Assembly: GCF_014196515.1 (NCBI RefSeq)
Contig: NZ_JACIDV010000008.1
Location: 62,001-126,000 of the forward strand
DNA from: Rhizobium skierniewicense
GTDB lineage: Bacteria > Pseudomonadota > Alphaproteobacteria > Rhizobiales > Rhizobiaceae
Direction: 5' to 3'
Length of the DNA stretch: 64,000 bases
Of this stretch, positions 1-64,000 are shown one piece after another (position 1 is the stretch's first letter; each line of letters begins with the position of its first letter). Below the pieces are notes generated by a model that searched no databases, had not been told where the DNA came from, and saw nothing but the letters and a program-made list of their open reading frames with translations. The translations under genes and the position numbers were made by a program.

Positions 1-14
1 GAGAGGATTCAAAG

Positions 15-1016
15 ATGAATATTCGTCACATTTCGCTGTACACCGCTTTGCTGACATCCGCTTCTGCCCTGCCGGCGCTCGCTCACACCAGCTTCGTCAA
101 CACCACAGCCGCACAGGAAAGCACCATCGTCGCCGCCCTTCAGGTTCCGCATGGCTGCGAGAGTGGCCTTGCCACCACAGAGGTGCACATCAAGCTTCCG
201 GAGGGCTTCATTTCGGCGAAACCACAACCCAAGGCAGGTTGGGACATCGAGGTCATGCAAGGCGATTACCAGAAGAGTTACATGAACCACGGCACCGAGG
301 TTAAAAGCGGACCGGTGGAAATTCGCTGGAAGGGCGGCGATTTGCCGGATGCCTATTACGATACCTTCAATGTGCAGGGGAAGATTTCCGGCGTCGATGC
401 GGATACCAACCTGCCATTCAAGGTGACGCAGGTGTGCGGGAAGCAGGGAACAGCACGCTGGGATGAGATTGCCGCAAACGGCCAGGACCCGCATGCGCTC
501 AAAAACCCGGCACCCACCATTCACATCGTCGCCCAGCAATCTTCAGGCATGGAGCATGACCACAGCTCGGCTGCCCCAGATCACGGCGCCATGGAAGCGA
601 TGGAGGATGTCGTCAAAGTCGGAGATTTGGAAATCTCTGATGCGATGAGCAAGGCCATGCTTCCCGGGCAGCCGGTCGGCGGCGGTTTCGTTACGATCAA
701 GAATGATGGTTCTGTTGATGATCGTCTGGTTTCGGTGGCGTCGCCACTCGCCGGTCGTGCCGAAATTCATGAAATGGCGATGGTCAATGATGTCATGAAA
801 ATGCGCAAACTGGATGCCGGTATCGCCATTCCCGCTGGCAAAACGGTTCAGCTGACGCCGGGGGGCCTGCATTTCATGTTCTTTAATGTCAGCAAACCCT
901 TCGCCGAGGGCGATAAGGTACCGGTAACACTGACGTTCGAAAAGGCCGGGAGGGTCGATGTGATGATGAACGTCGGCTCAGCCAGGGGTGGCCAGGAAAA
1001 GCATCAGCACAACTGA
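15..1016 (+). CDS. YcnI (DUF1775) - PCuAC fusion, periplasmic copper protein
   Basis: This 333-residue protein is probably a secreted copper-handling factor. Residues 1-23 form a signal peptide (hydrophobic core, ALPALA) whose cleavage would leave histidine as the mature N-terminus (HTSF), the residue YcnI-family proteins use to bind copper. Residues 24-170 match DUF1775. After a His/Met-rich linker, residues 200-325 match the PCuAC copper chaperone fold, with the expected ligands HEM, a downstream methionine and GGLHFM. PCuAC proteins deliver Cu(I) to the CuA centre of cytochrome oxidase; a role there is inferred. The start has GAGAGG upstream. The two domains are often separate genes, so the fusion is notable. 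A hairpin follows the stop. Confidence 0.88.
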   Translation: MNIRHISLYTALLTSASALPALAHTSFVNTTAAQESTIVAALQVPHGCESGLATTEVHIKLPEGFISAKPQPKAGWDIEVMQGDYQKSYMNHGTEVKSGPVEIRWKGGDLPDAYYDTFNVQGKISGVDADTNLPFKVTQVCGKQGTARWDEIAANGQDPHALKNPAPTIHIVAQQSSGMEHDHSSAAPDHGAMEAMEDVVKVGDLEISDAMSKAMLPGQPVGGGFVTIKNDGSVDDRLVSVASPLAGRAEIHEMAMVNDVMKMRKLDAGIAIPAGKTVQLTPGGLHFMFFNVSKPFAEGDKVPVTLTFEKAGRVDVMMNVGSARGGQEKHQHN

Positions 1017-1025
1017 TCAGAAAGA

Positions 1026-1055
1026 GCTGCCGGGGAGAGATCTCGACCCGGCAGC
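1026..1055. terminator. Hairpin between convergent genes
   Basis: A perfect 9-bp stem (GCTGCCGGG / CCCGGCAGC) closes a 12-base loop that itself contains GAGATCTC. It lies between the copper protein stop and the stop of the opposing 95-aa gene, where a bidirectional terminator would be expected. No strong T-run follows. Confidence 0.6.
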
Positions 1056-1076
1056 CAATCTTGTAGACGAAATCGC

Positions 1077-1364
1077 TCAGATATCTGCGCGACCCTTGTT
1101 TTCCTCATAGGCTTCGATGACTTCCTCAAGAGTAACCTGCGGGTTCTGATGTTGTCCGGCGGTCAGAAAATGCGCCGACATTGCGGATGGCATGACGACG
1201 GCGTTCATCACATTGATGTCAGTCTCGTCCCTCTGACCCGTCTTGCGCGTGAGCTCGCGAACGGCCTGCTCGACCTCCGCCTTTCTCGACGGACGCTGGA
1301 CAGACTTGATGCTATCAGCCACATATCCGGCGGTGGTCGCTGAGACTGTCAAAACTTGCACCAT
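1077..1364 (-). CDS. Hypothetical protein, 95 aa
   Basis: I do not recognise this family. The product is a small soluble polar protein with no membrane segment or cysteine. Its N-terminal part (to about residue 20) is weakly hydrophobic and the C-terminal third is acidic and probably helical (LEEVIEAYEENKG). A strong ribosome site (AGGAGGGTGATCGC) directly precedes the ATG, which is the main reason to call it real. It is monocistronic, convergent with the copper gene and divergent from crcB. Confidence 0.55.
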   Translation of the reverse strand: MVQVLTVSATTAGYVADSIKSVQRPSRKAEVEQAVRELTRKTGQRDETDINVMNAVVMPSAMSAHFLTAGQHQNPQVTLEEVIEAYEENKGRADI

Positions 1365-1574
1365 GCGATCACCCTCCTGATCTTGAATTGTACCACGTTA
1401 TCAGCGGCGAATTTATTCTCAATTAAATCCATCGGTTGTATTTGAGGCGTGTCTTCATGAATTCGTCAATGGATTTTTTATGACGTTTGGGATGTTGGGT
1501 ATTTTCTCTTTCCTGATCTTTGTCGTAGACATCGTTTCGGCTTTCATTGTTGTCCGTTCCTGCTGGAGAACCCC

Positions 1575-1952
1575 ATGCTCAACATTGCCCTTGTGGCTTT
1601 CGGAGGCGCAATCGGCTCGGTTGCCCGTTATCTCGTTGGCGTTTGGAGTGTGCGTCTCGCTGGCCCGAATTTCCCTTGGGGTACGATGACCGTCAACATC
1701 GTTGGTGCGTTCCTGATCGGCCTCCTGGTCGAGGTGGTGGCCCGCCGCTTTGACGCTTCGGCCGAAATCCGGGTGTTTGTCGTCACGGGTGTCCTTGGCG
1801 GCTTCACGACCTGGTCGTCCTTCACGCTGGATGCGGTGGCGCTTTTCGAGCGTGGAGACGTCGGGCAGGCGGCGCTTTATCTCGCGGGAAGTCTCACCCT
1901 TTCTTTCACCGCCATCTTTGCCGGGCTGGCCTTGGGACGCAGTTTGTTCTAA
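1575..1952 (+). CDS. crcB: Fluoride ion channel CrcB/Fluc
   Basis: This is a 125-residue four-helix membrane protein of the CrcB/Fluc family, which exports fluoride as a dual-topology dimer in the inner membrane. Family hallmarks are the N-terminal GGxxGxxxRY segment (GGAIGSVARY), the GTMTVNIVGAFLIGL helix with the pore asparagine, and GFTTWSSF, the equivalent of the usual GFTTFSTF phenylalanine/serine segment. The length is normal. GGAGA precedes the ATG. I looked for a fluoride riboswitch in the upstream 200 bases and did not find a convincing one. The pseudouridine synthase gene follows closely, so co-transcription is likely. Confidence 0.93.
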   Translation: MLNIALVAFGGAIGSVARYLVGVWSVRLAGPNFPWGTMTVNIVGAFLIGLLVEVVARRFDASAEIRVFVVTGVLGGFTTWSSFTLDAVALFERGDVGQAALYLAGSLTLSFTAIFAGLALGRSLF

Positions 1953-2014
1953 AGGCAACACAAATGCCGCACATCAACGATGCGGCGCCCAATAAAAGAA
2001 AGACTAGAATCGTC

Positions 2015-3007
2015 ATGGCAGGTATCGAGCACATCAAGGTTGAAGCCGAAGAGTCCGGCATGCGGCTCGATCGCTGGTTCAAGATTCACTACCCTGGCCT
2101 CGGCTTTGGTCCGCTGCAAAAGCTGATGCGCTCCGGTCAGGTTCGTGTCGATGGCGGACGGGTTAAGACCGATGCACGCGTGGAAGCCGGACAGATGGTT
2201 CGGGTTCCGCCACTGGATGTCGATTCAAAGGTCAAGGGCGGGCCGATCAGTTCGACCGATCTCAAGAACTCCGACGATGTCGATCTGTTGAAACGCATGT
2301 TGCTGCATGAAGACGAAAAGGTCTTCGTGTTCAACAAACCCGCTGGCATTGCCGTGCAAGGCGGTTCTGGCATCAATCGCCACATCGATGGATTGCTGGA
2401 GGCCTGGACGAGCTCCAAGGGCGAAAAGCCGCGTTTGGTTCACCGCATCGACCGCGATACATCAGGCGTTCTGGTCGTGGCTCGCACCAGAGGTGCCGCG
2501 CAAAAGCTGACCGCCGCGTTCCGCGAGCGCGACACCAAGAAGACGTACTGGTCGCTGGTCAAAGGCGTGCCGCGCAAGCATCAGGACAAGCTTTCGACCT
2601 GGCTTGTCAAGGAGCAAACGCCGGATGGTGACCGTATGCGCATTGCAAAGCATGGTGAGGAGGGCGCCGACCACGCCATATCCTACTATCGCGTCATCGA
2701 TACCGCTGCGCAAAACCTCGCATGGCTGGAAATGGAACCCTATACGGGCCGCACCCACCAACTGCGCGTTCACGCGCTTCACATGGGCCATCCGATTATC
2801 GGCGATCCAAAATATTACGTCGAAGACACCAACTGGGATTTCCCCGGCGGTGTCCAGAAACGCCTGCATCTGCATGCGCGAAAGATTGACATTCCTCATC
2901 CCTCTGGTGGACGCCTGCGCGTAACGGCGCCCCTACCACCGCACATGGTTCAGACCTGGAACCTGCTGGGTCTCGACGTGGCCGATGGCGACAGGGACGA
3001 CGAATGA
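2015..3007 (+). CDS. RluC/RluD-family 23S rRNA pseudouridine synthase
   Basis: The protein would isomerise uridines in large-subunit rRNA. An N-terminal S4 RNA-binding domain (MRLDRWF...GPLQKLMRSGQVRVDG) is followed by the catalytic domain with the family signature HRIDRDTSGVLVVART, whose aspartate is the nucleophile, then GRTHQLRVH and the C-terminal LHLHA motif. I chose the ATG at 2015 because the S4 homology begins a few residues later; an in-frame ATG at 1964 would add 17 unconserved residues and lies 12 bases after crcB. The stop overlaps the next gene in ATGA. The exact target uridine cannot be read from sequence. Confidence 0.88.
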   Translation: MAGIEHIKVEAEESGMRLDRWFKIHYPGLGFGPLQKLMRSGQVRVDGGRVKTDARVEAGQMVRVPPLDVDSKVKGGPISSTDLKNSDDVDLLKRMLLHEDEKVFVFNKPAGIAVQGGSGINRHIDGLLEAWTSSKGEKPRLVHRIDRDTSGVLVVARTRGAAQKLTAAFRERDTKKTYWSLVKGVPRKHQDKLSTWLVKEQTPDGDRMRIAKHGEEGADHAISYYRVIDTAAQNLAWLEMEPYTGRTHQLRVHALHMGHPIIGDPKYYVEDTNWDFPGGVQKRLHLHARKIDIPHPSGGRLRVTAPLPPHMVQTWNLLGLDVADGDRDDE

Positions 3008-3660
3008 AACTCGTTCTTTTCGATTGCGATGGCACGCTGGTCGATAGCGCCGGACTGATCCATGAGGTCATGGCCCGCACCTTCGTCCATTTCGGTTATG
3101 ATCGACCTGACGTCTCGCTGACGAAATCCATCATCGGTCTGACGCTGGATATCGCCATTGCCCGCATGCAGGGAAAGCCGCATGTGGATGACGAAGCCGT
3201 CGCGATGACCGCGCATTATAAGGCGATCTATGCCGAAACGCGCGCAGAGGCGGGCTTTGAAGAGCCAGTGTTTGAAGGCATCCATGCCATGGTCGATGTG
3301 CTGGCAAAACGTGACGAACTGTTGATGGGCGCGGTCACGGGAAAGTCTCGTCGCGGCCTGAACCTCATTATGGACACGCACGGTTTCCGTCAGCATTTCA
3401 TCGTCTCGCGCACGGCAGACGATTGCCCTTCCAAGCCGCATCCGGCCATGGTGACGGAATGTTGCGGCCAGACGGGCATCGTTCCGACAGATACCATTGT
3501 TATCGGCGATGCGATTTACGATATGCAGATGGCGAAGGCCGCCGGCGCCAAGGCTATTGGCGTTTCGTGGGGCTACGCATCCGTCGATGATCTCTGGAAA
3601 GCGGGTGCTGACGCCATCGTCAACCACCCCAATGAAATTCCCGGTCACATTCCGGGTTGA
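3004..3660 (+). CDS. HAD-superfamily phosphatase (phosphoglycolate phosphatase-like)
   Basis: This is a 218-residue HAD hydrolase of the subfamily IA type. Motif I is at the very N-terminus (FDCDGTLVDS: nucleophile and general-acid aspartates), a helical cap follows, motif II is AVTGKS, motif III lysine lies in SKPHP and motif IV is VIGDAIYDMQMAKAAG. It probably dephosphorylates a small phosphorylated metabolite, but the substrate is not predictable. The ATGA overlap with the pseudouridine synthase indicates translational coupling, and the ATP12 gene follows after 12 bases, an arrangement I recall from Rhizobiales. Confidence 0.85.
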   Translation: MKLVLFDCDGTLVDSAGLIHEVMARTFVHFGYDRPDVSLTKSIIGLTLDIAIARMQGKPHVDDEAVAMTAHYKAIYAETRAEAGFEEPVFEGIHAMVDVLAKRDELLMGAVTGKSRRGLNLIMDTHGFRQHFIVSRTADDCPSKPHPAMVTECCGQTGIVPTDTIVIGDAIYDMQMAKAAGAKAIGVSWGYASVDDLWKAGADAIVNHPNEIPGHIPG

Positions 3661-3672
3661 TGAGGACGTATC

Positions 3673-4470
3673 ATGCGTGACCTGTTGAATGATTTGACAG
3701 AGGGTCTAAGCCATCCGGACCCCATTCGCCGCTCGCAAATCCAGATGCAGAAGCCTTTGCCAAAGCGTTTCTACAAGCATGTGACCGTGGGTGAAACGGA
3801 GGAGGGTGGCTTTACCGTTCTGCTCGACGGCAAGACGATGCGCACTCCCGCGAAAAGCGTGCTGACTGTGCCGACGCGCGCGCTTGCGCAGTTGCTGAGA
3901 GATGAATGGGATGCGCAGGTCGAGGTCGTTGACCCGACGATCATGCCGGTTTCCCGTCATATCAACACCGCCATCGATGGCATCGCCAGCGATCCGCAGG
4001 CGGTGTTCGAGGATATCCTGCGCTTTTCGTCCAGCGATCTTCTTTGCTACAGGGCAGGCGAGCCGCAGGCTTTGGTCGAACGCCAGTCGGAGCAGTGGGA
4101 CCCCATCATTGACTGGGCCGCCAACACGCTTGGAGCACGGTTCATTCTGGTCGAAGGCGTCATGCATCAGGACCAGCCGCGCGAAGCGATCGCCGCGTTT
4201 GCCGTGACGGTGAGGAAATACGATACTCCGATCGAGCTTGCGGCGCTCCACACCATGACGACGCTGACCGGCTCTGCTCTTCTGGCGCTTGCCTTGGCTG
4301 AGGGTGAACGCAGCGTAGAAGAGATTTGGGCACTGGCCCATCTGGATGAAAACTGGACGGCCGAGCAATGGGGCGAAGACGACGACGCTCAGGTCAGAAC
4401 CGCAAAGCGGTTTGTAGAGATGCGCGCCGCCGTTGACGTCCTGCATGCTGCCAGGGCAAACCACGCTTGA
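3673..4470 (+). CDS. ATP12-family F1-ATPase assembly chaperone
   Basis: The 265-residue protein matches the ATP12 family. In mitochondria ATP12 binds the F1 alpha subunit before assembly; a similar role is inferred for alphaproteobacterial homologues. Recognisable parts are KRFYKHVTVGE near residue 31, LDGKTMRTPAKS, the LRDEWDAQ segment and PVSRHINTAIDGI, then the helical domain with DLLCYRAGEPQALVERQ and the W-D-P-I motif. GAGGA lies just upstream of the ATG. It is the last gene of the run beginning at crcB. The first 25 residues are poorly conserved, so the start could be slightly later. Confidence 0.88.
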   Translation: MRDLLNDLTEGLSHPDPIRRSQIQMQKPLPKRFYKHVTVGETEEGGFTVLLDGKTMRTPAKSVLTVPTRALAQLLRDEWDAQVEVVDPTIMPVSRHINTAIDGIASDPQAVFEDILRFSSSDLLCYRAGEPQALVERQSEQWDPIIDWAANTLGARFILVEGVMHQDQPREAIAAFAVTVRKYDTPIELAALHTMTTLTGSALLALALAEGERSVEEIWALAHLDENWTAEQWGEDDDAQVRTAKRFVEMRAAVDVLHAARANHA

Positions 4471-4541
4471 GGTTTTAACGGTTTTCTAACCGTAAATGAT
4501 GATGATGGACGCAGAGCCTGACGTAGGGGGAGGCGTCTATC

Positions 4542-5033
4542 ATGCATCATTCGCTGAAGCGCCTTTGCGTTCTTTTACCCATGTCGCTCGCCCTCATGTC
4601 CTTCCGGCTTGAGCCCGAGGCGCGTGATGCAGACCGCTTGCTCTACGATGTCCGTGGCGCGTTCGTGGCTGCCAGACCCGACATTTCGGCCGAGCTGATG
4701 CAGTCGATCCAGTATGAGATATCCAACGCCATCGATTCTACCACGCGCGATAAAACCCGCCCGCGTGTTGTTCTGACCATTCGTCTCTTGAACGTTTCCA
4801 ATGCGTCGCTGATGTTCGGAGAGCGCGCGTCTGCTCGTGTTGTCGTGCGTGCCGCCGCCGTGCAGACCGGCGAGGTCATTGCAGAAACAAAGTTTACCGC
4901 CACCATTCTTGGCATCGATAGATCCTTTATCCAGCGTGAACTTGCACATGGCATTGCCGAGCGGGTGATCACCGAGTTTCGTCTGAACCACCCATCTGCT
5001 GTCACGACGGCCTTGTTTCCGAGCCGTTTTTAA
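4542..5033 (+). CDS. Hypothetical exported protein, 163 aa
   Basis: I do not recognise the family. A very strong purine-rich ribosome site (GGGGGAGGCG) precedes the ATG. Residues 1-20 look like a signal peptide with a basic start and hydrophobic core (CVLLPMSLALMS). The remainder alternates short beta-prone and helical stretches (RPRVVLTIRLLNV, ARVVVRAAAVQTGEVIAETKF), suggesting a compact periplasmic domain. No cysteine follows the signal peptide, so it is not an obvious lipoprotein. A short ACGGTT/AACCGT repeat lies in the gap after the ATP12 gene. Confidence 0.7.
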   Translation: MHHSLKRLCVLLPMSLALMSFRLEPEARDADRLLYDVRGAFVAARPDISAELMQSIQYEISNAIDSTTRDKTRPRVVLTIRLLNVSNASLMFGERASARVVVRAAAVQTGEVIAETKFTATILGIDRSFIQRELAHGIAERVITEFRLNHPSAVTTALFPSRF

Positions 5034-5088
5034 TTCACCGTCACAATCTTTGTATAGGCAATGGTTGAAACGGCTGACGGAGGATAAG

Positions 5089-6399
5089 GTGAAGTTTATC
5101 GGTATCATTGGTTTGACGTTCTCTGTCCTCATGCCCTTCAGCCTTCACGCAGACGAAAACCGCATCGACAGGGTTAGACCGGACGCGCCGCTTCTCGCTC
5201 CCTACGGCACGTTTCCCGTCGGCGTCCGCAGCCTCAAGGTTGTCAATCCAAAGCAGATCGATATCGTTCATAGAGAGCCCGGCAAGGAGCCTCCGCGCTA
5301 TGACCGTCCGCTGCAGCTGGAAGTCTGGTACCCGGCCGATCATGCCGATGGCGGCGGCACATACAGCGTTCTGTTGCGCGACGGAGAGACATCGGTATCC
5401 CTCACGGGTCGCGCCAAGCGTGACGCAGAGCCACGCAAGGCGAATGGCGAAAAATTCCCGCTGATTATTATGTCGCATGGTTATCCGGGCAACCGCTTCC
5501 TCATGAGCCCGATTGCAGAAAATCTTGCCAGCAAAGGATATGTCGTTGCGTCGATCGACCATACTGACAGCACCTATGACGACCAGAAGGCTTTCGGCAG
5601 CACGCTTGTCAACCGCCCGCTCGATCAGCGCTTCGTTCTCGATGAAATCGGGAGACTGTCCACTGACAAAAACAGCTTTCTGTCAGGTGTGGTCGACGTC
5701 AACAATACGGGGTTGATCGGCTATTCCATGGGTGGGTATGGCGCCGTGGTGACGGCTGGTGCGGGTGTGTCGGCGACGGCGGTGGGCGCTGACTGGAGCG
5801 CGAAGGATGGCGCACTGGCTATTCACCAGGCAGGAACCAAAGAGCACCAAGCCCTCTTCGATCCGCGCTTCAAAGCCATCATCGCCATCGCGCCGTGGGG
5901 CATGCAGCGTGGTATGTGGGACGACAAGGGATTGGCTGAAATCAAGGTGCCGATCTTTTTCATGGCAGGCAGCGCCGACGATGTCTCCGACTATCAAAAG
6001 GGAATCCGCAAGATATTCGAAGGCAAGATGCCGGTCGACCGCTATCTCCTGACCTTTGCTGAGGCCAACCACAATGCTGCCGCCACCATGCCAGCACCTG
6101 CGGAAAGCTGGGCAATGAACGAGAAACTCGGCTTTGCGCCGTTCGAGCACTATGCCGATCCCGTATGGGACACGGTACGCATGAACAACATTGCGCAGCA
6201 CTTTGCCACCGCATGGTTCGACATTAAGCTTAAGAACGACGAGACAAAAGCGCGCTACCTCGACCTCGTCGAGCAGTCCGACGATGGGGTGTGGGCCGCC
6301 AACAAGGATGGTAGCCTGAAACCCGAACATACCTATTGGGCTGGTTTCGCCAACCGCACCGCCAAGGGCTTGCGACTGGAACATCGCAAGCCGGACTGA
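5089..6399 (+). CDS. Exported alpha/beta hydrolase (PAF acetylhydrolase/dienelactone hydrolase-like)
   Basis: This 436-residue enzyme of the alpha/beta-hydrolase fold would cleave an ester, but its substrate is unknown. The nucleophile elbow is GYSMGG, preceded by an oxyanion strand (LIIMSHGYPGN), with a likely acid in FFMAGSADDVSDY and a late histidine in EANHNAA. Residues 1-24 form a signal peptide (FIGIIGLTFSVLMPFSLHA), so the enzyme is periplasmic. I chose the GTG at 5089 because ACGGAGGATAAG lies directly upstream; a TTG at 5050 in frame would place the signal peptide internally. It converges with fghA. Confidence 0.8.
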   Translation: MKFIGIIGLTFSVLMPFSLHADENRIDRVRPDAPLLAPYGTFPVGVRSLKVVNPKQIDIVHREPGKEPPRYDRPLQLEVWYPADHADGGGTYSVLLRDGETSVSLTGRAKRDAEPRKANGEKFPLIIMSHGYPGNRFLMSPIAENLASKGYVVASIDHTDSTYDDQKAFGSTLVNRPLDQRFVLDEIGRLSTDKNSFLSGVVDVNNTGLIGYSMGGYGAVVTAGAGVSATAVGADWSAKDGALAIHQAGTKEHQALFDPRFKAIIAIAPWGMQRGMWDDKGLAEIKVPIFFMAGSADDVSDYQKGIRKIFEGKMPVDRYLLTFAEANHNAAATMPAPAESWAMNEKLGFAPFEHYADPVWDTVRMNNIAQHFATAWFDIKLKNDETKARYLDLVEQSDDGVWAANKDGSLKPEHTYWAGFANRTAKGLRLEHRKPD

Positions 6400-6403
6400 T
6401 CTT

Positions 6404-6416
6404 TTGGCGGCGCCAA
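6404..6416. terminator. Short hairpin between convergent genes
   Basis: A 5-bp palindrome (TTGGC / GCCAA) sits between two convergent stops. It is short, so a terminator role is only suggested by its position. Confidence 0.3.
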
Positions 6417-6419
6417 CAA

Positions 6420-7253
6420 TCAACCCAGGCGTTCGGCATGCCACTTCAGGTGATCGTCCATGAAGGTGGAGATGAAATAATAGGAGTGGTCGTAGCGATC
6501 ATGCATCCGCAGCGTCAGACCAATGTCCGTATCTTTGATTGCTTCCTCAAACAGCCAGGGACGCAGGCCTGATTCCAGGAAGTTGTCGGCCTTGCCCTGA
6601 TCGATCAGAAACTCCGGGAAACGAGCGCCATCTTCCACCAGCGAGCAGGCATCGTACTGACGCCATGCGGCCCGGTCTTCTCCGAGATATTTCTCGAAGG
6701 CAGGTGCGGACCAATCGGCAGACGAAGGGGCCACGATGGGCGCGAAGGCCGAACAACTCTTGAAACGGTCAGGGTTTTTCAAGGCAATCGTCATAGCGCC
6801 ATGGCCACCCATGGAGTGTCCGAAGATGCCTTGGCGGGTCATGTCTACCCGGAACTGCTGAGAGATGAGGGCAGGGAGCTCTCGTGTGATGTAGCTGTAC
6901 ATCTGGTAGTGATCGGCCCAGGGCTTTTCAGTCGCGTCGAGATAAAACCCGGCGCCCTTGCCCATCTGCCAGTTGGTGAGTTCATCTGCGACGTCATTGC
7001 CACGCGGGCTAGTATCGGGGCAGACCACGATCAGTCCGAGCTCCGACGCCATGCGCCTGTATTCCCCCTTGTCCATCACATTGGCATGGGTGCAGGTCAG
7101 GCCAGACAAATACCAGAGAACAGGGCAGGGCGCCTCGATCGCTTTTGGCGGGACAAAAACTGCAAACGTCATCTCGCAGTTATTGACCTCCGAATCATGT
7201 GTGAAAACGCCCTGCATGCCGCCAAATGCGGTGTTTTGAGAGATGATTTTCAT
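6420..7253 (-). CDS. fghA: S-formylglutathione hydrolase
   Basis: FghA is the cytoplasmic esterase that hydrolyses S-formylglutathione to formate and glutathione in formaldehyde detoxification. The 277-residue length is typical. It has the esterase-D signature GHSMGGHGA with the nucleophile serine, the LSGLTCT oxyanion segment, an acid in the DQGKADNF loop and the C-terminal catalytic histidine in YDHSYYF. AGGAA precedes the ATG. No glutathione-dependent formaldehyde dehydrogenase is adjacent, so it is either unlinked or outside the window. The DUF1345 gene upstream is on the same strand with a 26-base gap. Confidence 0.92.
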   Translation of the reverse strand: MKIISQNTAFGGMQGVFTHDSEVNNCEMTFAVFVPPKAIEAPCPVLWYLSGLTCTHANVMDKGEYRRMASELGLIVVCPDTSPRGNDVADELTNWQMGKGAGFYLDATEKPWADHYQMYSYITRELPALISQQFRVDMTRQGIFGHSMGGHGAMTIALKNPDRFKSCSAFAPIVAPSSADWSAPAFEKYLGEDRAAWRQYDACSLVEDGARFPEFLIDQGKADNFLESGLRPWLFEEAIKDTDIGLTLRMHDRYDHSYYFISTFMDDHLKWHAERLG

Positions 7254-7279
7254 GGTTATTCCTATTCTGGGTGAGCAGA

Positions 7280-7942
7280 TTACGTCGCGAGCGACACCGC
7301 GGCATTGACGGCCGCCGCGACCAGCACGGTGTTGAAGAAGAAGGACACGATAGAATGCAAAAGCACGACCTTGCGCATCGATGTGGTCGTCACTGAGACA
7401 TCCGATGTCTGCGCCGTCATGCCGATGACAATGGAGAAATACAGGAATTCATAAATGCTTGGCTCTTCTGTCTGGGGGAAGTCCATGCCACCGTGCGTTT
7501 GCTGTCTGCCGGTGGCCTTCGTCGGACGCCAGAACACGTGGGCATAATGCATCGCGGTCATGGTGTGTATCGTCAACCAACCGAAAACGACGGACAGAAA
7601 AGCCAGAGTGAGCGACCAGACCGTTTCACCACTCGTATGATTGAGCGCGCTGAAAAGAGACACGACCGCTACACTTACGGCCAGAAAGGTGATCGCGATG
7701 ATCAGAATGGCGGGCAGGTCGTCGCTATCGGCATGCGCCTTCAAATGACTTGCGGTGAGGCGAGGGAGCCGGAACAAAATGATCACCAGATATGTCAGGA
7801 AGAAGACGACGGCAGCACCCTCAACCGCCAGGGAGGGCTCGGCGATGAGTGAGCCGATCAAGACCAGCGCAGCCAGAAATATCGCGATCAGAAAAGGACG
7901 ATGGCGGTAAAAATTGCTGACCCGGGGCTGGGTGGCTTTCAT
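7280..7942 (-). CDS. DUF1345 family membrane protein
   Basis: This is a 220-residue integral membrane protein of the DUF1345 family, function unknown. About five or six hydrophobic helices are visible (FLIAIFLAALVLIG, AVVFFLTYLVIILF, ILIIAITFLAVSVAVVSLF, WSLTLAFLSVVFGWLTIH, FLYFSIVIGMTAQ, VVLLHSIVSFFFNTVLVAAAV). The conserved Y-F-S-I-V-I-G-M-T-A-Q-T-S-D-V segment before the last helix is a family feature. I chose the second ATG (7942), six codons into the open frame, because CGGAG is correctly spaced there. It lies 21 bases from the DUF188 gene, so the two are probably co-transcribed. Confidence 0.82.
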   Translation of the reverse strand: MKATQPRVSNFYRHRPFLIAIFLAALVLIGSLIAEPSLAVEGAAVVFFLTYLVIILFRLPRLTASHLKAHADSDDLPAILIIAITFLAVSVAVVSLFSALNHTSGETVWSLTLAFLSVVFGWLTIHTMTAMHYAHVFWRPTKATGRQQTHGGMDFPQTEEPSIYEFLYFSIVIGMTAQTSDVSVTTTSMRKVVLLHSIVSFFFNTVLVAAAVNAAVSLAT

Positions 7943-7963
7943 GATGGTGCTCCGATCCACTGC

Positions 7964-8410
7964 CTATCTTTTGACGCGGCGGCAGAGGCGGTCAAGCGTT
8001 TCAAGAAACTGCGAGCGGTCGCGCGGAGAGAATGCAGCGTTATAGCCCTTGCTTTCACCTGTCTCACGTAAATGTGCGCCCAAATCTCGCATCGCAGTCG
8101 CCATGCCGATATTGGTCTTGTCAAAGACTCGACCCGTTGGCCCGGTGACCTGCGCGCCGTTGGCAACGCAGCGTCCAGCCAACGGAACGTCGGCGGTGAT
8201 GACGATATCGTCGTCGCCAGCGCGCTCTGCAATCCAGTCGTCCGCCGCATCGAAAGAACTTGAGACAATCACATTCTTGACCATGGGATCACGGGAAGGT
8301 CGCAAACCCGAGTTGGCCACGAACGTCACCTCCAGTCCATGCCGCTCCGCAACTTTCAAAATCTCGGCCTTCACAGGGCAAGCATCGGCATCGACATAGA
8401 TTTGCGGCAT
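7964..8410 (-). CDS. DUF188 (YaiI/UPF0178) family protein
   Basis: A 148-residue YaiI/YqxD-type protein related to PIN-like nuclease folds; its function is unproven. The hallmark YVDADACPVK begins at residue 4, followed by FVANS, the VSSSFDAADDWI segment with D-x-A-D-D, the acidic DIVITADVPLA motif, GRVFDKTNIG and a basic C-terminus. I start it at the ATG at 8410 because family homology begins immediately; the open frame extends 20 codons upstream without recognisable sequence. Confidence 0.88.
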   Translation of the reverse strand: MPQIYVDADACPVKAEILKVAERHGLEVTFVANSGLRPSRDPMVKNVIVSSSFDAADDWIAERAGDDDIVITADVPLAGRCVANGAQVTGPTGRVFDKTNIGMATAMRDLGAHLRETGESKGYNAAFSPRDRSQFLETLDRLCRRVKR

Positions 8411-8711
8411 CGTTCTCTTCTTACGCTTAATCTTCAGATCGCTTTTAGAAGGACTGGCCAAAATACCCAAGAGCTATTTGCGGCGGTTGATGGCACTCAT
8501 TCGAAAATGGAAAATGGAAGCCGCAGCTTCGTGGGGCGCCGGCCAGCCCGTGAGGCGTGTGACACGGGCTCCGACAATCAGCTCTAGACTTAACCTGCGG
8601 GCCGGGTTGCAGCGGAAGGAGCGGGGCATGGACGTCGCTTTTTTGCCTTTGGCCTTATCAATTCCCGGGGAACACAGGGTCGCTCGTTGACAGAGAGAGT
8701 TTTCTCACAGC

Positions 8712-8751
8712 TTGACAATTAAACGATATATATAATAATATATTGTATATC
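8712..8751 (+). promoter_or_regulatory. Promoter with AT-rich dyad, likely BigR operator
   Basis: TTGACA at 8712-8717 is a perfect -35 element. A possible -10 (TAATAT, 8736-8741) lies inside an imperfect AT-rich palindrome spanning 8725-8751, which begins GATATA and ends TATATC. BigR is known to bind an AT-rich dyad overlapping the promoter of its own operon, and bigR is the second gene here. Binding would block polymerase until sulfide or polysulfide oxidises BigR. Confidence 0.7.
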
Positions 8752-8769
8752 GTATTGGAGGATTCCGTC

Positions 8770-10068
8770 ATGCAAGCCGTCGAACTATCACCAAAACTCT
8801 CCGTCGCACCGCAGCCTTCTATCGAAGATATCAGGGTTCTTCGTGACCTGGGATTTACGACACTCATCAACAACAGGCTGGATAAAGAAGACGATGTTCA
8901 ACCGGGCACCCGCGCTGAAAGAGATGAGGCGGAGCGCTCTAACCTCTCCTATTCATTCATTCCCATCAGCGTTACGACGATAACGGAGGCGGACGTTCGT
9001 GCGTTTCAGCAGGCAGTTGATCAATCGGAAGGCCGCGTATTTGCCCATTGCAAAACCGGAACCCGATCCCTCAGCCTGTATCTGATAGGTGAGGCTCTTG
9101 ACGCTCGCATGTCCGTTGATGGGGTGGTTGAATTCGGGCGCCGTCACGGCTTCGATACCAGTAGCGCTGTCACTTGGCTAAGTCAGCATGCAGCGCGAAA
9201 GCCGCGGGTAAAGGGATTTTTCGATAAACACACATCAAGCATTCAGTATGTCGTGTCCGACCCATCAACGCGGAAATGCGCAGTCATAGACCCTGTGCTC
9301 GACTTTGATGAGAAGTCCGGTGCGATTGCGACGACCAACGCCGACGCGATCGTCGACTATATCCGTGACAATGACCTCACCGTCGAGTGGATACTCGACA
9401 CCCATCCTCACGCCGACCACTTTTCAGCAGCTCACTATCTGAAGGGAAAGACCGGTGCGCAAACGGCAATCGGTGAGCGCGTGGTGGATGTTCAAGAGCT
9501 ATGGAAAACGACCTACCACTGGCCGGATTTCGCAACTGACGGCTCACAGTGGGATCGACTACTTGCCGATGGTGAGACCTTCAAGATCGGCTCGATTGAC
9601 GCAAAGGTCGTGTTTTCGCCCGGGCATACGCTCGCTTCCATAACCTATGTCATTGGCGACGCGGCCTTCGTAAACGACACGCTCTTTATGCCAGACGGCG
9701 GAACCGCCCGTGCCGACTTTCCTGGAGGCGATGCTCGCCGTTTGTGGCAGTCTATCCAGAGCATCCTCACGTTGCCGGATTCGACGCGGATATTCACCGG
9801 CCACGACTATCAACCGGGCGGTCGGTCACCGCGCTGGGAAAGCACTGTTGCCAGTCAAAAATTATCCAATCCTCATATCGCCGGTCTTGGGGAGGAAGAA
9901 TTCGTTGCGCTTCGAACGAAACGCGATAAGGAACTTCCCATGCCGAAGCTTATTCTGCATGCATTGCAGGTAAACATTCGGGGAGGGCGTCTGCCGGAAC
10001 CTGAAGCCAATGGCCAGCGCTATCTAAAGTTTCCGCTGAACGCACTCAAGGGGGCCGCATGGTCATGA
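8770..10068 (+). CDS. blh: Blh: bifunctional DUF442 phosphatase/sulfurtransferase-like and persulfide dioxygenase
   Basis: The 432-residue protein joins two modules. Residues 1-130 are the DUF442/dual-specificity-phosphatase-like domain with an active-site loop HCKTGTRS (HCx5R) near residue 92. Residues 145-432 are a metallo-beta-lactamase fold of the ETHE1/persulfide dioxygenase type: metal ligands THPHADH near residue 212, then GHTLAS, the aspartate region after FVNDTLF and the late histidine in GHDYQPGG. Such proteins oxidise glutathione persulfide to sulfite. GGAGG lies upstream of the ATG at 8770. The neighbours are bigR, which overlaps the stop, and two YeeE-type transporter genes. Confidence 0.9.
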   Translation: MQAVELSPKLSVAPQPSIEDIRVLRDLGFTTLINNRLDKEDDVQPGTRAERDEAERSNLSYSFIPISVTTITEADVRAFQQAVDQSEGRVFAHCKTGTRSLSLYLIGEALDARMSVDGVVEFGRRHGFDTSSAVTWLSQHAARKPRVKGFFDKHTSSIQYVVSDPSTRKCAVIDPVLDFDEKSGAIATTNADAIVDYIRDNDLTVEWILDTHPHADHFSAAHYLKGKTGAQTAIGERVVDVQELWKTTYHWPDFATDGSQWDRLLADGETFKIGSIDAKVVFSPGHTLASITYVIGDAAFVNDTLFMPDGGTARADFPGGDARRLWQSIQSILTLPDSTRIFTGHDYQPGGRSPRWESTVASQKLSNPHIAGLGEEEFVALRTKRDKELPMPKLILHALQVNIRGGRLPEPEANGQRYLKFPLNALKGAAWS

Positions 10069-10400
10069 ACTTGGATCCGAAGATAAAGACTAAACTGCCG
10101 CCTGCGGAGATGGCCCTGCGTGCTGACACGGTTTCAAGTCTGTTGAAGGTTTTATCGCACCCCGCACGGTTGATGATTGTCTGCACGCTGGTGGATGGCG
10201 AATACTCCGTTGGTGAACTGGAAGACAAAGTCGATGTTCACCAACCGCATCTGTCACAACACATGACGGTCCTACGCAGTTCCGGGATCGTTGAAACGCG
10301 AAGGGAGGGCAAGCAGATATTTTATCGTCTAACGGAGAAAAAGGCCGCACAACTGGTCGGCGCGCTCTATGATATTTTCTGCGTGGAGGACGATCAGTGA
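10059..10400 (+). CDS. bigR: BigR, ArsR-family sulfide/biofilm repressor
   Basis: This 113-residue winged-helix repressor of the ArsR/SmtB family closely fits BigR/SqrR. The recognition region is VHQPHLSQHMTVLRSSGIVETRREGKQIFYRL. Two cysteines, one early (IVCTLVDG) and one near the C-terminus (IFCVEDD), match the pair that forms a disulfide or polysulfide bridge in BigR and releases DNA. There is no metal-binding ELCVCD box as in arsenic or zinc sensors. The start overlaps the blh stop by 10 bases, and the next gene begins in GTGA at the bigR stop, indicating translational coupling. It would repress its own operon through the upstream dyad. Confidence 0.9.
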   Translation: MVMNLDPKIKTKLPPAEMALRADTVSSLLKVLSHPARLMIVCTLVDGEYSVGELEDKVDVHQPHLSQHMTVLRSSGIVETRREGKQIFYRLTEKKAAQLVGALYDIFCVEDDQ

Positions 10401-10807
10401 ATACATTTCTTCTCTCCACAGTCGGAGGCATGCTGATTGGTACGTCCGCCGTCATGCTGTTGATCCTCAACGGACGCATTGCCGGGATCAGCGGTATCGT
10501 TGGGCGTCTGGCGCTGGGGATCGATGTGGTGACCAATCTCGCCTTTATCCTCGGGCTGCTGCTTGGACCCATCGTCTATCTGTTTTTCTTTGGCGGTTGG
10601 CCCGTCATACAGATGACCGGTGGCTGGCCGCTCGCCATCATTTCCGGGGTGCTTGTCGGGTTCGGCACGCGCATGGGGTCTGGATGCACCAGTGGTCACG
10701 GCGTACTGGGCCTGGCACGACTTTCTCCGCGATCCATAGTCGCCGTCGTTACGTTTCTGACTGCTGGCGTGGTCGCCGTCGCCGTCCTTCGAGGTCTCGG
10801 ATTATGA
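10397..10807 (+). CDS. YeeE/YedE (DUF395) transporter, N-terminal half
   Basis: A 136-residue membrane protein of the YeeE/YedE family, which imports thiosulfate or related sulfur compounds. It has about four helices and the family motif RMGSGCTSGHG with its functional cysteine. Translation probably starts at GTG overlapping the bigR stop. Together with the next gene it makes the equivalent of one full-length YeeE split in two, as in other BigR operons. A role in moving sulfur species in sulfide detoxification is inferred from context. Confidence 0.88.
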   Translation: MNTFLLSTVGGMLIGTSAVMLLILNGRIAGISGIVGRLALGIDVVTNLAFILGLLLGPIVYLFFFGGWPVIQMTGGWPLAIISGVLVGFGTRMGSGCTSGHGVLGLARLSPRSIVAVVTFLTAGVVAVAVLRGLGL

Positions 10808-11235
10808 AAAGAGCCATATCTCAATTTGCGGCGGCGCTTGGCTCCGGCTTGGTCTTTGGATTTGGATTGTCACTGTCTGGAATGCTGAACCCGGTACGCG
10901 TTCAAGGTTTCCTCGACATCTTTGGTTTATGGGACGCCAGTCTCGCATTCGTCCTTGGTGGTGCAGTCATGATCGCCTTTGTCGGAACGCAGATAATAAA
11001 ACGCATGCCGCATCCGGTTCTGCGCGACACCTTCGATCTGCCAACAAACCGGCGGGTCGATGCACCGCTTATCGGCGGCTCAATTCTCTTCGGTCTCGGC
11101 TGGGGACTGGGCGGCTTTTGCCCTGGTCCGGCCATTGCATCCCTTTCGGTAGGGCTGCCTCAAACCGCTCTGTTCGTAATCGCCATGCTGGTCGGCATGA
11201 CCTTACATGACAGATTATGGAGCAAACGCATGTGA
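10804..11235 (+). CDS. YeeE/YedE (DUF395) transporter, C-terminal half
   Basis: This 143-residue partner of the preceding protein starts in ATGA at its stop. It shows the second-half motifs FGFGLSLSGMLNP and GLGGFCPGPA, again with a conserved cysteine in a glycine-rich loop, and three or four hydrophobic helices. The same reading frame is open much further upstream, but that part is out-of-frame noise over the first half gene. It is the last gene of the blh-bigR operon. Confidence 0.87.
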   Translation: MKRAISQFAAALGSGLVFGFGLSLSGMLNPVRVQGFLDIFGLWDASLAFVLGGAVMIAFVGTQIIKRMPHPVLRDTFDLPTNRRVDAPLIGGSILFGLGWGLGGFCPGPAIASLSVGLPQTALFVIAMLVGMTLHDRLWSKRM

Positions 11236-11631
11236 GCGCTTCCGACGCCAGCTTTAAAGACAGAGGCAATCAGTGGACTCTCTACCGCCTTGCGACGTTC
11301 ACCTCGATCAATAGGGGAGTAAGAGCTCTCCATTGCATCTTCCTTTGACTGATAACCCATTGGTATCATTGATGGTACGCACTTCAAGCGTGAACTCACC
11401 CCCGCTAAGTACAATGTCAAAGCTGATTAGAGATGCAACGCCGCTGGCCCGTTAGAAACGCGACACTGACCGCCGGCGTGCTCTGACGGTCAGCCCCCGA
11501 GCGGACGGGCTGGGCCGGGTTGCAAGGGTCGGGAGGCGGCGGGTGATGGAACGGCTTCTTCGGCTTTAGCTTCCTCAGTCCTCACGTCTGCATTGTGCCA
11601 ATAGCGGACGTTGTGCCCTTGATGGATTCCT
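11236..11631. other. Intergenic stretch after the sulfide operon
   Basis: I see no recognisable gene here. A minus-strand frame reads roughly 11160-11420 but overlaps the YeeE gene antisense and matches nothing known. This is probably the border between the sulfide operon and the mobile region. Confidence 0.4.
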
Positions 11632-11787
11632 TTAGCCAGCGAGCTTCTGCCCGAGGTAGGTTCCCGCGAAAGCTCCGCATCCCGCCGCAATGCATAGTAC
11701 CCAAAATGGAGCGTCGAAAGCACCTGCAAACGACGATGATAGACCAGCGGCGATGCCGCCTAAAACACTTGGCAGATGTTTTTTCAT
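11632..11787 (-). CDS. Small hydrophobic membrane protein, 51 aa
   Basis: A short minus-strand frame with GGAGATCAA correctly placed before its ATG encodes 51 residues. The product starts basic (MKKHLPS) and then forms two hydrophobic, glycine/alanine-rich segments (VLGGIAAGLSSSFAGA and FWVLCIAAGCGAFAGTYLG), so a two-helix hairpin in the membrane is likely. I know no family for it. It lies 97 bases from the end of the ISNCY remnant and could be a resident gene next to the insertion or a passenger. Confidence 0.5.
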   Translation of the reverse strand: MKKHLPSVLGGIAAGLSSSFAGAFDAPFWVLCIAAGCGAFAGTYLGQKLAG

Positions 11788-11883
11788 TTGATCTCCAAAT
11801 TTGAATGCCAGTTAATTTGGAAGAGCTTAGCTCAACTTTTGCTTGGAACAACTCCTATGTCCATAGTGGGCCAAAAGCTGCCT

Positions 11884-13220
11884 TCATTCAGCTGCTTCCA
11901 GTCGAGCGAGAGCTTTCTGTCGTCTTGCAATCACTTCCGGATCGTTCATGAAATCCGTCCTGCGCCCACGTTTTCGGCCACGTTTCTGATAATCGTTGCT
12001 CTGGCTGCCATCTGGAATCTCGAACATGCTGTTAGTCTGTCCGGTTCTTCGCGGCCCACGCTTGCTGCGCTGTAGATCGCGGCCTTCCTGCATCTCCGCA
12101 ACCAGTGACAGCATGTCATCCAGTCGCTTGTTCTCAACCACAGGCGGCCGCCTGGATAATCGCAAACGATGACTTTTTGACCTGCGAGCGACGTTGCCCG
12201 TTCCGTTGGATCTAGGGTGAATATCACCTTGTCATAGCGCAGCTTCAGAGACTGAGACAGCGTGCCGACTTCTTTGCGGCACATGGCGCCGTCGAGGTTC
12301 TCATGGGCGGCGAGGGGACGGTACATATCTTTCGGATTGCGTGGTGGCTTGCCGAAGCGGGCATTGAAATCGACAATAAATTCTGGAGCATAATTATTGG
12401 CAGCCTCTATCGTGTCGATACCGCGGAGCCGCAGCTCCTTGACCAGTCGATCCTGCAGAGTCTGATTGGCCCGTTCAACCCGGCCCTTGGCCTGTGGGGT
12501 ATTGGCGCAGATGATGTCGATGTTCAGCTCATAGAGTGCGCGTCCAAACTGCGTTAGCCCACTCGTTCGATCTTTCTGCGAAGCATGTGTAGAACGAAAC
12601 ACGCCATGCTTGTCGCTGTAGAAAGCCAGCGGTTTACCCCATTGCTGCAAATAAGCTTTTGTCGCATGCAAATAGTCGAATGTGTTCTCAGATCCGGCAA
12701 AGCGCAGGTGCAACAGCTTTCCGGTGGCGTCATCGATGTAGACGAGCAGGGCGCATTTTGGGCCGCGGTTCTCGAACCACCGGTGATGAGATCCATCGAT
12801 CTGCACGAGCTCGCCAAACCAATCGCGCCGGCCGCGTGGTTGAAAGACGCGTTTCGTGCGTTCTTTCCGTGATATCCAGATGCCTGCCTCGGTCATCCAC
12901 TGGCGCAGCGGTTCCTTGCCGATCGCCAGTTGGTGCCGTTCAATCAGCTTCTCACGAGCCAAGGTCGGGCCGAAATCGGCATACCGTTCTCTGACAAGAT
13001 CGAGAACGGTGTTGCGAAAATCCTTGCTGTGACGCCGGTTGCTTGGTTGCTGACGCTTCTTAGAGACCAGACCGGGCATGCCGTACGTCTCATATGCATT
13101 TAACAACCGATGCATCTGGCTGCGGCTGATGCCGAGCACGCCGGCGGCCTGGACAACACTCAGGCGCCGATCGTGAATCTTCTGGATGACTTCGAGGCGA
13201 TGCAATTCTTTCTGCGACAT
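11884..13220 (-). pseudogene. ISNCY-family transposase, decayed by internal deletion and frameshift
   Basis: The N-terminal part matches ISNCY (IS1202-type) transposases: an HTH (RRLSVVQAAGVLGISRSQMHRLL), a second HTH-like segment and the integrase-like catalytic core with IDGSHHRWFE, the YSDKHGVFR motif and KGRVERANQTLQDRLVKELR carrying the DDE residues. Near 12150 the frame changes: after CDYPGGR the expected linker is missing and the true C-terminus (VVENKRLDDMLS...) continues in another frame to 11884. About 25 residues seem deleted at the junction. The element should be immobile unless complemented. Its exact terminal repeats were not located. The start may be 13238 or 13220. Confidence 0.82.
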
Positions 13221-13370
13221 GGTGATCAAAAAGGACATGGCAACTCCGAACCCTCCTGACCGCTGTCAGGCTGAACATCGTCGCATCCTTGCTCCCAACG
13301 TTGATATTGACCAGCGTCGTCGTGCGAGGAAGGTGTCGCATTACTAAAAGGGCGTTACATACAAAGATTG

Positions 13371-13477
13371 CATAATATATATTATGGAACAACCGAGCCA
13401 TTTTGTTTTTATTGCGTTCGCGTTGCTTTTACGGAAATGGCTCTCTGCTGGTCCGGTAAAAGAGCCATTTGGTTGTT
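13371..13477. repeat. Palindrome plus interleaved inverted repeats
   Basis: A perfect 16-bp palindrome, CATAATATATATTATG (13371-13386), is followed by AACAACC+GAGCCATTT (13388-13403). AAATGGCTC (13435-13443) and then GAGCCATTT+GGTTGTT (13462-13477) follow. CTTTTAC (13426-13432) pairs with GTAAAAG (13456-13462). AAATGGCTC could pair with either GAGCCATTT copy, so two alternative hairpins compete. The array lies just beyond the stop of the ISL3-like gene and may mark an element end or a switchable terminator. Confidence 0.6.
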
Positions 13478-13484
13478 GCGAAAT

Positions 13485-14777
13485 TCATTCGCCAACGAGA
13501 CCGTTGCATTCAACACATGACGTTCGGATCACTGAAAACGTCCTCGATGATCCTCCAAGCGATTTCCATACCATCCGGCGCGTCTTGTTTGTCCAGCGCT
13601 GGGATTCGTTCAGACAGAAATGACAAAGCGCATAGCTTTCGTCATCGAACGGTTGATGCCTAAAGATGCCGCATCCGTCGACGATAGCTTTCGACGATGT
13701 GGAGCCAAGCATTGACCGCCCAGTCGTGTAGCGAGAAAGCCCAGGGATTGTGACCGAGCCGGAAAGCTGCTCATGCCATTGTTCCACGGCCCTAACGATG
13801 TCTGTATTAGACCTACGGAGTACCTTAGGAAGGCCTTCAAGGAACTGATCTAGCGCGCGCGCCACCTTTACCGGATCACGGGCTTTCCATACGCGGTGGA
13901 AGGCCTTGCGGGCTGCATAAGCGTGTTCCAGGTAAGGATTTACTTCAACGATATTCAACGATCGTTGGACAGGTTCCGCAAACGACCTGAAGGACAATAA
14001 GTACGGATCAGTCTTCTTGAATGCCTTAAACTGGCTTTTCGACAGGAGTTCCGAGCCAATCTCCAGCATTCGCTCGCGTATCAGGAAGGGATTCACTGCG
14101 ATCATGGAATCCGGCAACGTCTCTGCCACGACATTGAAAAGACTGTCCACGGTGTCGACCACCGCAACCACGATGGCACCTTTGTCTGGCATACCTTGAA
14201 GCCACCTGCGGATGTCGGCCGCCCTACCTGACATGATATAGTGAATGACGCGACGATCGCAGACATCCCACATCACAGTTGCCGTCCGACCGCCGATCTC
14301 GCACTTAGCAACACCTAGTACTTGCGGCGTCGACTGAAGGTGCTTCAACAAGCTTTTTTCCGCCTGATCGACAAGAATTTTGCGAACCGTCTTTCGGTCA
14401 AGGCCAACTCGCACCGCCAATTCGGACACTGAGACGCTCGAGTCTGCCTCTCGTCGCAGATATTCGACGAGGCGAGAAGTCGTCCGAAAATTTTCCTCAA
14501 CTCCCGGAATCGTCTGGCGATAGGATGTCAAACACTTATGACACCACATCCGATGGTAGCTCACGAGCAAAGCGACTGGAGACCCCGACCGAGGGACATC
14601 AGATATGAGGATCTGCCTTCGTCCATGCATCCGCGCCCGCCCTCCGCATGTGCAAAAGAGCCCTACCCTAGCCGTCTCGACGCGTGTCACGTACTTCTGT
14701 GTCGTTACATTGAAGTCCGGCGGCGCGAGAGCGACCAGTCCCTCTGGAGGTTCGATTGCAGCGTCAATCATGGCCAT
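13485..14777 (-). CDS. ISL3-transposase-like protein lacking recognisable catalytic residues
   Basis: The architecture follows ISL3 TnpA: an N-terminal zinc ribbon (CTCGG with a later CHKC), an HTH (VSVSELAVRVGLDRKTVRKIL) and an RNase-H-like core. The core is atypical. Where ISL3 enzymes have LGIDE the protein reads LGVAKCE, and where they have the second aspartate in a D-R-F-H type motif it reads VNPFLI. The C-terminal glutamate region is also unrecognisable. It may be a DNA-binding protein derived from a transposase, or a decayed one. I chose the ATG at 14777; a TTG at 14804 is an alternative. It diverges from the recombinase operon and may regulate it or recognise element ends. Confidence 0.6.
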   Translation of the reverse strand: MAMIDAAIEPPEGLVALAPPDFNVTTQKYVTRVETARVGLFCTCGGRARMHGRRQILISDVPRSGSPVALLVSYHRMWCHKCLTSYRQTIPGVEENFRTTSRLVEYLRREADSSVSVSELAVRVGLDRKTVRKILVDQAEKSLLKHLQSTPQVLGVAKCEIGGRTATVMWDVCDRRVIHYIMSGRAADIRRWLQGMPDKGAIVVAVVDTVDSLFNVVAETLPDSMIAVNPFLIRERMLEIGSELLSKSQFKAFKKTDPYLLSFRSFAEPVQRSLNIVEVNPYLEHAYAARKAFHRVWKARDPVKVARALDQFLEGLPKVLRRSNTDIVRAVEQWHEQLSGSVTIPGLSRYTTGRSMLGSTSSKAIVDGCGIFRHQPFDDESYALCHFCLNESQRWTNKTRRMVWKSLGGSSRTFSVIRTSCVECNGLVGE

Positions 14778-14941
14778 GCACCTGATACTGTATACGATCT
14801 GCAACCAAAAGATCCCAGATGACTGCTTGCCAACATAATTATTTAAGATGTTTTGTCAATGTTCACAATTACTTAGTCTTGCTTTTAAAGCTTGCGAATT
14901 CACTCACTCAGCGCAATATTGAGCCCAACCGGAGGTGACGC

Positions 14942-16132
14942 ATGAGTGTTATTAATCTTGACGGAATGGTCGCGTGCGTTGACGTGGACGGCGGACCGCG
15001 ACTGTGGGCAACCTTGTGGTCTGAACTTTGGCCTCTGAATTTGAGCGAGGACGTCATCAGGAGACGGCTTCGTAGCGCCGAGCGGCTGTATGAGGTTACA
15101 GACGAGCTATTCGGCCCCGGCTCCCTTGATCGTTTCATGACGCACTGCGATTTGGAGAAGCTAGAAGTAGCTTTAGATGCATTGTTTCATCGCTTACGCA
15201 ATGAAGCACGGTCCAACGACACCAACATGAGCAAAACTTTCCACCGCTCCAAATCCTTCATCTCAGAAGCTATGGCGAGCTGGCATCCGAAGGCTAACAC
15301 ACGTGATTTGCAGGCTGCACTCGCTGAGATCGACGACTTTCACAAGAATACCGCGTTGGGACGAGAAGCATCGGCAGCCGCCATTCGCTCTCTTCCTCCG
15401 ATTGTGATCGTGGAGCTTGGTAAAATCTTCGATCCAGGGTCCCCGCGAAATCCTTTCCGCACATTTGTCGTCAAGTTTCGCAACTACCTAATCTTCTTAA
15501 TCCTTCTGAGGTGCGGACTCCGGCGAAGTGAGCTCGCTCTTGCGACCACTAACGACATCATTTCCGAATTCGACCGTCGGCTGGACCGAATGGTCTATCG
15601 CATAAATGTAGTGGAGACGGGCGTAGAAGACGAACGAGCGCAGCGCCCTTCTTTAAAAACGATCCAGTCGCGCCGTCAGATTTTCATTCCGGAATATTTA
15701 TACAAGCTAATCCGGCGCTACGAAATCGAAGTACGGCCACCGACCACTACGCCGTTTCTCTTTGTGTCGCAGAAAAGACGTCCAATCTCGACGCGGCAAT
15801 TGAATAATATCTTCGAGGTTGCGTCGAAAGCGCTTTCCGAGGACGCAAAAGCTGCGCTCGCGCAGCAACAACTCGACAAAGCTTCTTGCCATCATTTGCG
15901 CCATACCTGTGCGGTCGGTCGCATGAAAGCGCACCATGCCAAAGGTACGCATCACGACGAAATCATGAGAATGATGCGCGTGTACTTCGGGTGGGACAAA
16001 GACTCCGAAATGCCCCTCCACTACGCCCGCGCGTATTTTGAATCGGAGAATGCGAAAGTATGGGACGCGGCGTTGGACGCCAGCGTCGACGTTTTGCGAG
16101 CAGCCGGGCTCTGCTCATCTGAGGAAGATTGA
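14942..16132 (+). CDS. Tyrosine recombinase 1 of a recombinase trio
   Basis: A 396-residue tyrosine recombinase/integrase. The catalytic arginine is in LRCGLRRSE (about residue 190), HxxR in CHHLRHT (about 317), and the C-terminal H...Y in MPLHYARAYF (about 361-365). The N-terminal 150 residues are helical and divergent, as in the first members of Tn554, RIT and GInt trios. An excellent ribosome site (GGAGGTGACGC) precedes the ATG. The next recombinase gene starts one base after its stop. Such enzymes act together to excise and integrate the element at specific sites; that activity is inferred here. Confidence 0.9.
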   Translation: MSVINLDGMVACVDVDGGPRLWATLWSELWPLNLSEDVIRRRLRSAERLYEVTDELFGPGSLDRFMTHCDLEKLEVALDALFHRLRNEARSNDTNMSKTFHRSKSFISEAMASWHPKANTRDLQAALAEIDDFHKNTALGREASAAAIRSLPPIVIVELGKIFDPGSPRNPFRTFVVKFRNYLIFLILLRCGLRRSELALATTNDIISEFDRRLDRMVYRINVVETGVEDERAQRPSLKTIQSRRQIFIPEYLYKLIRRYEIEVRPPTTTPFLFVSQKRRPISTRQLNNIFEVASKALSEDAKAALAQQQLDKASCHHLRHTCAVGRMKAHHAKGTHHDEIMRMMRVYFGWDKDSEMPLHYARAYFESENAKVWDAALDASVDVLRAAGLCSSEED

Positions 16133-16133
16133 A

Positions 16134-17610
16134 ATGGAGACGCTTCCATCCGGTTTTCAGGAACTCCGACTTCCTAAGCTCCCCAAACGGCTATCTTACT
16201 ATGACGACTTCGCCTGCAAGGAGCGGATAATTGAAGATATCGAAGGGTGCGATACCGTGAGAATTATGATCGGCGGTGATGTCCACTGCTGTAATCTGCA
16301 GGTTTTCGGTGACGCAGCCAAGACGATGAGGGTGGTTATCAGCGAATGGGTCCGAAAGGTAAAACCAACGACTGCTACGATACAGTTCGCAGGGATGACC
16401 GCATTCGTCCGTGAGTGCGGAAACGACAAGTTAAAGGAACTTATACTGCTCGATCCGCTGGAGCTCGCTCGATGCTGGAATTTTACGATCAAGCCGTTCG
16501 TGACCTACGAAATGGCCAGCGCGATACGCTCGTTCCTGCATGTCCTAGCGTCGAATGAGATAGCGCATTGGAGACCGTGCGACGCCGTCAGGATTCGTCA
16601 CTCGATCCGTAGCCCAGCTAAGGACAGGTTCGCAAAGATCAGAGCCGGTGCAAGCTATCTGCGGCAGGACGAGCAGTCACGAGTAGTCAATTACCTCGAT
16701 CATTTTAGCGCCGAAGTCTCTGACACGACAGCATTAGCGGAGGTCATTCAAGCCGCGCTTCTTGTACTTGGATTTCAGCATGGGCTACGACCAGGACAGT
16801 CCGCTCGACTTTTAGAGAACGAAATGGAGTTTTTCGACGACGGCACGATGCACATAACGGTTCCATATCTCAAGCAGCCGCGCGGAACCGTCCGACGTGT
16901 GAGCATTCGCTCGATCAAGAAGGAATGGGTTTCAATCTTTCGTGAGTTATCAGGTCGAAATAAGCGGAATCTCACCACAGGAGGTACGGAATCCAGGCGA
17001 TACCTATTGCGTCTAACACCAAGACAGGTGACGTCCGAGACAAGTCAAGCGCTGGCCTCTCTTGCGATCGAGAGGAGCGCTACTGACTTGCGTCACACTG
17101 CGGCGCAAAGGCTCGCGGACAATGGAGCTACTGCTGCGCAGATCATGGACTTTTTGTGTCAAACGAGCGGAAAGATCGCTCAGCTCTACATCGACGCCTC
17201 TCCATCACAAGGAAAGATAATAAACGATGCTCTCGGGCTCTCGCCTTTCCACCAAGACCTCCCAGCGAAACACGCTTCTCGGTTCTTGACAAAAGAGGAA
17301 CTGCTCGCACTGCAAACTGGTAAGAGGCGTGCCACATGGGTTCGCTACCGGAGTAGTTGGTGGCTGCGCCAATGGCCAGAGCTTGTGCGCGCGCAGCCCG
17401 GTTACCGCATGCTACGACTGCGACCGCTTCATCCCGAGTGCTGACATTGAAGTACATCGGGAAGTGGAGGTCGGATTAACGCGTGTCGTTCAGCAGTTTC
17501 AGAGCCATGGTAACTGGCACTCCGGCACCCCTGCCTTTAATCAGCTTGGATGGACCATCAAGAATGTGAAAGCTGTGATCAAGGCACTTTCTCTACGAGC
17601 TTCGAAATGA
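16134..17610 (+). pseudogene. Tyrosine recombinase 2 of the trio, frameshifted near its C-terminus
   Basis: The first frame (ATG 16134, GAGGA upstream) has the catalytic arginine in FQHGLRPGQ (about residue 217), HxxR in DLRHTAAQ (about 319) and the tyrosine in QLYIDASP (about 350). Near 17321-17328 homology switches frame: the expected tail, including GFATGVVGGCANGQSLC and CYDC with a cysteine knuckle, continues in the next frame to a stop at 17610. That stop overlaps the third recombinase start as ATGA, which shows 17610 is the ancestral end. As sequenced, translation stops at 17444, leaving the catalytic core but a foreign tail of about 40 residues. No classic slippery heptamer is evident, so a one-base indel is likelier than programmed shifting. 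Confidence 0.8.
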
Positions 17611-19928
17611 AGGAGTTCGCACGTTTCATTAACGATTCCAGAGAATTAGCAGAAAAGAAAAACGTCTCTTGGAATATTTCCGTCGACGCAGTGGGCAACA
17701 TCGTGAAGGGCCACCGATTGGAACTTGGAAGGATGGCAGGATCGCGTCAAAACGGCCCTTCTTTTTCTCGGACGATGCCAGATGAAAAGACCTTGGATTT
17801 GATGAACATAATTAGGGCAAGACAGAGACTTGACCCGATTTTTTGCAAGGCACCGGCGGAACCGTGGATCGACCTAATGATGGCAGTCATCATCGACCAG
17901 ATTTTCGTCAAGGTCAACAGGCCTGCACAAGTGCAGCGGCATTTGCTCATGATCAGGATCATAGCGGCCGAGAGCGGCCCTACGCCGCCGTGGCAACTAG
18001 AGCCCTCAACCGTCCGCCGTGCCTATAATGTCGCTCTTGGCATAGGGGCATCCGGCAAGAGTGCCTTGGATCTCTCCACCACGATTAAAGTCTATTTCGA
18101 CCAACTGCGACTCGCAGAGGTCCCAGCTCTCGGGAAGTATTGCGTTGCCTACGATGATGCCGCGGGCGAAGAGCGCGTGCGATCCAGAAAGGCGTATCAA
18201 AACGACCGACATGCCAGCAATCAGATTCTGGATCGACTATCAGATCGGCGCTCTCCGGAAAAGCTGCCCGACAAGAGATCATATTTCATGATTGTCGATA
18301 TCGTATTCGCAATGGAGCCGCACAACGTCTCCGACTGGATACGATTCTCTGCAATCAAGCTGATGATCGTGACGGGACTTCGCGCCGAAGAGGTCCTAGG
18401 AGCGCCGGTCAATTGCCTTTCCTGGCGTGAATACCTTGACAGTGACGGCAACCCGCCTGCCCTTGGCGGCGGCGTTTCGAGGGAGGTGTTCTTTCGATAT
18501 TTTGGTCTCAAAAAGGAGTCAGAAAGTAATCGTGGAAGCGCGGCGCTCTATGAAACAAGTCAAAACGTACCATTGCTTTTTCAGAGGATATTTGAAGACA
18601 CGGTCGACGATGTTCGACGCGTCACGGCACCTGCTCGGGAACGCTTGGCTGCGCAGGCAGCTTCGGGCCGGCTGCTTCCCGAATACGGTCGACACGAGAT
18701 CGTCCCAGCGATGGAAATTTTCTCTCGCCTCACCGGAAACCTCAAATATGCTGACTGCGAGCTCCCACCAGAAGTCGTGGCGGCCTATCGGAAGAGCCTT
18801 GATTTCGAGCATTTAAAATCCTTGCGCGACTATCAGGAGTCGTGCGGTCGCGTCTCGCATACTGTCATATCGTTCTTCTCACGAAAAAGCTTCCAACCAT
18901 ACGATCATCATGGCACCCCTATCCTCGGGAAGAACAAAAACTGGTTCTCATGCTATTTTCGCGTCGGCGAAGTCGAGGACGCACTACAATGCGAGCTGGT
19001 AACAAAATCGCCGGAACTTAACTCGCTCGTGATGCAAGGAGATCGACGTTACGGCACACATGATATGCTGTTTCTTATGCCCGTCCGAAACTTGGTCGAG
19101 GGCCGAAATCGAGGCGTGCTGGATGTCGAACGCTACTATGCGTTTGGGAGAGCTGACTACGGAGACATCGATCTCGCTCTTGATGGTAGCAATCCGAACT
19201 CGATTTTTCGCCGCTACCTTGGCGAAGACGGCAGCTCCCTGTGCGTCAACACCCTCGAGTTCAGACATCTTCTCAGTGACGTTCTGTTCTGCAACCACGT
19301 CTCCGACGTTATCAACGCCAAGTTTTTTGGACGTCACACGTTGAAACGAACGGCTCAGTATGATCACACGACTTTGTCAAAGGTTCTCGAGGAGATGGAC
19401 ATAGGCGTCGAGGAAGACGAGCTTCTCGATGATACGCAGCGCGAGATGATCGCCGAGATCCTTCGCGACAGCATCGGCGGCCTGAAGGTGGAGCAATTTC
19501 GCAAAATCCAGCGCGAAAAAGGCGATAAAGCGGCTGTTCGGTATCTGGCCGGCGCTGTGGCTGGGTTCACTATCACCCCACTTGGAGCGTGCACCTCGAA
19601 TTTCGTAGCGGCGCCGTGTCCACGTCATCTAGAATGCTTTCGCCGTTGCGAGCATCTGACACGGACCTCCGACCCCGCCGAGGCTCAACGACTTGACGAC
19701 CTCTTGGAAGGGTTCGAGATTCAGCGAGACGCTATCCTCGAAATCCCCGAGGCACGACGCACTCTCGGTTGGCAAAGCCAGCTATCCCATGTGAATGTGC
19801 AGATCGAAGGCACGCAAGCTGCGATTGCCGCCGCGCCAGGTAGCAAGGTCTTTGCGAATGGGGACGATCTCTTCTTACCGGTAGAAGATGAGGAAGACAT
19901 TCTTCCCAGAAAGCCTCCGCGTGGCTGA
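17607..19928 (+). CDS. Large tyrosine recombinase 3 of the trio
   Basis: A 773-residue protein with a long helical N-terminus and a recombinase core: arginine in TGLRAEEVLG (about residue 257), an LEFRHLLSD segment (about 550) in place of the usual HxxR context, and H...Y in GRHTLKRTAQYDH (about 574-581). The wide arginine-to-histidine spacing and greater size match the largest member of RIT/GInt-type trios. After the core comes a cysteine knuckle (ACTSNF, CPRHLECFRRC, about 660-680) and an acidic tail. It starts in ATGA at the ancestral end of recombinase 2. The 19-codon upstream extension of the frame is not needed. Confidence 0.83.
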   Translation: MKEFARFINDSRELAEKKNVSWNISVDAVGNIVKGHRLELGRMAGSRQNGPSFSRTMPDEKTLDLMNIIRARQRLDPIFCKAPAEPWIDLMMAVIIDQIFVKVNRPAQVQRHLLMIRIIAAESGPTPPWQLEPSTVRRAYNVALGIGASGKSALDLSTTIKVYFDQLRLAEVPALGKYCVAYDDAAGEERVRSRKAYQNDRHASNQILDRLSDRRSPEKLPDKRSYFMIVDIVFAMEPHNVSDWIRFSAIKLMIVTGLRAEEVLGAPVNCLSWREYLDSDGNPPALGGGVSREVFFRYFGLKKESESNRGSAALYETSQNVPLLFQRIFEDTVDDVRRVTAPARERLAAQAASGRLLPEYGRHEIVPAMEIFSRLTGNLKYADCELPPEVVAAYRKSLDFEHLKSLRDYQESCGRVSHTVISFFSRKSFQPYDHHGTPILGKNKNWFSCYFRVGEVEDALQCELVTKSPELNSLVMQGDRRYGTHDMLFLMPVRNLVEGRNRGVLDVERYYAFGRADYGDIDLALDGSNPNSIFRRYLGEDGSSLCVNTLEFRHLLSDVLFCNHVSDVINAKFFGRHTLKRTAQYDHTTLSKVLEEMDIGVEEDELLDDTQREMIAEILRDSIGGLKVEQFRKIQREKGDKAAVRYLAGAVAGFTITPLGACTSNFVAAPCPRHLECFRRCEHLTRTSDPAEAQRLDDLLEGFEIQRDAILEIPEARRTLGWQSQLSHVNVQIEGTQAAIAAAPGSKVFANGDDLFLPVEDEEDILPRKPPRG

Positions 19929-20358
19929 CAAGGACGCCCTACTCGCCGAGATCCTTCAAAAGATGCTTGCGGATGATAGGAAAATTACACTCGGGGCCGT
20001 TGTTCGGCATTCAGGCGGCGCGTTCAAGCACGCTAGTGATTTATGCCGCGTTAGAAGCAGAGATCTTCTCGTGAAGGCCGCGATTGTACAGCAGGATCAG
20101 CTCCGATCAAAATTAGAGGGCATCGATGTTCTCGATGTTGAAACCTTATCGATTGAGCTGGCGAGGAGTAGGGCTAACGAAGAGCGTCTTAAACACCAGA
20201 AATGGGTTCTATCGTCTGCTTTGTGGAAGCTAACCAGCATCATGACAGAAGCGGGTAGGATCAAGATGCAGGAGTATATGCGCCGGCATGCTGAAGTCTT
20301 CGATGATTTGGAAAAGGAAGCCTCGATACTTCAGTCGAGAGGAAAACAGGCTGACTGA
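19888..20358 (+). CDS. Small trio-associated protein A, HTH/coiled-coil-like
   Basis: The 156-residue protein is basic. Its N-terminal 70 residues could form an HTH (ITLGAVVRHSGGAFKHASDLCRV) and the rest reads as a helical, charged coiled coil (VETLSIELARSRANEERLKHQK, then YMRRHAEVFDDLEKEA). Small proteins of this design follow integrase trios (TnpC of Tn554, GinD of GInts, DUF6262-type proteins); I infer the same accessory role from position. The ATG at 19888 overlaps recombinase 3 by 41 bases. A GTG at 19921 with an 8-base overlap is an alternative start. Confidence 0.7.
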   Translation: MRKTFFPESLRVADKDALLAEILQKMLADDRKITLGAVVRHSGGAFKHASDLCRVRSRDLLVKAAIVQQDQLRSKLEGIDVLDVETLSIELARSRANEERLKHQKWVLSSALWKLTSIMTEAGRIKMQEYMRRHAEVFDDLEKEASILQSRGKQAD

Positions 20359-20380
20359 CCGCACAGGCAAGAACGGCACC

Positions 20381-20758
20381 ATGATCGCCCAGGAGCATGT
20401 GGACTCGTTGGTCGAGTACTTGGAGGCCATGACTGGGCGTCCCCTGCCCCGTCGTGGAACGGAACTTAATAAGACGCTCGTCGCACGAGCATGCGGTTTC
20501 GACAGGCAGGTTTTTAGAACCAACCCGCGGTGCGCAAACCTGCTCGCTAGGGCGGACGAGGACGATCGCGTTGCCAATCTCGATCTTTTGGCTCAGGGCG
20601 AGCTCAAGCGCGAACAAAGAAGCTCGAGCGACGCTCAGTTGCACGCCATAGAGGAAAAACTATTGCGAACCACTGCGGAGAACCGTTCTTTAAGACAACG
20701 ACTTGAGCGGCTTTTAAGGCTTGAGGCTCTCCTCATCGAAACAGGTCGACTGCCTTGA
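20381..20758 (+). CDS. Small trio-associated protein B, HTH/coiled-coil-like
   Basis: A 125-residue protein with the same layout as its neighbour: an N-terminal segment that could recognise DNA (RRGTELNKTLVARACGFDRQVFRTNPRC) and a C-terminal heptad-rich coiled coil (AIEEKLLRTTAENRSLRQRLERLLRLEALL). The next gene begins in ATGA at its stop, so it is coupled to the helicase. I chose ATG 20381 because the sequence upstream overlaps protein A out of frame. I assign no specific function; a recombination directionality or DNA-bridging factor is a reasonable guess. Confidence 0.7.
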   Translation: MIAQEHVDSLVEYLEAMTGRPLPRRGTELNKTLVARACGFDRQVFRTNPRCANLLARADEDDRVANLDLLAQGELKREQRSSSDAQLHAIEEKLLRTTAENRSLRQRLERLLRLEALLIETGRLP

Positions 20759-22998
20759 CCAGCAAAACAGCATCCGAGACTCCCCGAGAGCACACGATGG
20801 AGGTTGTTGTAACATCCATTCATCCTTCTGCTGCCGGGGATATCATCCTCATTGGTCGCGACAAGTTCGAAAATCTCGTTCGCGCTTTGGTTCCGGGCCG
20901 GCTGTTTGCGGATTCTCCACGCGAAGGCGAGACTTGGCGGATATCCGGAAGCCGGCGAGTCCACCCTGTTTACGGTGACCAGACCTATGCTACCGTTGCG
21001 TTACCTTTACTACCAAGTGGCAAGTCAATTGTGAGGTTTCTTGCCGTCAATCCTCGCTTTGTGGGAGTCGGCTGGGCCACGGCCGAGCTTTTGTGGACGA
21101 GGTTTGGTATCGCCCTCTACGACACCATCCAGAGCGCCGACGTTGCAACGCTCGCAAGCGTCTGCGGCATAGAGCGTGCAGCGACGATCGTCGCGGAGTT
21201 CGCTGGTTTTGCGGAAAATCTGGAAGTCTTCAAAGAACTCGACAAGTACGGGACCTCCCCGCAGACCGCCGGCGCTGCGGCGAGGCTGTGGGGGCGAGCC
21301 GCCATCGCCAAGATCAAGTCGAACCCCTACTCGCTCACCCTTCTCGAACCCTGGTCGTCGGTGGATGACCAAGCCCTAAGAATGGGAGTTTTAAAAAACG
21401 ACGCCCGGCGTCTCGTTGCGGGAGCCGAGCAGGCTTTAACCACGGCTCTCAAGAAGGGACACATGTTGCTCTCTCGGAAAGAGGCCCTTCGAGCCACCCA
21501 GGCAGTTATTGGATCGGGAGCCGATCCTCGTCGAGCACTCCATGTTGCGATCGAGTCTGGATTAATCGTCAACGTTGCTGAAGACTCCTTACAATTGCGC
21601 GGCTGCGAGTTCATGGAGCGGGAGATCGAGAGGCAGATCGGCCTTCGACTCAAGTTAGCCCGAAAGGTTGAAAGCGACAGTATCTTAACAACGCTTCGAA
21701 ACCTCGCTGCACTCCAGCGCTTTGAACTTACCGATAAACAACGCGATGCCGTGTTCATGGTCGCGTCCGGCTCGGCAAGTATTCTTACAGGCGGCGCGGG
21801 AACGGGAAAGACCGCGGCACTGCGCGCGATCGTCGAATGCGAAGAACCGATACACGACGAGACATCCGACGCACGCATTCGTCTCGTCGCCCTCTCCGGA
21901 CGGGCGGCCCGTCGTATGGCGCTGGCAACAAGAAAGGAAGCATGGACGCTGGCTCGGCTGCTCACGGCGTTCGACACTGGTGTGAGGATGGAAGAGGGGC
22001 TGATTGTGTTCGACGAGGCGAGCATGCTCGATACACCCAATGTCTACCGCGTCCTTTCCAAGCTGGGAGAGGACGTACGAGTTCTTTTCGTCGGGGACCC
22101 CGGACAACTCCCTCCGATCGGGCCGGGATTGCCGTTTCAGAAGCTCGTCACGTCCCCGCACGTTCCACAGGTAAAACTTGATCTCGTCCATCGCCAGGCA
22201 GAGAACACCGGGATTCCGTTCGTTGCCTCTGCCATCCGGCATGGATCCTTACCGACGTTTCAGACCTTCGACTTTGCTTTTGCACACAGGCCAGGGGTCT
22301 TTCTCGTACCTTGCCGAACCGGGGATGTGCCCACTGCCGTCCGCAAAGTCTTCCGAGCGATGGTAGGACCTCCGCCACGAGCTGGCTTCGCCGACGCTCT
22401 GTGGAAACGTGACGTTCAGATCGTGACGCAGATCAATTCCGGACCGGCGGGAGCCAGAGATCTCAGTAGGGATATCGAAAGCGAATTCATGGTTAAACAA
22501 GTACCGGTTGAGGACTGGGGATTTCACGAGGGTTCCCGCCTCATTTGGCTTAAGAACGACTATAGGAAGGCACCCGTCGTCGATGCCAAGGGAAAGGCGG
22601 TCATCGATCCAACGACCGGAGAGCCTCGTTTTAACGGTTTTTTCAACGGATCACTTGGCATCCCTCGACTCGTTGACGGGCGCTGTCTTCTTTCCTTGGA
22701 CGACGGAAGCTCTGACTTCATCACCCGGTCGGATGTTGAAAAACTCGCTCTCGGGTGGGCGATCACGATTCATAAGGCGCAGGGTTCGTCATTTGACACT
22801 GTAATCGTGCCCATCACTCCCTCCCCTTTGCTCGACCGAACAATGCTCTACACTGCCGTCACCCGCGCTGAGAATACGGCGGTGCTTGTTGGCGATCCTG
22901 ACTTAATCCGAGAAACGATCGAGTCTGTGGCTAGAACTACATTCAGGGGCTGCGGTCTGGTGTTCCACATCGAACCAGAGGCCCCTTATCTTACTTAG
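20755..22998 (+). CDS. RecD/RecD2-like superfamily 1B DNA helicase
   Basis: The 747-residue protein has a RecD2-like plan: a beta-rich N-terminus, a helix-hairpin-helix-like region (NPRFVGVGWATAELLWTRFG), a helical linker, and the motor. Motor motifs are Walker A GGAGTGKT (about residue 347), motif II IVFDEASM, motif III GDPGQLPPIG, motif V/VI TIHKAQGSSFDTVIV and YTAVTRAE. RecD2 enzymes unwind DNA 5'-3'. It ends an operon with ATG overlaps and no RecB/RecC partner, so I infer it serves the mobile element, perhaps in replication or processing of an excised circle. No nuclease motif is seen. Confidence 0.85.
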   Translation: MTSKTASETPREHTMEVVVTSIHPSAAGDIILIGRDKFENLVRALVPGRLFADSPREGETWRISGSRRVHPVYGDQTYATVALPLLPSGKSIVRFLAVNPRFVGVGWATAELLWTRFGIALYDTIQSADVATLASVCGIERAATIVAEFAGFAENLEVFKELDKYGTSPQTAGAAARLWGRAAIAKIKSNPYSLTLLEPWSSVDDQALRMGVLKNDARRLVAGAEQALTTALKKGHMLLSRKEALRATQAVIGSGADPRRALHVAIESGLIVNVAEDSLQLRGCEFMEREIERQIGLRLKLARKVESDSILTTLRNLAALQRFELTDKQRDAVFMVASGSASILTGGAGTGKTAALRAIVECEEPIHDETSDARIRLVALSGRAARRMALATRKEAWTLARLLTAFDTGVRMEEGLIVFDEASMLDTPNVYRVLSKLGEDVRVLFVGDPGQLPPIGPGLPFQKLVTSPHVPQVKLDLVHRQAENTGIPFVASAIRHGSLPTFQTFDFAFAHRPGVFLVPCRTGDVPTAVRKVFRAMVGPPPRAGFADALWKRDVQIVTQINSGPAGARDLSRDIESEFMVKQVPVEDWGFHEGSRLIWLKNDYRKAPVVDAKGKAVIDPTTGEPRFNGFFNGSLGIPRLVDGRCLLSLDDGSSDFITRSDVEKLALGWAITIHKAQGSSFDTVIVPITPSPLLDRTMLYTAVTRAENTAVLVGDPDLIRETIESVARTTFRGCGLVFHIEPEAPYLT

Positions 22999-23647
22999 CG
23001 AGCGGACCCTTCCGGCTGCATGGAGCTTGAAAACGTGTCCACAAACCCATGTTCCTTGTTCGATCCTCCAGAGGATCGAACATCGCGCACAGCGCGATCC
23101 TAAGATGTTCCCCGTCCCGATACCTACATAAGGACATGAATACGGAGCCGGTCACCGAAGGCCGAAACGAAGAGAAGGACGGCAACGCCGTTGACAGGCT
23201 TCGTCTTCATGTCACTCTCGACGCTCTAGTGAAATCGATAGTTTGGAGTCGTTTGCGCGATGCCGTTGGACCGCCGTCTCTGTCTCACAGCATGGCGCAC
23301 TAATGTAAGGCCTGACCGGAACAAGTCCGCGGCTCTCCGTCGAATGGTAGGGGGATACTCCTCAGCTTCTTCGATTTGATATGTTTCCCGCACAACGGGA
23401 GCATCGTAAGCGGTGTGCCGCTGGCACATTGAATTCGCACCCCTAACAAACATGCAATTGCGGCGCGGGCATTTCACAGGATCATGCTTGATCACTTGAT
23501 GGCGCATATCTGGCTCATGCGGGTCGAATTTTGTAGAAATCAGCACAGATAGTCGCTAAATATTGCCCACAGCGCGTGCTGCGGTGCTGCGGGTTCCCCC
23601 GAAATCCACGGAGACTACGATCAACCTCTCACAAGGAGCGCGAACCC
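22999..23647. other. Intergenic region between the helicase and nhaA
   Basis: This 650-base stretch contains the two hairpins listed separately and no gene I recognise. A 55-codon frame starting ATG at 23136 with AAGGAC upstream, and a 106-codon minus-strand frame ending at 23226, are open but unconvincing. It probably includes the right boundary of the recombinase element and the nhaA promoter. Confidence 0.4.
23057..23098. repeat. Two tandem perfect hairpins after the helicase gene
   Basis: The first is a 12-bp perfect inverted repeat, TGTTCGATCCTC / GAGGATCGAACA, with a two-base loop (23057-23082). The second, overlapping its last base, is ATCGCGC / GCGCGAT with loop ACA (23082-23098). 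No T-run follows, so they are not typical intrinsic terminators. Their place 58 bases after the last gene of the recombinase operon makes them a candidate element terminus or recombinase binding array. Confidence 0.6.
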
Positions 23648-24835
23648 ATGTCTTCAACGATGTCCAAGGGCCGCATTCAATCCACTCTCCGCCACTTTCT
23701 CGATAACGAGGCATCAGGCGGTGTCATCCTGATGTTCGTTGCCGCACTGGCAATCGCGACAGCGAATTCGCCCTTGGCGGACGCGTATTTCAATATCCTT
23801 CATGTCTATATCGGGCCGCTCAGCATCCAGCACTGGATCAATGACGCACTGATGGCTGTCTTCTTCTTGCTGGTAGGACTGGAAATAAAGCGAGAGATGC
23901 TGGACGGCCAGCTATCGACCTGGAGCAGACGTATCCTCCCAGGAGCCGCCGCCGCCGGAGGGATGGTGTTTCCGGCGCTGTTCTACATTTACTTTAACTG
24001 GAACGATGCGTCCGCGCTCAGGGGATGGGCCATTCCGACGGCGACCGATATCGCTTTTGCGCTCGGCGTGCTGTCGCTGTTCGGGAAACGTGTCCCGGCA
24101 TCGCTGAAAATCTTTCTAGCCGCGTTGGCAATCATCGATGATCTCGGGGCAGTCATCGTAATTGCACTGTTCTATACCGCCGACCTCAACCTGCTGGCAC
24201 TTTCCGGCGCGGCTATTGTCGTCGGCAACCTAATCATTTTTAACCGGATGGGCGTGAAAGCATTGTGGCCCTACCTGATGCTGGGTGCAGTGCTCTGGGT
24301 TCTGGTGTTCTCATCCGGTGTCCATGCTACGCTGGCGGGTGTTGTATTGGCGCTGACGATTCCGCTGAAACTCACGCCGGGCACTCCGGAAGCCACTCAT
24401 GCACAATCTCCTTTGCATAAGCTGGAGCACCATCTTCACAAGCCCGTGGCGTTTGCCATCGTCCCGATCTTCGGGTTTGCCAATGCTGGTGTCTCGTTTG
24501 CCGGGGTTTCCATGTCAATTGTCACCGAGCCGCTGACCATGGGTGTCGCCGCCGGGCTGCTGCTCGGAAAACTGGTCGGCGTTCTTGGCACGGTTGCAAT
24601 TCTCGTGAACCTCAAACTTGCCGAGCTTCCTGCACAAGCGAGCTGGGGACAGATGGCCGGGGTAGCACTCTTGTGCGGTATCGGCTTCACCATGTCTCTG
24701 TTTATCGGACTGCTGGCATTCAACGATCCTGATGTACAGGATCACGTGAAAATCGGTATTCTGCTGGGTTCACTAACATCGGGCTTGATCGGTGCGGTTT
24801 TGCTCACCGCATTTGGCCGTCGATCCGAGACTTAA
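23648..24835 (+). CDS. nhaA: Na+/H+ antiporter NhaA
   Basis: This 395-residue inner-membrane antiporter exchanges Na+ (or Li+) for protons. About 11-12 hydrophobic helices are visible. Family motifs are FFLLVGLEIKREML, the unwound helix PTATDIAFALGVL and the paired aspartates in AALAIIDDLGAVIVIALFY that bind ions. AAGGAG sits upstream of ATG 23648; the 24-codon upstream extension has no family match. The C-terminus (FGRRSET) abuts the IS66 remnant, whose frame reads into the last nhaA codons, so the final residues may have been altered by the insertion. Confidence 0.92.
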   Translation: MSSTMSKGRIQSTLRHFLDNEASGGVILMFVAALAIATANSPLADAYFNILHVYIGPLSIQHWINDALMAVFFLLVGLEIKREMLDGQLSTWSRRILPGAAAAGGMVFPALFYIYFNWNDASALRGWAIPTATDIAFALGVLSLFGKRVPASLKIFLAALAIIDDLGAVIVIALFYTADLNLLALSGAAIVVGNLIIFNRMGVKALWPYLMLGAVLWVLVFSSGVHATLAGVVLALTIPLKLTPGTPEATHAQSPLHKLEHHLHKPVAFAIVPIFGFANAGVSFAGVSMSIVTEPLTMGVAAGLLLGKLVGVLGTVAILVNLKLAELPAQASWGQMAGVALLCGIGFTMSLFIGLLAFNDPDVQDHVKIGILLGSLTSGLIGAVLLTAFGRRSET

Positions 24836-25796
24836 ATCGGGCGCTCCACGGTAGCAGGTCATCGATCTGACTCTGCTTGTGGCCGTTGGCGATGGCGGTC
24901 AGGGTGGCGCTCATGTAGGCGAACGGATCGACAGCATTGAGCTTGCAGGTTTCGATGAGTGAGGCGATTGTCGCCCAGTTCTCCGCTCCCGCATCGTGTC
25001 CCGCGAAGAGAGCGTTCTTCCGGTTCAACGCAATCGGCCTGATGGTCCGCTCAACCGTATTGTTGTCGATCTCGATGCGGCCGTCTGTCAGGAAGAGCTT
25101 CAAACCATCCCAGTATTTGTTGATGTAGGCCAAGGCCTCGCCAAGCGGGGACTTGGTCGCGACACGGCTACGGTGATGGGCAAGCCAGGCCTGCATGTCG
25201 GCGACGACCGGCGCTGAGCGTTCCTGTCGTCCAGCAAGACGAGCCTTTGAATCACGGCCTCGTAGCTCGGCTTCAATGCGATACAGCTCCCCGATCCGTT
25301 TGACGCCGTCCTCGGCAATGGGTGCTGATCCGTTGCGCGTGATCTCCACCAGCTTGCGCCGTGCGTGGGCCCAGCAATAGGCAAGCCGAATGTTTGGGCC
25401 AATGCGCTCTGGTGCGATCAGTCTGTTGTATCCGGCATAGCCATCCACCTGCAGGATGCCGGAGAAGCCTTGCAATATCCGCTCGGCATGAAGGCCCCCT
25501 CGACCAAGAGCGTAGGTGAAGGCCACGCCCGGTGGAGCGCCGCCGCCCCATGGGCGATCATCCCGCGCCAGCGCCCAGAAGTATCCGGTCTTGGTCTTGC
25601 GCGAGCCGGGATCGAGAACCGGGGCGCGGGTCTCGTCCATGAACAGCTTGGTAGAGCGCTTCAGGTCGGCGATCAGAGCATCAAAGACTGGACGGAGTTC
25701 GAATGCCGCCCGCCCGACCCAATCGGCGAGCGTCGAACGGTCGAGATCGATACCCTGGCGGCTCATGATCTGTGCCTGCCGATAAAGCGGCAGATG
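24804..25796 (-). pseudogene. IS66 transposase TnpC, N-terminal part deleted
   Basis: The remaining 325 or so codons cover the IS66 catalytic domain: STLADWVGRAAFELRP, the first aspartate in LFMDETRAPVLDPG, the second in ILQVDGYAGYNRL, the CWAHARRK motif and the late glutamate in DNNTVERTIRPIALNRKN, then the IS66 C-terminal region ending LLPW. A complete TnpC has about 500-540 residues. The first 200 are missing because TnpC sequence (LPLYRQAQI...) is fused directly to the middle of tnpB near 25796. At the 3' end the frame runs past the family's usual end into nhaA. The copy is defective. Confidence 0.85.
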
Positions 25797-25999
25797 TAGG
25801 CCATCACCAGACCGCTGCCATCCCAGTAGATCAGCTTCAATCGGTCCGCCTTGCGTGATCGGAATACGAAGACCGTCCCCGTGAATGGGTCCTTGTGCAG
25901 TTCATTCTTGACCAGCGCCGCCAATCCATCGTGACCCTTGCGGAAATCGACAGGCTTGGTCGCCACCATGATCCGAACCCGGTTCGAGGGAAAGATCAT
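25763..25999 (-). pseudogene. IS66 accessory protein TnpB, C-terminally truncated
   Basis: The start (ATG 25999) overlaps the tnpA stop as ATGA, as is normal in IS66. The protein shows the TnpB signature (MIFPSNRVRIMVAT, PVDFRKGHDGLAALV, FVFRSRKADRLKLIYWDGSGLVMA) and is then cut at 25796, where it enters tnpC sequence out of frame. About 65 genuine residues remain of roughly 115. One deletion therefore removed the end of tnpB and the start of tnpC. Confidence 0.85.
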
Positions 26000-26382
26000 G
26001 CAGGAACCGCACAGGCACGTGCAACAGCGGCGATCCGGGAGGCGGACGCGCCTTCTTCCAAGCGGATCGTGATAGCGCCGATGACGATCTCGGGACGGCT
26101 GGCCTTCTTGAGGGGCGGCTCCACAACGGGCGGATCGACGATCACCGCTGCAAACTCCATCGCATCCTCGGGTGGAGGCAAAACCAGCTTGCCCTGCCGT
26201 GCCATCGTCCGCCAAGTGGAAAGGTGGTTCGGCTTCAGGCCATGTCGCTCTGCCACTTTATTCACCAACGCTCCGGGCCGAAGGCTCTCTGAAACAATCT
26301 GCGCCTTGACGTCGTCTGGCCAATGCCGCTGCTGTTCACGCCCAGACTTTCTGGTCGTGAGAAACTCCAACGTACTCTCCAT
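25996..26382 (-). CDS. IS66 accessory protein TnpA (OrfA)
   Basis: The 128-residue protein is the first ORF of IS66 elements, an HTH protein needed for transposition with TnpB and TnpC. The HTH region is DVKAQIVSESLRPGALVNKVAERHGLKPNHLSTWR, followed by a proline-rich linker and the C-terminal IRLEEGASASRIAAVARA. AAGGGAG is well placed before ATG 26382; earlier in-frame starts at 26403 and 26421 are possible. This ORF is intact, but the element is dead because tnpB and tnpC are fused by deletion. Confidence 0.85.
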   Translation of the reverse strand: MESTLEFLTTRKSGREQQRHWPDDVKAQIVSESLRPGALVNKVAERHGLKPNHLSTWRTMARQGKLVLPPPEDAMEFAAVIVDPPVVEPPLKKASRPEIVIGAITIRLEEGASASRIAAVARACAVPA

Positions 26383-26624
26383 GGAGAAACTCCCTTTGCT
26401 CATCCATGGAAAGCGGATCACAGATTAGGACGGACAGAACAACGTGGGAGCGGGACACCGGTTACGGAGCATCCCGATGCAGACTATGCATCCGTCGCCT
26501 TTACGCGTCACAGAACGCGTGGCGTCCAAAAGTCCTGCGGAAAATTAGAGGAATCTAAAGGATTTAAATATCCTTGCGTGGAAGTAACTGCTAGAGCGAT
26601 TCCGTGAAAATGGGATGGAGTCGC

Positions 26625-27626
26625 ATGGCTGGTCTCGCGGTAAAAATCCAGGAACTCGATGACAAACTCCTTGAAGAGTTCATAGACATATGGCTCACCC
26701 GGAAGGCGACGAAGTATCTTCGTGTCGAAACGCTTGGGAAGGCGAATGACAAGGGTCGCGATGTTGTCGGGTTCTGCTCTGATGATCTGCACGAGGCTGA
26801 CTGGGATCTGTATCAATGCAAGCGGAAAACGCATGGAGCCAAGCTTGGGATGCCAGAATTCCTCGCTGAACTTGGAAAGGTTTTCCACCATCACACGACA
26901 GGCACCTACAAGACGATGCCGCGGGAATTTTTATTTGTGGCACCGCGGGGAGTTGTCGGGCCGGTGCAAGACCTCCTTTTGAATCCTTCGACAATCGCTC
27001 CCGCGTTAGTCGCGGGATGGGATCAGTACTGCCGGAAATCGATTACGGCAAAGGTAGACATTCCACTCAGCACGGCCGTTTCCGCGGCTATCGCAAGTTT
27101 CGACTTCAAGCAGGTAGACTACTATTCCGCGGCAAGGCTCGCCAAAGACCCGGATGCGAACCCGGCGATGAGCAAGCTGTTCAATCTCCTTCCCGGCGAC
27201 GCGCCGGAGGGTACGATGCCGGACGAGATTGCAGTCAGCGAGTTGACCTATCTGGCACAGTTGACGCAGGTTTACAGTGAATTCGCAGGCAAACCCTTCT
27301 TTTCTACTGATGACGTCCTCTCCCATCCCGAACATGGAAGACACCTCAGGCGACAGAGAACCAGATTTTTCGAGGCCGCCGCCTTTGAAAGATTTCACAG
27401 AGACAATACTGCGCCAGGTGCGGTGGAAACGTTCAAGAAAGATATCTACGATAGCGTCATAGATGCATACGAGCGATCGCACTCTACAAAGCTCGATCGC
27501 GTCGATGCCGTTCTTAACCACGCACTGTTGGTTCCCACAGATCTGCGTGGAAAGATTGCGCGAGGTCCTGTTCGCCAAGGGATGTGTCACCATCTCGCCA
27601 GCGACGGAAAACTGAAGTGGGACTAA
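26625..27626 (+). CDS. ABC-3C system effector: restriction-endonuclease-like domain plus ABC-3C C-terminal domain
   Basis: This 333-residue protein is the first gene of an ABC-three-component conflict system. Residues 10-130 look like an Mrr/PD-(D/E)xK nuclease: a glutamate in the first helix (E17/E18), aspartate D46 in KGRDVVGF and Q64-C-K66 in LYQCKR. The rest matches the helical C-terminal domain (LTYLAQLTQVYSEF, TRFFEAAAFERFHRDN, DRVDAVLNHA) that anchors ABC-3C effectors to the complex. GGATGGAG precedes ATG 26625; the GTG at 26604 has no good site. It overlaps the next gene in TAATG. Cutting invader DNA on ATPase activation is inferred from the family. Confidence 0.78.
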   Translation: MAGLAVKIQELDDKLLEEFIDIWLTRKATKYLRVETLGKANDKGRDVVGFCSDDLHEADWDLYQCKRKTHGAKLGMPEFLAELGKVFHHHTTGTYKTMPREFLFVAPRGVVGPVQDLLLNPSTIAPALVAGWDQYCRKSITAKVDIPLSTAVSAAIASFDFKQVDYYSAARLAKDPDANPAMSKLFNLLPGDAPEGTMPDEIAVSELTYLAQLTQVYSEFAGKPFFSTDDVLSHPEHGRHLRRQRTRFFEAAAFERFHRDNTAPGAVETFKKDIYDSVIDAYERSHSTKLDRVDAVLNHALLVPTDLRGKIARGPVRQGMCHHLASDGKLKWD

Positions 27627-28102
27627 TGTCGGAAGAATTCGGGGAACTGTTCAACTCGCAGCTCGAGGCAGGCATACGCGCCGTCGTCGTGCTCGAGAAC
27701 CTGCGTCCAGTGGCCGCCGACCTTTCCGAGATGGTTCTCTTCGATCACATCGTCGTCCATTCCGCGGATATTGGCGGCCCCAAATCTCTTCATGCCGACG
27801 TGCCTGGCCGGAAAGGGGAACTCCTTGTTCGAAGAAGGCTAGTAGAGGCTGGGCTCGACCTCATGCGCCGGTGTCATCTTGTCGAAAAGGCAACTGACGA
27901 CAACGGCTTCGTCTGGAGGGCTTCGGACGACGCGGCATCGTATGTCGAGCTTCTCGAAACCAAATACTCCGAGCATCTCAAGACGTGCGCTGTCCGGCTC
28001 GCGACGGAAGTCAGACGTCGCTCGAAAGAAGGGTTCAAGGAATACGCGCGGGAGAGACTTGGCGACTGGGGTGAGTCCTTCGGCACCAAGGGCGGGGCTT
28101 GA
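27626..28102 (+). CDS. ABC-3C system middle component
   Basis: A 158-residue helical protein between the nuclease-like effector and the ATPase matches the position and style of ABC-3C middle components, which have winged-HTH-like folds and bridge the other two subunits. Visible segments are RAVVVLENLRPVAADLSEMVLFDHIVVHSAD, RRRLVEAGLDLMRRCHLVEK and the C-terminal EVRRRSKEGFKEYARERLGDW. Its ATG uses the last base of the preceding stop, and the ATPase gene starts one base after its stop, so the three are one coupled operon. Confidence 0.75.
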   Translation: MSEEFGELFNSQLEAGIRAVVVLENLRPVAADLSEMVLFDHIVVHSADIGGPKSLHADVPGRKGELLVRRRLVEAGLDLMRRCHLVEKATDDNGFVWRASDDAASYVELLETKYSEHLKTCAVRLATEVRRRSKEGFKEYARERLGDWGESFGTKGGA

Positions 28103-28103
28103 T

Positions 28104-29993
28104 ATGGCTGCTGATCGGATCGTCATCAAACGCCTTGCGTTCACGGGGCCGGAGAAGGCGCTGAAGGATCTCCCGTTCGTTCCGGGGCTGAACGTTCTAT
28201 GGGGAGCGTCCAACGCCGGTAAGTCTTTCATGATCAAATCGCTGGACTTCATGTTCGGCGGTGGAACGCCGCTGCCTGGAATCGCACAGCTTCAAGGATA
28301 CGACCGCTGCTGGATTGAATTGGATCTCCCCCGCTCTGGCGCGACGACCTTGTCGCGGTCACCGAGAGGCGGCAGCTTCGCCGTATACGCTGACCCCGTC
28401 GAAAACGCGCTCGGGACGGATCCAGAAGGAACACTGTCGGCTACCCACTCTTCTGGGACAGATAGTTTATCCGGATACCTCCTTGACCAGGTCGGCATTC
28501 AGGGCAAGCAGATCGCATCGACGTTATCCGGCGACAAAGTCGGGTTCAGCGTCCGGCACTTGGCCCGCTATATGTTTACGGAGGAAACTCCGATGATGTC
28601 GGAGGCTGCTCCGATTAGGATATCGGAGCGGAACAGTGAGACGCTGGATCGCAATGTCCTCAAATTCATTCTTTCAGGCATCGACGACAGCGCCGTGGTG
28701 GTCTCGAAGAGCACCAAGGAGCAGAGGACTGCGAATTCCGGGAAGATAGAGATCGTCGACGAAATGATCGCTAGCACGCAGGCTGAGCTTGCGAAATTAT
28801 TTCCCCAAGACGATGCCATAGACGAGTTGGATCTCGCAGCGCAGAATGAGCGTCTGACGGCTTCGCTGCGCGCCTACCATACCACCCTTTCGGCAGCGCA
28901 GCAGCGTCTCGACCTCCTTGTGCAGGGCCGCCGTCGGGCTAAGGACGAACTCGAGAACCTCCACTTCCGCATCGCTTCGATCAATTCAACCGTCGACCGC
29001 TTTGGGCTGCTTGAAAACGTCTACAACAGCGATATGGAGAGGCTCGAAGCTCTTGAGGAAGGCGCGGCTGCCCTTATGGCTGGCGCTCGCCGACCCTGCC
29101 CTCTATGTGGAGCCGACCCCGCCCATCAACATGAGGCGCACGGTCTTGAGGTTGTTGAGCTGTCGCGGGCTGCGGTGGTCGCAGAGATTGTCAAAATACG
29201 AGGTGAGAGTTCCGATCTCAAGCTCACCGTCCGATCACTGACCGCGGAGTGGGAAGGACTGGTAGCTCGAGCAGCTCAAATACAAGAGCAGCTCGCTCAA
29301 GCCGAAATCAGGATCGCCGGTGCCCGACCTGCCGAAGTCCAAGCTAGAAAGTCCTACGAAGAGATCGACCAAGCGCGGCAGAGGATCAAGGATGGTCTTG
29401 CCTTGAAAAGGCGTATCGACAGTCTGAAAGTCAGGAGGCAAGAGCTCGAGTCCTTCAAGGCTGTGAAAACCTCCGACCCAGTTGTTCCTGGAATCAGCGG
29501 CCCGCTGGGGCACGAGTTCGCCATGACGGTACAATCAATACTCCACGAGTGGCAGTTCCCCGGCGAACCCGTGGTCTCCTTCTCGGAGAAGCACGACATC
29601 CTCCTGAACGGTTCGGATCGAGGAAGCAACGGCAAGGGCGTCCGTGCGCTTATGAACGCAGCCTTCAAGATTGGCGTCCTGATCTTCTGCCGTGAGCATA
29701 ATCTGCCGCATCCTGGTATCGTGGCGCTCGACAGCCCGCTCCTAAGCTATCGTGACCCCCACACATCGAGGCACGGCGAGCTTTCTGCGGACGAACAGCA
29801 GGTAAAGAACGCCGGGCTAAACACGTATTTCTACGAATATCTCGAACGGCAATCGTCGCACGCGCAATTCATCATAGTCGAGAACGATCCGCCGCCCTTC
29901 AAGCTCGGCCCAGACGCAATGGTGACGACCTTCAGCGGCCCTGTTTCCGTGAGTGGTCGTAGTCCCACAAGCCAGCGAAGCGGACTTCTGTAG
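28104..29993 (+). CDS. ABC-3C system ATPase (DUF3732-type, SMC/Rad50-like)
   Basis: The 629-residue protein is the ABC ATPase of the system. Walker A is GASNAGKS (residues 34-41), followed by MIKSLDFMFGGG. The middle is a long charged coiled coil (about 195-460), interrupted near residue 331 by CPLC, a Rad50-like zinc-hook motif. The C-terminal lobe has GSNGKGVRALMNAAF and a Walker-B-like GIVALDSPLLSYRDPH. Such proteins are thought to sense DNA ends or foreign complexes and to license the nuclease. ATG 28104 follows the middle component stop by one base; the long upstream open frame overlaps that gene and is not used. Confidence 0.85.
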   Translation: MAADRIVIKRLAFTGPEKALKDLPFVPGLNVLWGASNAGKSFMIKSLDFMFGGGTPLPGIAQLQGYDRCWIELDLPRSGATTLSRSPRGGSFAVYADPVENALGTDPEGTLSATHSSGTDSLSGYLLDQVGIQGKQIASTLSGDKVGFSVRHLARYMFTEETPMMSEAAPIRISERNSETLDRNVLKFILSGIDDSAVVVSKSTKEQRTANSGKIEIVDEMIASTQAELAKLFPQDDAIDELDLAAQNERLTASLRAYHTTLSAAQQRLDLLVQGRRRAKDELENLHFRIASINSTVDRFGLLENVYNSDMERLEALEEGAAALMAGARRPCPLCGADPAHQHEAHGLEVVELSRAAVVAEIVKIRGESSDLKLTVRSLTAEWEGLVARAAQIQEQLAQAEIRIAGARPAEVQARKSYEEIDQARQRIKDGLALKRRIDSLKVRRQELESFKAVKTSDPVVPGISGPLGHEFAMTVQSILHEWQFPGEPVVSFSEKHDILLNGSDRGSNGKGVRALMNAAFKIGVLIFCREHNLPHPGIVALDSPLLSYRDPHTSRHGELSADEQQVKNAGLNTYFYEYLERQSSHAQFIIVENDPPPFKLGPDAMVTTFSGPVSVSGRSPTSQRSGLL

Positions 29994-30188
29994 AAATCGG
30001 CAATCCTCCGTGACCTTAGGTGCTTCTCTTCAACCCTGCCTGGTCAGCACCAACTATGGATGATCCTGCCTTTCGACATTCGGATGATATGGACGTCGTC
30101 TTTTGACGAAGGGTCGCGTGCCACCGAATTTTGGTCGGTTCCATTAGGGGCTCAATTAAACGATTGCCCCTACGCAGGGCGGAAACAC

Positions 30189-31148
30189 TTAAAAAAGCAT
30201 GTATTCCGGTTGCGCTTTGAGGAATGCACCTTTCGTGACCGTAGAGAAGTAAGATTCTTGAATGAGGTTTTTTTTCTCGGCCGACCAGCTATCAACATGC
30301 GACGGTCGAAGGAAAAAATTCTCCGTCGTATCAAGCGCCAAAGTAGAAAGCGCGAGCAATCGCTCTTCGCCCCTCTTCAGCATAACGGGCGCAATGTATT
30401 TCCTGGCGTTTGCTGACTGCGCTTTGGGATAGCTGAAAATCACCGCCGTTTCACTCCCTGAAAGCGGGATCATATTCAATGCAATGCGCGGCATTTTATT
30501 GTCTTTTGGATTTTCGATGGTTGGAAAGAACGACGACGACGCCAGCACTGCGGCGCGATCCGAGATCACGAAAATCGAATGCGTTATTTCTCCGAAGCGG
30601 CCTTTCAGCATGTTCGTGTCATAGTGGTCGAGGCGATACCGCCACGTCATCCATGCTTTGTGCATAGCTTCGACGGGTGCAATAGCTGACATGGTTCTGT
30701 CATTGGGATTGACCAGCCCCAGTTTTACATTGGTCTCGTGGGTAAATTGCAGTTTCGCTGCACCTTCTAAAATGGCATGTAGTTCCCGCGTTAAAGAGCG
30801 ATACGCTATTAAAAATAGTTGCTCGGCATTTTCCAGATCGAGTAGTTTGGTATCGATAGGACGGAAGATTTCCGTGTCGTGTCGATTGCAGAATCCCGTG
30901 AATGTAGACGCATTGTTACGGCCGACCCTCTCAAATTCGCAGACGGGTTTCGCACCAGCGAAATTTATCTTTAGGCCGTAGACGTGCTTATCTTCTTCAA
31001 TGAAAGATAGAGCCGTCGACTTCTGGACGGAGTGAGCACGAATTGCAGGTTTTTCGCAACCCATGTCCGGACACAAGCATTTGTTGAATTTCTGATTTAT
31101 CGCCTCGAAGAAGAGCCCTTTGTGTCTGCCGTCAGTCATCGTTTTCAT
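30189..31148 (-). CDS. Unrecognised protein with HNH-like Cys/His pattern
   Basis: I cannot name the family of this 319-residue protein. Its N-terminal 100 residues carry a possible treble-clef zinc site of the HNH kind: CLCPDMGCEKPAIRAHSVQKS, then GFCNRHDTEIF, giving Cys-x4-Cys, a His in A-H-S and Cys-x2-His-Asp. The rest is mixed alpha/beta with ERLLALSTLAL near the end and no membrane segment. ATG 31148 is favoured because GGATAGGGGTGAGA precedes it; GTG 31154 is an alternative. It is convergent with the ABC-3C operon. An HNH-type nuclease or a nucleic-acid-binding defence protein is plausible but not shown. Confidence 0.6.
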   Translation of the reverse strand: MKTMTDGRHKGLFFEAINQKFNKCLCPDMGCEKPAIRAHSVQKSTALSFIEEDKHVYGLKINFAGAKPVCEFERVGRNNASTFTGFCNRHDTEIFRPIDTKLLDLENAEQLFLIAYRSLTRELHAILEGAAKLQFTHETNVKLGLVNPNDRTMSAIAPVEAMHKAWMTWRYRLDHYDTNMLKGRFGEITHSIFVISDRAAVLASSSFFPTIENPKDNKMPRIALNMIPLSGSETAVIFSYPKAQSANARKYIAPVMLKRGEERLLALSTLALDTTENFFLRPSHVDSWSAEKKNLIQESYFSTVTKGAFLKAQPEYMLF

Positions 31149-31249
31149 TCTCACCCCTATCCGCGCCTGCAGTATTCAAATCGATTTAGTTGACATACGT
31201 AGAGATAAAATCGACCAAGCAGCGCAGTAAGTAATCAACAGGAGGTACG

Positions 31250-31405
31250 ATGCCAAGTTGGCTCAACAGCTTCTTTTCCTTAAGCCATGAAATCCCCTCC
31301 AAGACCGCTCTAACTGTATTTTGTGCAACGCTCCTGATACTTTTTCTACCATCAGAGTGTTTTCAGGCACAACGAGATTGTTGGACACGTGTCAGCCCAG
31401 CCTGA
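31250..31405 (+). CDS. Small single-helix membrane peptide, 51 aa
   Basis: AACAGGAGGTACG, one of the strongest ribosome sites in the window, precedes this ATG by five bases. The product has one hydrophobic helix (TALTVFCATLLILFLP) flanked by a polar N-terminus and a C-terminal part with two cysteines. I recognise no family. Its size and single helix recall type I toxins and phage-defence accessory peptides, but this is only a resemblance. It is divergent from the HNH-like gene and upstream of the 1107-aa gene. Confidence 0.45.
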   Translation: MPSWLNSFFSLSHEIPSKTALTVFCATLLILFLPSECFQAQRDCWTRVSPA

Positions 31406-31752
31406 TCCATCGGGGTCCGTTCCTGGCGCAAAGTTGCCGAGACAGCAGTTGGCCCCAAGAGGTGATAGGCGACCAAACGCGATGGCGCAGCTTCGCGCCC
31501 TCATTTCGGTCGTGCGGGAGTTTCGATAGATGTGCCGAGAGCCGCCAGACCACTTAGAGGCAGCATAAGGGTCATTGCCCGTGGGCATTAGCGGTGCCTG
31601 AAGGGGGCAGAGCGAGTCGGCCGCTCCTGACGACGGGGCTCAGGAAAGCAGGGTCTGCTTGAGTTCGAGAAGTATAGAACGTTGGGGATTTGTACCCATG
31701 CCATAGTCATCCACATTTCTTAATGTGGTGCGGCATCCTATATTCTTGGCCT
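31406..31752. other. Intergenic region before the large nuclease-like gene
   Basis: No gene or clear hairpin is seen in these 350 bases. The open frames here match nothing recognisable. The promoter for the 1107-aa gene should lie at the right end. Confidence 0.4.
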
Positions 31753-34700
31753 ATGACCGAATCAACAAATACCGCATCCGAAAAACCCAAGTATGCTCCG
31801 TCGCGTTACATGCGTGACCGCCACCCCGACCTGTTCTCCGACTCGGTGTCGGAAGTGGAATATGAGGTCGAGCGCGAGGTGTTGTCATACCACCTCGAAA
31901 CGCTTACCAATCAGAAAGGCGAAACCGCATTCGAGAACTTCGCTCAGCGCCTTTGCGAGAAATTCATCGCGCCGAATATTCGTCCTCAGACGGGTCCGGT
32001 TGGCGGGGGCGACGGTAAGACCGACGCAGAGACATTTCCCGTGTCGAGTGAAATCTCTACGCGCTGGTTCGTGCCCGACAATGACAAGGCCGGCGAGCGC
32101 AAGGCTTTCGCATTCAGTGCCAAGAAGACTTGGCGCTCAAAAATCAAGTCTGACGTCGCCGCCATCGCCGGTACCAAACGTGACTACGATCAAGTCATCT
32201 GCGTCACGAACCAGTTCGTCCCCGCGAAGAAGTCTGCCGACCTTCAAGACGAGCTTTTTAAGGAACATGGCATTCCAGTCACCATTCTGGATCGCACATG
32301 GCTCCTCGACCGCGTCTTCAAGCACGACAGTATGGCGATTGCCGTCGAGGAGCTTGGCGTTGGCAAGGGCACGGAGAAGCAGACCAAGAAGCTGGGGCCG
32401 AATGATACCAAGCGCGCGGCGGAGCTGGATGCCCTTGAGGCAAAGATCGCTGATGGTTCGCAGTATCAGGGGCAAACTGTCGCGCTGGTCGAAGATGCGC
32501 GACGTGCTGCGCTTCTGGCTCGAGGATTGGAGCATTCGAGCGCCGAAGTGAACGGGCGTTTCGATCGCGCACTCCGTCTCGCGCGAGATAACCACATCAA
32601 AAAACTTGAACTCGCTATTGCCTACGAGTGGGCATGGACCTCCCATTTCTGGCATGAGGACCACCTTCGCACGTCTGAACTCTACGACGATGTCGAACGT
32701 CTCGCTTTCGGTTCTGACGATGCAATTGACTTGGAGCGTCTAAGCAATCTTCTGCCCCTGATACGCATGAGCGTGCACACGGGCTCGATGGACGCATCGA
32801 AAGGAAAGCTCAAGAACCGCACCGCTGCACTCAAGTCCGCGCTGGAAGCTCTGATGGTGCAGACCAATCGGCCCAACAACGCGCTACATGCTGAAGCCAT
32901 GTTGCTGATGACTCGTGTCTCCGAAAAAGGTGTTGAGCATCGCGACGACCCGCTGAAGAACATCTGGGTCTCGTTCACCGACGTTATCAAACGAGCCGAA
33001 GGGCTAGGAACATTCCCGTTCACGAGCATCGCAGATGCCCTCACACAAATCGGCGAATTCATCGCTGACAGCGACGAATTCGACACGCTGTTCGAGACCA
33101 TCACCGATGCCCTCGCGGCACGCAGCGGCCAAGGCGAGGCTGCAAGGAAGAATGTTCAAAGGGCGTATCAGAAGCTTGCGAAGGGATTGCCCTATGACGC
33201 CATCCGCTGGTTCGGCCGTGCCGTCGCGCTGCTCATCAAGGAGGAGTACGGGGACGAGCTCATCGATGCGTTGCTAGGCGCAGGATTCGCCTTCGAACAA
33301 GTCGGCCTTCCGTGGGCTGCAAGGAATTACACCCTCGCCGCCGTCAGTCAGGAATTCTTCGCCTTCAAAAGATACGGCAGCATTGGCGCGTTGCGGTCCT
33401 CGGTCTTGTCCAGGTACTTCGACACGGAATTCAAACTCGGTCGAGTTCCACAGATCCTGAGCGCGCACGAGCTCGAAATGATCGTTTGTACTGCCCAAGC
33501 ACGCACGGACGGGCAGCGCCGCCGCCTCAACAAGGTGCAAGAGTCGCACATGATGCAGATCGCATCGCTGCTTCTGCAAACTCCCCTCGATAAATTGAGC
33601 GAGATCGCTCAGCTTCCTGATGCGCTCGAACGGCTCGCATTGCCAATGTCGCGCACCGCTCTTCTCTACCTGATGGGAAATGAAGACATCCTGAGAACGG
33701 AGGGCTGGATACCGGAACAAGAGACCCCCGAAGGCGCAGAGATCTTCATGCGAGACCTGCGTGATTACGGCGTGAAAGCGGACTACCCTGCTCCAGACTT
33801 AGCCCTTGGGGAAACCGTTACGCTCTCGTCCAACGTGCTCGGATGCCGCATCGAGTTGGCTTGTGCCAACAATCTAGTCTCCATCGGCATTGGCGAGGCT
33901 GTCCTCGGGTCACTGGAAGCCTTGCTAGCGACGAGTCTCGATCATCGCATGTTGCCTCAGGTGGATCACTTGCAACTGCGGGTTACGCCGTCCGACACCG
34001 TCGGACTCAGCCCCGTTCTGACGTTTGCCGATGTTGACGGCGAGCCCATCGGCACGATCGCGCATCGCATGGTCATGGAATACAAGACCAAAGAGGATGC
34101 GCTATCGTTTCCGCATTGGATGAGTGATGCGGTTCTCGAAATCTTCCTTCGCTTCGCCGCGCCTCAGGATGCCGAGGCGTGGGGTAAGGCGCTGTTCGAA
34201 GATGAACGCGCCCTAGATCGCGCGCTGACGTTCTCGAACGTTCCAGTCATGCTCGCTAATCTGCACGGTGATCGCGCGCAGCTTTCTCTCGCTGATTGGA
34301 TCGATCCTGCCGACCCCACCTATGAGGTCAAACGCACGAAAGTATGGCCCCCCGCACCAGCTCCCGAGGCGATCAAATCGTTTGGCAACACACAGCGCGG
34401 CGAAGGCCTTGCGCCCAAAGAAATGCGCGATGCGGCCAAAGGCAAGCACTCTAAGACGCGCTGGCTCTCGCCTATCGATATGCAGAAGTGGGACAAGGCG
34501 AAATGGAACGGCACCTTCTTCATGTGGTCCCCGCCCGGCCCCGACATGCCGCCTCCCATGCTGGGACTCGCGTACGAGAATTCTTCGGTTGCTAAAGACA
34601 TCTTCAAGTCATGGCGTAAGCGGTATGGCGATGACGACGTTAAAGACGATCTCAAAATTACTATCGTTCGCGGCATATCGCGCGATTATCCCGCTGCTTA

Positions 34701-35076
34701 TGCCGTGATGGTCAGTCAAAATCCGGACAATGTTCCAATATCGGAGGGGAATATCATCGGATTTGTGTCACGCATCAATCGCATGTACCCGAATTCAACA
34801 CAGAACCTCGATCGGTTCGTCGCGGACTATTCGCGTCACGGTCGGTACGTGCTGTTTCCTGCCCACTTGCCAAACAAGCTGGCGCAGCCCGAACCTATTT
34901 TCGACCTGCCTATAGGCAAGCACAATCTGACCGTCATTAACGCCTGGGAAATCACCACCAATGATATCGTGGCCTCAGTCTTGGATTTGGATGAACCGCC
35001 CTTTATCCCAGCGGACCAGCCGAATGCGCCCGTCCTCAAAACGCTGGAATGGCTAAAATCCTTACGCCTCGAGTAA
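31753..35076 (+). CDS. Large nuclease-like defence candidate, 1107 aa
   Basis: Residues 40-190 resemble an Mrr-type PD-(D/E)xK domain: E61 in TAFENFAQRLCEKF, D87 and D91 in GGGDGKTDAETF, and S122-A-K124 in FAFSAKKTW, followed by a strand-rich part (DQVICVTNQF). A lysine-rich linker leads to a long helical region (about 220-640) that looks like TPR or HEAT-type repeats, for example YDAIRWFGRAVALL and GLPWAARNYTLAAVS. The C-terminal 350 residues are mixed. No Walker A or STAND motif is visible, so it is not an obvious Avs-type ATPase. Start ATG 31753 is chosen because the preceding codons look non-coding. I know no described system of exactly this layout. Confidence 0.65.
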   Translation: MTESTNTASEKPKYAPSRYMRDRHPDLFSDSVSEVEYEVEREVLSYHLETLTNQKGETAFENFAQRLCEKFIAPNIRPQTGPVGGGDGKTDAETFPVSSEISTRWFVPDNDKAGERKAFAFSAKKTWRSKIKSDVAAIAGTKRDYDQVICVTNQFVPAKKSADLQDELFKEHGIPVTILDRTWLLDRVFKHDSMAIAVEELGVGKGTEKQTKKLGPNDTKRAAELDALEAKIADGSQYQGQTVALVEDARRAALLARGLEHSSAEVNGRFDRALRLARDNHIKKLELAIAYEWAWTSHFWHEDHLRTSELYDDVERLAFGSDDAIDLERLSNLLPLIRMSVHTGSMDASKGKLKNRTAALKSALEALMVQTNRPNNALHAEAMLLMTRVSEKGVEHRDDPLKNIWVSFTDVIKRAEGLGTFPFTSIADALTQIGEFIADSDEFDTLFETITDALAARSGQGEAARKNVQRAYQKLAKGLPYDAIRWFGRAVALLIKEEYGDELIDALLGAGFAFEQVGLPWAARNYTLAAVSQEFFAFKRYGSIGALRSSVLSRYFDTEFKLGRVPQILSAHELEMIVCTAQARTDGQRRRLNKVQESHMMQIASLLLQTPLDKLSEIAQLPDALERLALPMSRTALLYLMGNEDILRTEGWIPEQETPEGAEIFMRDLRDYGVKADYPAPDLALGETVTLSSNVLGCRIELACANNLVSIGIGEAVLGSLEALLATSLDHRMLPQVDHLQLRVTPSDTVGLSPVLTFADVDGEPIGTIAHRMVMEYKTKEDALSFPHWMSDAVLEIFLRFAAPQDAEAWGKALFEDERALDRALTFSNVPVMLANLHGDRAQLSLADWIDPADPTYEVKRTKVWPPAPAPEAIKSFGNTQRGEGLAPKEMRDAAKGKHSKTRWLSPIDMQKWDKAKWNGTFFMWSPPGPDMPPPMLGLAYENSSVAKDIFKSWRKRYGDDDVKDDLKITIVRGISRDYPAAYAVMVSQNPDNVPISEGNIIGFVSRINRMYPNSTQNLDRFVADYSRHGRYVLFPAHLPNKLAQPEPIFDLPIGKHNLTVINAWEITTNDIVASVLDLDEPPFIPADQPNAPVLKTLEWLKSLRLE

Positions 35077-35568
35077 GTGATGTCCGGATTGGCGGTGGTT
35101 TTGATCGGCGAAGGATTGGCTAGCGTAAGCACACGAGTGACCGCTTCGGGCCAGCTTGAGACCTTGGCCTGGCTAACCTGAACGCCCGCGTCCTCGATAT
35201 GGACGCTGAAAGTGGTCAGTCTGGTTCCGGCCCCATTACAGCCGTTAACCGCGACGCAGCTCAATGTCTCCTGTTGGCGGATACTGTTGAAAAACTCCAG
35301 CAGGCCGCTTTTCATTCGGGCTCATTGAAATAATATCGCGCATTCCACGCTCCCAGCACGTCAGACGCAAAGTGGTTTCCTCTCTCCCGTACCGACAGAA
35401 AACTATGCCTGACGGTCGGGCAAGCCGCGCCTTACCGATGCTCAGGGGAGTATTTCAACAGTATCGGCGCAATCCGGCCATTAACCTCGCATCTTCGAGA
35501 CGACCTTTGGTCGTTTGGTCCATGTACCAAGACCTACACAAGATTCATCTTTCCGAACCTAAGGGGCG
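35077..35568. other. Intergenic region after the large nuclease-like gene
   Basis: No convincing gene is present. A short hairpin, ACGACC-TTT-GGTCGT (35500-35514) followed by TTTGG, could be a weak terminator. The segment GATACTGTTGAAAAACTC near 35280 resembles sequence often found flanking IS elements, but no transposase remains. The island probably ends here. Confidence 0.4.
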
Positions 35569-36045
35569 TTACACGACGCGGGAATGTTGAACAGGCGGCT
35601 GCATCAGCTCAATTGTGATACCATCCGGGCCAGAGATGTACGCGACCATTGTTCCGCATCGGGGTCCGGCCGGTATCGGCTGCGGCGAACCCTTCACGGC
35701 CCACCCCGCCCTCTCAACCCGCGCGATCGCCCTGCGGATATCCGTAACCGTGAAGGCGATATGCGCGGCGCCGATCGCACCCGCGCTCTGAGGTGTCTCC
35801 CCCAGCGTACGGCCTGTCGAATATTCGAGAAGCTCGATAGGGTAGCCATTTGGAGATGCCACCAGCGCCATTCGGCAGCGCGGATCGTCAACCCCCGTGG
35901 CCTCCCGTAGAAACTCTCCACCCATCTCTCCTCGGCGAACAAGGTCGAAACCCATCGCCTCAGTCCAGAACTGGATCGCATCCTCCAGCGAGGCGACTGA
36001 GAACCCCGTGTGGTCCACAGCTATCACGCCTGCATGTTCGGTCAT
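35569..36045 (-). CDS. VOC (glyoxalase/bleomycin-resistance) family protein
   Basis: A 158-residue single VOC protein with two beta-alpha-beta-beta-beta repeats: VDHTGFSVASLEDAIQFWTEAMGF at the start, IELLEYS in the middle, AAHIAFTVTDIRRAIARVERAGW and the C-terminal YISGPDGITIELMQPP. Potential metal ligands are H11 or so in VDHTGF, E in IELLEY, H in AAHIAF and E in ITIELM, the normal pattern for metal-dependent VOC enzymes. The substrate is unknown. GAGAGGATTAAA precedes ATG 36045. The next genes upstream are a DUF2256 mini-protein and another VOC gene on the same strand. Confidence 0.87.
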   Translation of the reverse strand: MTEHAGVIAVDHTGFSVASLEDAIQFWTEAMGFDLVRRGEMGGEFLREATGVDDPRCRMALVASPNGYPIELLEYSTGRTLGETPQSAGAIGAAHIAFTVTDIRRAIARVERAGWAVKGSPQPIPAGPRCGTMVAYISGPDGITIELMQPPVQHSRVV

Positions 36046-36105
36046 TTTAATCCTCTCATATCTACCAGTTAATTCTTTGACCGAGCTAACCACGGCTCGA
36101 TAGCC

Positions 36106-36255
36106 TTAGAATCTTTCTTTCGTCTCTCGACATCGTTGGGAGCAAAACTTCACGTTGTCCCAAGTCTTCTTCCACTTCTTTCTCCATGAGAATGGCCTGT
36201 TGCAGACCGGACAGAACTTAGTGGGCAGGTCTGACTTCTCACGACGCTTCGGCAT
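36106..36255 (-). CDS. DUF2256 mini-protein, 49 aa
   Basis: This gene encodes 49 residues. The sequence reads as a classic DUF2256 protein: FCPVCNRPFSWRKKW, then TWDNVKFCSQRCR. Four cysteines in two CxxC/CxxxC pairs (C15, C18, C38, C42) should bind one zinc. The function of the family is unknown; such proteins occur near cryptochrome/photolyase and other genes. It starts at ATG 36255. It sits between two VOC genes on the same strand, so it may belong to one transcription unit. Confidence 0.85.
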   Translation of the reverse strand: MPKRREKSDLPTKFCPVCNRPFSWRKKWKKTWDNVKFCSQRCRETKERF

Positions 36256-36309
36256 CCGTTACTCCAGACAGTCTCCATCGATAACGAGACCTTGCCGTGC
36301 GTGGCCAAC

Positions 36310-36684
36310 TCAAGCCGACGGTAGCGTGCGCGCGGTCAGCTTGTTTCCATCCGGGTCGCGGAGATAGGCGACAAATGAGCCATTCGGGCGTTCTGACGGC
36401 GGTGTCTCGATCGAGTTTCCTCCGTGGCTTGTCCCGGCGTCGTGCCATGCTTTCACATGCTCCGGGCTTCGAGCGACAAGACCGATCGTCCCACCGTTGG
36501 CGACCGTCGCTGGTTTCCCATCAATCGGCGTTGTTACCATAAGGCGGCTTCCGCCATGTTTGTAGATAAGCCTCCCTCTGGCGTCGATTTCACCGGGCTC
36601 GCCGCCGAGGGCAGCGAAGGTGGCGTCGTAGAAAGCTTTCGATCTCTCCAGATCATTGCTGCCAATCATTACGTGAGTAAACAT
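36310..36684 (-). CDS. VOC family protein
   Basis: A 124-residue VOC protein beginning FTHVMIGSNDLERSKAFYDATFAALG, with GGTIGLVARSPEHVKAWHDAG in the second half and the C-terminal SFVAYLRDPDGNKLTART. The histidine in FTHVMIG could be a metal ligand; the other expected acidic ligands are not obvious, so it may be a non-metal VOC protein. ACAGGAGACGACCG precedes ATG 36684. The substrate is unknown. It is only distantly similar to the other VOC gene 300 bases away, so they are not a recent duplication. Confidence 0.83.
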   Translation of the reverse strand: MFTHVMIGSNDLERSKAFYDATFAALGGEPGEIDARGRLIYKHGGSRLMVTTPIDGKPATVANGGTIGLVARSPEHVKAWHDAGTSHGGNSIETPPSERPNGSFVAYLRDPDGNKLTARTLPSA

Positions 36685-36850
36685 CGGTCGTCTCCTGTCA
36701 GCGGTTGCTTCCAAATATGGCCGAAATTTAACACAAAGGGATCTCAAGTCTCGGAGCCCTGATGCCGGAAGAACCCAAATCGACTACACGAGAGTTCGTG
36801 GTACAGACCTGACAGAATCAGTTGGCAACATTGTGTGTAATAGGATCAGC

Positions 36851-37543
36851 ATGAAGACGATCGGGATACTCGGCGGCATGTCCGCCGCTTCCACGCAAAT
36901 CTATTATCGCGAACTCTGCCGGATGACGCGATAGCGTCTCGGAGGGCTTCATTCGCCGGAATTGCTCATCCGTTCGCTTGATTTCGCGACGATAGAGAGC
37001 CTCCAGGCATCGGGAAGATGGGAAGACGCGGGCGACATTCTGAACCGGGAGGCGAAAGCCTTGGAGCGTGGCGGTGCAGATTTCATCATCCTTGCGACAA
37101 ACACGATGCACAAGCTTGCTGATGCAATGATGCAGGGCGTCTCTATACCCTTGCTGCATATTGCAGACGCCACTGCGGCGCGCATCAAGCAGCAGGATTT
37201 GCGAACGCCTGGTCTCATGGCTACTGCATTCACGATGGAGCAGTCCTTCTACGTGGACCGGCTGAAAGCTGCGGGTCTTTCTTATATCCTCCCGGATGCG
37301 CCGGACCGAGCCGAGACCCATCGGATCATCTACGAAGAGCTCTGCCGCGATGTCATCACAGCGGACAGCGGGACAGCCTATCGCGATATTGCTGCGCGTC
37401 TCGTCGAGCGCGGAGCTGACTGCTTGATCCTCGGCTGTACTGAGGTCGGGATGTTGCTCAATCAAGAGCTCGTCGCCGTACCCGTATTCGATACGACGCT
37501 AATTCATTGTGATGCAGCGCTCGCAATGGCATTGGACGATTAG
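36851..37543 (+). pseudogene. Aspartate/glutamate racemase family, interrupted by an in-frame amber codon
   Basis: The frame begins MKTIGILGGMSAASTQIYYREL, the normal N-terminus of an Asp/Glu/hydantoin racemase, then meets TAG at 36932-36934 (codon 28). Homology resumes at once in the same frame: RLGGLHSPELLIRSLDF, the first cysteine region replaced by ILATNTMHKLAD, HIADATAARI, then the second catalytic cysteine in LILGCTEVGMLL. The family uses two cysteines for racemisation; here the first usual N-T-x-H motif has threonine in place of cysteine (ATNTMH), as in EcL-DER-like single-cysteine members. The gene is probably inactive unless the stop is suppressed. Confidence 0.85.
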
Positions 37544-37557
37544 CTTTATCCTGTAAC

Positions 37558-40500
37558 TCAATGAAAATTTCGCGCCTTAACTTTCAACGTATCAATGTGC
37601 AGATCCCTGATGAAGATGTCCCGCGCCTCAGGCACCGGTTTCTGTCTATCTCGAGAATCTCCACCACCTACTGAGCCGTGAGCGAACTCGTCGCCGCGTC
37701 CGGATGGTGCTTTGAACACGACATCCATGTCAGCCAGACCGGAGAGATCCCCAGAAAGGTCGAATAGCTGCTGGGCGACCAGATGCACGACCTCCCCTTC
37801 CCGCTGAATTCGTCCGTTGATGGCCATCATGCTCGATCCAAGCACAACGCGGCGCCGCCTCTCGAATAAACTCGGCCAGACGACCACGTTCGCGGGACCG
37901 GTTTCGTCTTCTATCGTGATAAACATCACGCCTTTCGCGCTTCCCGGCTTTTGTCGAACCAGGACAAGACCTGCGGTGTAGACCCATCTGCCGTCGCGGG
38001 CAGACATTGCGTCTTCGCACGTAATCATGCTGCGCTTGGTCAAGCTCTCCCGCAGGAATGCCATGGGATGTTCGCGCAGTGTCAGGCCGACGTGTCCGTA
38101 GTCCGCAACCACATTATGCCCCTCGGTCATCTGCCGGAGCTCGACTTCAGGCTCCGCCTGCTCAGCGATCGATTTCTGCTCGCGGTCTGCGGCAGCCGCA
38201 AACAGCGGCAAAGGCTCGTCACGCAGCGCCTTGATCGCCCAGAGCGCATCGCGGCGTTCGAGCTGAAGCGATGGCCGGAAGGCGTCGGCCTCTGCGAGTT
38301 CTACGAGAGATGCTGCCGGAACACCGGATCGTCGCCACATATCATCGACGGAACTGAACCCATCGTTCATGCGCGCGGCAACGATTCGAGCCGCATCCGA
38401 CGCTGCCAAGCCCTTCACCATCCGCATCCCAAGGCGCACGGCATGACGGTCGGTATTTCCGATCGGCTCCAGCGTGCAGTCCCACCTGGATCGATTGATA
38501 CAGACAGGCCGGATCTCGACGCCGTGCGCACGGGCATCGCCAACAATCTGCGCAGGGGCATAGAAACCCATAGGCTGGGAATTCAGCAATGCAGCACAGA
38601 ACACATCCGGGAAATGGCACTTGATGTAATTCGAGGCATAGGCGATCAGCGCAAAAGAGGCAGCGTGGGATTCCGGGAAACCGTAGGACCCAAAACCTTC
38701 GAGCTGCGAAAATGTCTTCTCGGCAAATTCGGCGGTATAGCCGTTTCGCACCATTCCGGAGACCAGCTTCTCCTTGAACCTGCTGACGCCGCCCGTAAAT
38801 TTGAAGGTCGCCATTGACTTGCGCAACTGATCGGCCTCACCTCCCGTGAACCCAGCGCAGACCATGGCGACGCGCATGGCGCTTTCCTGAAACAGCGGCA
38901 CGCCCAGTGTTTTGCCCAGCACGGCTTCCAGTTCCGGCGTTGGATAGTCCACCTTTTCCTTGCCTTCCCGGCGGCGCAGATAGGGATGCACCATATCCCC
39001 CTGAATAGGACCGGGACGCACGATCGCCACCTGAACGACCAGATCATAAAATGTCCGCGGCTTCAGACGTGGCAACATCGCCATCTGGGCTCTGGATTCG
39101 ATCTGGAACGTGCCGAGGGTGTCGGCTTTGCGGATCATTGCATAGGTCGCCGGATCCTCTTGGGTGATCTTTGCGAGATCCAGATCGTCGTCCTTATGCT
39201 TGCGGATCAGGTCGAATGCTTTGGACATGCAGGTGAGCATGCCCAGTGCCAAAACATCGACCTTCATGAATTTGAGGGCTTCCACATCATCCTTGTCCCA
39301 TTCGATGATCTGCCGGTCTTCCATCGTGGCAGGCTCGATGGGAACGAGGTCATCGAGGCGGTCGTGGGTGAGCACGAACCCGCCGGGGTGTTGTCCGAGA
39401 TGACGTGGTGCGCCCATCAGTTGCTGTGCGAGTTGCAGCGTCAGCTTCAGCCTGCGGTCATCGGGATTGAGGTTCAATTCCCTCACATTGCGATCACTGA
39501 CCTCTTCCGACCAGGACCACATGCCCGACGACAATGCCTTAATCACATCCTCAGGCAGGCCAAGCACCTTGCCGACATCGCGAATGGCACCCTTGGCACG
39601 GTAACGGCTGACGGTCGCACACAGTGCCGCCTTCTCGCGGGTGTAGGTCTTGTAAATCCACTGAATGACCTCTTCGCGTCGCTCATGCTCGAAATCAACA
39701 TCGATATCCGGCGGTTCGTCGCGCTCTTGGCTGATGAAGCGTTCGAACAAAAGGTCATTTGTGGAAGGGTCGATGCTGGTGACGCCGAGAATATAACAGA
39801 CGGCAGAATTGGCAGCCGATCCGCGCCCCTGACAGAGAATTCCTTGCGCGCGCGCGAACTGAACGATCGAAAACACCGTCAGAAAATACGGCGCATATTT
39901 CATCGCCTTGATAAGATTGAGTTCGTGCCGAACCGTCGCCAGAACGTCTGGTGGCATACCCTCCGGGTATCGGTCCGGCACGCATTCCCAGACATAATGT
40001 TCGAGAGACTGTTGCGCGTCTTTACCCGGAACGATCGCCTCCTCGGGATACTGATAGGTCAATTCCTCAAGTGAAAACTTGCACTGATCGACAATCTCCA
40101 TCGTCCGCCGCAATGCTTCGGGATAGCGCGGAAACAGGCGTTCCATTTCCTCTGGCGGCTTGAGATATCGATCAGCATGACGTTCACGTTCGAAACCGAC
40201 GTCGTCGATGGTTGATTTGGTGCGAATGCAGGTGACGATGTCCTGAAGCTGCCGTCGTCCCGGCTCGTGAAACAGGACGTCGTTGGTGACGACGGTTTTG
40301 ACCTTGTGGCGCGTGGCCATATTGGAAAGATCGTGGAGCCGAAGCTGATCGTTTGGTCTGCGGCGCAGGCAAAGGGAAACATAGGCGCGATTTCCAAACA
40401 CCTCCGCGATCTTCCTGAGCTGCAAGGCACATGTATCGTCGGCGAGATCGGGAATGAGGATGCCGATCATGCCATCGGCGTAGGTTCTCACATCGTCCCA

Positions 40501-40821
40501 ATGAAGGACACAGTTGTTCTTGCCGCCTCGCCCCTTGCCAAGCGTGATCAGCCGGGTCAGACGCGAATAGGCGGCCCGGTCCGTCGGATAGACCAGGATC
40601 GACATGCCATCCTGTAGGTCAAGCCGGCAGCCGACGACAAGCCGCAGGCCGGTGGCGCGAGATGCTTCCAGTGCCCGGATAATGCCAGCCAACGAATTGC
40701 GATCCACGACACCGATGGCGTCGATGCCGAGGCTTTTCGCCGTCTCGAACAGTTCGGTCGCGCTGCTGGCACCGCGCAGAAACGAAAAATGGGTGGTCAC
40801 CTGAAGCTCGGCATATCTCAT
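37558..40821 (-). CDS. dnaE2: Error-prone DNA polymerase DnaE2 (ImuC)
   Basis: This 1087-residue C-family polymerase carries out translesion synthesis with ImuA and ImuB. It has an N-terminal PHP domain ([26 protein letters not shown]), the palm with the catalytic aspartates in [19 protein letters not shown] and a later aspartate near [11 protein letters not shown], the fingers ([22 protein letters not shown]), and a C-terminal OB fold ([19 protein letters not shown]). As in DnaE2 proteins, the length is shorter than replicative DnaE. It starts in ATGA at the imuB stop, so the three genes are coupled. SOS control is expected through the LexA box upstream of imuA. Confidence 0.95.
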
Positions 40822-42329
40822 GCGAATATCCCCTGTACGAACCATTTGTGCGACCCGGTTTCGCTATCTACGCCGTCGCCAGCCCGGAAAACCCAAAGGC
40901 GTTCGCCCGCTTCGTCCTCGATGATGAAATAGTCCCGGACTGCGGCCCACTCGGATGTTCGCTGCCACCACTCGCCGAATATTCGTTCGGGACCATCGGC
41001 GCGTTTCACCTTGCGGCGTTTGCCACGCCATGTGACGGAAACGGGAGGATGATCGGGCATCAAAGCGATGACCTCGACCAGTTCGGGATGAGCGAGCAGT
41101 CGTACCGGACGCGGCCAGTGATGCGACCAGGAGACGACAATGTCATCTGCAATGGGTGCAATCCGCTGAACGCTGCGCTCGGGAACATCGGAGGCAACGG
41201 GTGCGAGGCGGTAGACACGCTGTCCACGGTTGCCGAAAATGTCGATGAGCGGGGTGATGTCCGCGATCTCGTCTTCGACAAGCGAAGACGCCCTCTGTGT
41301 CTCTTCAAGCGGCTCGACCATGATGGCCGCAAGGGTAAGCTTCTCGATCCCGAAACCCGGATCAATCTTCTCGGTCCTGTCGCGAAACAGTTTCGTCAAC
41401 CATGAGACATCGCGGGCGGCCTTTGCTGTTCCTGCCCGCAGTGCCTGGGTCGTGTTGTCGACCTTGTGGACGATGAGATCAACGCGGCGAACACCCAGAC
41501 CCTTTTTCTGGAGTTGGTTACAGAGTTCGATGACCAGGCGACCGACATATTTGTCGATCGTTTCGGCAGCGCCGATCGGCTCCTGGAAAATGCGGCTGAC
41601 TTCGATCAGTTCGGGCGTGCGAATGGGGTCTATGGGTTCGCCGATGCGGCCGAAGATCTGGTCGAGGCGGCGTGCGATTTCTGGGCCGAAGCGCAGTGTT
41701 AGCGGTGCCCGCGGCGTCGCAGAAAGCTCACCGATGGTTCGAAAGCCGAGCGTTCTTAGATCGCCCACCACCTTTTCAGGCAGACGCAACAGAGAAATCG
41801 GCAACCGCTCGACCGCTTTTACGGTTTCGCCGCGCGGCACGATCACCGTCTCTCTGGCGATGGCGCGTGCGCAGGCATGAGCGGCACCCCAGGTGTCGGC
41901 GATCGCGACACGGGCCGTCAGCCCCCTGCCCCGAAAGCGATTGGCAATTCCCGTCAACATGGCAAGCTCTCCGCCCCGGAGATGGTCGGCACCATCTGTG
42001 TCCATGACGATGCCATCAGGCGCATCGACTGCGACGATCGGAGAGTATTGGCTCAGTGCCCAGAAGGTAATGCGCTCCAGCGCTTCGGCGTCCGCCTTCG
42101 GATCGGCATCGATCATCATCAGTCCCTGAAACAGAGCCTGTGCCTTTGCAGCCTGCATGCCGACACGTAGGCCTGCCTTCTTCGCTGCAGCATCTGCCGC
42201 CGACACCCAGCGTTTCGAGCCGGATTTCCCGATCACGGCGATGGCCTGTTCAGCCGGAATGCCGGGATCGGCGCGACGAATGCGATCCGTCGACAGATCT
42301 GGAAGATAGATCGATACGACCCTGGTCAT
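40818..42329 (-). CDS. imuB: ImuB, Y-family polymerase-like adaptor
   Basis: A 503-residue Y-family-like protein. In ImuB the polymerase active site is inactive and the protein connects ImuA and DnaE2 to the beta clamp. The start [19 protein letters not shown] lacks the normal Y-family D-x-D nucleotide site, consistent with ImuB. Further recognisable parts are [31 protein letters not shown] with HhH-like segments, and the little-finger-like [15 protein letters not shown]. It overlaps imuA by 80 bases and dnaE2 by four. ATG 42329 is chosen over the upstream ATG because family homology begins there. Confidence 0.93.
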
Positions 42330-43002
42330 CACACGCTCCAACAATAAACTCGGCACACTCGCCTGCGCGCGACCGCATCAATTCCAGCAACCATCTCGCC
42401 CGCCCAACACCCGGCACTGGTAACTCCTGCGACGGCAGCGCACTCACCCTCCACCGGGTCATCGACGCCGTCGGCTGGCCAAAATCATTGGCTTCCGTCT
42501 GTCTTCGCCACCTGCGAACAACAAGCGCTAGGCTCCCTTTCTTTTCCGCTGCAAGCTGAAGCCGCCGACTTGCCAGCATCGGCAGTCGCACAACCTCGCC
42601 GACGACCGCACCAAGGCCACCGAAGGAGAGCGCCTCTTCCATTGAGGCAAGCACGTCCTCCTCGCGATCGCTTTCCACGAAGATGACCCGGTTTGCGTCA
42701 AGACCTGCCTGCGCGAGCGCAGGAAAAAACAGATCCGGGCGCGTCAGGCACCAGACGATCTGGCCTTTGGTACGAGCGGCGACGCCTGCGACGAACAGGG
42801 CTGCGGCTGCCCCATCGACGGTTCCAGCCCCACCACCTGCAAATTCATGAAGAGCACCTCTGGCAAGACCGCCTCCCGGCAGCACCGCGTCGATTGCGCT
42901 CACCCCGAACGGCAGACATTCCGCTTGCTTGGCCACGACGCCTTCCAACGAGGCGATGCGATCACGCAGATCCGCTATGACATGCTCGCGCGCAGCAGCC
43001 AT
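42250..43002 (-). CDS. imuA: ImuA, RecA-like mutasome component
   Basis: The 250-residue ImuA protein modulates RecA and pairs with ImuB in damage-induced mutagenesis. The N-terminus is helical (VIADLRDRIASLEGVVAKQ). It is followed by a RecA-like core (LPFGVSAIDAVLPGGGLARGALHEFAG, VWCLTRPDLFFPALAQAGLDANRVIFVES) and a late RWRVSALPSQE segment. The P-loop is degenerate, as usual for ImuA. It is the first gene of imuA-imuB-dnaE2, with the LexA box 67 bases upstream of the start. Its 3' end overlaps imuB. Confidence 0.92.
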   Translation of the reverse strand: MAAAREHVIADLRDRIASLEGVVAKQAECLPFGVSAIDAVLPGGGLARGALHEFAGGGAGTVDGAAAALFVAGVAARTKGQIVWCLTRPDLFFPALAQAGLDANRVIFVESDREEDVLASMEEALSFGGLGAVVGEVVRLPMLASRRLQLAAEKKGSLALVVRRWRRQTEANDFGQPTASMTRWRVSALPSQELPVPGVGRARWLLELMRSRAGECAEFIVGACDDQGRIDLSSRSVDGSHSSRRSRHSG

Positions 43003-43068
43003 CGTTCACGCAATCCTTCCGGTTCGTGTCGTTTGTGGGAACGGCTTCATGCCGTTTTCAATGTTGAA

Positions 43069-43083
43069 GTTCACGTTCTGTTC
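43069..43083. promoter_or_regulatory. LexA (SOS) box, GTTC-N7-GTTC
   Basis: The sequence GTTC-ACGTTCT-GTTC is an exact match to the alphaproteobacterial LexA operator GTTCN7GTTC. It lies 67 bases upstream of imuA. It should place imuA-imuB-dnaE2 under SOS control. Confidence 0.85.
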
Positions 43084-43352
43084 CTGCGCTCAACAGGAGT
43101 CAAGAGGCGCTAAATTAGGAATGCAGTCCTCTATTTTTAGCAACTCAAGAGATTCGCAAATTGAATCAGTGAGTAAGATTTGGAACGGTGCTGGGTGACG
43201 CGTACAAAATAAATTTCAGGGGAGCCTGATCAATCCCTCAACATCGGCTGTCGATGCGTGCAAGCCCCGCTGATCATACGCTTCATATTCAGGAACCATC
43301 CTACGCCGATCGCGCTTACCAATGCTGAAGCTTGAAGAAAGGTAGCACCGAA

Positions 43353-44108
43353 GTGGTCGAAGCCAGGGTACGCGTCATCGATCTAGAAACAGGCGGCAAT
43401 GGCCCGAACGACGTTTGCGAGATCGGGTGGCAGGATGTCGTCATCGATCACGCTGGAAAGTGGCAGGTCACTGACGAGCGCGGGACGCTGTTCGTCAACC
43501 CTGGCCGTCCGATTTCACCCGACACGATGGCGATCCATCATATCCTGGATGCCCATGTCGCGGATGCTCCGTTCTGGAAGGAAATAGCATCAACCGTTCT
43601 CCGTCCACCCGGCCGTATCGACGCCTTGGCAGCTCATCGAGCCGCTTTCGAGCAAAGATATTGCACACCTCGGTTTACAGGCGGAACTCCCTGGGTCTGC
43701 ACATGGAAATGCGCGCTGCGCGTCTGGCCAGAGCTTCCGCGGTTTTCCAATCAGATGCTGCGTTATCAACGAATGCCCACCGGACTGGTGCATGAAATCG
43801 GCCTCCCAGCGCACCGGGCGATGCCCGACGCCTACGTTACGGCTCATCATCTCCGCGACATGTTGAACCAGACCTCGCTTGTGGATTGCTTGGCATGGAG
43901 CAGCGAACCAGGCCTTCTGCCACGCGTGCCGGCAGGACCAGATCGTGGAAAACCGTGGGACCGCATCAGCCTCGAAACTCTCAACGCGTTTATCGCAGAT
44001 CGGGATGTGGACGTCCGCTTCAGTGCACAGATCGAACTGGCCCGTCGAAATGAGGACAAGCCGTCTCAGGATGCGGAACCGGCGCAAGGGACGCTTGGGT
44101 TCGAATGA
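43353..44108 (+). CDS. DnaQ-like 3'-5' exonuclease
   Basis: A 251-residue DEDD-family exonuclease. Exo I is VIDLETGGNGPNDVCEIGW (D-x-E) and Exo III is HRAMPDAYVTAHHL (H-x4-D); Exo II probably lies around LAAHRAAFEQRY. Family members proofread or trim single-stranded ends. I use GTG 43353, with AAAGGTAG eight bases upstream; a TTG at 43332 is also possible. The gene diverges from imuA around the SOS box, about 270 bases away, so DNA-repair use is plausible though co-regulation is only inferred. The next gene starts in ATGA at its stop. Confidence 0.8.
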   Translation: MVEARVRVIDLETGGNGPNDVCEIGWQDVVIDHAGKWQVTDERGTLFVNPGRPISPDTMAIHHILDAHVADAPFWKEIASTVLRPPGRIDALAAHRAAFEQRYCTPRFTGGTPWVCTWKCALRVWPELPRFSNQMLRYQRMPTGLVHEIGLPAHRAMPDAYVTAHHLRDMLNQTSLVDCLAWSSEPGLLPRVPAGPDRGKPWDRISLETLNAFIADRDVDVRFSAQIELARRNEDKPSQDAEPAQGTLGFE

Positions 44109-44425
44109 GCAACATGTATCCGGATACGCCAGATGGTCGATACTTCGTCGTGAAAGGCAGGCTGTGGCGTCGCAGCAATCCTAATCTCGATGAACTTACT
44201 CGCACAGCCCTGGTCAAGGCTTTGATGGCCGCACGCCGGGCAGTTCGCGACGCATCGGCAGGCTCGCCAGAGATGAAAGAAGCTCGCAAGAAAGTGGATG
44301 CGGCCAAGGTCGCGCTTGGTGAACGCGGCCCTGTCTGGTGGGATGACGGCGCGCCGGATTTCAACCGGCACCTTGCCAAGAATACTCCTTACGCAGCCTG
44401 GTTCGAACAGTTGGAAACGGACTGA
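44105..44425 (+). CDS. Hypothetical protein, 106 aa, coupled to the exonuclease
   Basis: I do not recognise a named domain, but the protein is of a type I recall from rhizobia. It begins PDGRYFVVKGRLWRRSNPNLDE, followed by a helical basic segment (LVKALMAARRAVRDA, EMKEARKKVDAAKVAL) and a conserved-looking tryptophan-rich tail (PVWWDDGAPDFNRH). The ATGA overlap with the exonuclease stop implies coupled translation. No signal peptide, membrane helix or cysteine is present. A small nucleic-acid-associated protein is possible. Confidence 0.7.
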   Translation: MSNMYPDTPDGRYFVVKGRLWRRSNPNLDELTRTALVKALMAARRAVRDASAGSPEMKEARKKVDAAKVALGERGPVWWDDGAPDFNRHLAKNTPYAAWFEQLETD

Positions 44426-44480
44426 GATGTCATGGCATCCGGAAGACAAAACTCTGACCCGCTGAGCGAAGGACACAGGC

Positions 44481-44906
44481 ATGGAATTTGATCTGGCGCG
44501 TTTCATCAAAGCGCAACAAGACACGTACTCAAAAGCCTTGCAGGAGTTATGCAACGGGCAGAAGAGGTCTCACTGGATGTGGTTCATCTTTCCGCAAATC
44601 AACGGACTTGGTCGATCGGAAACTGCACGATTTTACGCGATCTCTGGACGTTCTGAAGCCGAAGCCTACCTCAAACATCCTGTTTTGGGAGCCCGTTTGG
44701 AAGAGTGCACGAACGCCATGCTCAGCCATCCCCACCTCAGTGCACACGACATTCTTGGCTCTCCTGATGACCTCAAGTTTCATTCCAGCATGACGTTATT
44801 TGGCATCGCTGCCCAGAGTGGTTCGTCATTCGAGACCGCCCTTCACGTTTTTTATGGAGGTGAAGGCGATCAAGCCACGCTTTCAGCGTTGAAGAACGAT
44901 GGATGA
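44481..44906 (+). CDS. DUF1810 family protein
   Basis: A 141-residue protein of the DUF1810 family, function unknown (related to calpastatin-annotated bacterial proteins). Hallmarks are DLARFIKAQQDTYSKALQELCNGQKRSHWMWFIFPQINGLG near the start, the FYAISGRSEAEAYL segment, HDILGSPDDLKFHSSMTLF and the ending FYGGEGDQATL. GAAGGA lies upstream of the ATG. It follows the 106-aa gene by 55 bases on the same strand. Confidence 0.9.
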   Translation: MEFDLARFIKAQQDTYSKALQELCNGQKRSHWMWFIFPQINGLGRSETARFYAISGRSEAEAYLKHPVLGARLEECTNAMLSHPHLSAHDILGSPDDLKFHSSMTLFGIAAQSGSSFETALHVFYGGEGDQATLSALKNDG

Positions 44907-45025
44907 TCAAACGCTTACCGACTTTTGCAAAAGTCAGACTTAAACTGGAATTCGGCCGCGTGAATTAGCTTCCGCGTAAAGCTATTTCAGGGTTGTCGCG
45001 GTGCCCAAACCTGAATTCCGATACG

Positions 45026-45433
45026 TCAAGGATGCATTTTTGCTCCCTTTACGATCTTATCGACCACCTTCTTTTCGGCTCTGAGTGCCAGTCCTACCAG
45101 CTTCGAATTGCCTGGGCTGAACTGAGCGAACACCTCCCTGTTGGCAGCGTCGTGCCCTGTTGAAAACATCTCCTCGATATAAGCCGAGGCTGTAACGTCG
45201 CGGTCGAGAACCCGGCTATGAATCGTGCGCAGCGTATCCTGATCCGCGGCGAGGACCACGATTGGCTGGATCGTCATGGGATTGTAGACATGACCAACCG
45301 CATCCCGATATGGTTCGCCGATGATGGCTGGTGTCTGGGCAACGATGCCGCTGGTCAGGAAGGCGGTGACGTTCAACTTCTGCCAGGTTGCGAGGTCATT
45401 GCGGATAACGATTGCGATCTTGGTGTCGAACAT
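45026..45433 (-). CDS. DUF2000 family protein
   Basis: A 135-residue DUF2000 protein related to peptidyl-tRNA hydrolase 2-like folds, function unknown. Family segments are KIAIVIRNDLATWQKLNVTAFLTSGI near the N-terminus, GHVYNPMTIQPIVVLAAD in the middle, and the C-terminal FSPGNSKLVGLALRAEKKVVDKIVKGAK. ATG 45433, with GGAG nine bases upstream, is preferred to an ATG five codons earlier. The gene is divergent from an AraC regulator, a common pairing for DUF2000 that suggests the regulator controls it. Confidence 0.87.
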   Translation of the reverse strand: MFDTKIAIVIRNDLATWQKLNVTAFLTSGIVAQTPAIIGEPYRDAVGHVYNPMTIQPIVVLAADQDTLRTIHSRVLDRDVTASAYIEEMFSTGHDAANREVFAQFSPGNSKLVGLALRAEKKVVDKIVKGAKMHP

Positions 45434-46328
45434 GCGGTTGAACTCCATTCAGGGTATCGAGGGAAAAGAAGACCTAGCTCCGAGCAAGGCGGGCGGTCTT
45501 GAACGTTCGTGCAAAGTCGGATTTGCCGACGGCATGCGTTTCGCTGCGCCCTCTCATGGTGTTGAGCGGATTGAAGCCCGGTTTCATGGCAACGCATTTT
45601 CGCCGCATCGTCACGACACCTACGCGTTAGGGCTGACGCTCCACGGCGTACAGACATTCCGCTATCGCGGGACCGAGCGTTTCAGCAGCCCCGGAAACGT
45701 GATCGTGCTGCATCCCGATGAGCTGCATGATGGCGCTGCAGGTACCGAGGATGGGTTGATCTATCGGATGATCTATTTGCCTCCCGACCTGATTGGCGCA
45801 GTCAATGGTTACCGTCACGCCCTTCCATTCGTTCCCGATCCGGTCGTTGCCGACATCGGCCTCTGGCAGGCACTGGCAGAGATTCTTTTCGATCTGAGCG
45901 AAGAGCCAAGCGACCTGATCATGGACGACGTTGTGATGCGGCTGGCATCGGGGCTCTCTCGTCAGGCAGGTGCTTCGCCGAGACCGATCGCAAGGTCGGC
46001 AAAGTCTGCGGTCCTCCGGGCCCGCGACTTCATCGAGAGCCACCACACAGAAGTCGTTCACTCAGAAGCACTGGAAGCTGCGTCTGGGTTGGACCGTTAC
46101 GAACTGGCCAGACAGTTTCGCAGAATGCTGGGTACCAGTCCGCATCGATACCTCATCATGCGCAGACTGGAATTGGCGAATCGGTCTATCGCGGCTGGCA
46201 AAGGTCTGGCGCAGTCGGCAGCAGATGCGGGCTTTGCCGACCAGGCACATTTTACCCGCCATTTCCGCAAAGCCTTCGGCATGACGCCAGGGCACTGGCT
46301 GGCAATGCGTTCTGCAAGCTCTGGCTGA
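45432..46328 (+). CDS. AraC-family transcriptional regulator
   Basis: The protein has an N-terminal cupin-like sensing domain (AFSPHRHDTYALGLTLHGVQTF, FSSPGNVIVLHPDELHDG) and a C-terminal double HTH (HSEALEAASGLDRYELARQFRRMLGTSPHRYLIMRRLELA and AAADAGFADQAHFTRHFRKAFGMTPG-like). The best ATG is uncertain. ATG 45432 gives 298 residues but overlaps the divergent DUF2000 start codon, leaving no promoter between them. ATG 45534 gives 264 residues and still contains both domains. It likely controls the DUF2000 gene in response to a small ligand. Confidence 0.85.
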   Translation: MRLNSIQGIEGKEDLAPSKAGGLERSCKVGFADGMRFAAPSHGVERIEARFHGNAFSPHRHDTYALGLTLHGVQTFRYRGTERFSSPGNVIVLHPDELHDGAAGTEDGLIYRMIYLPPDLIGAVNGYRHALPFVPDPVVADIGLWQALAEILFDLSEEPSDLIMDDVVMRLASGLSRQAGASPRPIARSAKSAVLRARDFIESHHTEVVHSEALEAASGLDRYELARQFRRMLGTSPHRYLIMRRLELANRSIAAGKGLAQSAADAGFADQAHFTRHFRKAFGMTPGHWLAMRSASSG

Positions 46329-46413
46329 GTTTTGATTGTATTTGAATTGCCATCGGACGCGACCAAGCTTGGTAAAGGCGATCGCGGGCGAATACGATCC
46401 GCCCGCTTGTGCA

Positions 46414-47481
46414 TCATGCTGCGTCGATTACGGGATAGTCCGTGTAACCTTCAGCGCCGCCGCCTGCGTAAAACAAAGCAGGTTTTGGGTCATTAAGCGT
46501 AGCACCCGTCTTGAGACGCCGCACAAGATCGGGATTGGCGAGTGCCATGACGCCTAACGCCTCTATATCGGCAAGTCCTGCTGCGACATCGGCACCTATC
46601 TTTTCACGCGAACGACCAGGCCGATTGAGGATCAGTGGGCCACCGAAAGAGCGGCGCATATCTTCCAGCAACAGATCGGTGCGAGTGTAGAGAACATGTA
46701 TATAAGCCAAACCCATCTTGCCAAGTTCGACTGCGAGATACCGATACAGTTCATCGTTGTCCTGACCTTCGGCAATGCCGCCTGTCGCAACACCCGGTGA
46801 GAGGCGAATGGCAGTTTTCTGCGGACCGATAGCATCGACGACCGCACGGACGACATCGATAGCAAATCGCGCCCGGTTTTTCATCGTGCCGCCGTACTCA
46901 TCGGTGCGATGGTTGCTGTCCGGGGCGAGGAACTGGTGTACCAGATAGCCGTTCGCACCGTGGATTTCGACGCCATCTGCACCGGCTTCGATAGCGCGCT
47001 TTGCGGCATAAGCAAAATCCGCAATCGTATGCTGGACTTCCTCCGTCTCCAATGCGCGAGGTTGTGGCACCGGCTGCATCCCGCCCATCGTGAACATGAA
47101 ATCTCCGGACGCGATTGCGGAAGGAGCAACGGGCTGGCGATGATGCGGCGTGTTATCAGGGTGAGACCGTCTGCCGACATGCATGAGCTGTATGAATAGG
47201 CGCCCATTTGCCGCATGGACGGCGTCAGTGACCTTGCGCCAGCCAGCGACGTGCTCGTCAGTGTAAATACCAGGGGTCGCCAGGTATCCTTGGCCATCGT
47301 CAGACGGCTGGGTTCCTTCGCTAATCAGTAGCCCGAGCGATGCTCGCTGTGCGTAATATTCCGGCGCGAGGTCTCCGGGTGTTCCGTCAAGCTTGGCGCG
47401 GCTGCGGGTCATCGGTGCCATGGCCAGACGATGCGGCAGGGTAATCCCGCCAAGTGTGAATGGGCTCCAGATATCGGTCAT
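46414..47481 (-). CDS. nemA: Old Yellow Enzyme-type alkene reductase (NemA-like)
   Basis: This 355-residue FMN-dependent flavoprotein reduces activated double bonds, N-ethylmaleimide and nitro compounds with NADPH. It has the TIM-barrel signatures LAMAPMTRSRA, FIQLMHVGRRSHP, the substrate-binding HGANGYLVHQFLAPDSNHRTDEYGG and a C-terminal phosphate site (LANPDLVRRLKTGA). The usual H-x-x-N pair is present as HGAN. CGGAGAATCTG precedes the ATG. An NmrA-type oxidoreductase lies upstream on the same strand with a hairpin between. Confidence 0.9.
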   Translation of the reverse strand: MTDIWSPFTLGGITLPHRLAMAPMTRSRAKLDGTPGDLAPEYYAQRASLGLLISEGTQPSDDGQGYLATPGIYTDEHVAGWRKVTDAVHAANGRLFIQLMHVGRRSHPDNTPHHRQPVAPSAIASGDFMFTMGGMQPVPQPRALETEEVQHTIADFAYAAKRAIEAGADGVEIHGANGYLVHQFLAPDSNHRTDEYGGTMKNRARFAIDVVRAVVDAIGPQKTAIRLSPGVATGGIAEGQDNDELYRYLAVELGKMGLAYIHVLYTRTDLLLEDMRRSFGGPLILNRPGRSREKIGADVAAGLADIEALGVMALANPDLVRRLKTGATLNDPKPALFYAGGGAEGYTDYPVIDAA

Positions 47482-47511
47482 CAGATTCTCCGGTGAAAGG
47501 TGTAGGGGTAG

Positions 47512-47531
47512 CTGGCGAGCCTCCTCGCCAG
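47512..47531. terminator. Hairpin between the NmrA-like gene and nemA
   Basis: A perfect 8-bp stem CTGGCGAG / CTCGCCAG with loop CCTC. It lies downstream of the NmrA-like stop and 30 bases before the nemA start. No T-run is present on the minus strand, so it may be a partial terminator or mRNA-processing element rather than a full stop. Confidence 0.45.
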
Positions 47532-47571
47532 TTGCGGTTCAGTAATTTGGCTTGGCTGTCCGTCGGTCTTG

Positions 47572-48441
47572 TTAGCTGGCCGAAGCAAGACTCTCCGCAA
47601 ACTCACGGTAGCTGTGCAGCGGGCGCTTCAGCATCGCCACAAGCCGTTCGACATCGCCTTCATTCGGGATCATGCCGTCGGTAACGTAGCGTTCTGCCAT
47701 TAAACGCATTTCATAAGCGGTCCACTTCGGCATAAAGCTCGCCATGTTCTGTTCGAAACCCCTCGGATCATCACCGCCATAGACGATATCGCGACCCAGG
47801 ACCTCGGACCAGATTGCAGCAACCTTGGGTCCCGTAAGCGTGTCGGGACCGACAAGATTGATCGTTTCGACTGGCAAGAGTTCGGAGGCCTGATCTCGGC
47901 GGATCAGTTCGATTGCAGCGACCTCGGCAATATCGCGCGCATCAACCATTGCAACGCCCTTGGAGCCGATCGGCATCGGATATACGCCGTGATTGAGAAC
48001 GACATCCTTGATCATTATCTCGTTGTCGATGAAGTAGGTCGGGCGCAGGATCGTGGCGCTGAATCCCATCTCGCTCAGCATACGTTCGCCACCCGCCTTC
48101 ACAGCAAAATGCGGGACGTTGACGGAGTTTTCGGCGTTGAACACCGAGAGATAAACGACGCGTTCGACACCCGCCTCTTTGGCAATGTTGAGGGTGATGA
48201 GAGCCTGAGTGAACTCGTCGCCCGTAACCGCATTGAGAAGGAACAAGGTGCGGACACCTTTGAATGCCTCGCGAAGAGCATCGAGGTCGAGCAATTCGCA
48301 CTGGGCAATCTCGACGCCCTCCGGAAAGTTTGCCTTCGCGGCGTCGCGCGTCAGAACACGAATCTTGGCGTTGCGTTCAATGAGTTGGTTTACGACGTGG
48401 CGGCCAACACGGCCGCTGGCACCTATTACGAGAATGGTCAT
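47572..48441 (-). CDS. NmrA/SDR-type NAD(P)-binding oxidoreductase
   Basis: A 289-residue atypical short-chain dehydrogenase of the NmrA/quinone oxidoreductase-2 type. The nucleotide site is VIGASGRVGRHVVNQL at the N-terminus, with LTRDAAKANFP as the NADP-specificity loop. Other segments are TLFLLNAVT, VERVVYLSVFNAENSV and ATILRPTYFIDN. No Y-x3-K catalytic pair is clear, as usual for NmrA-like proteins, so it may be a redox sensor or a quinone/aldehyde reductase. AAGGAG precedes ATG 48441. It diverges from a LysR gene that probably regulates it. Confidence 0.85.
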   Translation of the reverse strand: MTILVIGASGRVGRHVVNQLIERNAKIRVLTRDAAKANFPEGVEIAQCELLDLDALREAFKGVRTLFLLNAVTGDEFTQALITLNIAKEAGVERVVYLSVFNAENSVNVPHFAVKAGGERMLSEMGFSATILRPTYFIDNEIMIKDVVLNHGVYPMPIGSKGVAMVDARDIAEVAAIELIRRDQASELLPVETINLVGPDTLTGPKVAAIWSEVLGRDIVYGGDDPRGFEQNMASFMPKWTAYEMRLMAERYVTDGMIPNEGDVERLVAMLKRPLHSYREFAESLASAS

Positions 48442-48555
48442 GAATGTAGCTCCTTGTGAGGCCGCTAGGGCGCTGTTGACATCTCCAAAGTTAGATGATC
48501 CAAATTTCCTCAAATAGACATCATTTCTGGACGCATCATCTCACAGGTGGAACAC

Positions 48556-49446
48556 ATGGATTTGCTCGCACTGGCGGATTTCAATCTCGTTGCTCGGCAT
48601 GGCGGGTTTGGCAAAGCAGCGCGCAATGCCGGGCGACCGAAAGCCACACTATCCCGACGCGTCGCCGATCTTGAGGCGAGCCTCGATCTTCGGCTTTTCG
48701 AAAGGGGAGCACGGGACTTGAAGCTGACGGAAGAAGGTCGAGCCCTCTTCGAGCGGACTACGCAACTGCTGACGGAGCTAGAAGAAACCGCAACTGCTAT
48801 CGCGTCAGGGGGGGTGTCACCACGTGGACGTCTGCGCATCAGCGCGCCGCTCATGTTTGCACAGGCAGCCTTGGGAAAGCTGGCGGCAGGCTTTGTGCTG
48901 AAACATCCCGAGATGCGGGTCGAGATCGTCGTGGAAGATCGTACCGTGGATATGATCGAGGAGGCTTACGATCTTGTCATCCGCGTCAATCCTCAACCCG
49001 ATATCAACCTCGTTGGTCGGCCCTTTCTGCGTGACCGACAGGTCATTGTCGCTGCTCCAGGCCTCGCCTGGCCGGAGCCGGATAAGGCAGTGCCATCAGT
49101 GGTTCGCAGTTTGATCGGCAAGCCAGACACCTGGACTGTCGTTACGGATTCAGGGTCTGCAAAGCTTGCGACCACGCCGGTGCTTGGCATGTCGTCGAAC
49201 ACGATGCTGCGGGATGCGGTCTTGATGGGTGCGGGCGTCGCACGGCTTCCGCTTTCTTTGGTCAGCAAAGACATCGCCTCCGGTCGTCTCAACCACTGGG
49301 GCGATGTCGAAGGCGCCGAAACGGCGCTTTGGGCGCTCTATCCTTCGCGGCGTCTGCTCAGCGCGCGCGTATCAGCCTTTCTCGATTATCTTAAAAAGGC
49401 TTTTCCGCAAGGCACCCCGGAAGAACTCGCTGCCTATTTGAGCTGA
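48556..49446 (+). CDS. LysR-family transcriptional regulator
   Basis: A 296-residue LysR protein. The N-terminal winged HTH is clear (FNLVARHGGFGKAARNAGRPKATLSRRVADLEASLDLRLFERGARDLKLTEEG), followed by the periplasmic-binding-like effector domain (GRLRISAPLMFAQAALGKLAAGFV, LPLSLVSKDIASGRL). ATG 48556 has AGGTGG upstream; a GTG three codons earlier is possible. It diverges from the NmrA-like gene with 114 bases between starts, the typical LysR arrangement in which the shared promoter region is its target. Confidence 0.9.
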   Translation: MDLLALADFNLVARHGGFGKAARNAGRPKATLSRRVADLEASLDLRLFERGARDLKLTEEGRALFERTTQLLTELEETATAIASGGVSPRGRLRISAPLMFAQAALGKLAAGFVLKHPEMRVEIVVEDRTVDMIEEAYDLVIRVNPQPDINLVGRPFLRDRQVIVAAPGLAWPEPDKAVPSVVRSLIGKPDTWTVVTDSGSAKLATTPVLGMSSNTMLRDAVLMGAGVARLPLSLVSKDIASGRLNHWGDVEGAETALWALYPSRRLLSARVSAFLDYLKKAFPQGTPEELAAYLS

Positions 49447-49492
49447 CGTCGGCGTCGACACCGCATGGCATATCCAAGCGAAAGCAGCCTAT

Positions 49493-49849
49493 TCAGAGAC
49501 GAGTTTTGAGCGCTGGTGCGCGCCCCGAATCGCCTGAGTTCGGTTCGCCCTTCGGTTCTATCAAGAGCACCTTCACCTCATCTCTAGCCCGTGGTCGATG
49601 TACCACGCCCTTGGGAACGACAATCAGCTCGCCGGCTCTCACTGTTCGAGACGGCTCGCCTTCGATGTCGAGCTCCATCTCTCCTTCCAACACAAGGAAA
49701 AAGTCATCAGTCGTGTCATGCTTGTGGAACGGATATTCGCCCTTGAACTTCACGACCATCACATCGTTCTCGTTGTAATCGGCGATCACATGCGGGTCCC
49801 AGTGACCTGAAAACAGGCTAAGCTTCTCATCGAGATTGATGGATTCCAT
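49493..49849 (-). CDS. Single-domain cupin protein
   Basis: A 118-residue cupin. Motif 1 is FHKHDTTDDFFLVLEGEMELDIEG, carrying H-x-H and E metal ligands, and motif 2 is GELIVVPKGVVHRPRA, with the last histidine. A metal-binding beta-barrel is therefore expected; possible roles include a small dioxygenase, isomerase or sensing protein. The substrate is not predictable. It is convergent with the LysR gene and stands alone on its strand. Confidence 0.87.
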   Translation of the reverse strand: MESINLDEKLSLFSGHWDPHVIADYNENDVMVVKFKGEYPFHKHDTTDDFFLVLEGEMELDIEGEPSRTVRAGELIVVPKGVVHRPRARDEVKVLLIEPKGEPNSGDSGRAPALKTRL

Positions 49850-50007
49850 TTGCTATCCTTTGTTGGCTTGAAAGCAACCGCTCAGCCCAACAGTTACACT
49901 GGACGTCGAACTGGGTATTGAACGATCGTGCAAGCACGACGGGTTCCTGCAAAATGGTTGCGGAAAAGGCTTCAGATCGCGGAAACCTTTTCCAGAGCGG
50001 AACGTCG

Positions 50008-51024
50008 TCATTCGTTGATGAGGACGACCTTCCCCTGCATGCTTCCCCGCCCTGCCCTGTCATGGGCAGCGGAGGCCTCAGCCATTGGGAACGTACTGTC
50101 GATCACCACCCGGATCGTGCCGTCATCTAGCAGACGACCCGCCTGTGCCAATTGTGCACCATTGGAGCGCACCTGAGCCGTTGAGACGACAATGCCGCGT
50201 CGTTGGGCCTCTTCATGGCCGGAAAAGCCGAGAGGATTGACCAGATAGAGCGCACCACCTTTTTTTATGACATTCAGGAAGCGCTCCATGTTGGAGCCGC
50301 CCACCGCGTCGATCACCAAATCGACATCTCGCATGACCGTCTCGGCTGACTGTTTGGTGTAGTCGATAAATGCGTCTGCGCCGAGATCGGCAAGAAGCGC
50401 CTCGTGCCTTCCGGAAGCAACTGCAATCACGCGGGCGCCTTTCCATTTTGCCACCTGAACCATCAGGTGTCCGACCCCACCGGCAGCGCCATTCACCAGC
50501 ACGGTCTTTCCCTCGAGCGGAGCCGGTGCATGGTTGAAGCTCTGGAACGGGTTGGGTTTATCGTGGCCACGCTCTACGAGAAACTGCCATGCCGTCAGCA
50601 GCGACATTGGAGCGGCGGCGGCCTGCACGTGATCGATACCTTTAGGCTTCAGTGCGAGATCCGAGGCCGGGACGTTGACATAGTCGGCATAGGCATTGCT
50701 GCCGGTCATGAGGTCGTGGGGGAATCGCACCATTCCATAGACCTCGTCCCCGACGCCGAATGCTTGGACATCGTTCCCGACTGCGGTGACGATACCGGAG
50801 ATGTCTGTGCCCAAGATCAGTGGAAAGACAGGGCTGGGTCGCCACTCCGGCGGAAGCGCACGATAGCCGTCCCGCAGATAAAGATCAGGGGGATTGAGAC
50901 TTGCCGCACGCACCCGGACAAGGACTTCGCCCTGTTCGGCAACAGGCCGCGGAGCCTCTTCGTAACGCAGGACCTCTGCGCCACCAAATTCGTGCAGGCG
51001 GACTGCTTTCATCATCTCGGTCAT
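50008..51024 (-). CDS. NADP-dependent quinone oxidoreductase (MDR superfamily)
   Basis: A 338-residue medium-chain reductase of the quinone oxidoreductase/zeta-crystallin type. The N-terminal GroES-like domain includes VRLHEFGGAEVLRYEE, ASLNPPDLYLRDG and LGTDISGIVTAVG. The Rossmann fold has VLVNGAAGGVGHLMVQVAKWKGARVIAVAS (AAGGVG). Zinc-binding cysteines of alcohol dehydrogenases are absent, as expected. It would reduce quinones or enones with NADPH. I start at ATG 51024 because homology begins there. It is divergent from a broken LysR gene. Confidence 0.88.
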   Translation of the reverse strand: MTEMMKAVRLHEFGGAEVLRYEEAPRPVAEQGEVLVRVRAASLNPPDLYLRDGYRALPPEWRPSPVFPLILGTDISGIVTAVGNDVQAFGVGDEVYGMVRFPHDLMTGSNAYADYVNVPASDLALKPKGIDHVQAAAAPMSLLTAWQFLVERGHDKPNPFQSFNHAPAPLEGKTVLVNGAAGGVGHLMVQVAKWKGARVIAVASGRHEALLADLGADAFIDYTKQSAETVMRDVDLVIDAVGGSNMERFLNVIKKGGALYLVNPLGFSGHEEAQRRGIVVSTAQVRSNGAQLAQAGRLLDDGTIRVVIDSTFPMAEASAAHDRAGRGSMQGKVVLINE

Positions 51025-51115
51025 ATCGAACTCTTTCAAATTGAGATTTCGCTGACCAGATGTACGCGCATCCTTTACGATTGATAATGGCGCTTCAATT
51101 CGCTTTAATAGTGCC

Positions 51116-52032
51116 ATGAAGGAACAAATTGGCATCGAACGGTTGACCGGCTTGATCGCCTTTGCGCGCGCCGGATCGCTGGGCAGCTATACGGCGGCAG
51201 CGCGGTCGCTTGCCATCTCGCCGTCAGCGGTCAGTAAAAGCGTCCAGCGACTGGAAAGCCACCTTGGCGTTTCGCTGTTCACCCGAACGACGCGATCTAT
51301 TACCCTCACCAATGAAGGACGTGACCTGCATGAACGCGCATTGCGGCTGCTGCGGGATGCTGAGGACATCGAGCAGGCCGCAAAGGCCGCGCGCTCCGAA
51401 CCGGCGGGAACGTTGCGCATTGCCGCTTCTCTGCCGATAGGTCTGCATGTCATCGCACCTTTGCTGCCCAGGTTTCGCGCACGTCATCCAAAGGTTTCGA
51501 TCGATCTCAGACTGAATGATCAGAGGGTTGACCTCATCGAAGAGGGAATAGATCTGGCTGTTCGCATCGGCGACCTTCACGACTCCCAGCTTCTATCACG
51601 GAAACTTTCTCCGCATCTGCTTTGCTGCTACGCCTCCCCGGAGTATCTGGCCACGAATGGTGCGCCAACCCTCCCGATCATCTTCAGGAGCACCAGACGG
51701 TCAACCTGCGCTATCAGAGCACTGGGCAGTTATTTCGCTGGTCGTTCCAACTCAAAGAGCGAGAAATCGAGATCATACCGTCGTCGGCAATCATCGTCGA
51801 TGCGAGCGAGGCTGTCTTAGCAACGATCGCAGCGGGAGCGGGAATAGGAATGGCGACGAGCTTCATGGCAGCGCCATGGGTAGCCCGTGGTCAACTGATC
51901 CCTGTCCTATCCGATTTCTCTTGCGAACGTCACAACATCACAGCCGTTTGGCCGGAAAGCCGCCGGACCAACCCCGCTGTGAGAGCCTTCCTGAGCATCT
52001 TGATGGAGAGTTTCGGTAAGAGGGAGAGATAA
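51116..52032 (+). pseudogene. LysR-family regulator, frameshifted
   Basis: The first 190 residues are a normal LysR: HTH with [37 protein letters not shown] and the start of the effector domain (GTLRIASLP-like, [24 protein letters not shown]). Near 51673 the frame changes. The expected continuation ([13 protein letters not shown]...[22 protein letters not shown], ending FGKRER) is in the next frame to 52032. Adding one base in the CCC run would restore it. Translation as sequenced stops at 51820 after about 40 foreign residues. The DNA-binding domain is intact, so a truncated repressor-like product is possible. Confidence 0.83.
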
Positions 52033-52088
52033 GCAAGATCAGTTTCAGTTCCTCGTCTGCCGTCAACAGGCTCGTTGACTTGGAAGAG

Positions 52089-52742
52089 ATGAGCCACCAT
52101 TTGTGTGACATGCCGAAGCGTGAAAAAGATGAGATCGAACTGATCAGGACATGGACCCTGCCAGCCACGGTAACAATGGGGTCGGCCGTTCGGGCGAACG
52201 GCGTTCTTCAGGAAATACAAGCAAGGCTGCCAGCGATCTCTAAAAAGTCGATCTCGCTGGAAGGCGTCGATCTCACACTGGCGATGGCGGCTAACGAAAA
52301 GACCGCATTCAACGCGGCAGCGGCTATCGTCGCGAAAGTGGTGGCGGAAGCCGGAGCAATGCCGGTCATCCCGCGAGAAATCGAGGACATCCTTACGATC
52401 AAGACTAGCGAGCGACATCGTTGGCTTGCAGACGGTCGTCTGCCGAGCGCCGGTACGAGGACCGTCAGACTGAACGGACGCGCTCGTCAGATTACGTTCC
52501 ATGTGTTCGACCCCAAGGTGGTGGAGGATCTTCTCGACAGAGGAGCCGCGGAAGAATGGCGTGTGGAGGATGCCGAGGCGAAAGCCGAAAAGCGGCAGCG
52601 GGCTACGTATCAGGCGAAGTTGACGCGGTCGCTCAAGAAAGAGGCTGCAAAAAAGTCTATGACGTCGGAAGACGGCGCCAAGGATTCGGCCCCCAAGCTT
52701 GGCGGCTGGGAAGAGTTCGACGTTGACGGACTGCTTCGCTAG
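52089..52742 (+). CDS. Hypothetical protein, 217 aa, rhizobial type
   Basis: I recognise no named domain. The protein has a helical N-terminal half (TVTMGSAVRANGVLQEIQARL, EKTAFNAAAAIVAKVVAEAGAMPVIP), then a segment that might be an HTH (TSERHRWLADGRLPSAGTRTVRLNGRARQITFHVFDP), and a long charged coiled coil rich in lysine, glutamate and alanine. It could bind nucleic acid. GGAAGAG lies just before ATG 52089; a TTG three codons earlier is an alternative. It follows the LysR pseudogene by 56 bases on the same strand. Confidence 0.65.
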   Translation: MSHHLCDMPKREKDEIELIRTWTLPATVTMGSAVRANGVLQEIQARLPAISKKSISLEGVDLTLAMAANEKTAFNAAAAIVAKVVAEAGAMPVIPREIEDILTIKTSERHRWLADGRLPSAGTRTVRLNGRARQITFHVFDPKVVEDLLDRGAAEEWRVEDAEAKAEKRQRATYQAKLTRSLKKEAAKKSMTSEDGAKDSAPKLGGWEEFDVDGLLR

Positions 52743-53038
52743 ATCTGTTCATAGCTCAATACCGCGTCAGTCAGTTGGGCTTAAGCATCCTGAACGTACG
52801 CGAACCTTTCAAACTTACCGACAGATGCCAGGCTGTAGAACACTGGCGTAGAATACCCCGAAAATAGGCACCAGTTTCACCTCCCTGGCGATGTCTGGTT
52901 CGGAATATGGTCCAGTCGCGCTTTGGCCGCATTCGGAAATCGCTCACCTGACAACGCCACGAAAACGTCAAAGTTCATTCAGGCATGGTTCACCGTGCAG
53001 GTCGCTAAATCACATCACCCTCAACGGAGTGACGAGAG

Positions 53039-53368
53039 ATGCGCAAGATAATTTTCAGCGCGGGAATAATTCTAGGTAGTCTGCTTGCCAACGTCGCCAA
53101 CGCGATGCCGTCAGTTCATCCATCGGTTCCCTTGGCCTCAGACGTTCAGAAGGTCGACTACGCTTGCGGACGCGGCTTCCACCTTTCCCCACGTGGCTAT
53201 TGCCGACCAAACGGCCCTCCACGCGAGTATCGCGATCGGTGGGATAGACGTGACCGCTGGGAAGCCAGACGCGAATGGCGCGATAGACGCGAATGGCGAG
53301 AACGCCGCGATTACTATGACCAACGGGAATGGCGTGGGCGACATGAGTATCGCGACTACAGATGGTAA
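53039..53368 (+). CDS. Exported GCG_CRPN-type protein with RDRW-rich repeats
   Basis: This 109-residue exported protein has a signal peptide (IIFSAGIILGSLLANVANA) and the short motif CGRGFHLSPRGYCRPN, called the GCG_CRPN prefix motif in alphaproteobacteria. After it, the C-terminal half is a low-complexity series of R, D, E, W and Y residues in repeating RDRW/REWR units, probably disordered or poly-ionic. GGAGTGACGAGAG precedes the ATG. The function is unknown; such proteins are expected in the periplasm or envelope. Confidence 0.8.
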   Translation: MRKIIFSAGIILGSLLANVANAMPSVHPSVPLASDVQKVDYACGRGFHLSPRGYCRPNGPPREYRDRWDRRDRWEARREWRDRREWRERRDYYDQREWRGRHEYRDYRW

Positions 53369-53511
53369 TGCCGGATCCTCTCGCGAATATAAACACATTC
53401 CGTGAGAGCGTCAGAAGAGCCGTTCGTCAGGGGTCAGTTAAAGCTTTTCCCAATTAAGGAACCAGAGGCGCGTGATGCCGTTACGTGATCATCCAGCAAG
53501 GAGGAAAACCA

Positions 53512-53805
53512 ATGGATCATACGAATCACGTTCGCCTATCGCCGACAGAGCTGACCCCAGAAATTCTGGAAGGTGCAACCGTATATGGCGCAGATGACCA
53601 TAAGGTTGGAAAGGTTGATCACGTGCATGGCGGAACAGGCGGCCAGGTCATTATCGACGTCGGCGGGTTCCTCGGAATTGGCGCAAAGCCGGTAGCGGTC
53701 TCCCTCAGCGACCTCGATTTCATGCGAGATGAGGACGGCGATGTTCATGCCGTCACTTCCTGGACGAAAGACCAATTGAAAGACATGCCGGAACATCATC
53801 ACTGA
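53512..53805 (+). CDS. PRC-barrel domain protein
   Basis: A 97-residue protein consisting of a single PRC-barrel domain, as found in RimM and photosynthetic reaction centre H subunits. Segments are ILEGATVYGADDHKVGKVDHVHG, VIIDVGGFLGIGAKPVAVSLSDLDFMRDEDG and a C-terminal histidine run (EHHH). Stand-alone PRC-barrel proteins in rhizobia are often stress-linked, but the role is unclear. AAGGAGGAAAACCA precedes ATG 53512. A strong terminator follows. Confidence 0.88.
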   Translation: MDHTNHVRLSPTELTPEILEGATVYGADDHKVGKVDHVHGGTGGQVIIDVGGFLGIGAKPVAVSLSDLDFMRDEDGDVHAVTSWTKDQLKDMPEHHH

Positions 53806-53814
53806 TGTAGCCAC

Positions 53815-53837
53815 GGCCCGGTCGCAAAGACCGGGCC
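53815..53837 (+). terminator. Terminator hairpin after the PRC-barrel gene
   Basis: A perfect 9-bp GC-rich stem GGCCCGGTC / GACCGGGCC with loop GCAAA, ten bases after the PRC-barrel stop. The T-run after it is weak, but position and stem strength fit an intrinsic terminator. It also lies between convergent genes. Confidence 0.7.
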
Positions 53838-53888
53838 CTAAATCTAACTCCCTCCGAATATCAGAAGATTACAAGACGCCGTACCTGC

Positions 53889-54992
53889 TTAGCTCGCTCC
53901 CCATCCACGCACCTGCTGTCCACCAAAGACCATTTCAGTCGGCATCTGAAAAATAAAATAGGGATTGAGCACGGGCAGCGCCGTCGCTTTTTCCAGCCGT
54001 TGCATATGTTCATCCTTCAGCACAATGTCGAGCGAGGCGATGTTTTGGGTGAGTTGCTCTATCCGGCTGGCGCCGATCAGCACTGAGGAGACGCCAGGGC
54101 GTTTCGCTACCCAGGCAAGCGCCACTTCCGCAGGCGAACGACCAACCTCTGACGCCACAGTCTTCAGAACATCGACGATATCAAAGTTACGGTTTGTGAA
54201 CAGCATGCCGCCGAACGGATTGTCACCATTAAGGCGTCCATCGCTTTCACCTTCGGTAACAGGACCGGCTCGGTCCGGCAGGCCGGGCGCACGGCTGGCT
54301 TCGCTGATTTTTTCGCGACCGTATTTTCCCGTCAGCAGCCCAGCCGCAAGTGGGCTCCATGGCACCATACCCAAACCGAACTCGGCACCTGCCGGAAGAA
54401 GGTCCAGCTCTACGCCACGATCGATCAGCGAATAGGCGTATTGCAAACCGATTGGCTTGGGTAGGCCGTGCGCTTCCGCAAGCGTTGCTACCTTTGCGAC
54501 ATACCAGGCAGGTGTGTTGGAAAAACCGTAATGCAGGATTTTGCCAGCACGGATCGCATCGGTCAGCGTCTGAAGAACCTCTTCTGCTGGCGTCGTGCGG
54601 TCCCACACATGCATCCAGTACATGTCGATGTAATCGGTTTTCAGCCGCTTCAACGAGCCTTCCACACCCATGCGGATGTTCTTGGCACCGTTGCCACCCC
54701 ATAAGGGCGTGCCCTGCCCGCGTGGAAAGCCGGATTTGGTGGCAATGACCAACCGATCACGCGTGCCGCTGTCCGACACAAATGTGCCAAGCATCTCCTC
54801 GCTTTGGCCAGCGGAATAGACATCCGCCGTGTCGATGAAATTGCCACCGGCTTCGACATAGGCATTAAAAAGCGCGCGCGAGGTTTCGTCTCCGGCACCC
54901 CAGCGTTCCGCACCGAAGGTCATGGTGCCAAGCGCCAGCGGGCTGACGATCAGGCCGGATTTGCCGAGTGTGCGGTAACTGGTGAGATCCAT
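53889..54992 (-). CDS. Aldo/keto reductase
   Basis: A 367-residue member of the aldo-keto reductase family that would reduce aldehydes or ketones with NADPH on a TIM barrel. The catalytic tetrad is visible: D in FIDTADVYSAGQSE, Y in DVYS, K in LVIATKSGF and H in YWMHVWD. The cofactor site is in SSVLIGASRIEQLTQNI. Start ATG 54992 has GGAGA upstream. It diverges from a LysR gene that probably controls it. The sequence is most like the YajO/YccK-type and potassium-channel-beta-like AKR group. Confidence 0.9.
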   Translation of the reverse strand: MDLTSYRTLGKSGLIVSPLALGTMTFGAERWGAGDETSRALFNAYVEAGGNFIDTADVYSAGQSEEMLGTFVSDSGTRDRLVIATKSGFPRGQGTPLWGGNGAKNIRMGVEGSLKRLKTDYIDMYWMHVWDRTTPAEEVLQTLTDAIRAGKILHYGFSNTPAWYVAKVATLAEAHGLPKPIGLQYAYSLIDRGVELDLLPAGAEFGLGMVPWSPLAAGLLTGKYGREKISEASRAPGLPDRAGPVTEGESDGRLNGDNPFGGMLFTNRNFDIVDVLKTVASEVGRSPAEVALAWVAKRPGVSSVLIGASRIEQLTQNIASLDIVLKDEHMQRLEKATALPVLNPYFIFQMPTEMVFGGQQVRGWGAS

Positions 54993-55090
54993 CGGTGTTC
55001 TCCATCGTTGTTGTGCAACAGGATGTAACGACAAGCGTCCCACAGAATAAGCCATTGATAGCAGCATGAACTTGTGAGCACAGTGCATGA

Positions 55091-55981
55091 ATGGAACGAA
55101 ACGAACTCAATGATTTCCTGGCCTTCGCGGCGGTGGCGCGCGAGCGCAGCTTTACCCGCGCCGCCGCCATTCTCGGCATGTCACCCTCTGCGCTGAGCCA
55201 TGCGATGCGCGGGCTGGAGGAGCGGCTGGGCGTCCGGCTTTTGTCGCGCACGACGCGCAGTGTCGCGCCGACCGAACCGGGCGAGAGGCTGCTGCAATCG
55301 CTCAATCCGGCGCTCGCCAATATTGAAAGCGGGCTGGAAGCGCTGGCGGAGTGGCGCGACAATCCTTCCGGTACGGTCAGGATAACCACCTTCGCCTATG
55401 CGGCACGAATGGTGCTTCTGCCGAAACTGCCAGCCTTCTTGCTGGCCAATCCGGATGTCCGGGTGGAGGTCAATATCGATGATGGCCTGACGGATATCGT
55501 CACAGCCGGTTTCGATGCGGGCATTCGACTGGGAGAAGCCGTCGCCAAGGACATGGTCGCTGTGAAGCTTGGGCCGGATTTAAGGACGGTGGTGGTGGGA
55601 ACGCCATCCTATTTCAAACGCTATCCTCCGCCGTTGACCCCCTATGACCTGGAACGCCACGCCTGTATCGGATACCGGCTGACGACCTCAGGCGGACTAC
55701 TGCCCTGGGAATTCGAGAAGGACGGCAAGGAGATCAATATCCGCACCAGCGGCCCTTTGGTCGCCAATGATGGCGATCTGCCGGCGGCTGCCGTTCGTGC
55801 AGGTGCGGGACTGGGTTATATCATGGAGCATGACGTCGCTGAGGAGATCGCTGCGGGGACCCTCGTCCAGGTCTTGAAGGACTGGTGTCCCAGCTACCCC
55901 GGATTTTACCTGTACCATCCCAGTCGCAGGCAATCGCCATCAGCCTTGAGGGCACTCATCGCTTCACTCAAGGTCGGATGA
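55091..55981 (+). CDS. LysR-family transcriptional regulator
   Basis: A 296-residue LysR protein with the N-terminal HTH FAAVARERSFTRAAAILGMSPSALSHAMRGLEERLGVRLLSRTTRSVAPTEPG and the effector domain (GTVRITTFAYAARMVLLPKLPAFL, IVTAGFDAGIRLGEAV, YIMEHDVAEEIAAGTLVQVL). It diverges from the aldo/keto reductase gene with 98 bases between starts. The start is ATG 55091. Homologues often regulate adjacent oxidoreductases. Confidence 0.92.
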   Translation: MERNELNDFLAFAAVARERSFTRAAAILGMSPSALSHAMRGLEERLGVRLLSRTTRSVAPTEPGERLLQSLNPALANIESGLEALAEWRDNPSGTVRITTFAYAARMVLLPKLPAFLLANPDVRVEVNIDDGLTDIVTAGFDAGIRLGEAVAKDMVAVKLGPDLRTVVVGTPSYFKRYPPPLTPYDLERHACIGYRLTTSGGLLPWEFEKDGKEINIRTSGPLVANDGDLPAAAVRAGAGLGYIMEHDVAEEIAAGTLVQVLKDWCPSYPGFYLYHPSRRQSPSALRALIASLKVG

Positions 55982-56155
55982 AGCTTGCATATTTGCTCAT
56001 TGTATAAACGAATGACCGCCAGCTCGAACCGTTCAAACTTTTTACATATCGGCACGCCGACAGTCTGCGCCCGAAGACTATGTAGGGTCTGGAACAATGT
56101 GGTCTCTCGGTCCGTTGCTCACCGTTAATGTACGGGAAAAAAATCGGAATTCGAA

Positions 56156-56392
56156 ATGCCAAGGTACTTCTTCCACGTCAGGGAAGCAGACACCCTTTCC
56201 ATCGATTTTGAAGGCGCGGTGCTTTCAGGTGACGATCAGGCCATAAGAGAAGCGCTTCAGGCAGCGAGGGAAACACTTGCCGAAAAAATAATATTCGGAG
56301 ACATCATCAGCCACACCAGCTTTGAGGTCGTTCGCGCCGATGGTCACCTGATCGCCGTCATACCCGTCTCGTCAGTCTTGAGGTTTCAGTAG
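56156..56392 (+). CDS. DUF6894-type small protein
   Basis: A 78-residue protein of the widespread rhizobial type beginning MPRYFFHVREADT, with ILSIDFEGA-like and AREALQAARETLAEKI-like segments and the ending FEVVRADGHLIAVIPVSSVLRF. This is the DUF6894 pattern: a short beta-alpha-beta protein of unknown function. Upstream there is only a weak CGGA site. It stands alone between the LysR gene and corA. Confidence 0.85.
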   Translation: MPRYFFHVREADTLSIDFEGAVLSGDDQAIREALQAARETLAEKIIFGDIISHTSFEVVRADGHLIAVIPVSSVLRFQ

Positions 56393-56511
56393 GAAATAGC
56401 TTAAATCCTCGGCTAAACGGCTCTCTTCGCTACCTCCCGGTCGGCTTGGCGTGTATTCGTTCCTTGAAGTCAAATATCTTCCCTCCAGTCCTCGAAGCAT
56501 ATCGGACAAAG

Positions 56512-57477
56512 ATGACAATCGTCGCATCCTATCTCTATCGCAACGGTAAACGCGCTGATGTAGTCGAACTCTCTTCGCAGCCCTTCGACGCGAACGCCAA
56601 CGAGTTCGTATGGATCGGGCTGACCGATCCAACAGTCGAGGAAATGGCATCTCTAAAGACGATGTTTGGGCTCCATTCCTTGTCTGTCGACGACGCGCTG
56701 AATGGCAAGCAGGTGCCGAAGGTCGATATTTATGGCGACCAGCTATTCGTCGTCGCCAAGACCGCGTATCTCGAAAACGACAGGATCGCCTATGGCGAGA
56801 CCTGTATCTTTGTCGGTCAAAACCATGTCATCACCGTGCGGCATGGGTCGGCACGATCACACCAGAAACTGCGCGAACAACTGGAGCAGGCACCGCAGCT
56901 TCTCTCGCATGGTCCCGATTACGTTCTCCACGGCATTCTCGATTTCATCGTCGATGGTTATCTCCCCTTGGTCGAAACGATAGAAGACCGGGTTCTGGAG
57001 ATCGAAAAGCACGTTCTCGTTTCCTTCCTTGAGCCGGAGCAGATCCGCAGGATCTTCCGAATGCGTCGGCAGGTCATCAAATTCCAGAGGGTGATGGGCC
57101 CGATGGCTGAAGTTGCCAGCAAGCTCGCCCACCTTGAATTGCCCTGCGTCGACAACAACGCCAGGCCGTTCTTCAAGGACGTCCACGATCATGTTCGGCG
57201 TGTCGAAAACATGGTGATCGGGTTGCGTGATATCGTGACATCCGTATTCGAGGCAGCGAATCTTCTGGAGCAACAGCGGCAAGGCGCAATTACGCGACAG
57301 CTCGCCGCATGGGCAGCGATCCTGGCAGTACCGACGGCAATCGCTGGGATTTACGGCATGAACTTTGAGAACATGCCCGAGTTGAAGTCGCAATACGGGT
57401 ATTACGTCGTTCTGGCTGTCATTCTCGTTCTCTGCGGCATTCTGTATTACCGCTTCAAACGAGCACGGTGGCTATAG
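56512..57477 (+). CDS. corA: CorA-family divalent metal channel
   Basis: A 321-residue CorA/ZntB-family channel for Mg2+ or other divalent cations. The long N-terminal cytoplasmic domain has the funnel helices (KTMFGLHSLSVDDALN, VLEIEKHVLVSF). Two C-terminal transmembrane helices surround the signature YGMNFENMPE (the GMN motif), and the C-terminus is basic (YYRFKRARW). ATG 56512 is chosen because homology begins there; an ATG 22 codons earlier is in frame. Confidence 0.93.
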   Translation: MTIVASYLYRNGKRADVVELSSQPFDANANEFVWIGLTDPTVEEMASLKTMFGLHSLSVDDALNGKQVPKVDIYGDQLFVVAKTAYLENDRIAYGETCIFVGQNHVITVRHGSARSHQKLREQLEQAPQLLSHGPDYVLHGILDFIVDGYLPLVETIEDRVLEIEKHVLVSFLEPEQIRRIFRMRRQVIKFQRVMGPMAEVASKLAHLELPCVDNNARPFFKDVHDHVRRVENMVIGLRDIVTSVFEAANLLEQQRQGAITRQLAAWAAILAVPTAIAGIYGMNFENMPELKSQYGYYVVLAVILVLCGILYYRFKRARWL

Positions 57478-57522
57478 TCCAGTTGGCCTGCAACCGGCCG
57501 ACAGTCAGGCGCTGTCACTTTT

Positions 57523-58317
57523 TTAGCTCCCCGGCGCCGCGGCTGATCCGGTAAGAATGCCGCCATCAATGGTCAATTCGGCTCCAGTCATATAGGCGGC
57601 TTCGTCGGAAGCCAGCAACACAGCCAGCGCAGCGACTTCTTCCGGCCTACCAAAACGGCGCATTGGTGTGTCCCTGACCAAAGCGGCCTCGCGGTCCTTG
57701 CGATCCGGGCCTGTGCCTAGCATCGGCTCCCACATCGGGGTCATCACCGCAGCCGGGTGGATCGAGTTACAGCGGATGTTCAGATTTTGACTAGCGCAAT
57801 AGAGAGCGACGCTCTTGGTGTGGTTGCGAACTGCCGCTTTGGATGAGGCATAGGCCGCAGCCATCGGGATTCCAACCAAGCCCGAGCGGGACGAGATATT
57901 GATGATTGAACCCGCACCATTTTCCCGCATGGCCCTGATGGCATAACGGCAACCGAGGAAAGTCCCATCCAAATTCACAGCATGAACGGCACGCCAATCG
58001 GAAAGTTCAGCGTTTTCCGGATCATGAGCAGGCGGAAGGCTGTCGACTGGTGCCTCGAACCCAGTAATCCCGGCATTGTTGACAATCACGTCAATCCTCG
58101 GGAACTGACGGGCAATCTCCATCCAATCGTTTTCCGAGGAAACATCAAGTCGGACGAACGTCGCTCCGATTGCCTTTGCTAGATCCCGGCCACCTTCCAC
58201 GTCGATGTCAGTGACAATGACATTTGCCGCTTCGTCAGCGAAAGCGTGTGAGATAGCGGCGCCGATGCCGCGCGCAGCCCCGGTTACGAGTGCGGTTTTC
58301 CCCTCGAGTCTGGGCAT
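57523..58317 (-). CDS. Short-chain dehydrogenase/reductase
   Basis: A 264-residue classical SDR. The cofactor site is [16 protein letters not shown], the NNAG motif is in [10 protein letters not shown], and catalytic residues are S in [10 protein letters not shown] in AAYASSKAA (YxxxK). The C-terminal [12 protein letters not shown] is typical of 3-oxoacyl-ACP reductase or sugar dehydrogenase-like SDRs, so the substrate is open. GAGGA precedes ATG 58317. The gene is monocistronic and lies between corA and a hydrolase gene. Confidence 0.92.
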
Positions 58318-58503
58318 AAGTAAATCCTCAAAGTATGAATGGCAATTCGAGATGCGCGATGTTCTAAGCTGCGACATCAATGGTGCTGGTCCAGACTATA
58401 GGTCAGCATTGTTCATGGTCTTACACTCCTGTTGGCCCAACTTGTCGACCCGCGCCTGAATAACCAGTTAAGAAATGGAGGTTGAACGTACATCGCCATA
58501 CCG

Positions 58504-59298
58504 CTATTTGAAGCCTTCGCGAAGGAAGATGACGGCATCCCTTGCCTCCTCCGACGATATTGTGTGACCGACCCCAGGATAGATTTTGGACGTCACCGTG
58601 AAGCCTGCCGATCGCAGTTGGCCAGACGCGACAGTTGTCGCCGACGGCGGAATTGTCTTATCCTCTGCACCATGCATCATCAGAATATCTGTTCGTGCTG
58701 AAGATGACGTCGGCGGCAGAGCCAACAGACCTGCAAAGGTGACGAGAGCGCCGACCTTCCAACGACCCGATGCCACTCCATCCAGCGCCATGATGGCGCC
58801 TTGCGAGACCCCGATGAACGCCACTCGGTCCAGTGCGTCTTCGAATCCCTCACGTTTGACGATCTCAGAGACCACCCTGTCGAACGCTCGGCGCGCGGCG
58901 TCTATCCGCTCGGGGCGCATGATCTGGTCATCGACTGCAAACCATTGACGACCACCTGACTTGTGCGCAAACGGCGCGTCTGGCGCAACAAATACTGTGT
59001 CCGGCAGCGTCGCCTGCCAGGAGTTCCTGAGCGCTTCCATCACCGACCCTCGTCCTCGGATGCCGTGGAACAGGATCACGAGATGATCCGCACGCGTTCC
59101 TACTCGAGAAGCGGTCGATTTGGAGGCGCTCTCTGCCCGTACCATCTGGAAGGGTTTGGCAGCAGGGTCGACCTTAGGCGACACCATTTGGGGTCCTGTT
59201 TCCGCAGCCATCACAGCACCTGGACTTGCGGCGACATAGATTGCGCCAATAAATATGACGATTAGGGAGAAGATGGCGGCGAGATTGGAGGGCGTCAT
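58504..59298 (-). CDS. Exported alpha/beta hydrolase (phospholipase/carboxylesterase type)
   Basis: The 264-residue protein starts with a hydrophobic segment (LAAIFSLIVIFIGAIYVAA) that is a signal peptide or anchor, then carries a carboxylesterase/phospholipase fold. The oxyanion strand is VILFHGIRGRG, the nucleophile elbow GVSQGAIM, the acid lies in MMHGAEDKTIPP and the histidine in YPGVGHTIS. It would hydrolyse an acyl ester outside the cytoplasm; the substrate is unknown. AGGAAAG precedes ATG 59298. A perfect palindrome lies 35 bases upstream. Confidence 0.82.
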   Translation of the reverse strand: MTPSNLAAIFSLIVIFIGAIYVAASPGAVMAAETGPQMVSPKVDPAAKPFQMVRAESASKSTASRVGTRADHLVILFHGIRGRGSVMEALRNSWQATLPDTVFVAPDAPFAHKSGGRQWFAVDDQIMRPERIDAARRAFDRVVSEIVKREGFEDALDRVAFIGVSQGAIMALDGVASGRWKVGALVTFAGLLALPPTSSSARTDILMMHGAEDKTIPPSATTVASGQLRSAGFTVTSKIYPGVGHTISSEEARDAVIFLREGFK

Positions 59299-59332
59299 GG
59301 GACTTTCCTGTTGCATCCCCTCAACTTTCACT

Positions 59333-59348
59333 CGGAACGTTCGTTCCG
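59333..59348. promoter_or_regulatory. Candidate operator palindrome
   Basis: CGGAAC-GTTC-GTTCCG is a 16-base near-perfect dyad (6-bp arms) 35 bases upstream of the hydrolase start. It resembles the CGGAACGAACG-type operators used by many TetR regulators. It may control the hydrolase and/or the divergent SDR. No TetR gene is in the window. Confidence 0.4.
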
Positions 59349-59485
59349 GTCCACAGCTACGCCGCCACTGACAATCTCGTTATTGCCATTTGTCTGCCTC
59401 CAATCGCCAAGACCTCTGCGCCGGGAACAACCCCGCACATGTCCCGTTTCAGAATAGGCACCACAGCACATTCAAGGAGATTTCA

Positions 59486-60247
59486 ATGCAGCGATTTGCA
59501 GACAAGGTTGTCGTCGTGACTGGCGCTGGTTCAGGAATAGGCAAGGCAACGGCGGAGCGTTTCCTCAGCGAGGGCGCGATGGTGACCCTGGTCGGCCGCA
59601 CGAAGGCAAAGCTCGAGGGCGTCGCCAAACCCTATGCTGAAGATCGGGTTCTGCTCGCCGAGGCTGACATATCGAATGACGGTGACGTGAGAGACCTGAT
59701 TTCTCGGACGGTCGAAAAGTTCGGGCGCCTGGATGTTCTTGTCAACAATGCAGGTGTTGTCGCCCAAGGCGACGTCGGTACCCTCACCACAGATGATTGG
59801 CGCACGGTCATGGCGACAGATGTGGATGGCGTCTTCTACGCCAGCCGTGCGGCCATCCCACATCTGAAGTCGTCGCGGGGCTCCATCATCAACGTCAGCT
59901 CCGTATCCGGCACGGGTGGCGACTGGGGCATGGCAGCCTACAATGCCGCCAAAGGTGCCATTACCAACCTCACGCGGGCGATGGCGATGGACCATGGCAA
60001 GGACGGCATCAGGGTCAACGCAGTGTGCCCGAGCCTGACGCGCACCGGGATGACCGAAGACATGATGGATGACGACAAGCTCATCGCGAAGTTCAACGAG
60101 CGCTTCGCGCTCAGGGGGCCTGGCGAACCAGAAGACGTTGCGGCGGTGATCGCATTTCTCGCGAGTGACGACGCTCGGTTCGTGACAGGCGTCAACCTGC
60201 CTGTCGACGGTGGAATGTCGGCGTCTAACGGTCAGCCGCCTCAATAG
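59486..60247 (+). CDS. Short-chain dehydrogenase/reductase
   Basis: A 253-residue classical SDR with the cofactor motif VTGAGSGIGKATAERF, NNAGVV, the catalytic serine in IINVSSVSG, and YNAAKGA (YxxxK). The C-terminal FVTGVNLPVDGG is normal. AAGGAGATTTCA precedes ATG 59486. Substrate unknown. It is divergent from the exported hydrolase across the candidate operator, so the two may be co-regulated. A strong terminator hairpin follows the stop. Confidence 0.92.
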   Translation: MQRFADKVVVVTGAGSGIGKATAERFLSEGAMVTLVGRTKAKLEGVAKPYAEDRVLLAEADISNDGDVRDLISRTVEKFGRLDVLVNNAGVVAQGDVGTLTTDDWRTVMATDVDGVFYASRAAIPHLKSSRGSIINVSSVSGTGGDWGMAAYNAAKGAITNLTRAMAMDHGKDGIRVNAVCPSLTRTGMTEDMMDDDKLIAKFNERFALRGPGEPEDVAAVIAFLASDDARFVTGVNLPVDGGMSASNGQPPQ

Positions 60248-60256
60248 GAAGTCGAA

Positions 60257-60286
60257 CGGCCCCTGAGGAATTATCCTCCGGGGCCG
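60257..60286. terminator. Bidirectional terminator hairpin
   Basis: A 13-bp stem (CGGCCCCTGAGGA / TCCTCCGGGGCCG) with one mismatch closes the loop ATTA. It lies between the convergent SDR and the 74-aa gene, ten bases after the SDR stop. Confidence 0.75.
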
Positions 60287-60296
60287 CCACAAAACT

Positions 60297-60521
60297 CTAA
60301 TCTACAGGTCGTTTCTCTTCTGCCGCCGGCCAGTCGTTGGCCGGCTCTTCGATCACATCATCATCTGCAGGATCTGGATCATGCTCATGAGCGACCAACA
60401 TGCTGTTGACCTCCACGATAATGACACTGCAAGCGTCCTCATAACTGACGCCGTTTACAACGAGACCATCGACCAGTTCTTCGAGCTTGGAGCGAACCTC
60501 ACGTTTCCAATCATCGGTCAT
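60297..60521 (-). CDS. Hypothetical protein, 74 aa, coupled to ExoIII
   Basis: A small acidic protein with an amphipathic helical first half (WKREVRSKLEELVDGLVVNGVSYEDACSVIIVEVNSML) and a C-terminal tail rich in D, E and P. No known domain is recognised. Its start overlaps the xthA stop as ATGA, and AAAGGAGAGAA is correctly spaced before it, so it is very likely translated with ExoIII. A role in DNA repair is only inferred from this. Confidence 0.7.
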   Translation of the reverse strand: MTDDWKREVRSKLEELVDGLVVNGVSYEDACSVIIVEVNSMLVAHEHDPDPADDDVIEEPANDWPAAEEKRPVD

Positions 60522-61318
60522 TTCTCTCTCCTTTGTTTGACGGGTTTTTCAGTAAGTTCAATCCAGACTGGCGCGTGATCGCTGGTGTGCTCCCAGCCAC
60601 GGACATGCTTGTCAACGACGGCTTTTGTCAGCTTCTTTGCGAGGTCAGGACTTAGTAGAAAGTGGTCAATCCGAAGTCCGGCGTCACGGACGAATGCGTT
60701 CCTAAAATATGCCCAGAAGGTGTAGACGCGTTCGTTCGGATGGAAATGCCGAACCGCATCCGTCCAGCCTTGGGCCACCAGATTCGTATAAGCTGCTTTG
60801 ACCTCGGGCCGGAACAGCGCGTCGTCTATCCACCGCTCAGGTTTGTAGACATCGAGATCGGTCGGCATGACGTTGAAATCGCCGACGAGAGCTACGGGAA
60901 CCTCGAGCTCGAGCAGTTCGTCCGCGTAGGAATGCAGTCGCTGAAACCAGTCTAGTTTGTATTGGAACTTCGGCCCTGGGACTGGATTGCCGTTGGGTAG
61001 GTAGAGGCATCCAACAACCATTCCGTCGATGACAGCCTCGATGTAGCGACTTTGGCTGTCTTCCGGATCACCGGGCAGCCCCCGCCTTGTCTCAAGCGGC
61101 TCCTGACCTCGTGCAAGGATAGCGACACCATTCCATGATTTTTGGCCGTGCCAGATCGCACCATATCCTGCGCGTTCCAGCTCTTTGCGTGGAAATTTGT
61201 TGGGCGGTGCTTTCAGTTCTTGCAGACAAACGACATCAGGTCGTGCCTCATCCAACCAACGAAGGAGGATGTCGAGGCGACCATTGATACCATTGACGTT
61301 ATAAGTGGCGAGCTTCAC
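60518..61318 (-). CDS. xthA: Exodeoxyribonuclease III
   Basis: This 266-residue AP endonuclease/3'-5' exonuclease of the EEP fold cuts at abasic sites in base-excision repair. Key residues are visible: N in TYNVNGING, E in CLQELKAPP, D and N in ALVGDFNVMPTD, D in GLRIDHFLLS, and D/H in EHTSDHAPVWIE. The length is normal. It is followed by a coupled 74-aa gene and preceded by a short 58-aa gene; the nearby Ku genes make this a small DNA-repair cluster. Confidence 0.93.
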   Translation of the reverse strand: MKLATYNVNGINGRLDILLRWLDEARPDVVCLQELKAPPNKFPRKELERAGYGAIWHGQKSWNGVAILARGQEPLETRRGLPGDPEDSQSRYIEAVIDGMVVGCLYLPNGNPVPGPKFQYKLDWFQRLHSYADELLELEVPVALVGDFNVMPTDLDVYKPERWIDDALFRPEVKAAYTNLVAQGWTDAVRHFHPNERVYTFWAYFRNAFVRDAGLRIDHFLLSPDLAKKLTKAVVDKHVRGWEHTSDHAPVWIELTEKPVKQRREK

Positions 61319-61327
61319 CGAAATATG

Positions 61328-61504
61328 TCAGCGATTGCGATCACCTTTGTCGCCCTCGCCTGACTTCGTATCATTCTTTGCGTCATGGCGCGCATCGGCC
61401 GAAAGCGAACGGGAGACATCGACGCTCTCCTTGAACTTCCCGTCTTCATCGCGGCGGACGTAACGCTTGTCTGTGCCGGTATCGATCAATTCTCGCTTGG
61501 TCAT
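61328..61504 (-). CDS. Small hydrophilic protein, 58 aa
   Basis: A 58-residue, highly charged protein. It begins MTKRELIDTGTDKRYVRRDEDGKFKESVDV, which is the style of small rhizobial proteins carrying a KRYVRRD-like motif, and ends in a lysine/aspartate-rich disordered tail. The family is one I recall from rhizobial Ku and repair neighbourhoods, but I cannot name a function. AAAGGAAGATTTG precedes ATG 61504. It is ten bases upstream of xthA on the same strand. Confidence 0.65.
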   Translation of the reverse strand: MTKRELIDTGTDKRYVRRDEDGKFKESVDVSRSLSADARHDAKNDTKSGEGDKGDRNR

Positions 61505-61703
61505 CAAATCTTCCTTTTGGTTGCTGTGCAAGGAAAACGCGCCCCGCTGTCAAAAGATGCATTCGAATCAGCGACCTAAGACAGACTCGCAAAACGGGAG
61601 GCCGCATGCGCCTAAGTCATTGAAAAACGATTCGTTTTAGCAAGGAACGATTCGCGCACTGATTCGGTTGAACCGCGTTGGTTGTGTGAGGAGTGCGCGT
61701 ATC

Positions 61704-62600
61704 ATGAGTTCCCCGAGAGCAAACTGGAAAGGTTTCATCAAGTTCGGCGAAGTGTCATGCGCGGTGGCGCTTTACACCGCCGCATCGGCGTCGGACCGTG
61801 TCGCTTTCAACACGCTCAACAGAGCGACCGGAAATCGGGTCAAGCGCGAGTTCATCGATAGTGAAACCGGAGACCCCGTCGAACGGGAAGACCAAGTCAA
61901 AGGCTATGAGACCGAGAACGGACAATACATCGTTCTTGAACCGGAGGAAGTCGCGGCCGCCGTCCCCGATAGCGACAAGACGCTAACGATCGAATCCTTC
62001 GTTCCCTGTTCTGACATCGACACCGTGTATTTCGACAAGCCCTATTATCTGACGCCAGACAAGACGGGTACGGAAGCCTATGTTCTGCTTCGCGACGGCA
62101 TGAAGGAGGCCAAGGTTGCGGCTATCGCACGGACCGTGCTGTTCCGCCGCCTCCGCACCGTCCTCATCCGCCCACATGGCAAGGGCCTCATCGCTTCCAC
62201 TCTCAACTTCGACTACGAGGTTCGATCGTCGCAGGAAGCCTTCGAGGATCAGCCGGATGTCAAAAGCGATCCCGAATTGCTCGAGATTGCCGAACTGATC
62301 ATCGCAAAAAAGAAGGGCAGCTTCGACGCCAGCACCTTCGATGATCGGTATGAGGAGGCTGTAGCAGAACTCGTCAAGGCGAAGATTGAGGGGCGATCGC
62401 TTCCAAAGAAGAAAGCCGCCCCGGCCGCCAAGTCCGTCGATCTATTGCAGGCCCTGCGTCAGAGCGCGGGCCTCGACGCCAAGAAAAACAAGTCAAAACG
62501 GACCGCTGCCAACGCCAACGCTGGCGAAGAAACTGCAAAACCTAAAAAGGCAGCGACCAAAGCAAAGGCGACGGTCGCACCGACCCGTCGCGCCGGTTAA
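61704..62600 (+). CDS. ku: Non-homologous end-joining protein Ku, copy 1
   Basis: A 298-residue bacterial Ku. The ring-forming core begins NWKGFIKFGEVSCAVALYTAAS and includes FNTLNRATGNRVKREFIDSETGDPVEREDQVKGYE, TIESFVPCSDIDTVYFDKPYYLTPD and the long YEEAVAELVKAKIEGR helix. The C-terminus is a lysine/alanine-rich tail, as in bacterial Kus that recruit LigD and bind DNA. GAGGAG lies about 12 bases before ATG 61704. A second, divergent Ku gene follows after 12 bases. LigD is not in the window. Confidence 0.94.
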   Translation: MSSPRANWKGFIKFGEVSCAVALYTAASASDRVAFNTLNRATGNRVKREFIDSETGDPVEREDQVKGYETENGQYIVLEPEEVAAAVPDSDKTLTIESFVPCSDIDTVYFDKPYYLTPDKTGTEAYVLLRDGMKEAKVAAIARTVLFRRLRTVLIRPHGKGLIASTLNFDYEVRSSQEAFEDQPDVKSDPELLEIAELIIAKKKGSFDASTFDDRYEEAVAELVKAKIEGRSLPKKKAAPAAKSVDLLQALRQSAGLDAKKNKSKRTAANANAGEETAKPKKAATKAKATVAPTRRAG

Positions 62601-62612
62601 GAGGAGATCATC

Positions 62613-63422
62613 ATGACTGTCCGCCCCTATTGGAAGGGTTACCTGAAGCTCTCCCTCGTCAACTGCGCCGTTCAGATGATGCCCGCGACGTCGGAAAGCG
62701 AGAAGGTGCGGTTTCACACGCTGAACCGCGCCACCAACAATCGCGTGGTCAGTCACTACGTGGATTCCGTTACAGGCAAGGACGTGAAGGAAGAAAACGA
62801 GGTCAAGGGTTACGAACGTGGCGAAAACGACTACGTCATCCTTGAAGACGAAGAGCTCGAAAACGTTGCACTGGATAGCACCCGGACGATTGATATTTCA
62901 ACGTTCACGAAACGAGACACCATCGAATGGATATGGCTCGATACACCATACTATCTGTCTCCGAATGAGAAAATCGCGCAGGAGGCGTTCTCCGTGATCC
63001 GTGACGCTATGGCATCGCAGGACATGGTTGGAATTTCGAGGCTAGTGATTTCGCGCCGGGAACGCGCCGTCATGCTGGAACCGCGCGGCAAGGGAATTGT
63101 CTTGTGGACGCTGCGGTATGGTGACGAGGTGCGAGACGAAAACAGCTATTTCGATGGTATCGCCGATGAAGAGCCCGATGCCGACATGATGCCACTTATC
63201 CAAAAGCTCATCAAAAAGCAGACGAAGCCATGGGACGCGAAGATGGTCGTGGATCCTGTGCAGGACCGCCTGCTCGACATCATCAAGGAAAAGAAGAAAC
63301 AGCAGAAGAAGCCAACCCGTGCCAAAACGAAGGCCCCTGCGTCTCCTTCCAAGCCAAGCAACGTCATCAACATCATGGACGCGCTCAAGAAATCGGTCGC
63401 TGCAGAAACACGCGCAAAATAA
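62613..63422 (+). CDS. ku: Non-homologous end-joining protein Ku, copy 2
   Basis: A 269-residue Ku paralogue, beginning YWKGYLKLSLVNCAVQMMPATS, with FHTLNRATNNRVVSHYVDSVTGKDVKEENEVKGYERG, IEWIWLDTPYYLSPNEKIAQEAF and a basic tail. It follows copy 1 directly and was probably co-transcribed. The two copies differ substantially, so they are likely to form a heterodimer, as shown for pairs of Ku proteins in rhizobia, rather than being a recent duplication. AGAGGAG precedes the ATG. Confidence 0.94.
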   Translation: MTVRPYWKGYLKLSLVNCAVQMMPATSESEKVRFHTLNRATNNRVVSHYVDSVTGKDVKEENEVKGYERGENDYVILEDEELENVALDSTRTIDISTFTKRDTIEWIWLDTPYYLSPNEKIAQEAFSVIRDAMASQDMVGISRLVISRRERAVMLEPRGKGIVLWTLRYGDEVRDENSYFDGIADEEPDADMMPLIQKLIKKQTKPWDAKMVVDPVQDRLLDIIKEKKKQQKKPTRAKTKAPASPSKPSNVINIMDALKKSVAAETRAK

Positions 63423-63452
63423 AGCCCGTCAGGCAGACGCCTTCCGGGCTTT
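63421..63452 (-). terminator. Terminator hairpin between ku and the 57-aa gene
   Basis: AAAGCCCG (63421-63428) pairs with CGGGCTTT (63445-63452), arms flanking the stop of the minus-strand 57-aa gene. Read from the minus strand, the 3' arm is followed by CTTTATTTT, which fits an intrinsic terminator. It lies immediately after ku copy 2 and could also act in that direction. Confidence 0.65.
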
Positions 63453-63602
63453 GTTCAGTCGCTTGATCGCCTGCTCCAGCGACCTTTGGCCCTCATTGTA
63501 ATCCTGCCAGGCCGTGCTCTCATAAAAAAGGCCTGGAACAGTCCTGACGGTGAAGCGCGTGGGATCGAGGTCTGCCCTCACCTGAGTCCGGTTCAAAGGC
63601 AT
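63429..63602 (-). CDS. Small protein, 57 aa
   Basis: A short frame encoding NRTQVRADLDPTRFTVRTV then PGLFYESTAWQDYNEGQRSLEQAIKRLNKARK. It reads like a conserved small rhizobial protein, hydrophilic with a basic C-terminus, and the terminator hairpin overlapping its last codons supports it. The ribosome site (GGAGAGACC) is rather far from ATG 63602, so the exact start is uncertain. Function unknown. Confidence 0.5.
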   Translation of the reverse strand: MPLNRTQVRADLDPTRFTVRTVPGLFYESTAWQDYNEGQRSLEQAIKRLNKARKASA

Positions 63603-63726
63603 CGACAAGGTCTCTCCATGACGTGCGCGTGGAGAGCGCGGCGCCTTCCTCAACGCCCTGGTGGAATTGTCTTGACGCAGCCATGAAGCTCCGCAGTTCG
63701 CGGCGCTCCGAGTTCTACAAGCGATG

Positions 63727-64000
63727 TCAGGCAGCAACCTTCTCCAGCTCCGACAGTGCCTCCGAGGGGAGCTCGATCGTCGCTGCTGCGAGGTTTTCTC
63801 GCAGATGGCCGCGTGACGAGGTGCCGGGGATGAGGAGAATGTTTGGCGATCGCTGGAGAAGCCAGGCAAGCGCCACCTGCATCGGCGTGGCGTTGAGCTT
63901 TGTCGCCACATCGGACAGGGTGGAGGATTGCAGAGGCGAGAAGCCGCCGAGCGGGAAGAACGGCACATAGGCGACACCTCGGGCAGCGAGCGCTTCGATC
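63727..64000 (-). CDS. Aldo/keto reductase, C-terminal part (cut by window end)
   Basis: The minus-strand frame from the right edge reads IEALAARGVAYVPFFPLGGFSPLQSS, then SDVATKLNATPMQVALAWLLQRSPNILLIPGTSSRGHLRENLAAA and ends LSELEKVAA. This is the C-terminal third of an aldo/keto reductase, including the NADPH-binding GTS-R segment. The N-terminus with the catalytic Asp/Tyr/Lys lies beyond position 64000. It is separated from the 57-aa gene by about 125 bases. Confidence 0.85.
   Translation of the reverse strand, partial: IEALAARGVAYVPFFPLGGFSPLQSSTLSDVATKLNATPMQVALAWLLQRSPNILLIPGTSSRGHLRENLAAATIELPSEALSELEKVAA

Follow-up and report, generated by a model that had tools for sequence, protein, structure and literature searches.

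Several groups of mobile islands that carry recombinase-type trios have been described. In the GInts, according to the part of PMC5385486 available to us, an operon at one end codes for three proteins of recombinase type and one small protein, followed by variable cargo and a short far end, and the islands have short imperfect direct border repeats and a 6-nt staggered exchange. The strand-biased circularizing integrative elements (SEs), as presented in the available part of PMC10214605, have a recombinase-type trio and a small protein, terminal inverted repeats, and a 6-bp fingerprint and footprint. The same portion of that paper reports that ginC-ginD synteny was not found in Alphaproteobacteria, the class of the island described here. 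The word 'helicase' occurs neither in it nor in the available main text on the GInts. Gamma-mobile-trio (GMT) islands (Nat Microbiol 2024, as cited in the available part of PMC12715929) are trio islands with defence cargo, including Lamassu-type systems. A further group, the IMEX elements, integrates at dif and the dif site is kept (PMC5357621 and PMC9765430, each available in part).

Here we analyse a window of 64,000 nucleotides from Rhizobium skierniewicense. It is likely, on the sequence comparisons below, that one end of a GInt-like mobile island of 65 kb, the left or recombination end, lies in this window. The island's own recombinase trio, two small proteins and RecD2-like helicase would use as attachment site the host's dif, at which chromosome dimers are resolved. 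The dif target is the main finding, and it was not seen in the preliminary description, which was made from the sequence alone and had proposed an integrative element with a recombinase trio, a proposal that our results support. The evidence for the island is comparative throughout, and its movement is deduced from sequence alone.

Among the GInt-like trio islands, this one is best regarded as a new variant that targets dif and bears a helicase. The likeness is one of gene order and borders, and the sequences compared are those of the GInt-like loci L010-L014, L124 and L125. Like the GInts, the island has an operon of three integrase-type genes and a small gene at one end (one large protein, TR3, is counted by synteny only, and TR2 is broken), then cargo and a short far end, with imperfect direct border repeats. 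Unlike them, it adds VPA1267-like and RecD2-like helicase genes, and it targets dif. The recombinase-type trio and small protein, the terminal inverted repeats and the 6-bp fingerprint and footprint are points of likeness to the SEs, but the order intA-tfp-intB-srap given in the available SE text is not found, as the large protein that no recombinase model matches is encoded third and last, not second.

Insertion site and borders

Within the order, 135 of 297 genomes contain the pattern GCATAAN6TTATGGAAC, usually at a single place, whereas a reversed control pattern occurs in 2 genomes. Our genome has a single match, at 13370, and GCATAAN6TTATGGAA is present in all 36 relatives from the genus. 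The motif fits the published dif sites of A. tumefaciens C58, Brucella melitensis chromosome I and M. loti, and also that of B. japonicum, except for GAAT replacing GAAC. The published position in C58 (1478815) agrees with our match (G006:C1:1478807-1478826). The E. coli dif core pattern has no match in our genome; the rhizobial XerD arm is TTATGGAAC. On the 204-kb contig, KOPS number 12 on the forward and 0 on the reverse strand left of dif, and 2 and 21 right of it. The island itself holds 0 forward and 10 reverse KOPS, and polarity still changes at the rebuilt dif, while GC skew across the window shows no clear turn. The host is probably able to keep using the dif that the island end has rebuilt.

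A comparison of empty and occupied sites had been suggested as a check. All ten relatives compared carry dif without the island, and the same ten are without the helicase. The DNA that forms the right flank of the island begins 62-118 bp right of dif in seven of them; in the other three this distance is 0.9-4.4 kb. The left flank is collinear in eight of the ten. In our genome, however, 4.9 kb of other DNA separates this flank (to 8481) from dif, and only in G009 does the flank directly abut dif, so the left side has been rearranged too.

The comparison places the insertion point within the chromosomal dif, after GCATAA-N6-TTATG. The GAAC that is then missing forms the first bases of the element's left end, so that the left border restores one complete dif core, GCATAA-TATATA-TTATGGAAC. 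The right border, CTCTTTG/GAAC, has no XerC arm, and therefore a second dif is not made. The borders (TTATGGAAC and CTTTGGAAC) are imperfect direct repeats, and the right-end motif CTCACTCAC lies at the far end.

Could host XerCD have inserted a circle with a dif mimic, the trio and helicase being cargo with some other job? The exact location in dif is indeed what is seen in the IMEX elements (available parts of PMC5357621 and PMC9765430), which are without a recombinase of their own. Even so, we hold this to be very improbable. The island has its own trio, its right border lacks both an XerC arm and a second dif, the border differences fall in the XerD arm outside the 6-bp centre, and relatives with the same trio occupy other, non-dif dyads. 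Insertion by the element's own recombinases is the more probable reading.

The preliminary description had put the left end near 13371, which is correct; we place it at 13387, taking the tandem junction in plasmid pBoOO86 and 15 other elements as models. The right end had been put at 23098. We reject this position, since the hairpin found at it resembles a terminator and since sequence in common with the related locus L005 extends to about 23215 (by eye). The actual right end, located after the conserved motif and the synteny were known, is at coordinate 78358, so the island spans about 65 kb and its final 14 kb lie beyond the window. The inverted repeats reported at both sides fared differently. 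Those on the left are element-end sequence, and shuffled versions fold about as well (z -0.95). On the right is a strong double hairpin, probably a transcription terminator and not an element end. No convincing inverted copy of the left end was detected within the window. The 65 kb may have arrived in more than one event, with cargo added by accretion.

Genes of the left end

The genes confirmed are an ISL3-like gene, two tyrosine recombinases, of which the second is broken, a third long protein, two small proteins and a helicase of the RecD2-like kind (Table 1). The divergent orientation of the ISL3-like gene and the tight spacing also hold: one base lies between the TR1 stop and the TR2 ATG, the TR3 ATG overlaps the TGA of the other TR2 frame (17607-17610), and the ACC2 and helicase genes overlap by 4.

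Table 1. Features of the island within the window (coordinates of the 64,000-nt stretch)
Feature	Position	Strand	Evidence and remarks
attL, rebuilt 28-nt dif	13365..13392	+	XerC arm 13365-13375, centre TATATA 13376-13381, XerD arm TTATGGAACAA 13382-13392
Element left end	13387..13484	+	opens with GAAC; AAATGGCTC/GAGCCATTT repeats in both orientations
ISL3-transposase-like gene, divergent from operon	13485..14804	-	PF01610 1.2e-7, NF033550 2.7e-26
TR1, tyrosine recombinase	14942..16132	+	PF00589 1.8e-10
TR2, broken tyrosine recombinase	16134..17610	+	PF00589 2.6e-6; first reading frame ends at 17444; C-terminal segment in a second one, 17329-17610
TR3, large third trio protein (773 aa), GinC position	17607..19928	+	alignment, profile search, tree
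ACC1, small protein, GinD position	19888..20358	+	found by tblastn in relatives, though in some only weakly or not at all; exact start unsure
ACC2, VPA1267-family-like small protein	20288..20758	+	NF040697 7.8e-11, 42 bits against cut-off 90
RecD2-like SF1B helicase	20755..22998	+	TIGR01448 6.3e-105; Walker A/B and motif VI residues conserved
Double hairpin after operon	23057..23097	+	terminator-like; strong fold, z -5.7 against shuffles
Island cargo	23216..64000, on past window to 78358	+	extent from synteny and right-end motif
Lamassu LmuA/LmuB pair	26604-29993		cargo

Three tyrosine recombinases had been claimed. TR1 and TR2 do match PF00589, but TR3 has no sequence match in Pfam, NCBIfam, PHROG or PDB. 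In the TR1 alignment the GLRR.E, HxLRHT and Y positions are conserved, and presumably these are catalytic. TR2 has a frame shift near 17.3 kb, its conserved Cys-rich C-terminal segment sitting in the frame that ends at 17610; relatives with an intact TR2 frame exist. With its second recombinase broken, this copy is probably unable to move by itself any longer. TR3 is counted as a trio member from synteny and from conserved residues (GxRxGE / RHL / Y) seen by eye. Comparison with TR2 and TR1 by hhalign was not significant (E 0.25 and 0.17), an AlphaFold model of TR3 alone, built without relatives, was unusable (mean pLDDT 32.5), and viral contigs held 0 TR3 relatives.

In the alignment, the likeness of ACC2 to its relatives starts at about 20350, and the R. 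beringeri copy matches NF040697 with 2.5e-15. The helicase has an SF1B core with a RecD2-type HHH domain (PF14490, 9.6e-12), scores 352 bits against TIGR01448, under the equivalog cut-off of 500, and finds its best PDB match in D. radiodurans RecD2 (9.5e-42).

Matches to the PADLOC models of RecD-like defence helicases (typeIV_RecD 2.8e-46), together with the Lamassu pair among the cargo, would fit a helicase and ACC2 that protect the element's DNA or serve defence, with no part in transposition. We find this unlikely. Variation would be expected of defence cargo, whereas 16 rhizobial elements have the ACC2-helicase pair next to their recombinase genes, two cargo-free ones of 8.7 kb included (L009 and L016), and the helicase follows a VPA1267-family gene in all eight more distant loci fetched from other genera (directly in seven, 1.6 kb on in L151). 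We favour a part in transposition: the helicase probably unwinds or replicates a strand-exchange intermediate, with ACC2 as partner. A replicative exit, as has been put forward for GInts and SEs, would require such a step, and the original suggestion that the helicase unwinds or replicates the excised form is a plausible one.

Related elements

The helicase was taken from the outset to belong to the element, and the related loci support this. It is present in 16 of the 23 trio loci found through TR3; apart from ours, 15 copies have it in complete or degraded form. ACC2 in L008, L018 and L019 is assigned from position and size only. attL is dif-like in all 16 helicase-bearing loci (13 exact, two with one mismatch and one with two), and these dif or near-dif sites lie on chromosomes and plasmids. 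The right-end motif is seen in 12 of the 16 within the DNA examined. Exact element ends are supplied by the Bradyrhizobium plasmid pBoOO86, which has a tandem duplication (two copies, 0 differences, period 8,754 bp) where pBoOM27 has one copy; the copies in these two strains of Bradyrhizobium ottawaense, OO86 and OM27, both soybean symbionts, are identical. The Bradyrhizobium copy starts with GAAT, matching the B. japonicum dif arm TTATGGAATAT. In this single natural case the tandem junction keeps the attR six bases, which would be the reverse of the bias for attL-side bases in the available account of the SEs. Among the genome contigs searched, the closest copy is a single, decayed locus, L005.

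Of the seven helicase-less relatives, two have a dif-like target (exact core in L013, one mismatch in L011). Helicase-less relatives also lie right of other dyads, e.g. L010 at TGATAA-N6-TTATCA (by eye), and none of the eight more distant loci with a trio, VPA1267-like gene and helicase has a dif-like site within the DNA fetched. Two of those eight, L151 and L152, belong to the same order. Is dif then just one among many short dyads open to such trios, with no special tie to dif or the terminus? This seems quite improbable to us, as a dif or near-dif site is occupied by every one of the 16 elements with a helicase that TR3 led to, and the element left end restores a conserved GAAC or GAAT arm. 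The tie to dif stays our preferred reading. Judged from these loci, the dif target and the helicase are not strictly coupled, and the tree does not group the dif-plus-helicase elements into one resolved clade (2 changes; deep fork 56/75).

The island had also been proposed as an undescribed type, which holds in part. Trio islands (GInts) were already described, and a VPA1267-family gene with a RecD-like helicase occurs in the eight distant loci. As far as the available GMT literature goes, the trio, the Lamassu pair in the cargo and ACC2 as a distant VPA1267-family member are points of likeness to GMT. However, TR1 reaches 17.9 bits against the GmtY cut-off of 340, and the other GMT models in NCBIfam gave no match. 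VPA1267 sits in the V. parahaemolyticus island VPaI-6, next to VPA1266, for which a product of 1,879 nt is given (available part of PMC1464126). This product is long enough for a helicase, and we infer that VPA1266 is one. We take VPaI-6 to be a GMT island.

Proposed mechanism and implications

Integration would swap about 6 bp (TTATGG against CTTTGG) inside the XerD arm. As this is not the Xer strand-exchange position, it points to the element's own recombinases. Only one working dif would be left, so that XerCD would neither excise the island nor be disabled by it. Newcomers would enter at the rebuilt dif and shift older copies rightward, giving head-to-tail arrays.

Chromosomes and large plasmids have dif, a conserved site, at a critical position. 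An element inserting there may be deleted by XerCD or cost XerCD its own site, and the combination of own recombinases, a rebuilt dif and no second copy would solve this. Exact ends are now given for a group of rhizobial islands, and in small cargo-free elements the part played by a RecD2-like helicase linked to recombinases can be tested directly.

A broader idea, which we offer tentatively and rate below even chances, is that a trio-element family has made dif a renewable entry port, comparable to the integron attI. Its members would insert at dif, rebuild it through a left end that matches the XerD arm of the host lineage, make no second dif, and point their own KOPS toward dif, while the helicase would couple copying to events at the replication terminus. 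If true, successive elements and cargo-only passengers would accrete at dif as last-in arrays.

Cargo and the ISL3-like gene

Besides the Lamassu pair, the cargo includes NhaA, an IS66-like unit (by eye), ImuB- and DnaE2-like genes, Ku and others. In L005 the cargo includes an ars-like cluster (by eye). Targeting of dif offers a reason for such cargo gathering at this site. A sequence like the double hairpin also lies 3' of the helicase in L005 (by eye).

Absence of both the helicase and the ISL3-like gene from every other copy of the trio would have spoken against the element as first proposed, and this is not what we find. The ISL3-like gene is found at the equivalent place in two other copies, L005 (70% identity) and L123 (31%); with our own, that is three of the 16 helicase-bearing elements, and the gene marks a subgroup. 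We reject a chance IS insertion, as place and orientation are equal in the three elements at 31-70% identity. A trio-free relative of the ISL3-like gene exists as well (L022, 33%).

Insertion at dif

The element in this window is inserted at dif, the chromosome-dimer-resolution site. A search of 297 genomes from the order found its pattern, GCATAAN6TTATGGAAC (a XerC arm, a six-nucleotide centre and a XerD arm), in 135, usually a single time per genome and with a genus-typical centre; the reversed pattern, a control in the same search, was found in two. The shorter GCATAAN6TTATGGAA is present in 36/36 genus relatives. As excerpted, the work of Carnoy and Roten (2009; PMC2731167) gives fitting dif sites for A. 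tumefaciens C58, Brucella melitensis chromosome I and M. loti, an arm of TTATGGAATAT for B. japonicum, and a C58 position that fits the pattern site in the genome of a relative (G006). On that match G006 is probably C58, and Agrobacterium the probable genus of the window.

The polarity of KOPS (GGGNAGGG), which is described as switching at dif in the passages cited (PMC12153318, PMC13342612), is also seen here: 12 forward and no reverse motifs lie left of the window site, and 2 forward and 21 reverse to its right. Reverse KOPS to the left of dif were absent from nine of ten relatives (one in G001), and forward KOPS to the right from eight (one each in G017 and G010). The island itself carries 0 forward and 10 reverse KOPS; summed over 11 element modules, the window included, the counts are 6 and 30, uncorrected for relatedness.

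Ends and extent

Exact ends are given by the Bradyrhizobium ottawaense plasmid pBoOO86, which hosts two tandem copies with 0 differences and a period of 8,754 bp; the otherwise matching pBoOM27 has a single copy. On the left the border is GCATAACATAG-ATTATG|GAATGG, on the right it is CCGCAT-ACTTTG|ACACAT, and the two copies meet at CCGCAT-ACTTTG|GAATGG; placement is ambiguous by 2 bp. The left border GCATAAN6TTATG-G is found in all 16 helicase-bearing elements, exactly in 13; L018 and L122 have one mismatch each and L020 has two, with a CAGATAA that also occurs in the dif published for Brucella chromosome II (PMC2731167, in part). The right end, CTCACTCA..GAAA..GCA.TCTTTG|GAAC with variation, is present in 12 of the 16. 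No such end was seen in L005, L120 and L123, where the DNA reaches the contig end, or in L121, covered to 5.9 kb past the helicase.

To the right of dif, ten relatives align with our genome from coordinate 78453 or later (numbering continued beyond the window). This flank starts 62-118 bp from dif in seven, and 0.9 to 4.4 kb from it in G016, G026 and G022. The left flank is collinear in eight (inverted in G011, absent from the stretch in G016); it lies within 50 bp of dif only in G009, and other DNA intervenes in the others. At E 1e-60 the helicase is absent from all ten, and among 61 genomes only our own, G015 and G027 matched. Because of the relatives' right flank and a right-end motif that ends at 78358, the element is, as judged from these alignments, 13387-78358, about 65 kb.

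Gene set and cargo

After a leftmost ISL3-like gene come two tyrosine recombinases (TR1, TR2), a third protein of 773 aa (TR3), two small proteins (ACC1, ACC2) and a RecD2-like helicase. TR2 is broken in the window: its frame stops at 17444 and the conserved Cys-rich C-terminus continues in a different frame to 17610; it is intact in relatives. TR3 had no model match in Pfam, NCBIfam or PHROGs, no PDB sequence match and no significant profile similarity to the other two recombinases; it is placed in the trio on the grounds of synteny and of conserved positions (arginine, RHL, tyrosine) recognised by eye. The helicase group keeps its motor motifs, and D. radiodurans RecD2 is its closest relative of known structure.

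Features of the island; the cargo scan covered larger reading frames only
Feature	Coordinates	Strand	Remarks
ISL3-like gene	13485-14804	-	leftmost gene of the set
RecD2-like helicase	ends 22998		last gene of the set
Lamassu defence pair LmuA, LmuB	26604-29993		LmuA 9.8e-79, LmuB 1.8e-148
NhaA			cargo
IS66-like unit			cargo, by eye
ImuB-like and DnaE2-like genes			cargo; names presumed from Pfam domains
Ku, LigD, UvrD-like helicase, DinB-like polymerase			cargo

Copies in other genomes

Searching plasmids by tblastn gave 36 records for TR3 and 433, at any similarity, for the helicase. We sampled 15 of the 36, whose 16 stretches represent 14 elements, the B. ottawaense stretches L006, L015 and L016 being counted as one. 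One further trio locus (L005) came from genome contigs, and a TR3 profile search was positive in 7 of 394 genomes of the family including our own, with seven matches in the six others. With the window this makes 23 trio loci, chosen by similarity to TR3 and thus a sample, not a census. Helicase and ACC2, whole or decayed, occur in 16 of them (window, L005, L006/L016, L007, L008, L009, L017-L021, L119-L123), with ACC2 called from position and size only in L008, L018 and L019; decay is visible in L005, L020 and L021. The other seven (L010-L014, L124, L125) have no helicase in the flanking DNA covered.

The ISL3-like gene lies between left end and TR1 in three of the 16 (window; L005, 70%; L123, 31%). 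It is a feature of this subgroup that the other elements do not need. Among 11 loci scanned, a right-end-like CACTCACTCA motif just before TR1 occurs only in the window (14901-14910) and L005 (1653), the two scanned copies that have the ISL3-like gene. Perhaps the ISL3 segment arrived as a separate unit.

In L008, L020, L021 and L122 a new left end directly follows the right end (by eye), and a further right end comes after 1.4 kb in L021 and after 227 bp in L020; the extra units in these last two look like passengers without recombinase genes. With dif rebuilt at the left border, such arrays would most simply be ordered last in, leftmost.

The helicase module

ACC2 is a distant member of the NCBIfam family VPA1267 (7.8e-11, below cut-off). 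Searching 398 genomes of the phylum with VPA1267 gave eight genomes at E 1e-8, a lower bound because the window's own ACC2 was missed. A RecD-like helicase (27-37% identity to the window's) follows in 8/8 loci, adjoining in seven and 1.6 kb on in L151. The preceding trios differ: all three proteins resemble the window's in L149, L151 and L152, two of three (one weakly) in L145 and L150, and none in L146, L147 and L148, of which L146 and L148 each have a single gene with a recombinase-model match. It follows that the ACC2-helicase pair is an old accessory module shared by several trio types.

No dif-like site was found in the DNA covered around these eight loci, therefore the helicase does not imply dif. 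Two of them, L151 and L152, belong to the same order and combine a trio with the helicase, which favours the alternative that dif is merely one of many short dyads usable by trios, with no special relation. The helicase-less L010-L014 have dyads immediately left of the element, ahead of the first recombinase (by eye; TGATAA-N6-TTATCA in L010 and CATAA-N6-TTATG in L013, for instance), and the trio may therefore recognise arm-N6-arm sites generally. We regard the alternative as improbable; an island whose trio targets dif is the best overall explanation and a likely one, if very slightly less so in view of L151 and L152. Its location and ends, the rebuilding of dif and the conserved set of genes form the part of the model that we take as established from sequence comparison.

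Mechanism and related systems

The location of the exchanged bases, GInt genetics and work on SE suggest that the element's own recombinases would carry out integration, that replication may take part in movement and that the helicase could serve that replication. In the excerpts cited, all four gin genes are needed for GInt and an empty site could not be detected for some GInts (PMC5385486), and a copy-out model is given for SE (PMC10214605). The word 'helicase' occurs 0 times in these two main texts, whereas the window element has one. Among the literature matches listed, largely titles and abstract openings, none joined a trio island with dif or a RecD-like helicase; the helicase beside VPA1267 may already be described in the GMT paper (Nat Microbiol 2024).

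Other observations at dif

Within the genus, L003 (G027:C18:542966-544409) holds a partial helicase copy of 50% identity that covers residues 349-729. It lies about 260 bp from a dif-like site and is probably what remains of such an element.

dif is also an IS insertion hotspot at one exact position. TACA, an IS end by eye, stands exactly 10 nt before GCATAA at 20 of 76 unique dif-pattern sites, against about 0.3 expected by chance (the sites are non-independent), and at seven of these 20 an ISNCY-type transposase lies no more than 300 bp away, always on the - strand. Sites concerned include L003, L006, L019, L021, L065, L082 and L133; one position seems common to several different IS ends. 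The window's own dif, outside the 76, shows the same placement (11946-13238, 13356-13369). An ISNCY-type insertion (by eye) also lies at about 14845-16600 of L009, some 20 bp right of the Mesorhizobium element's right end.
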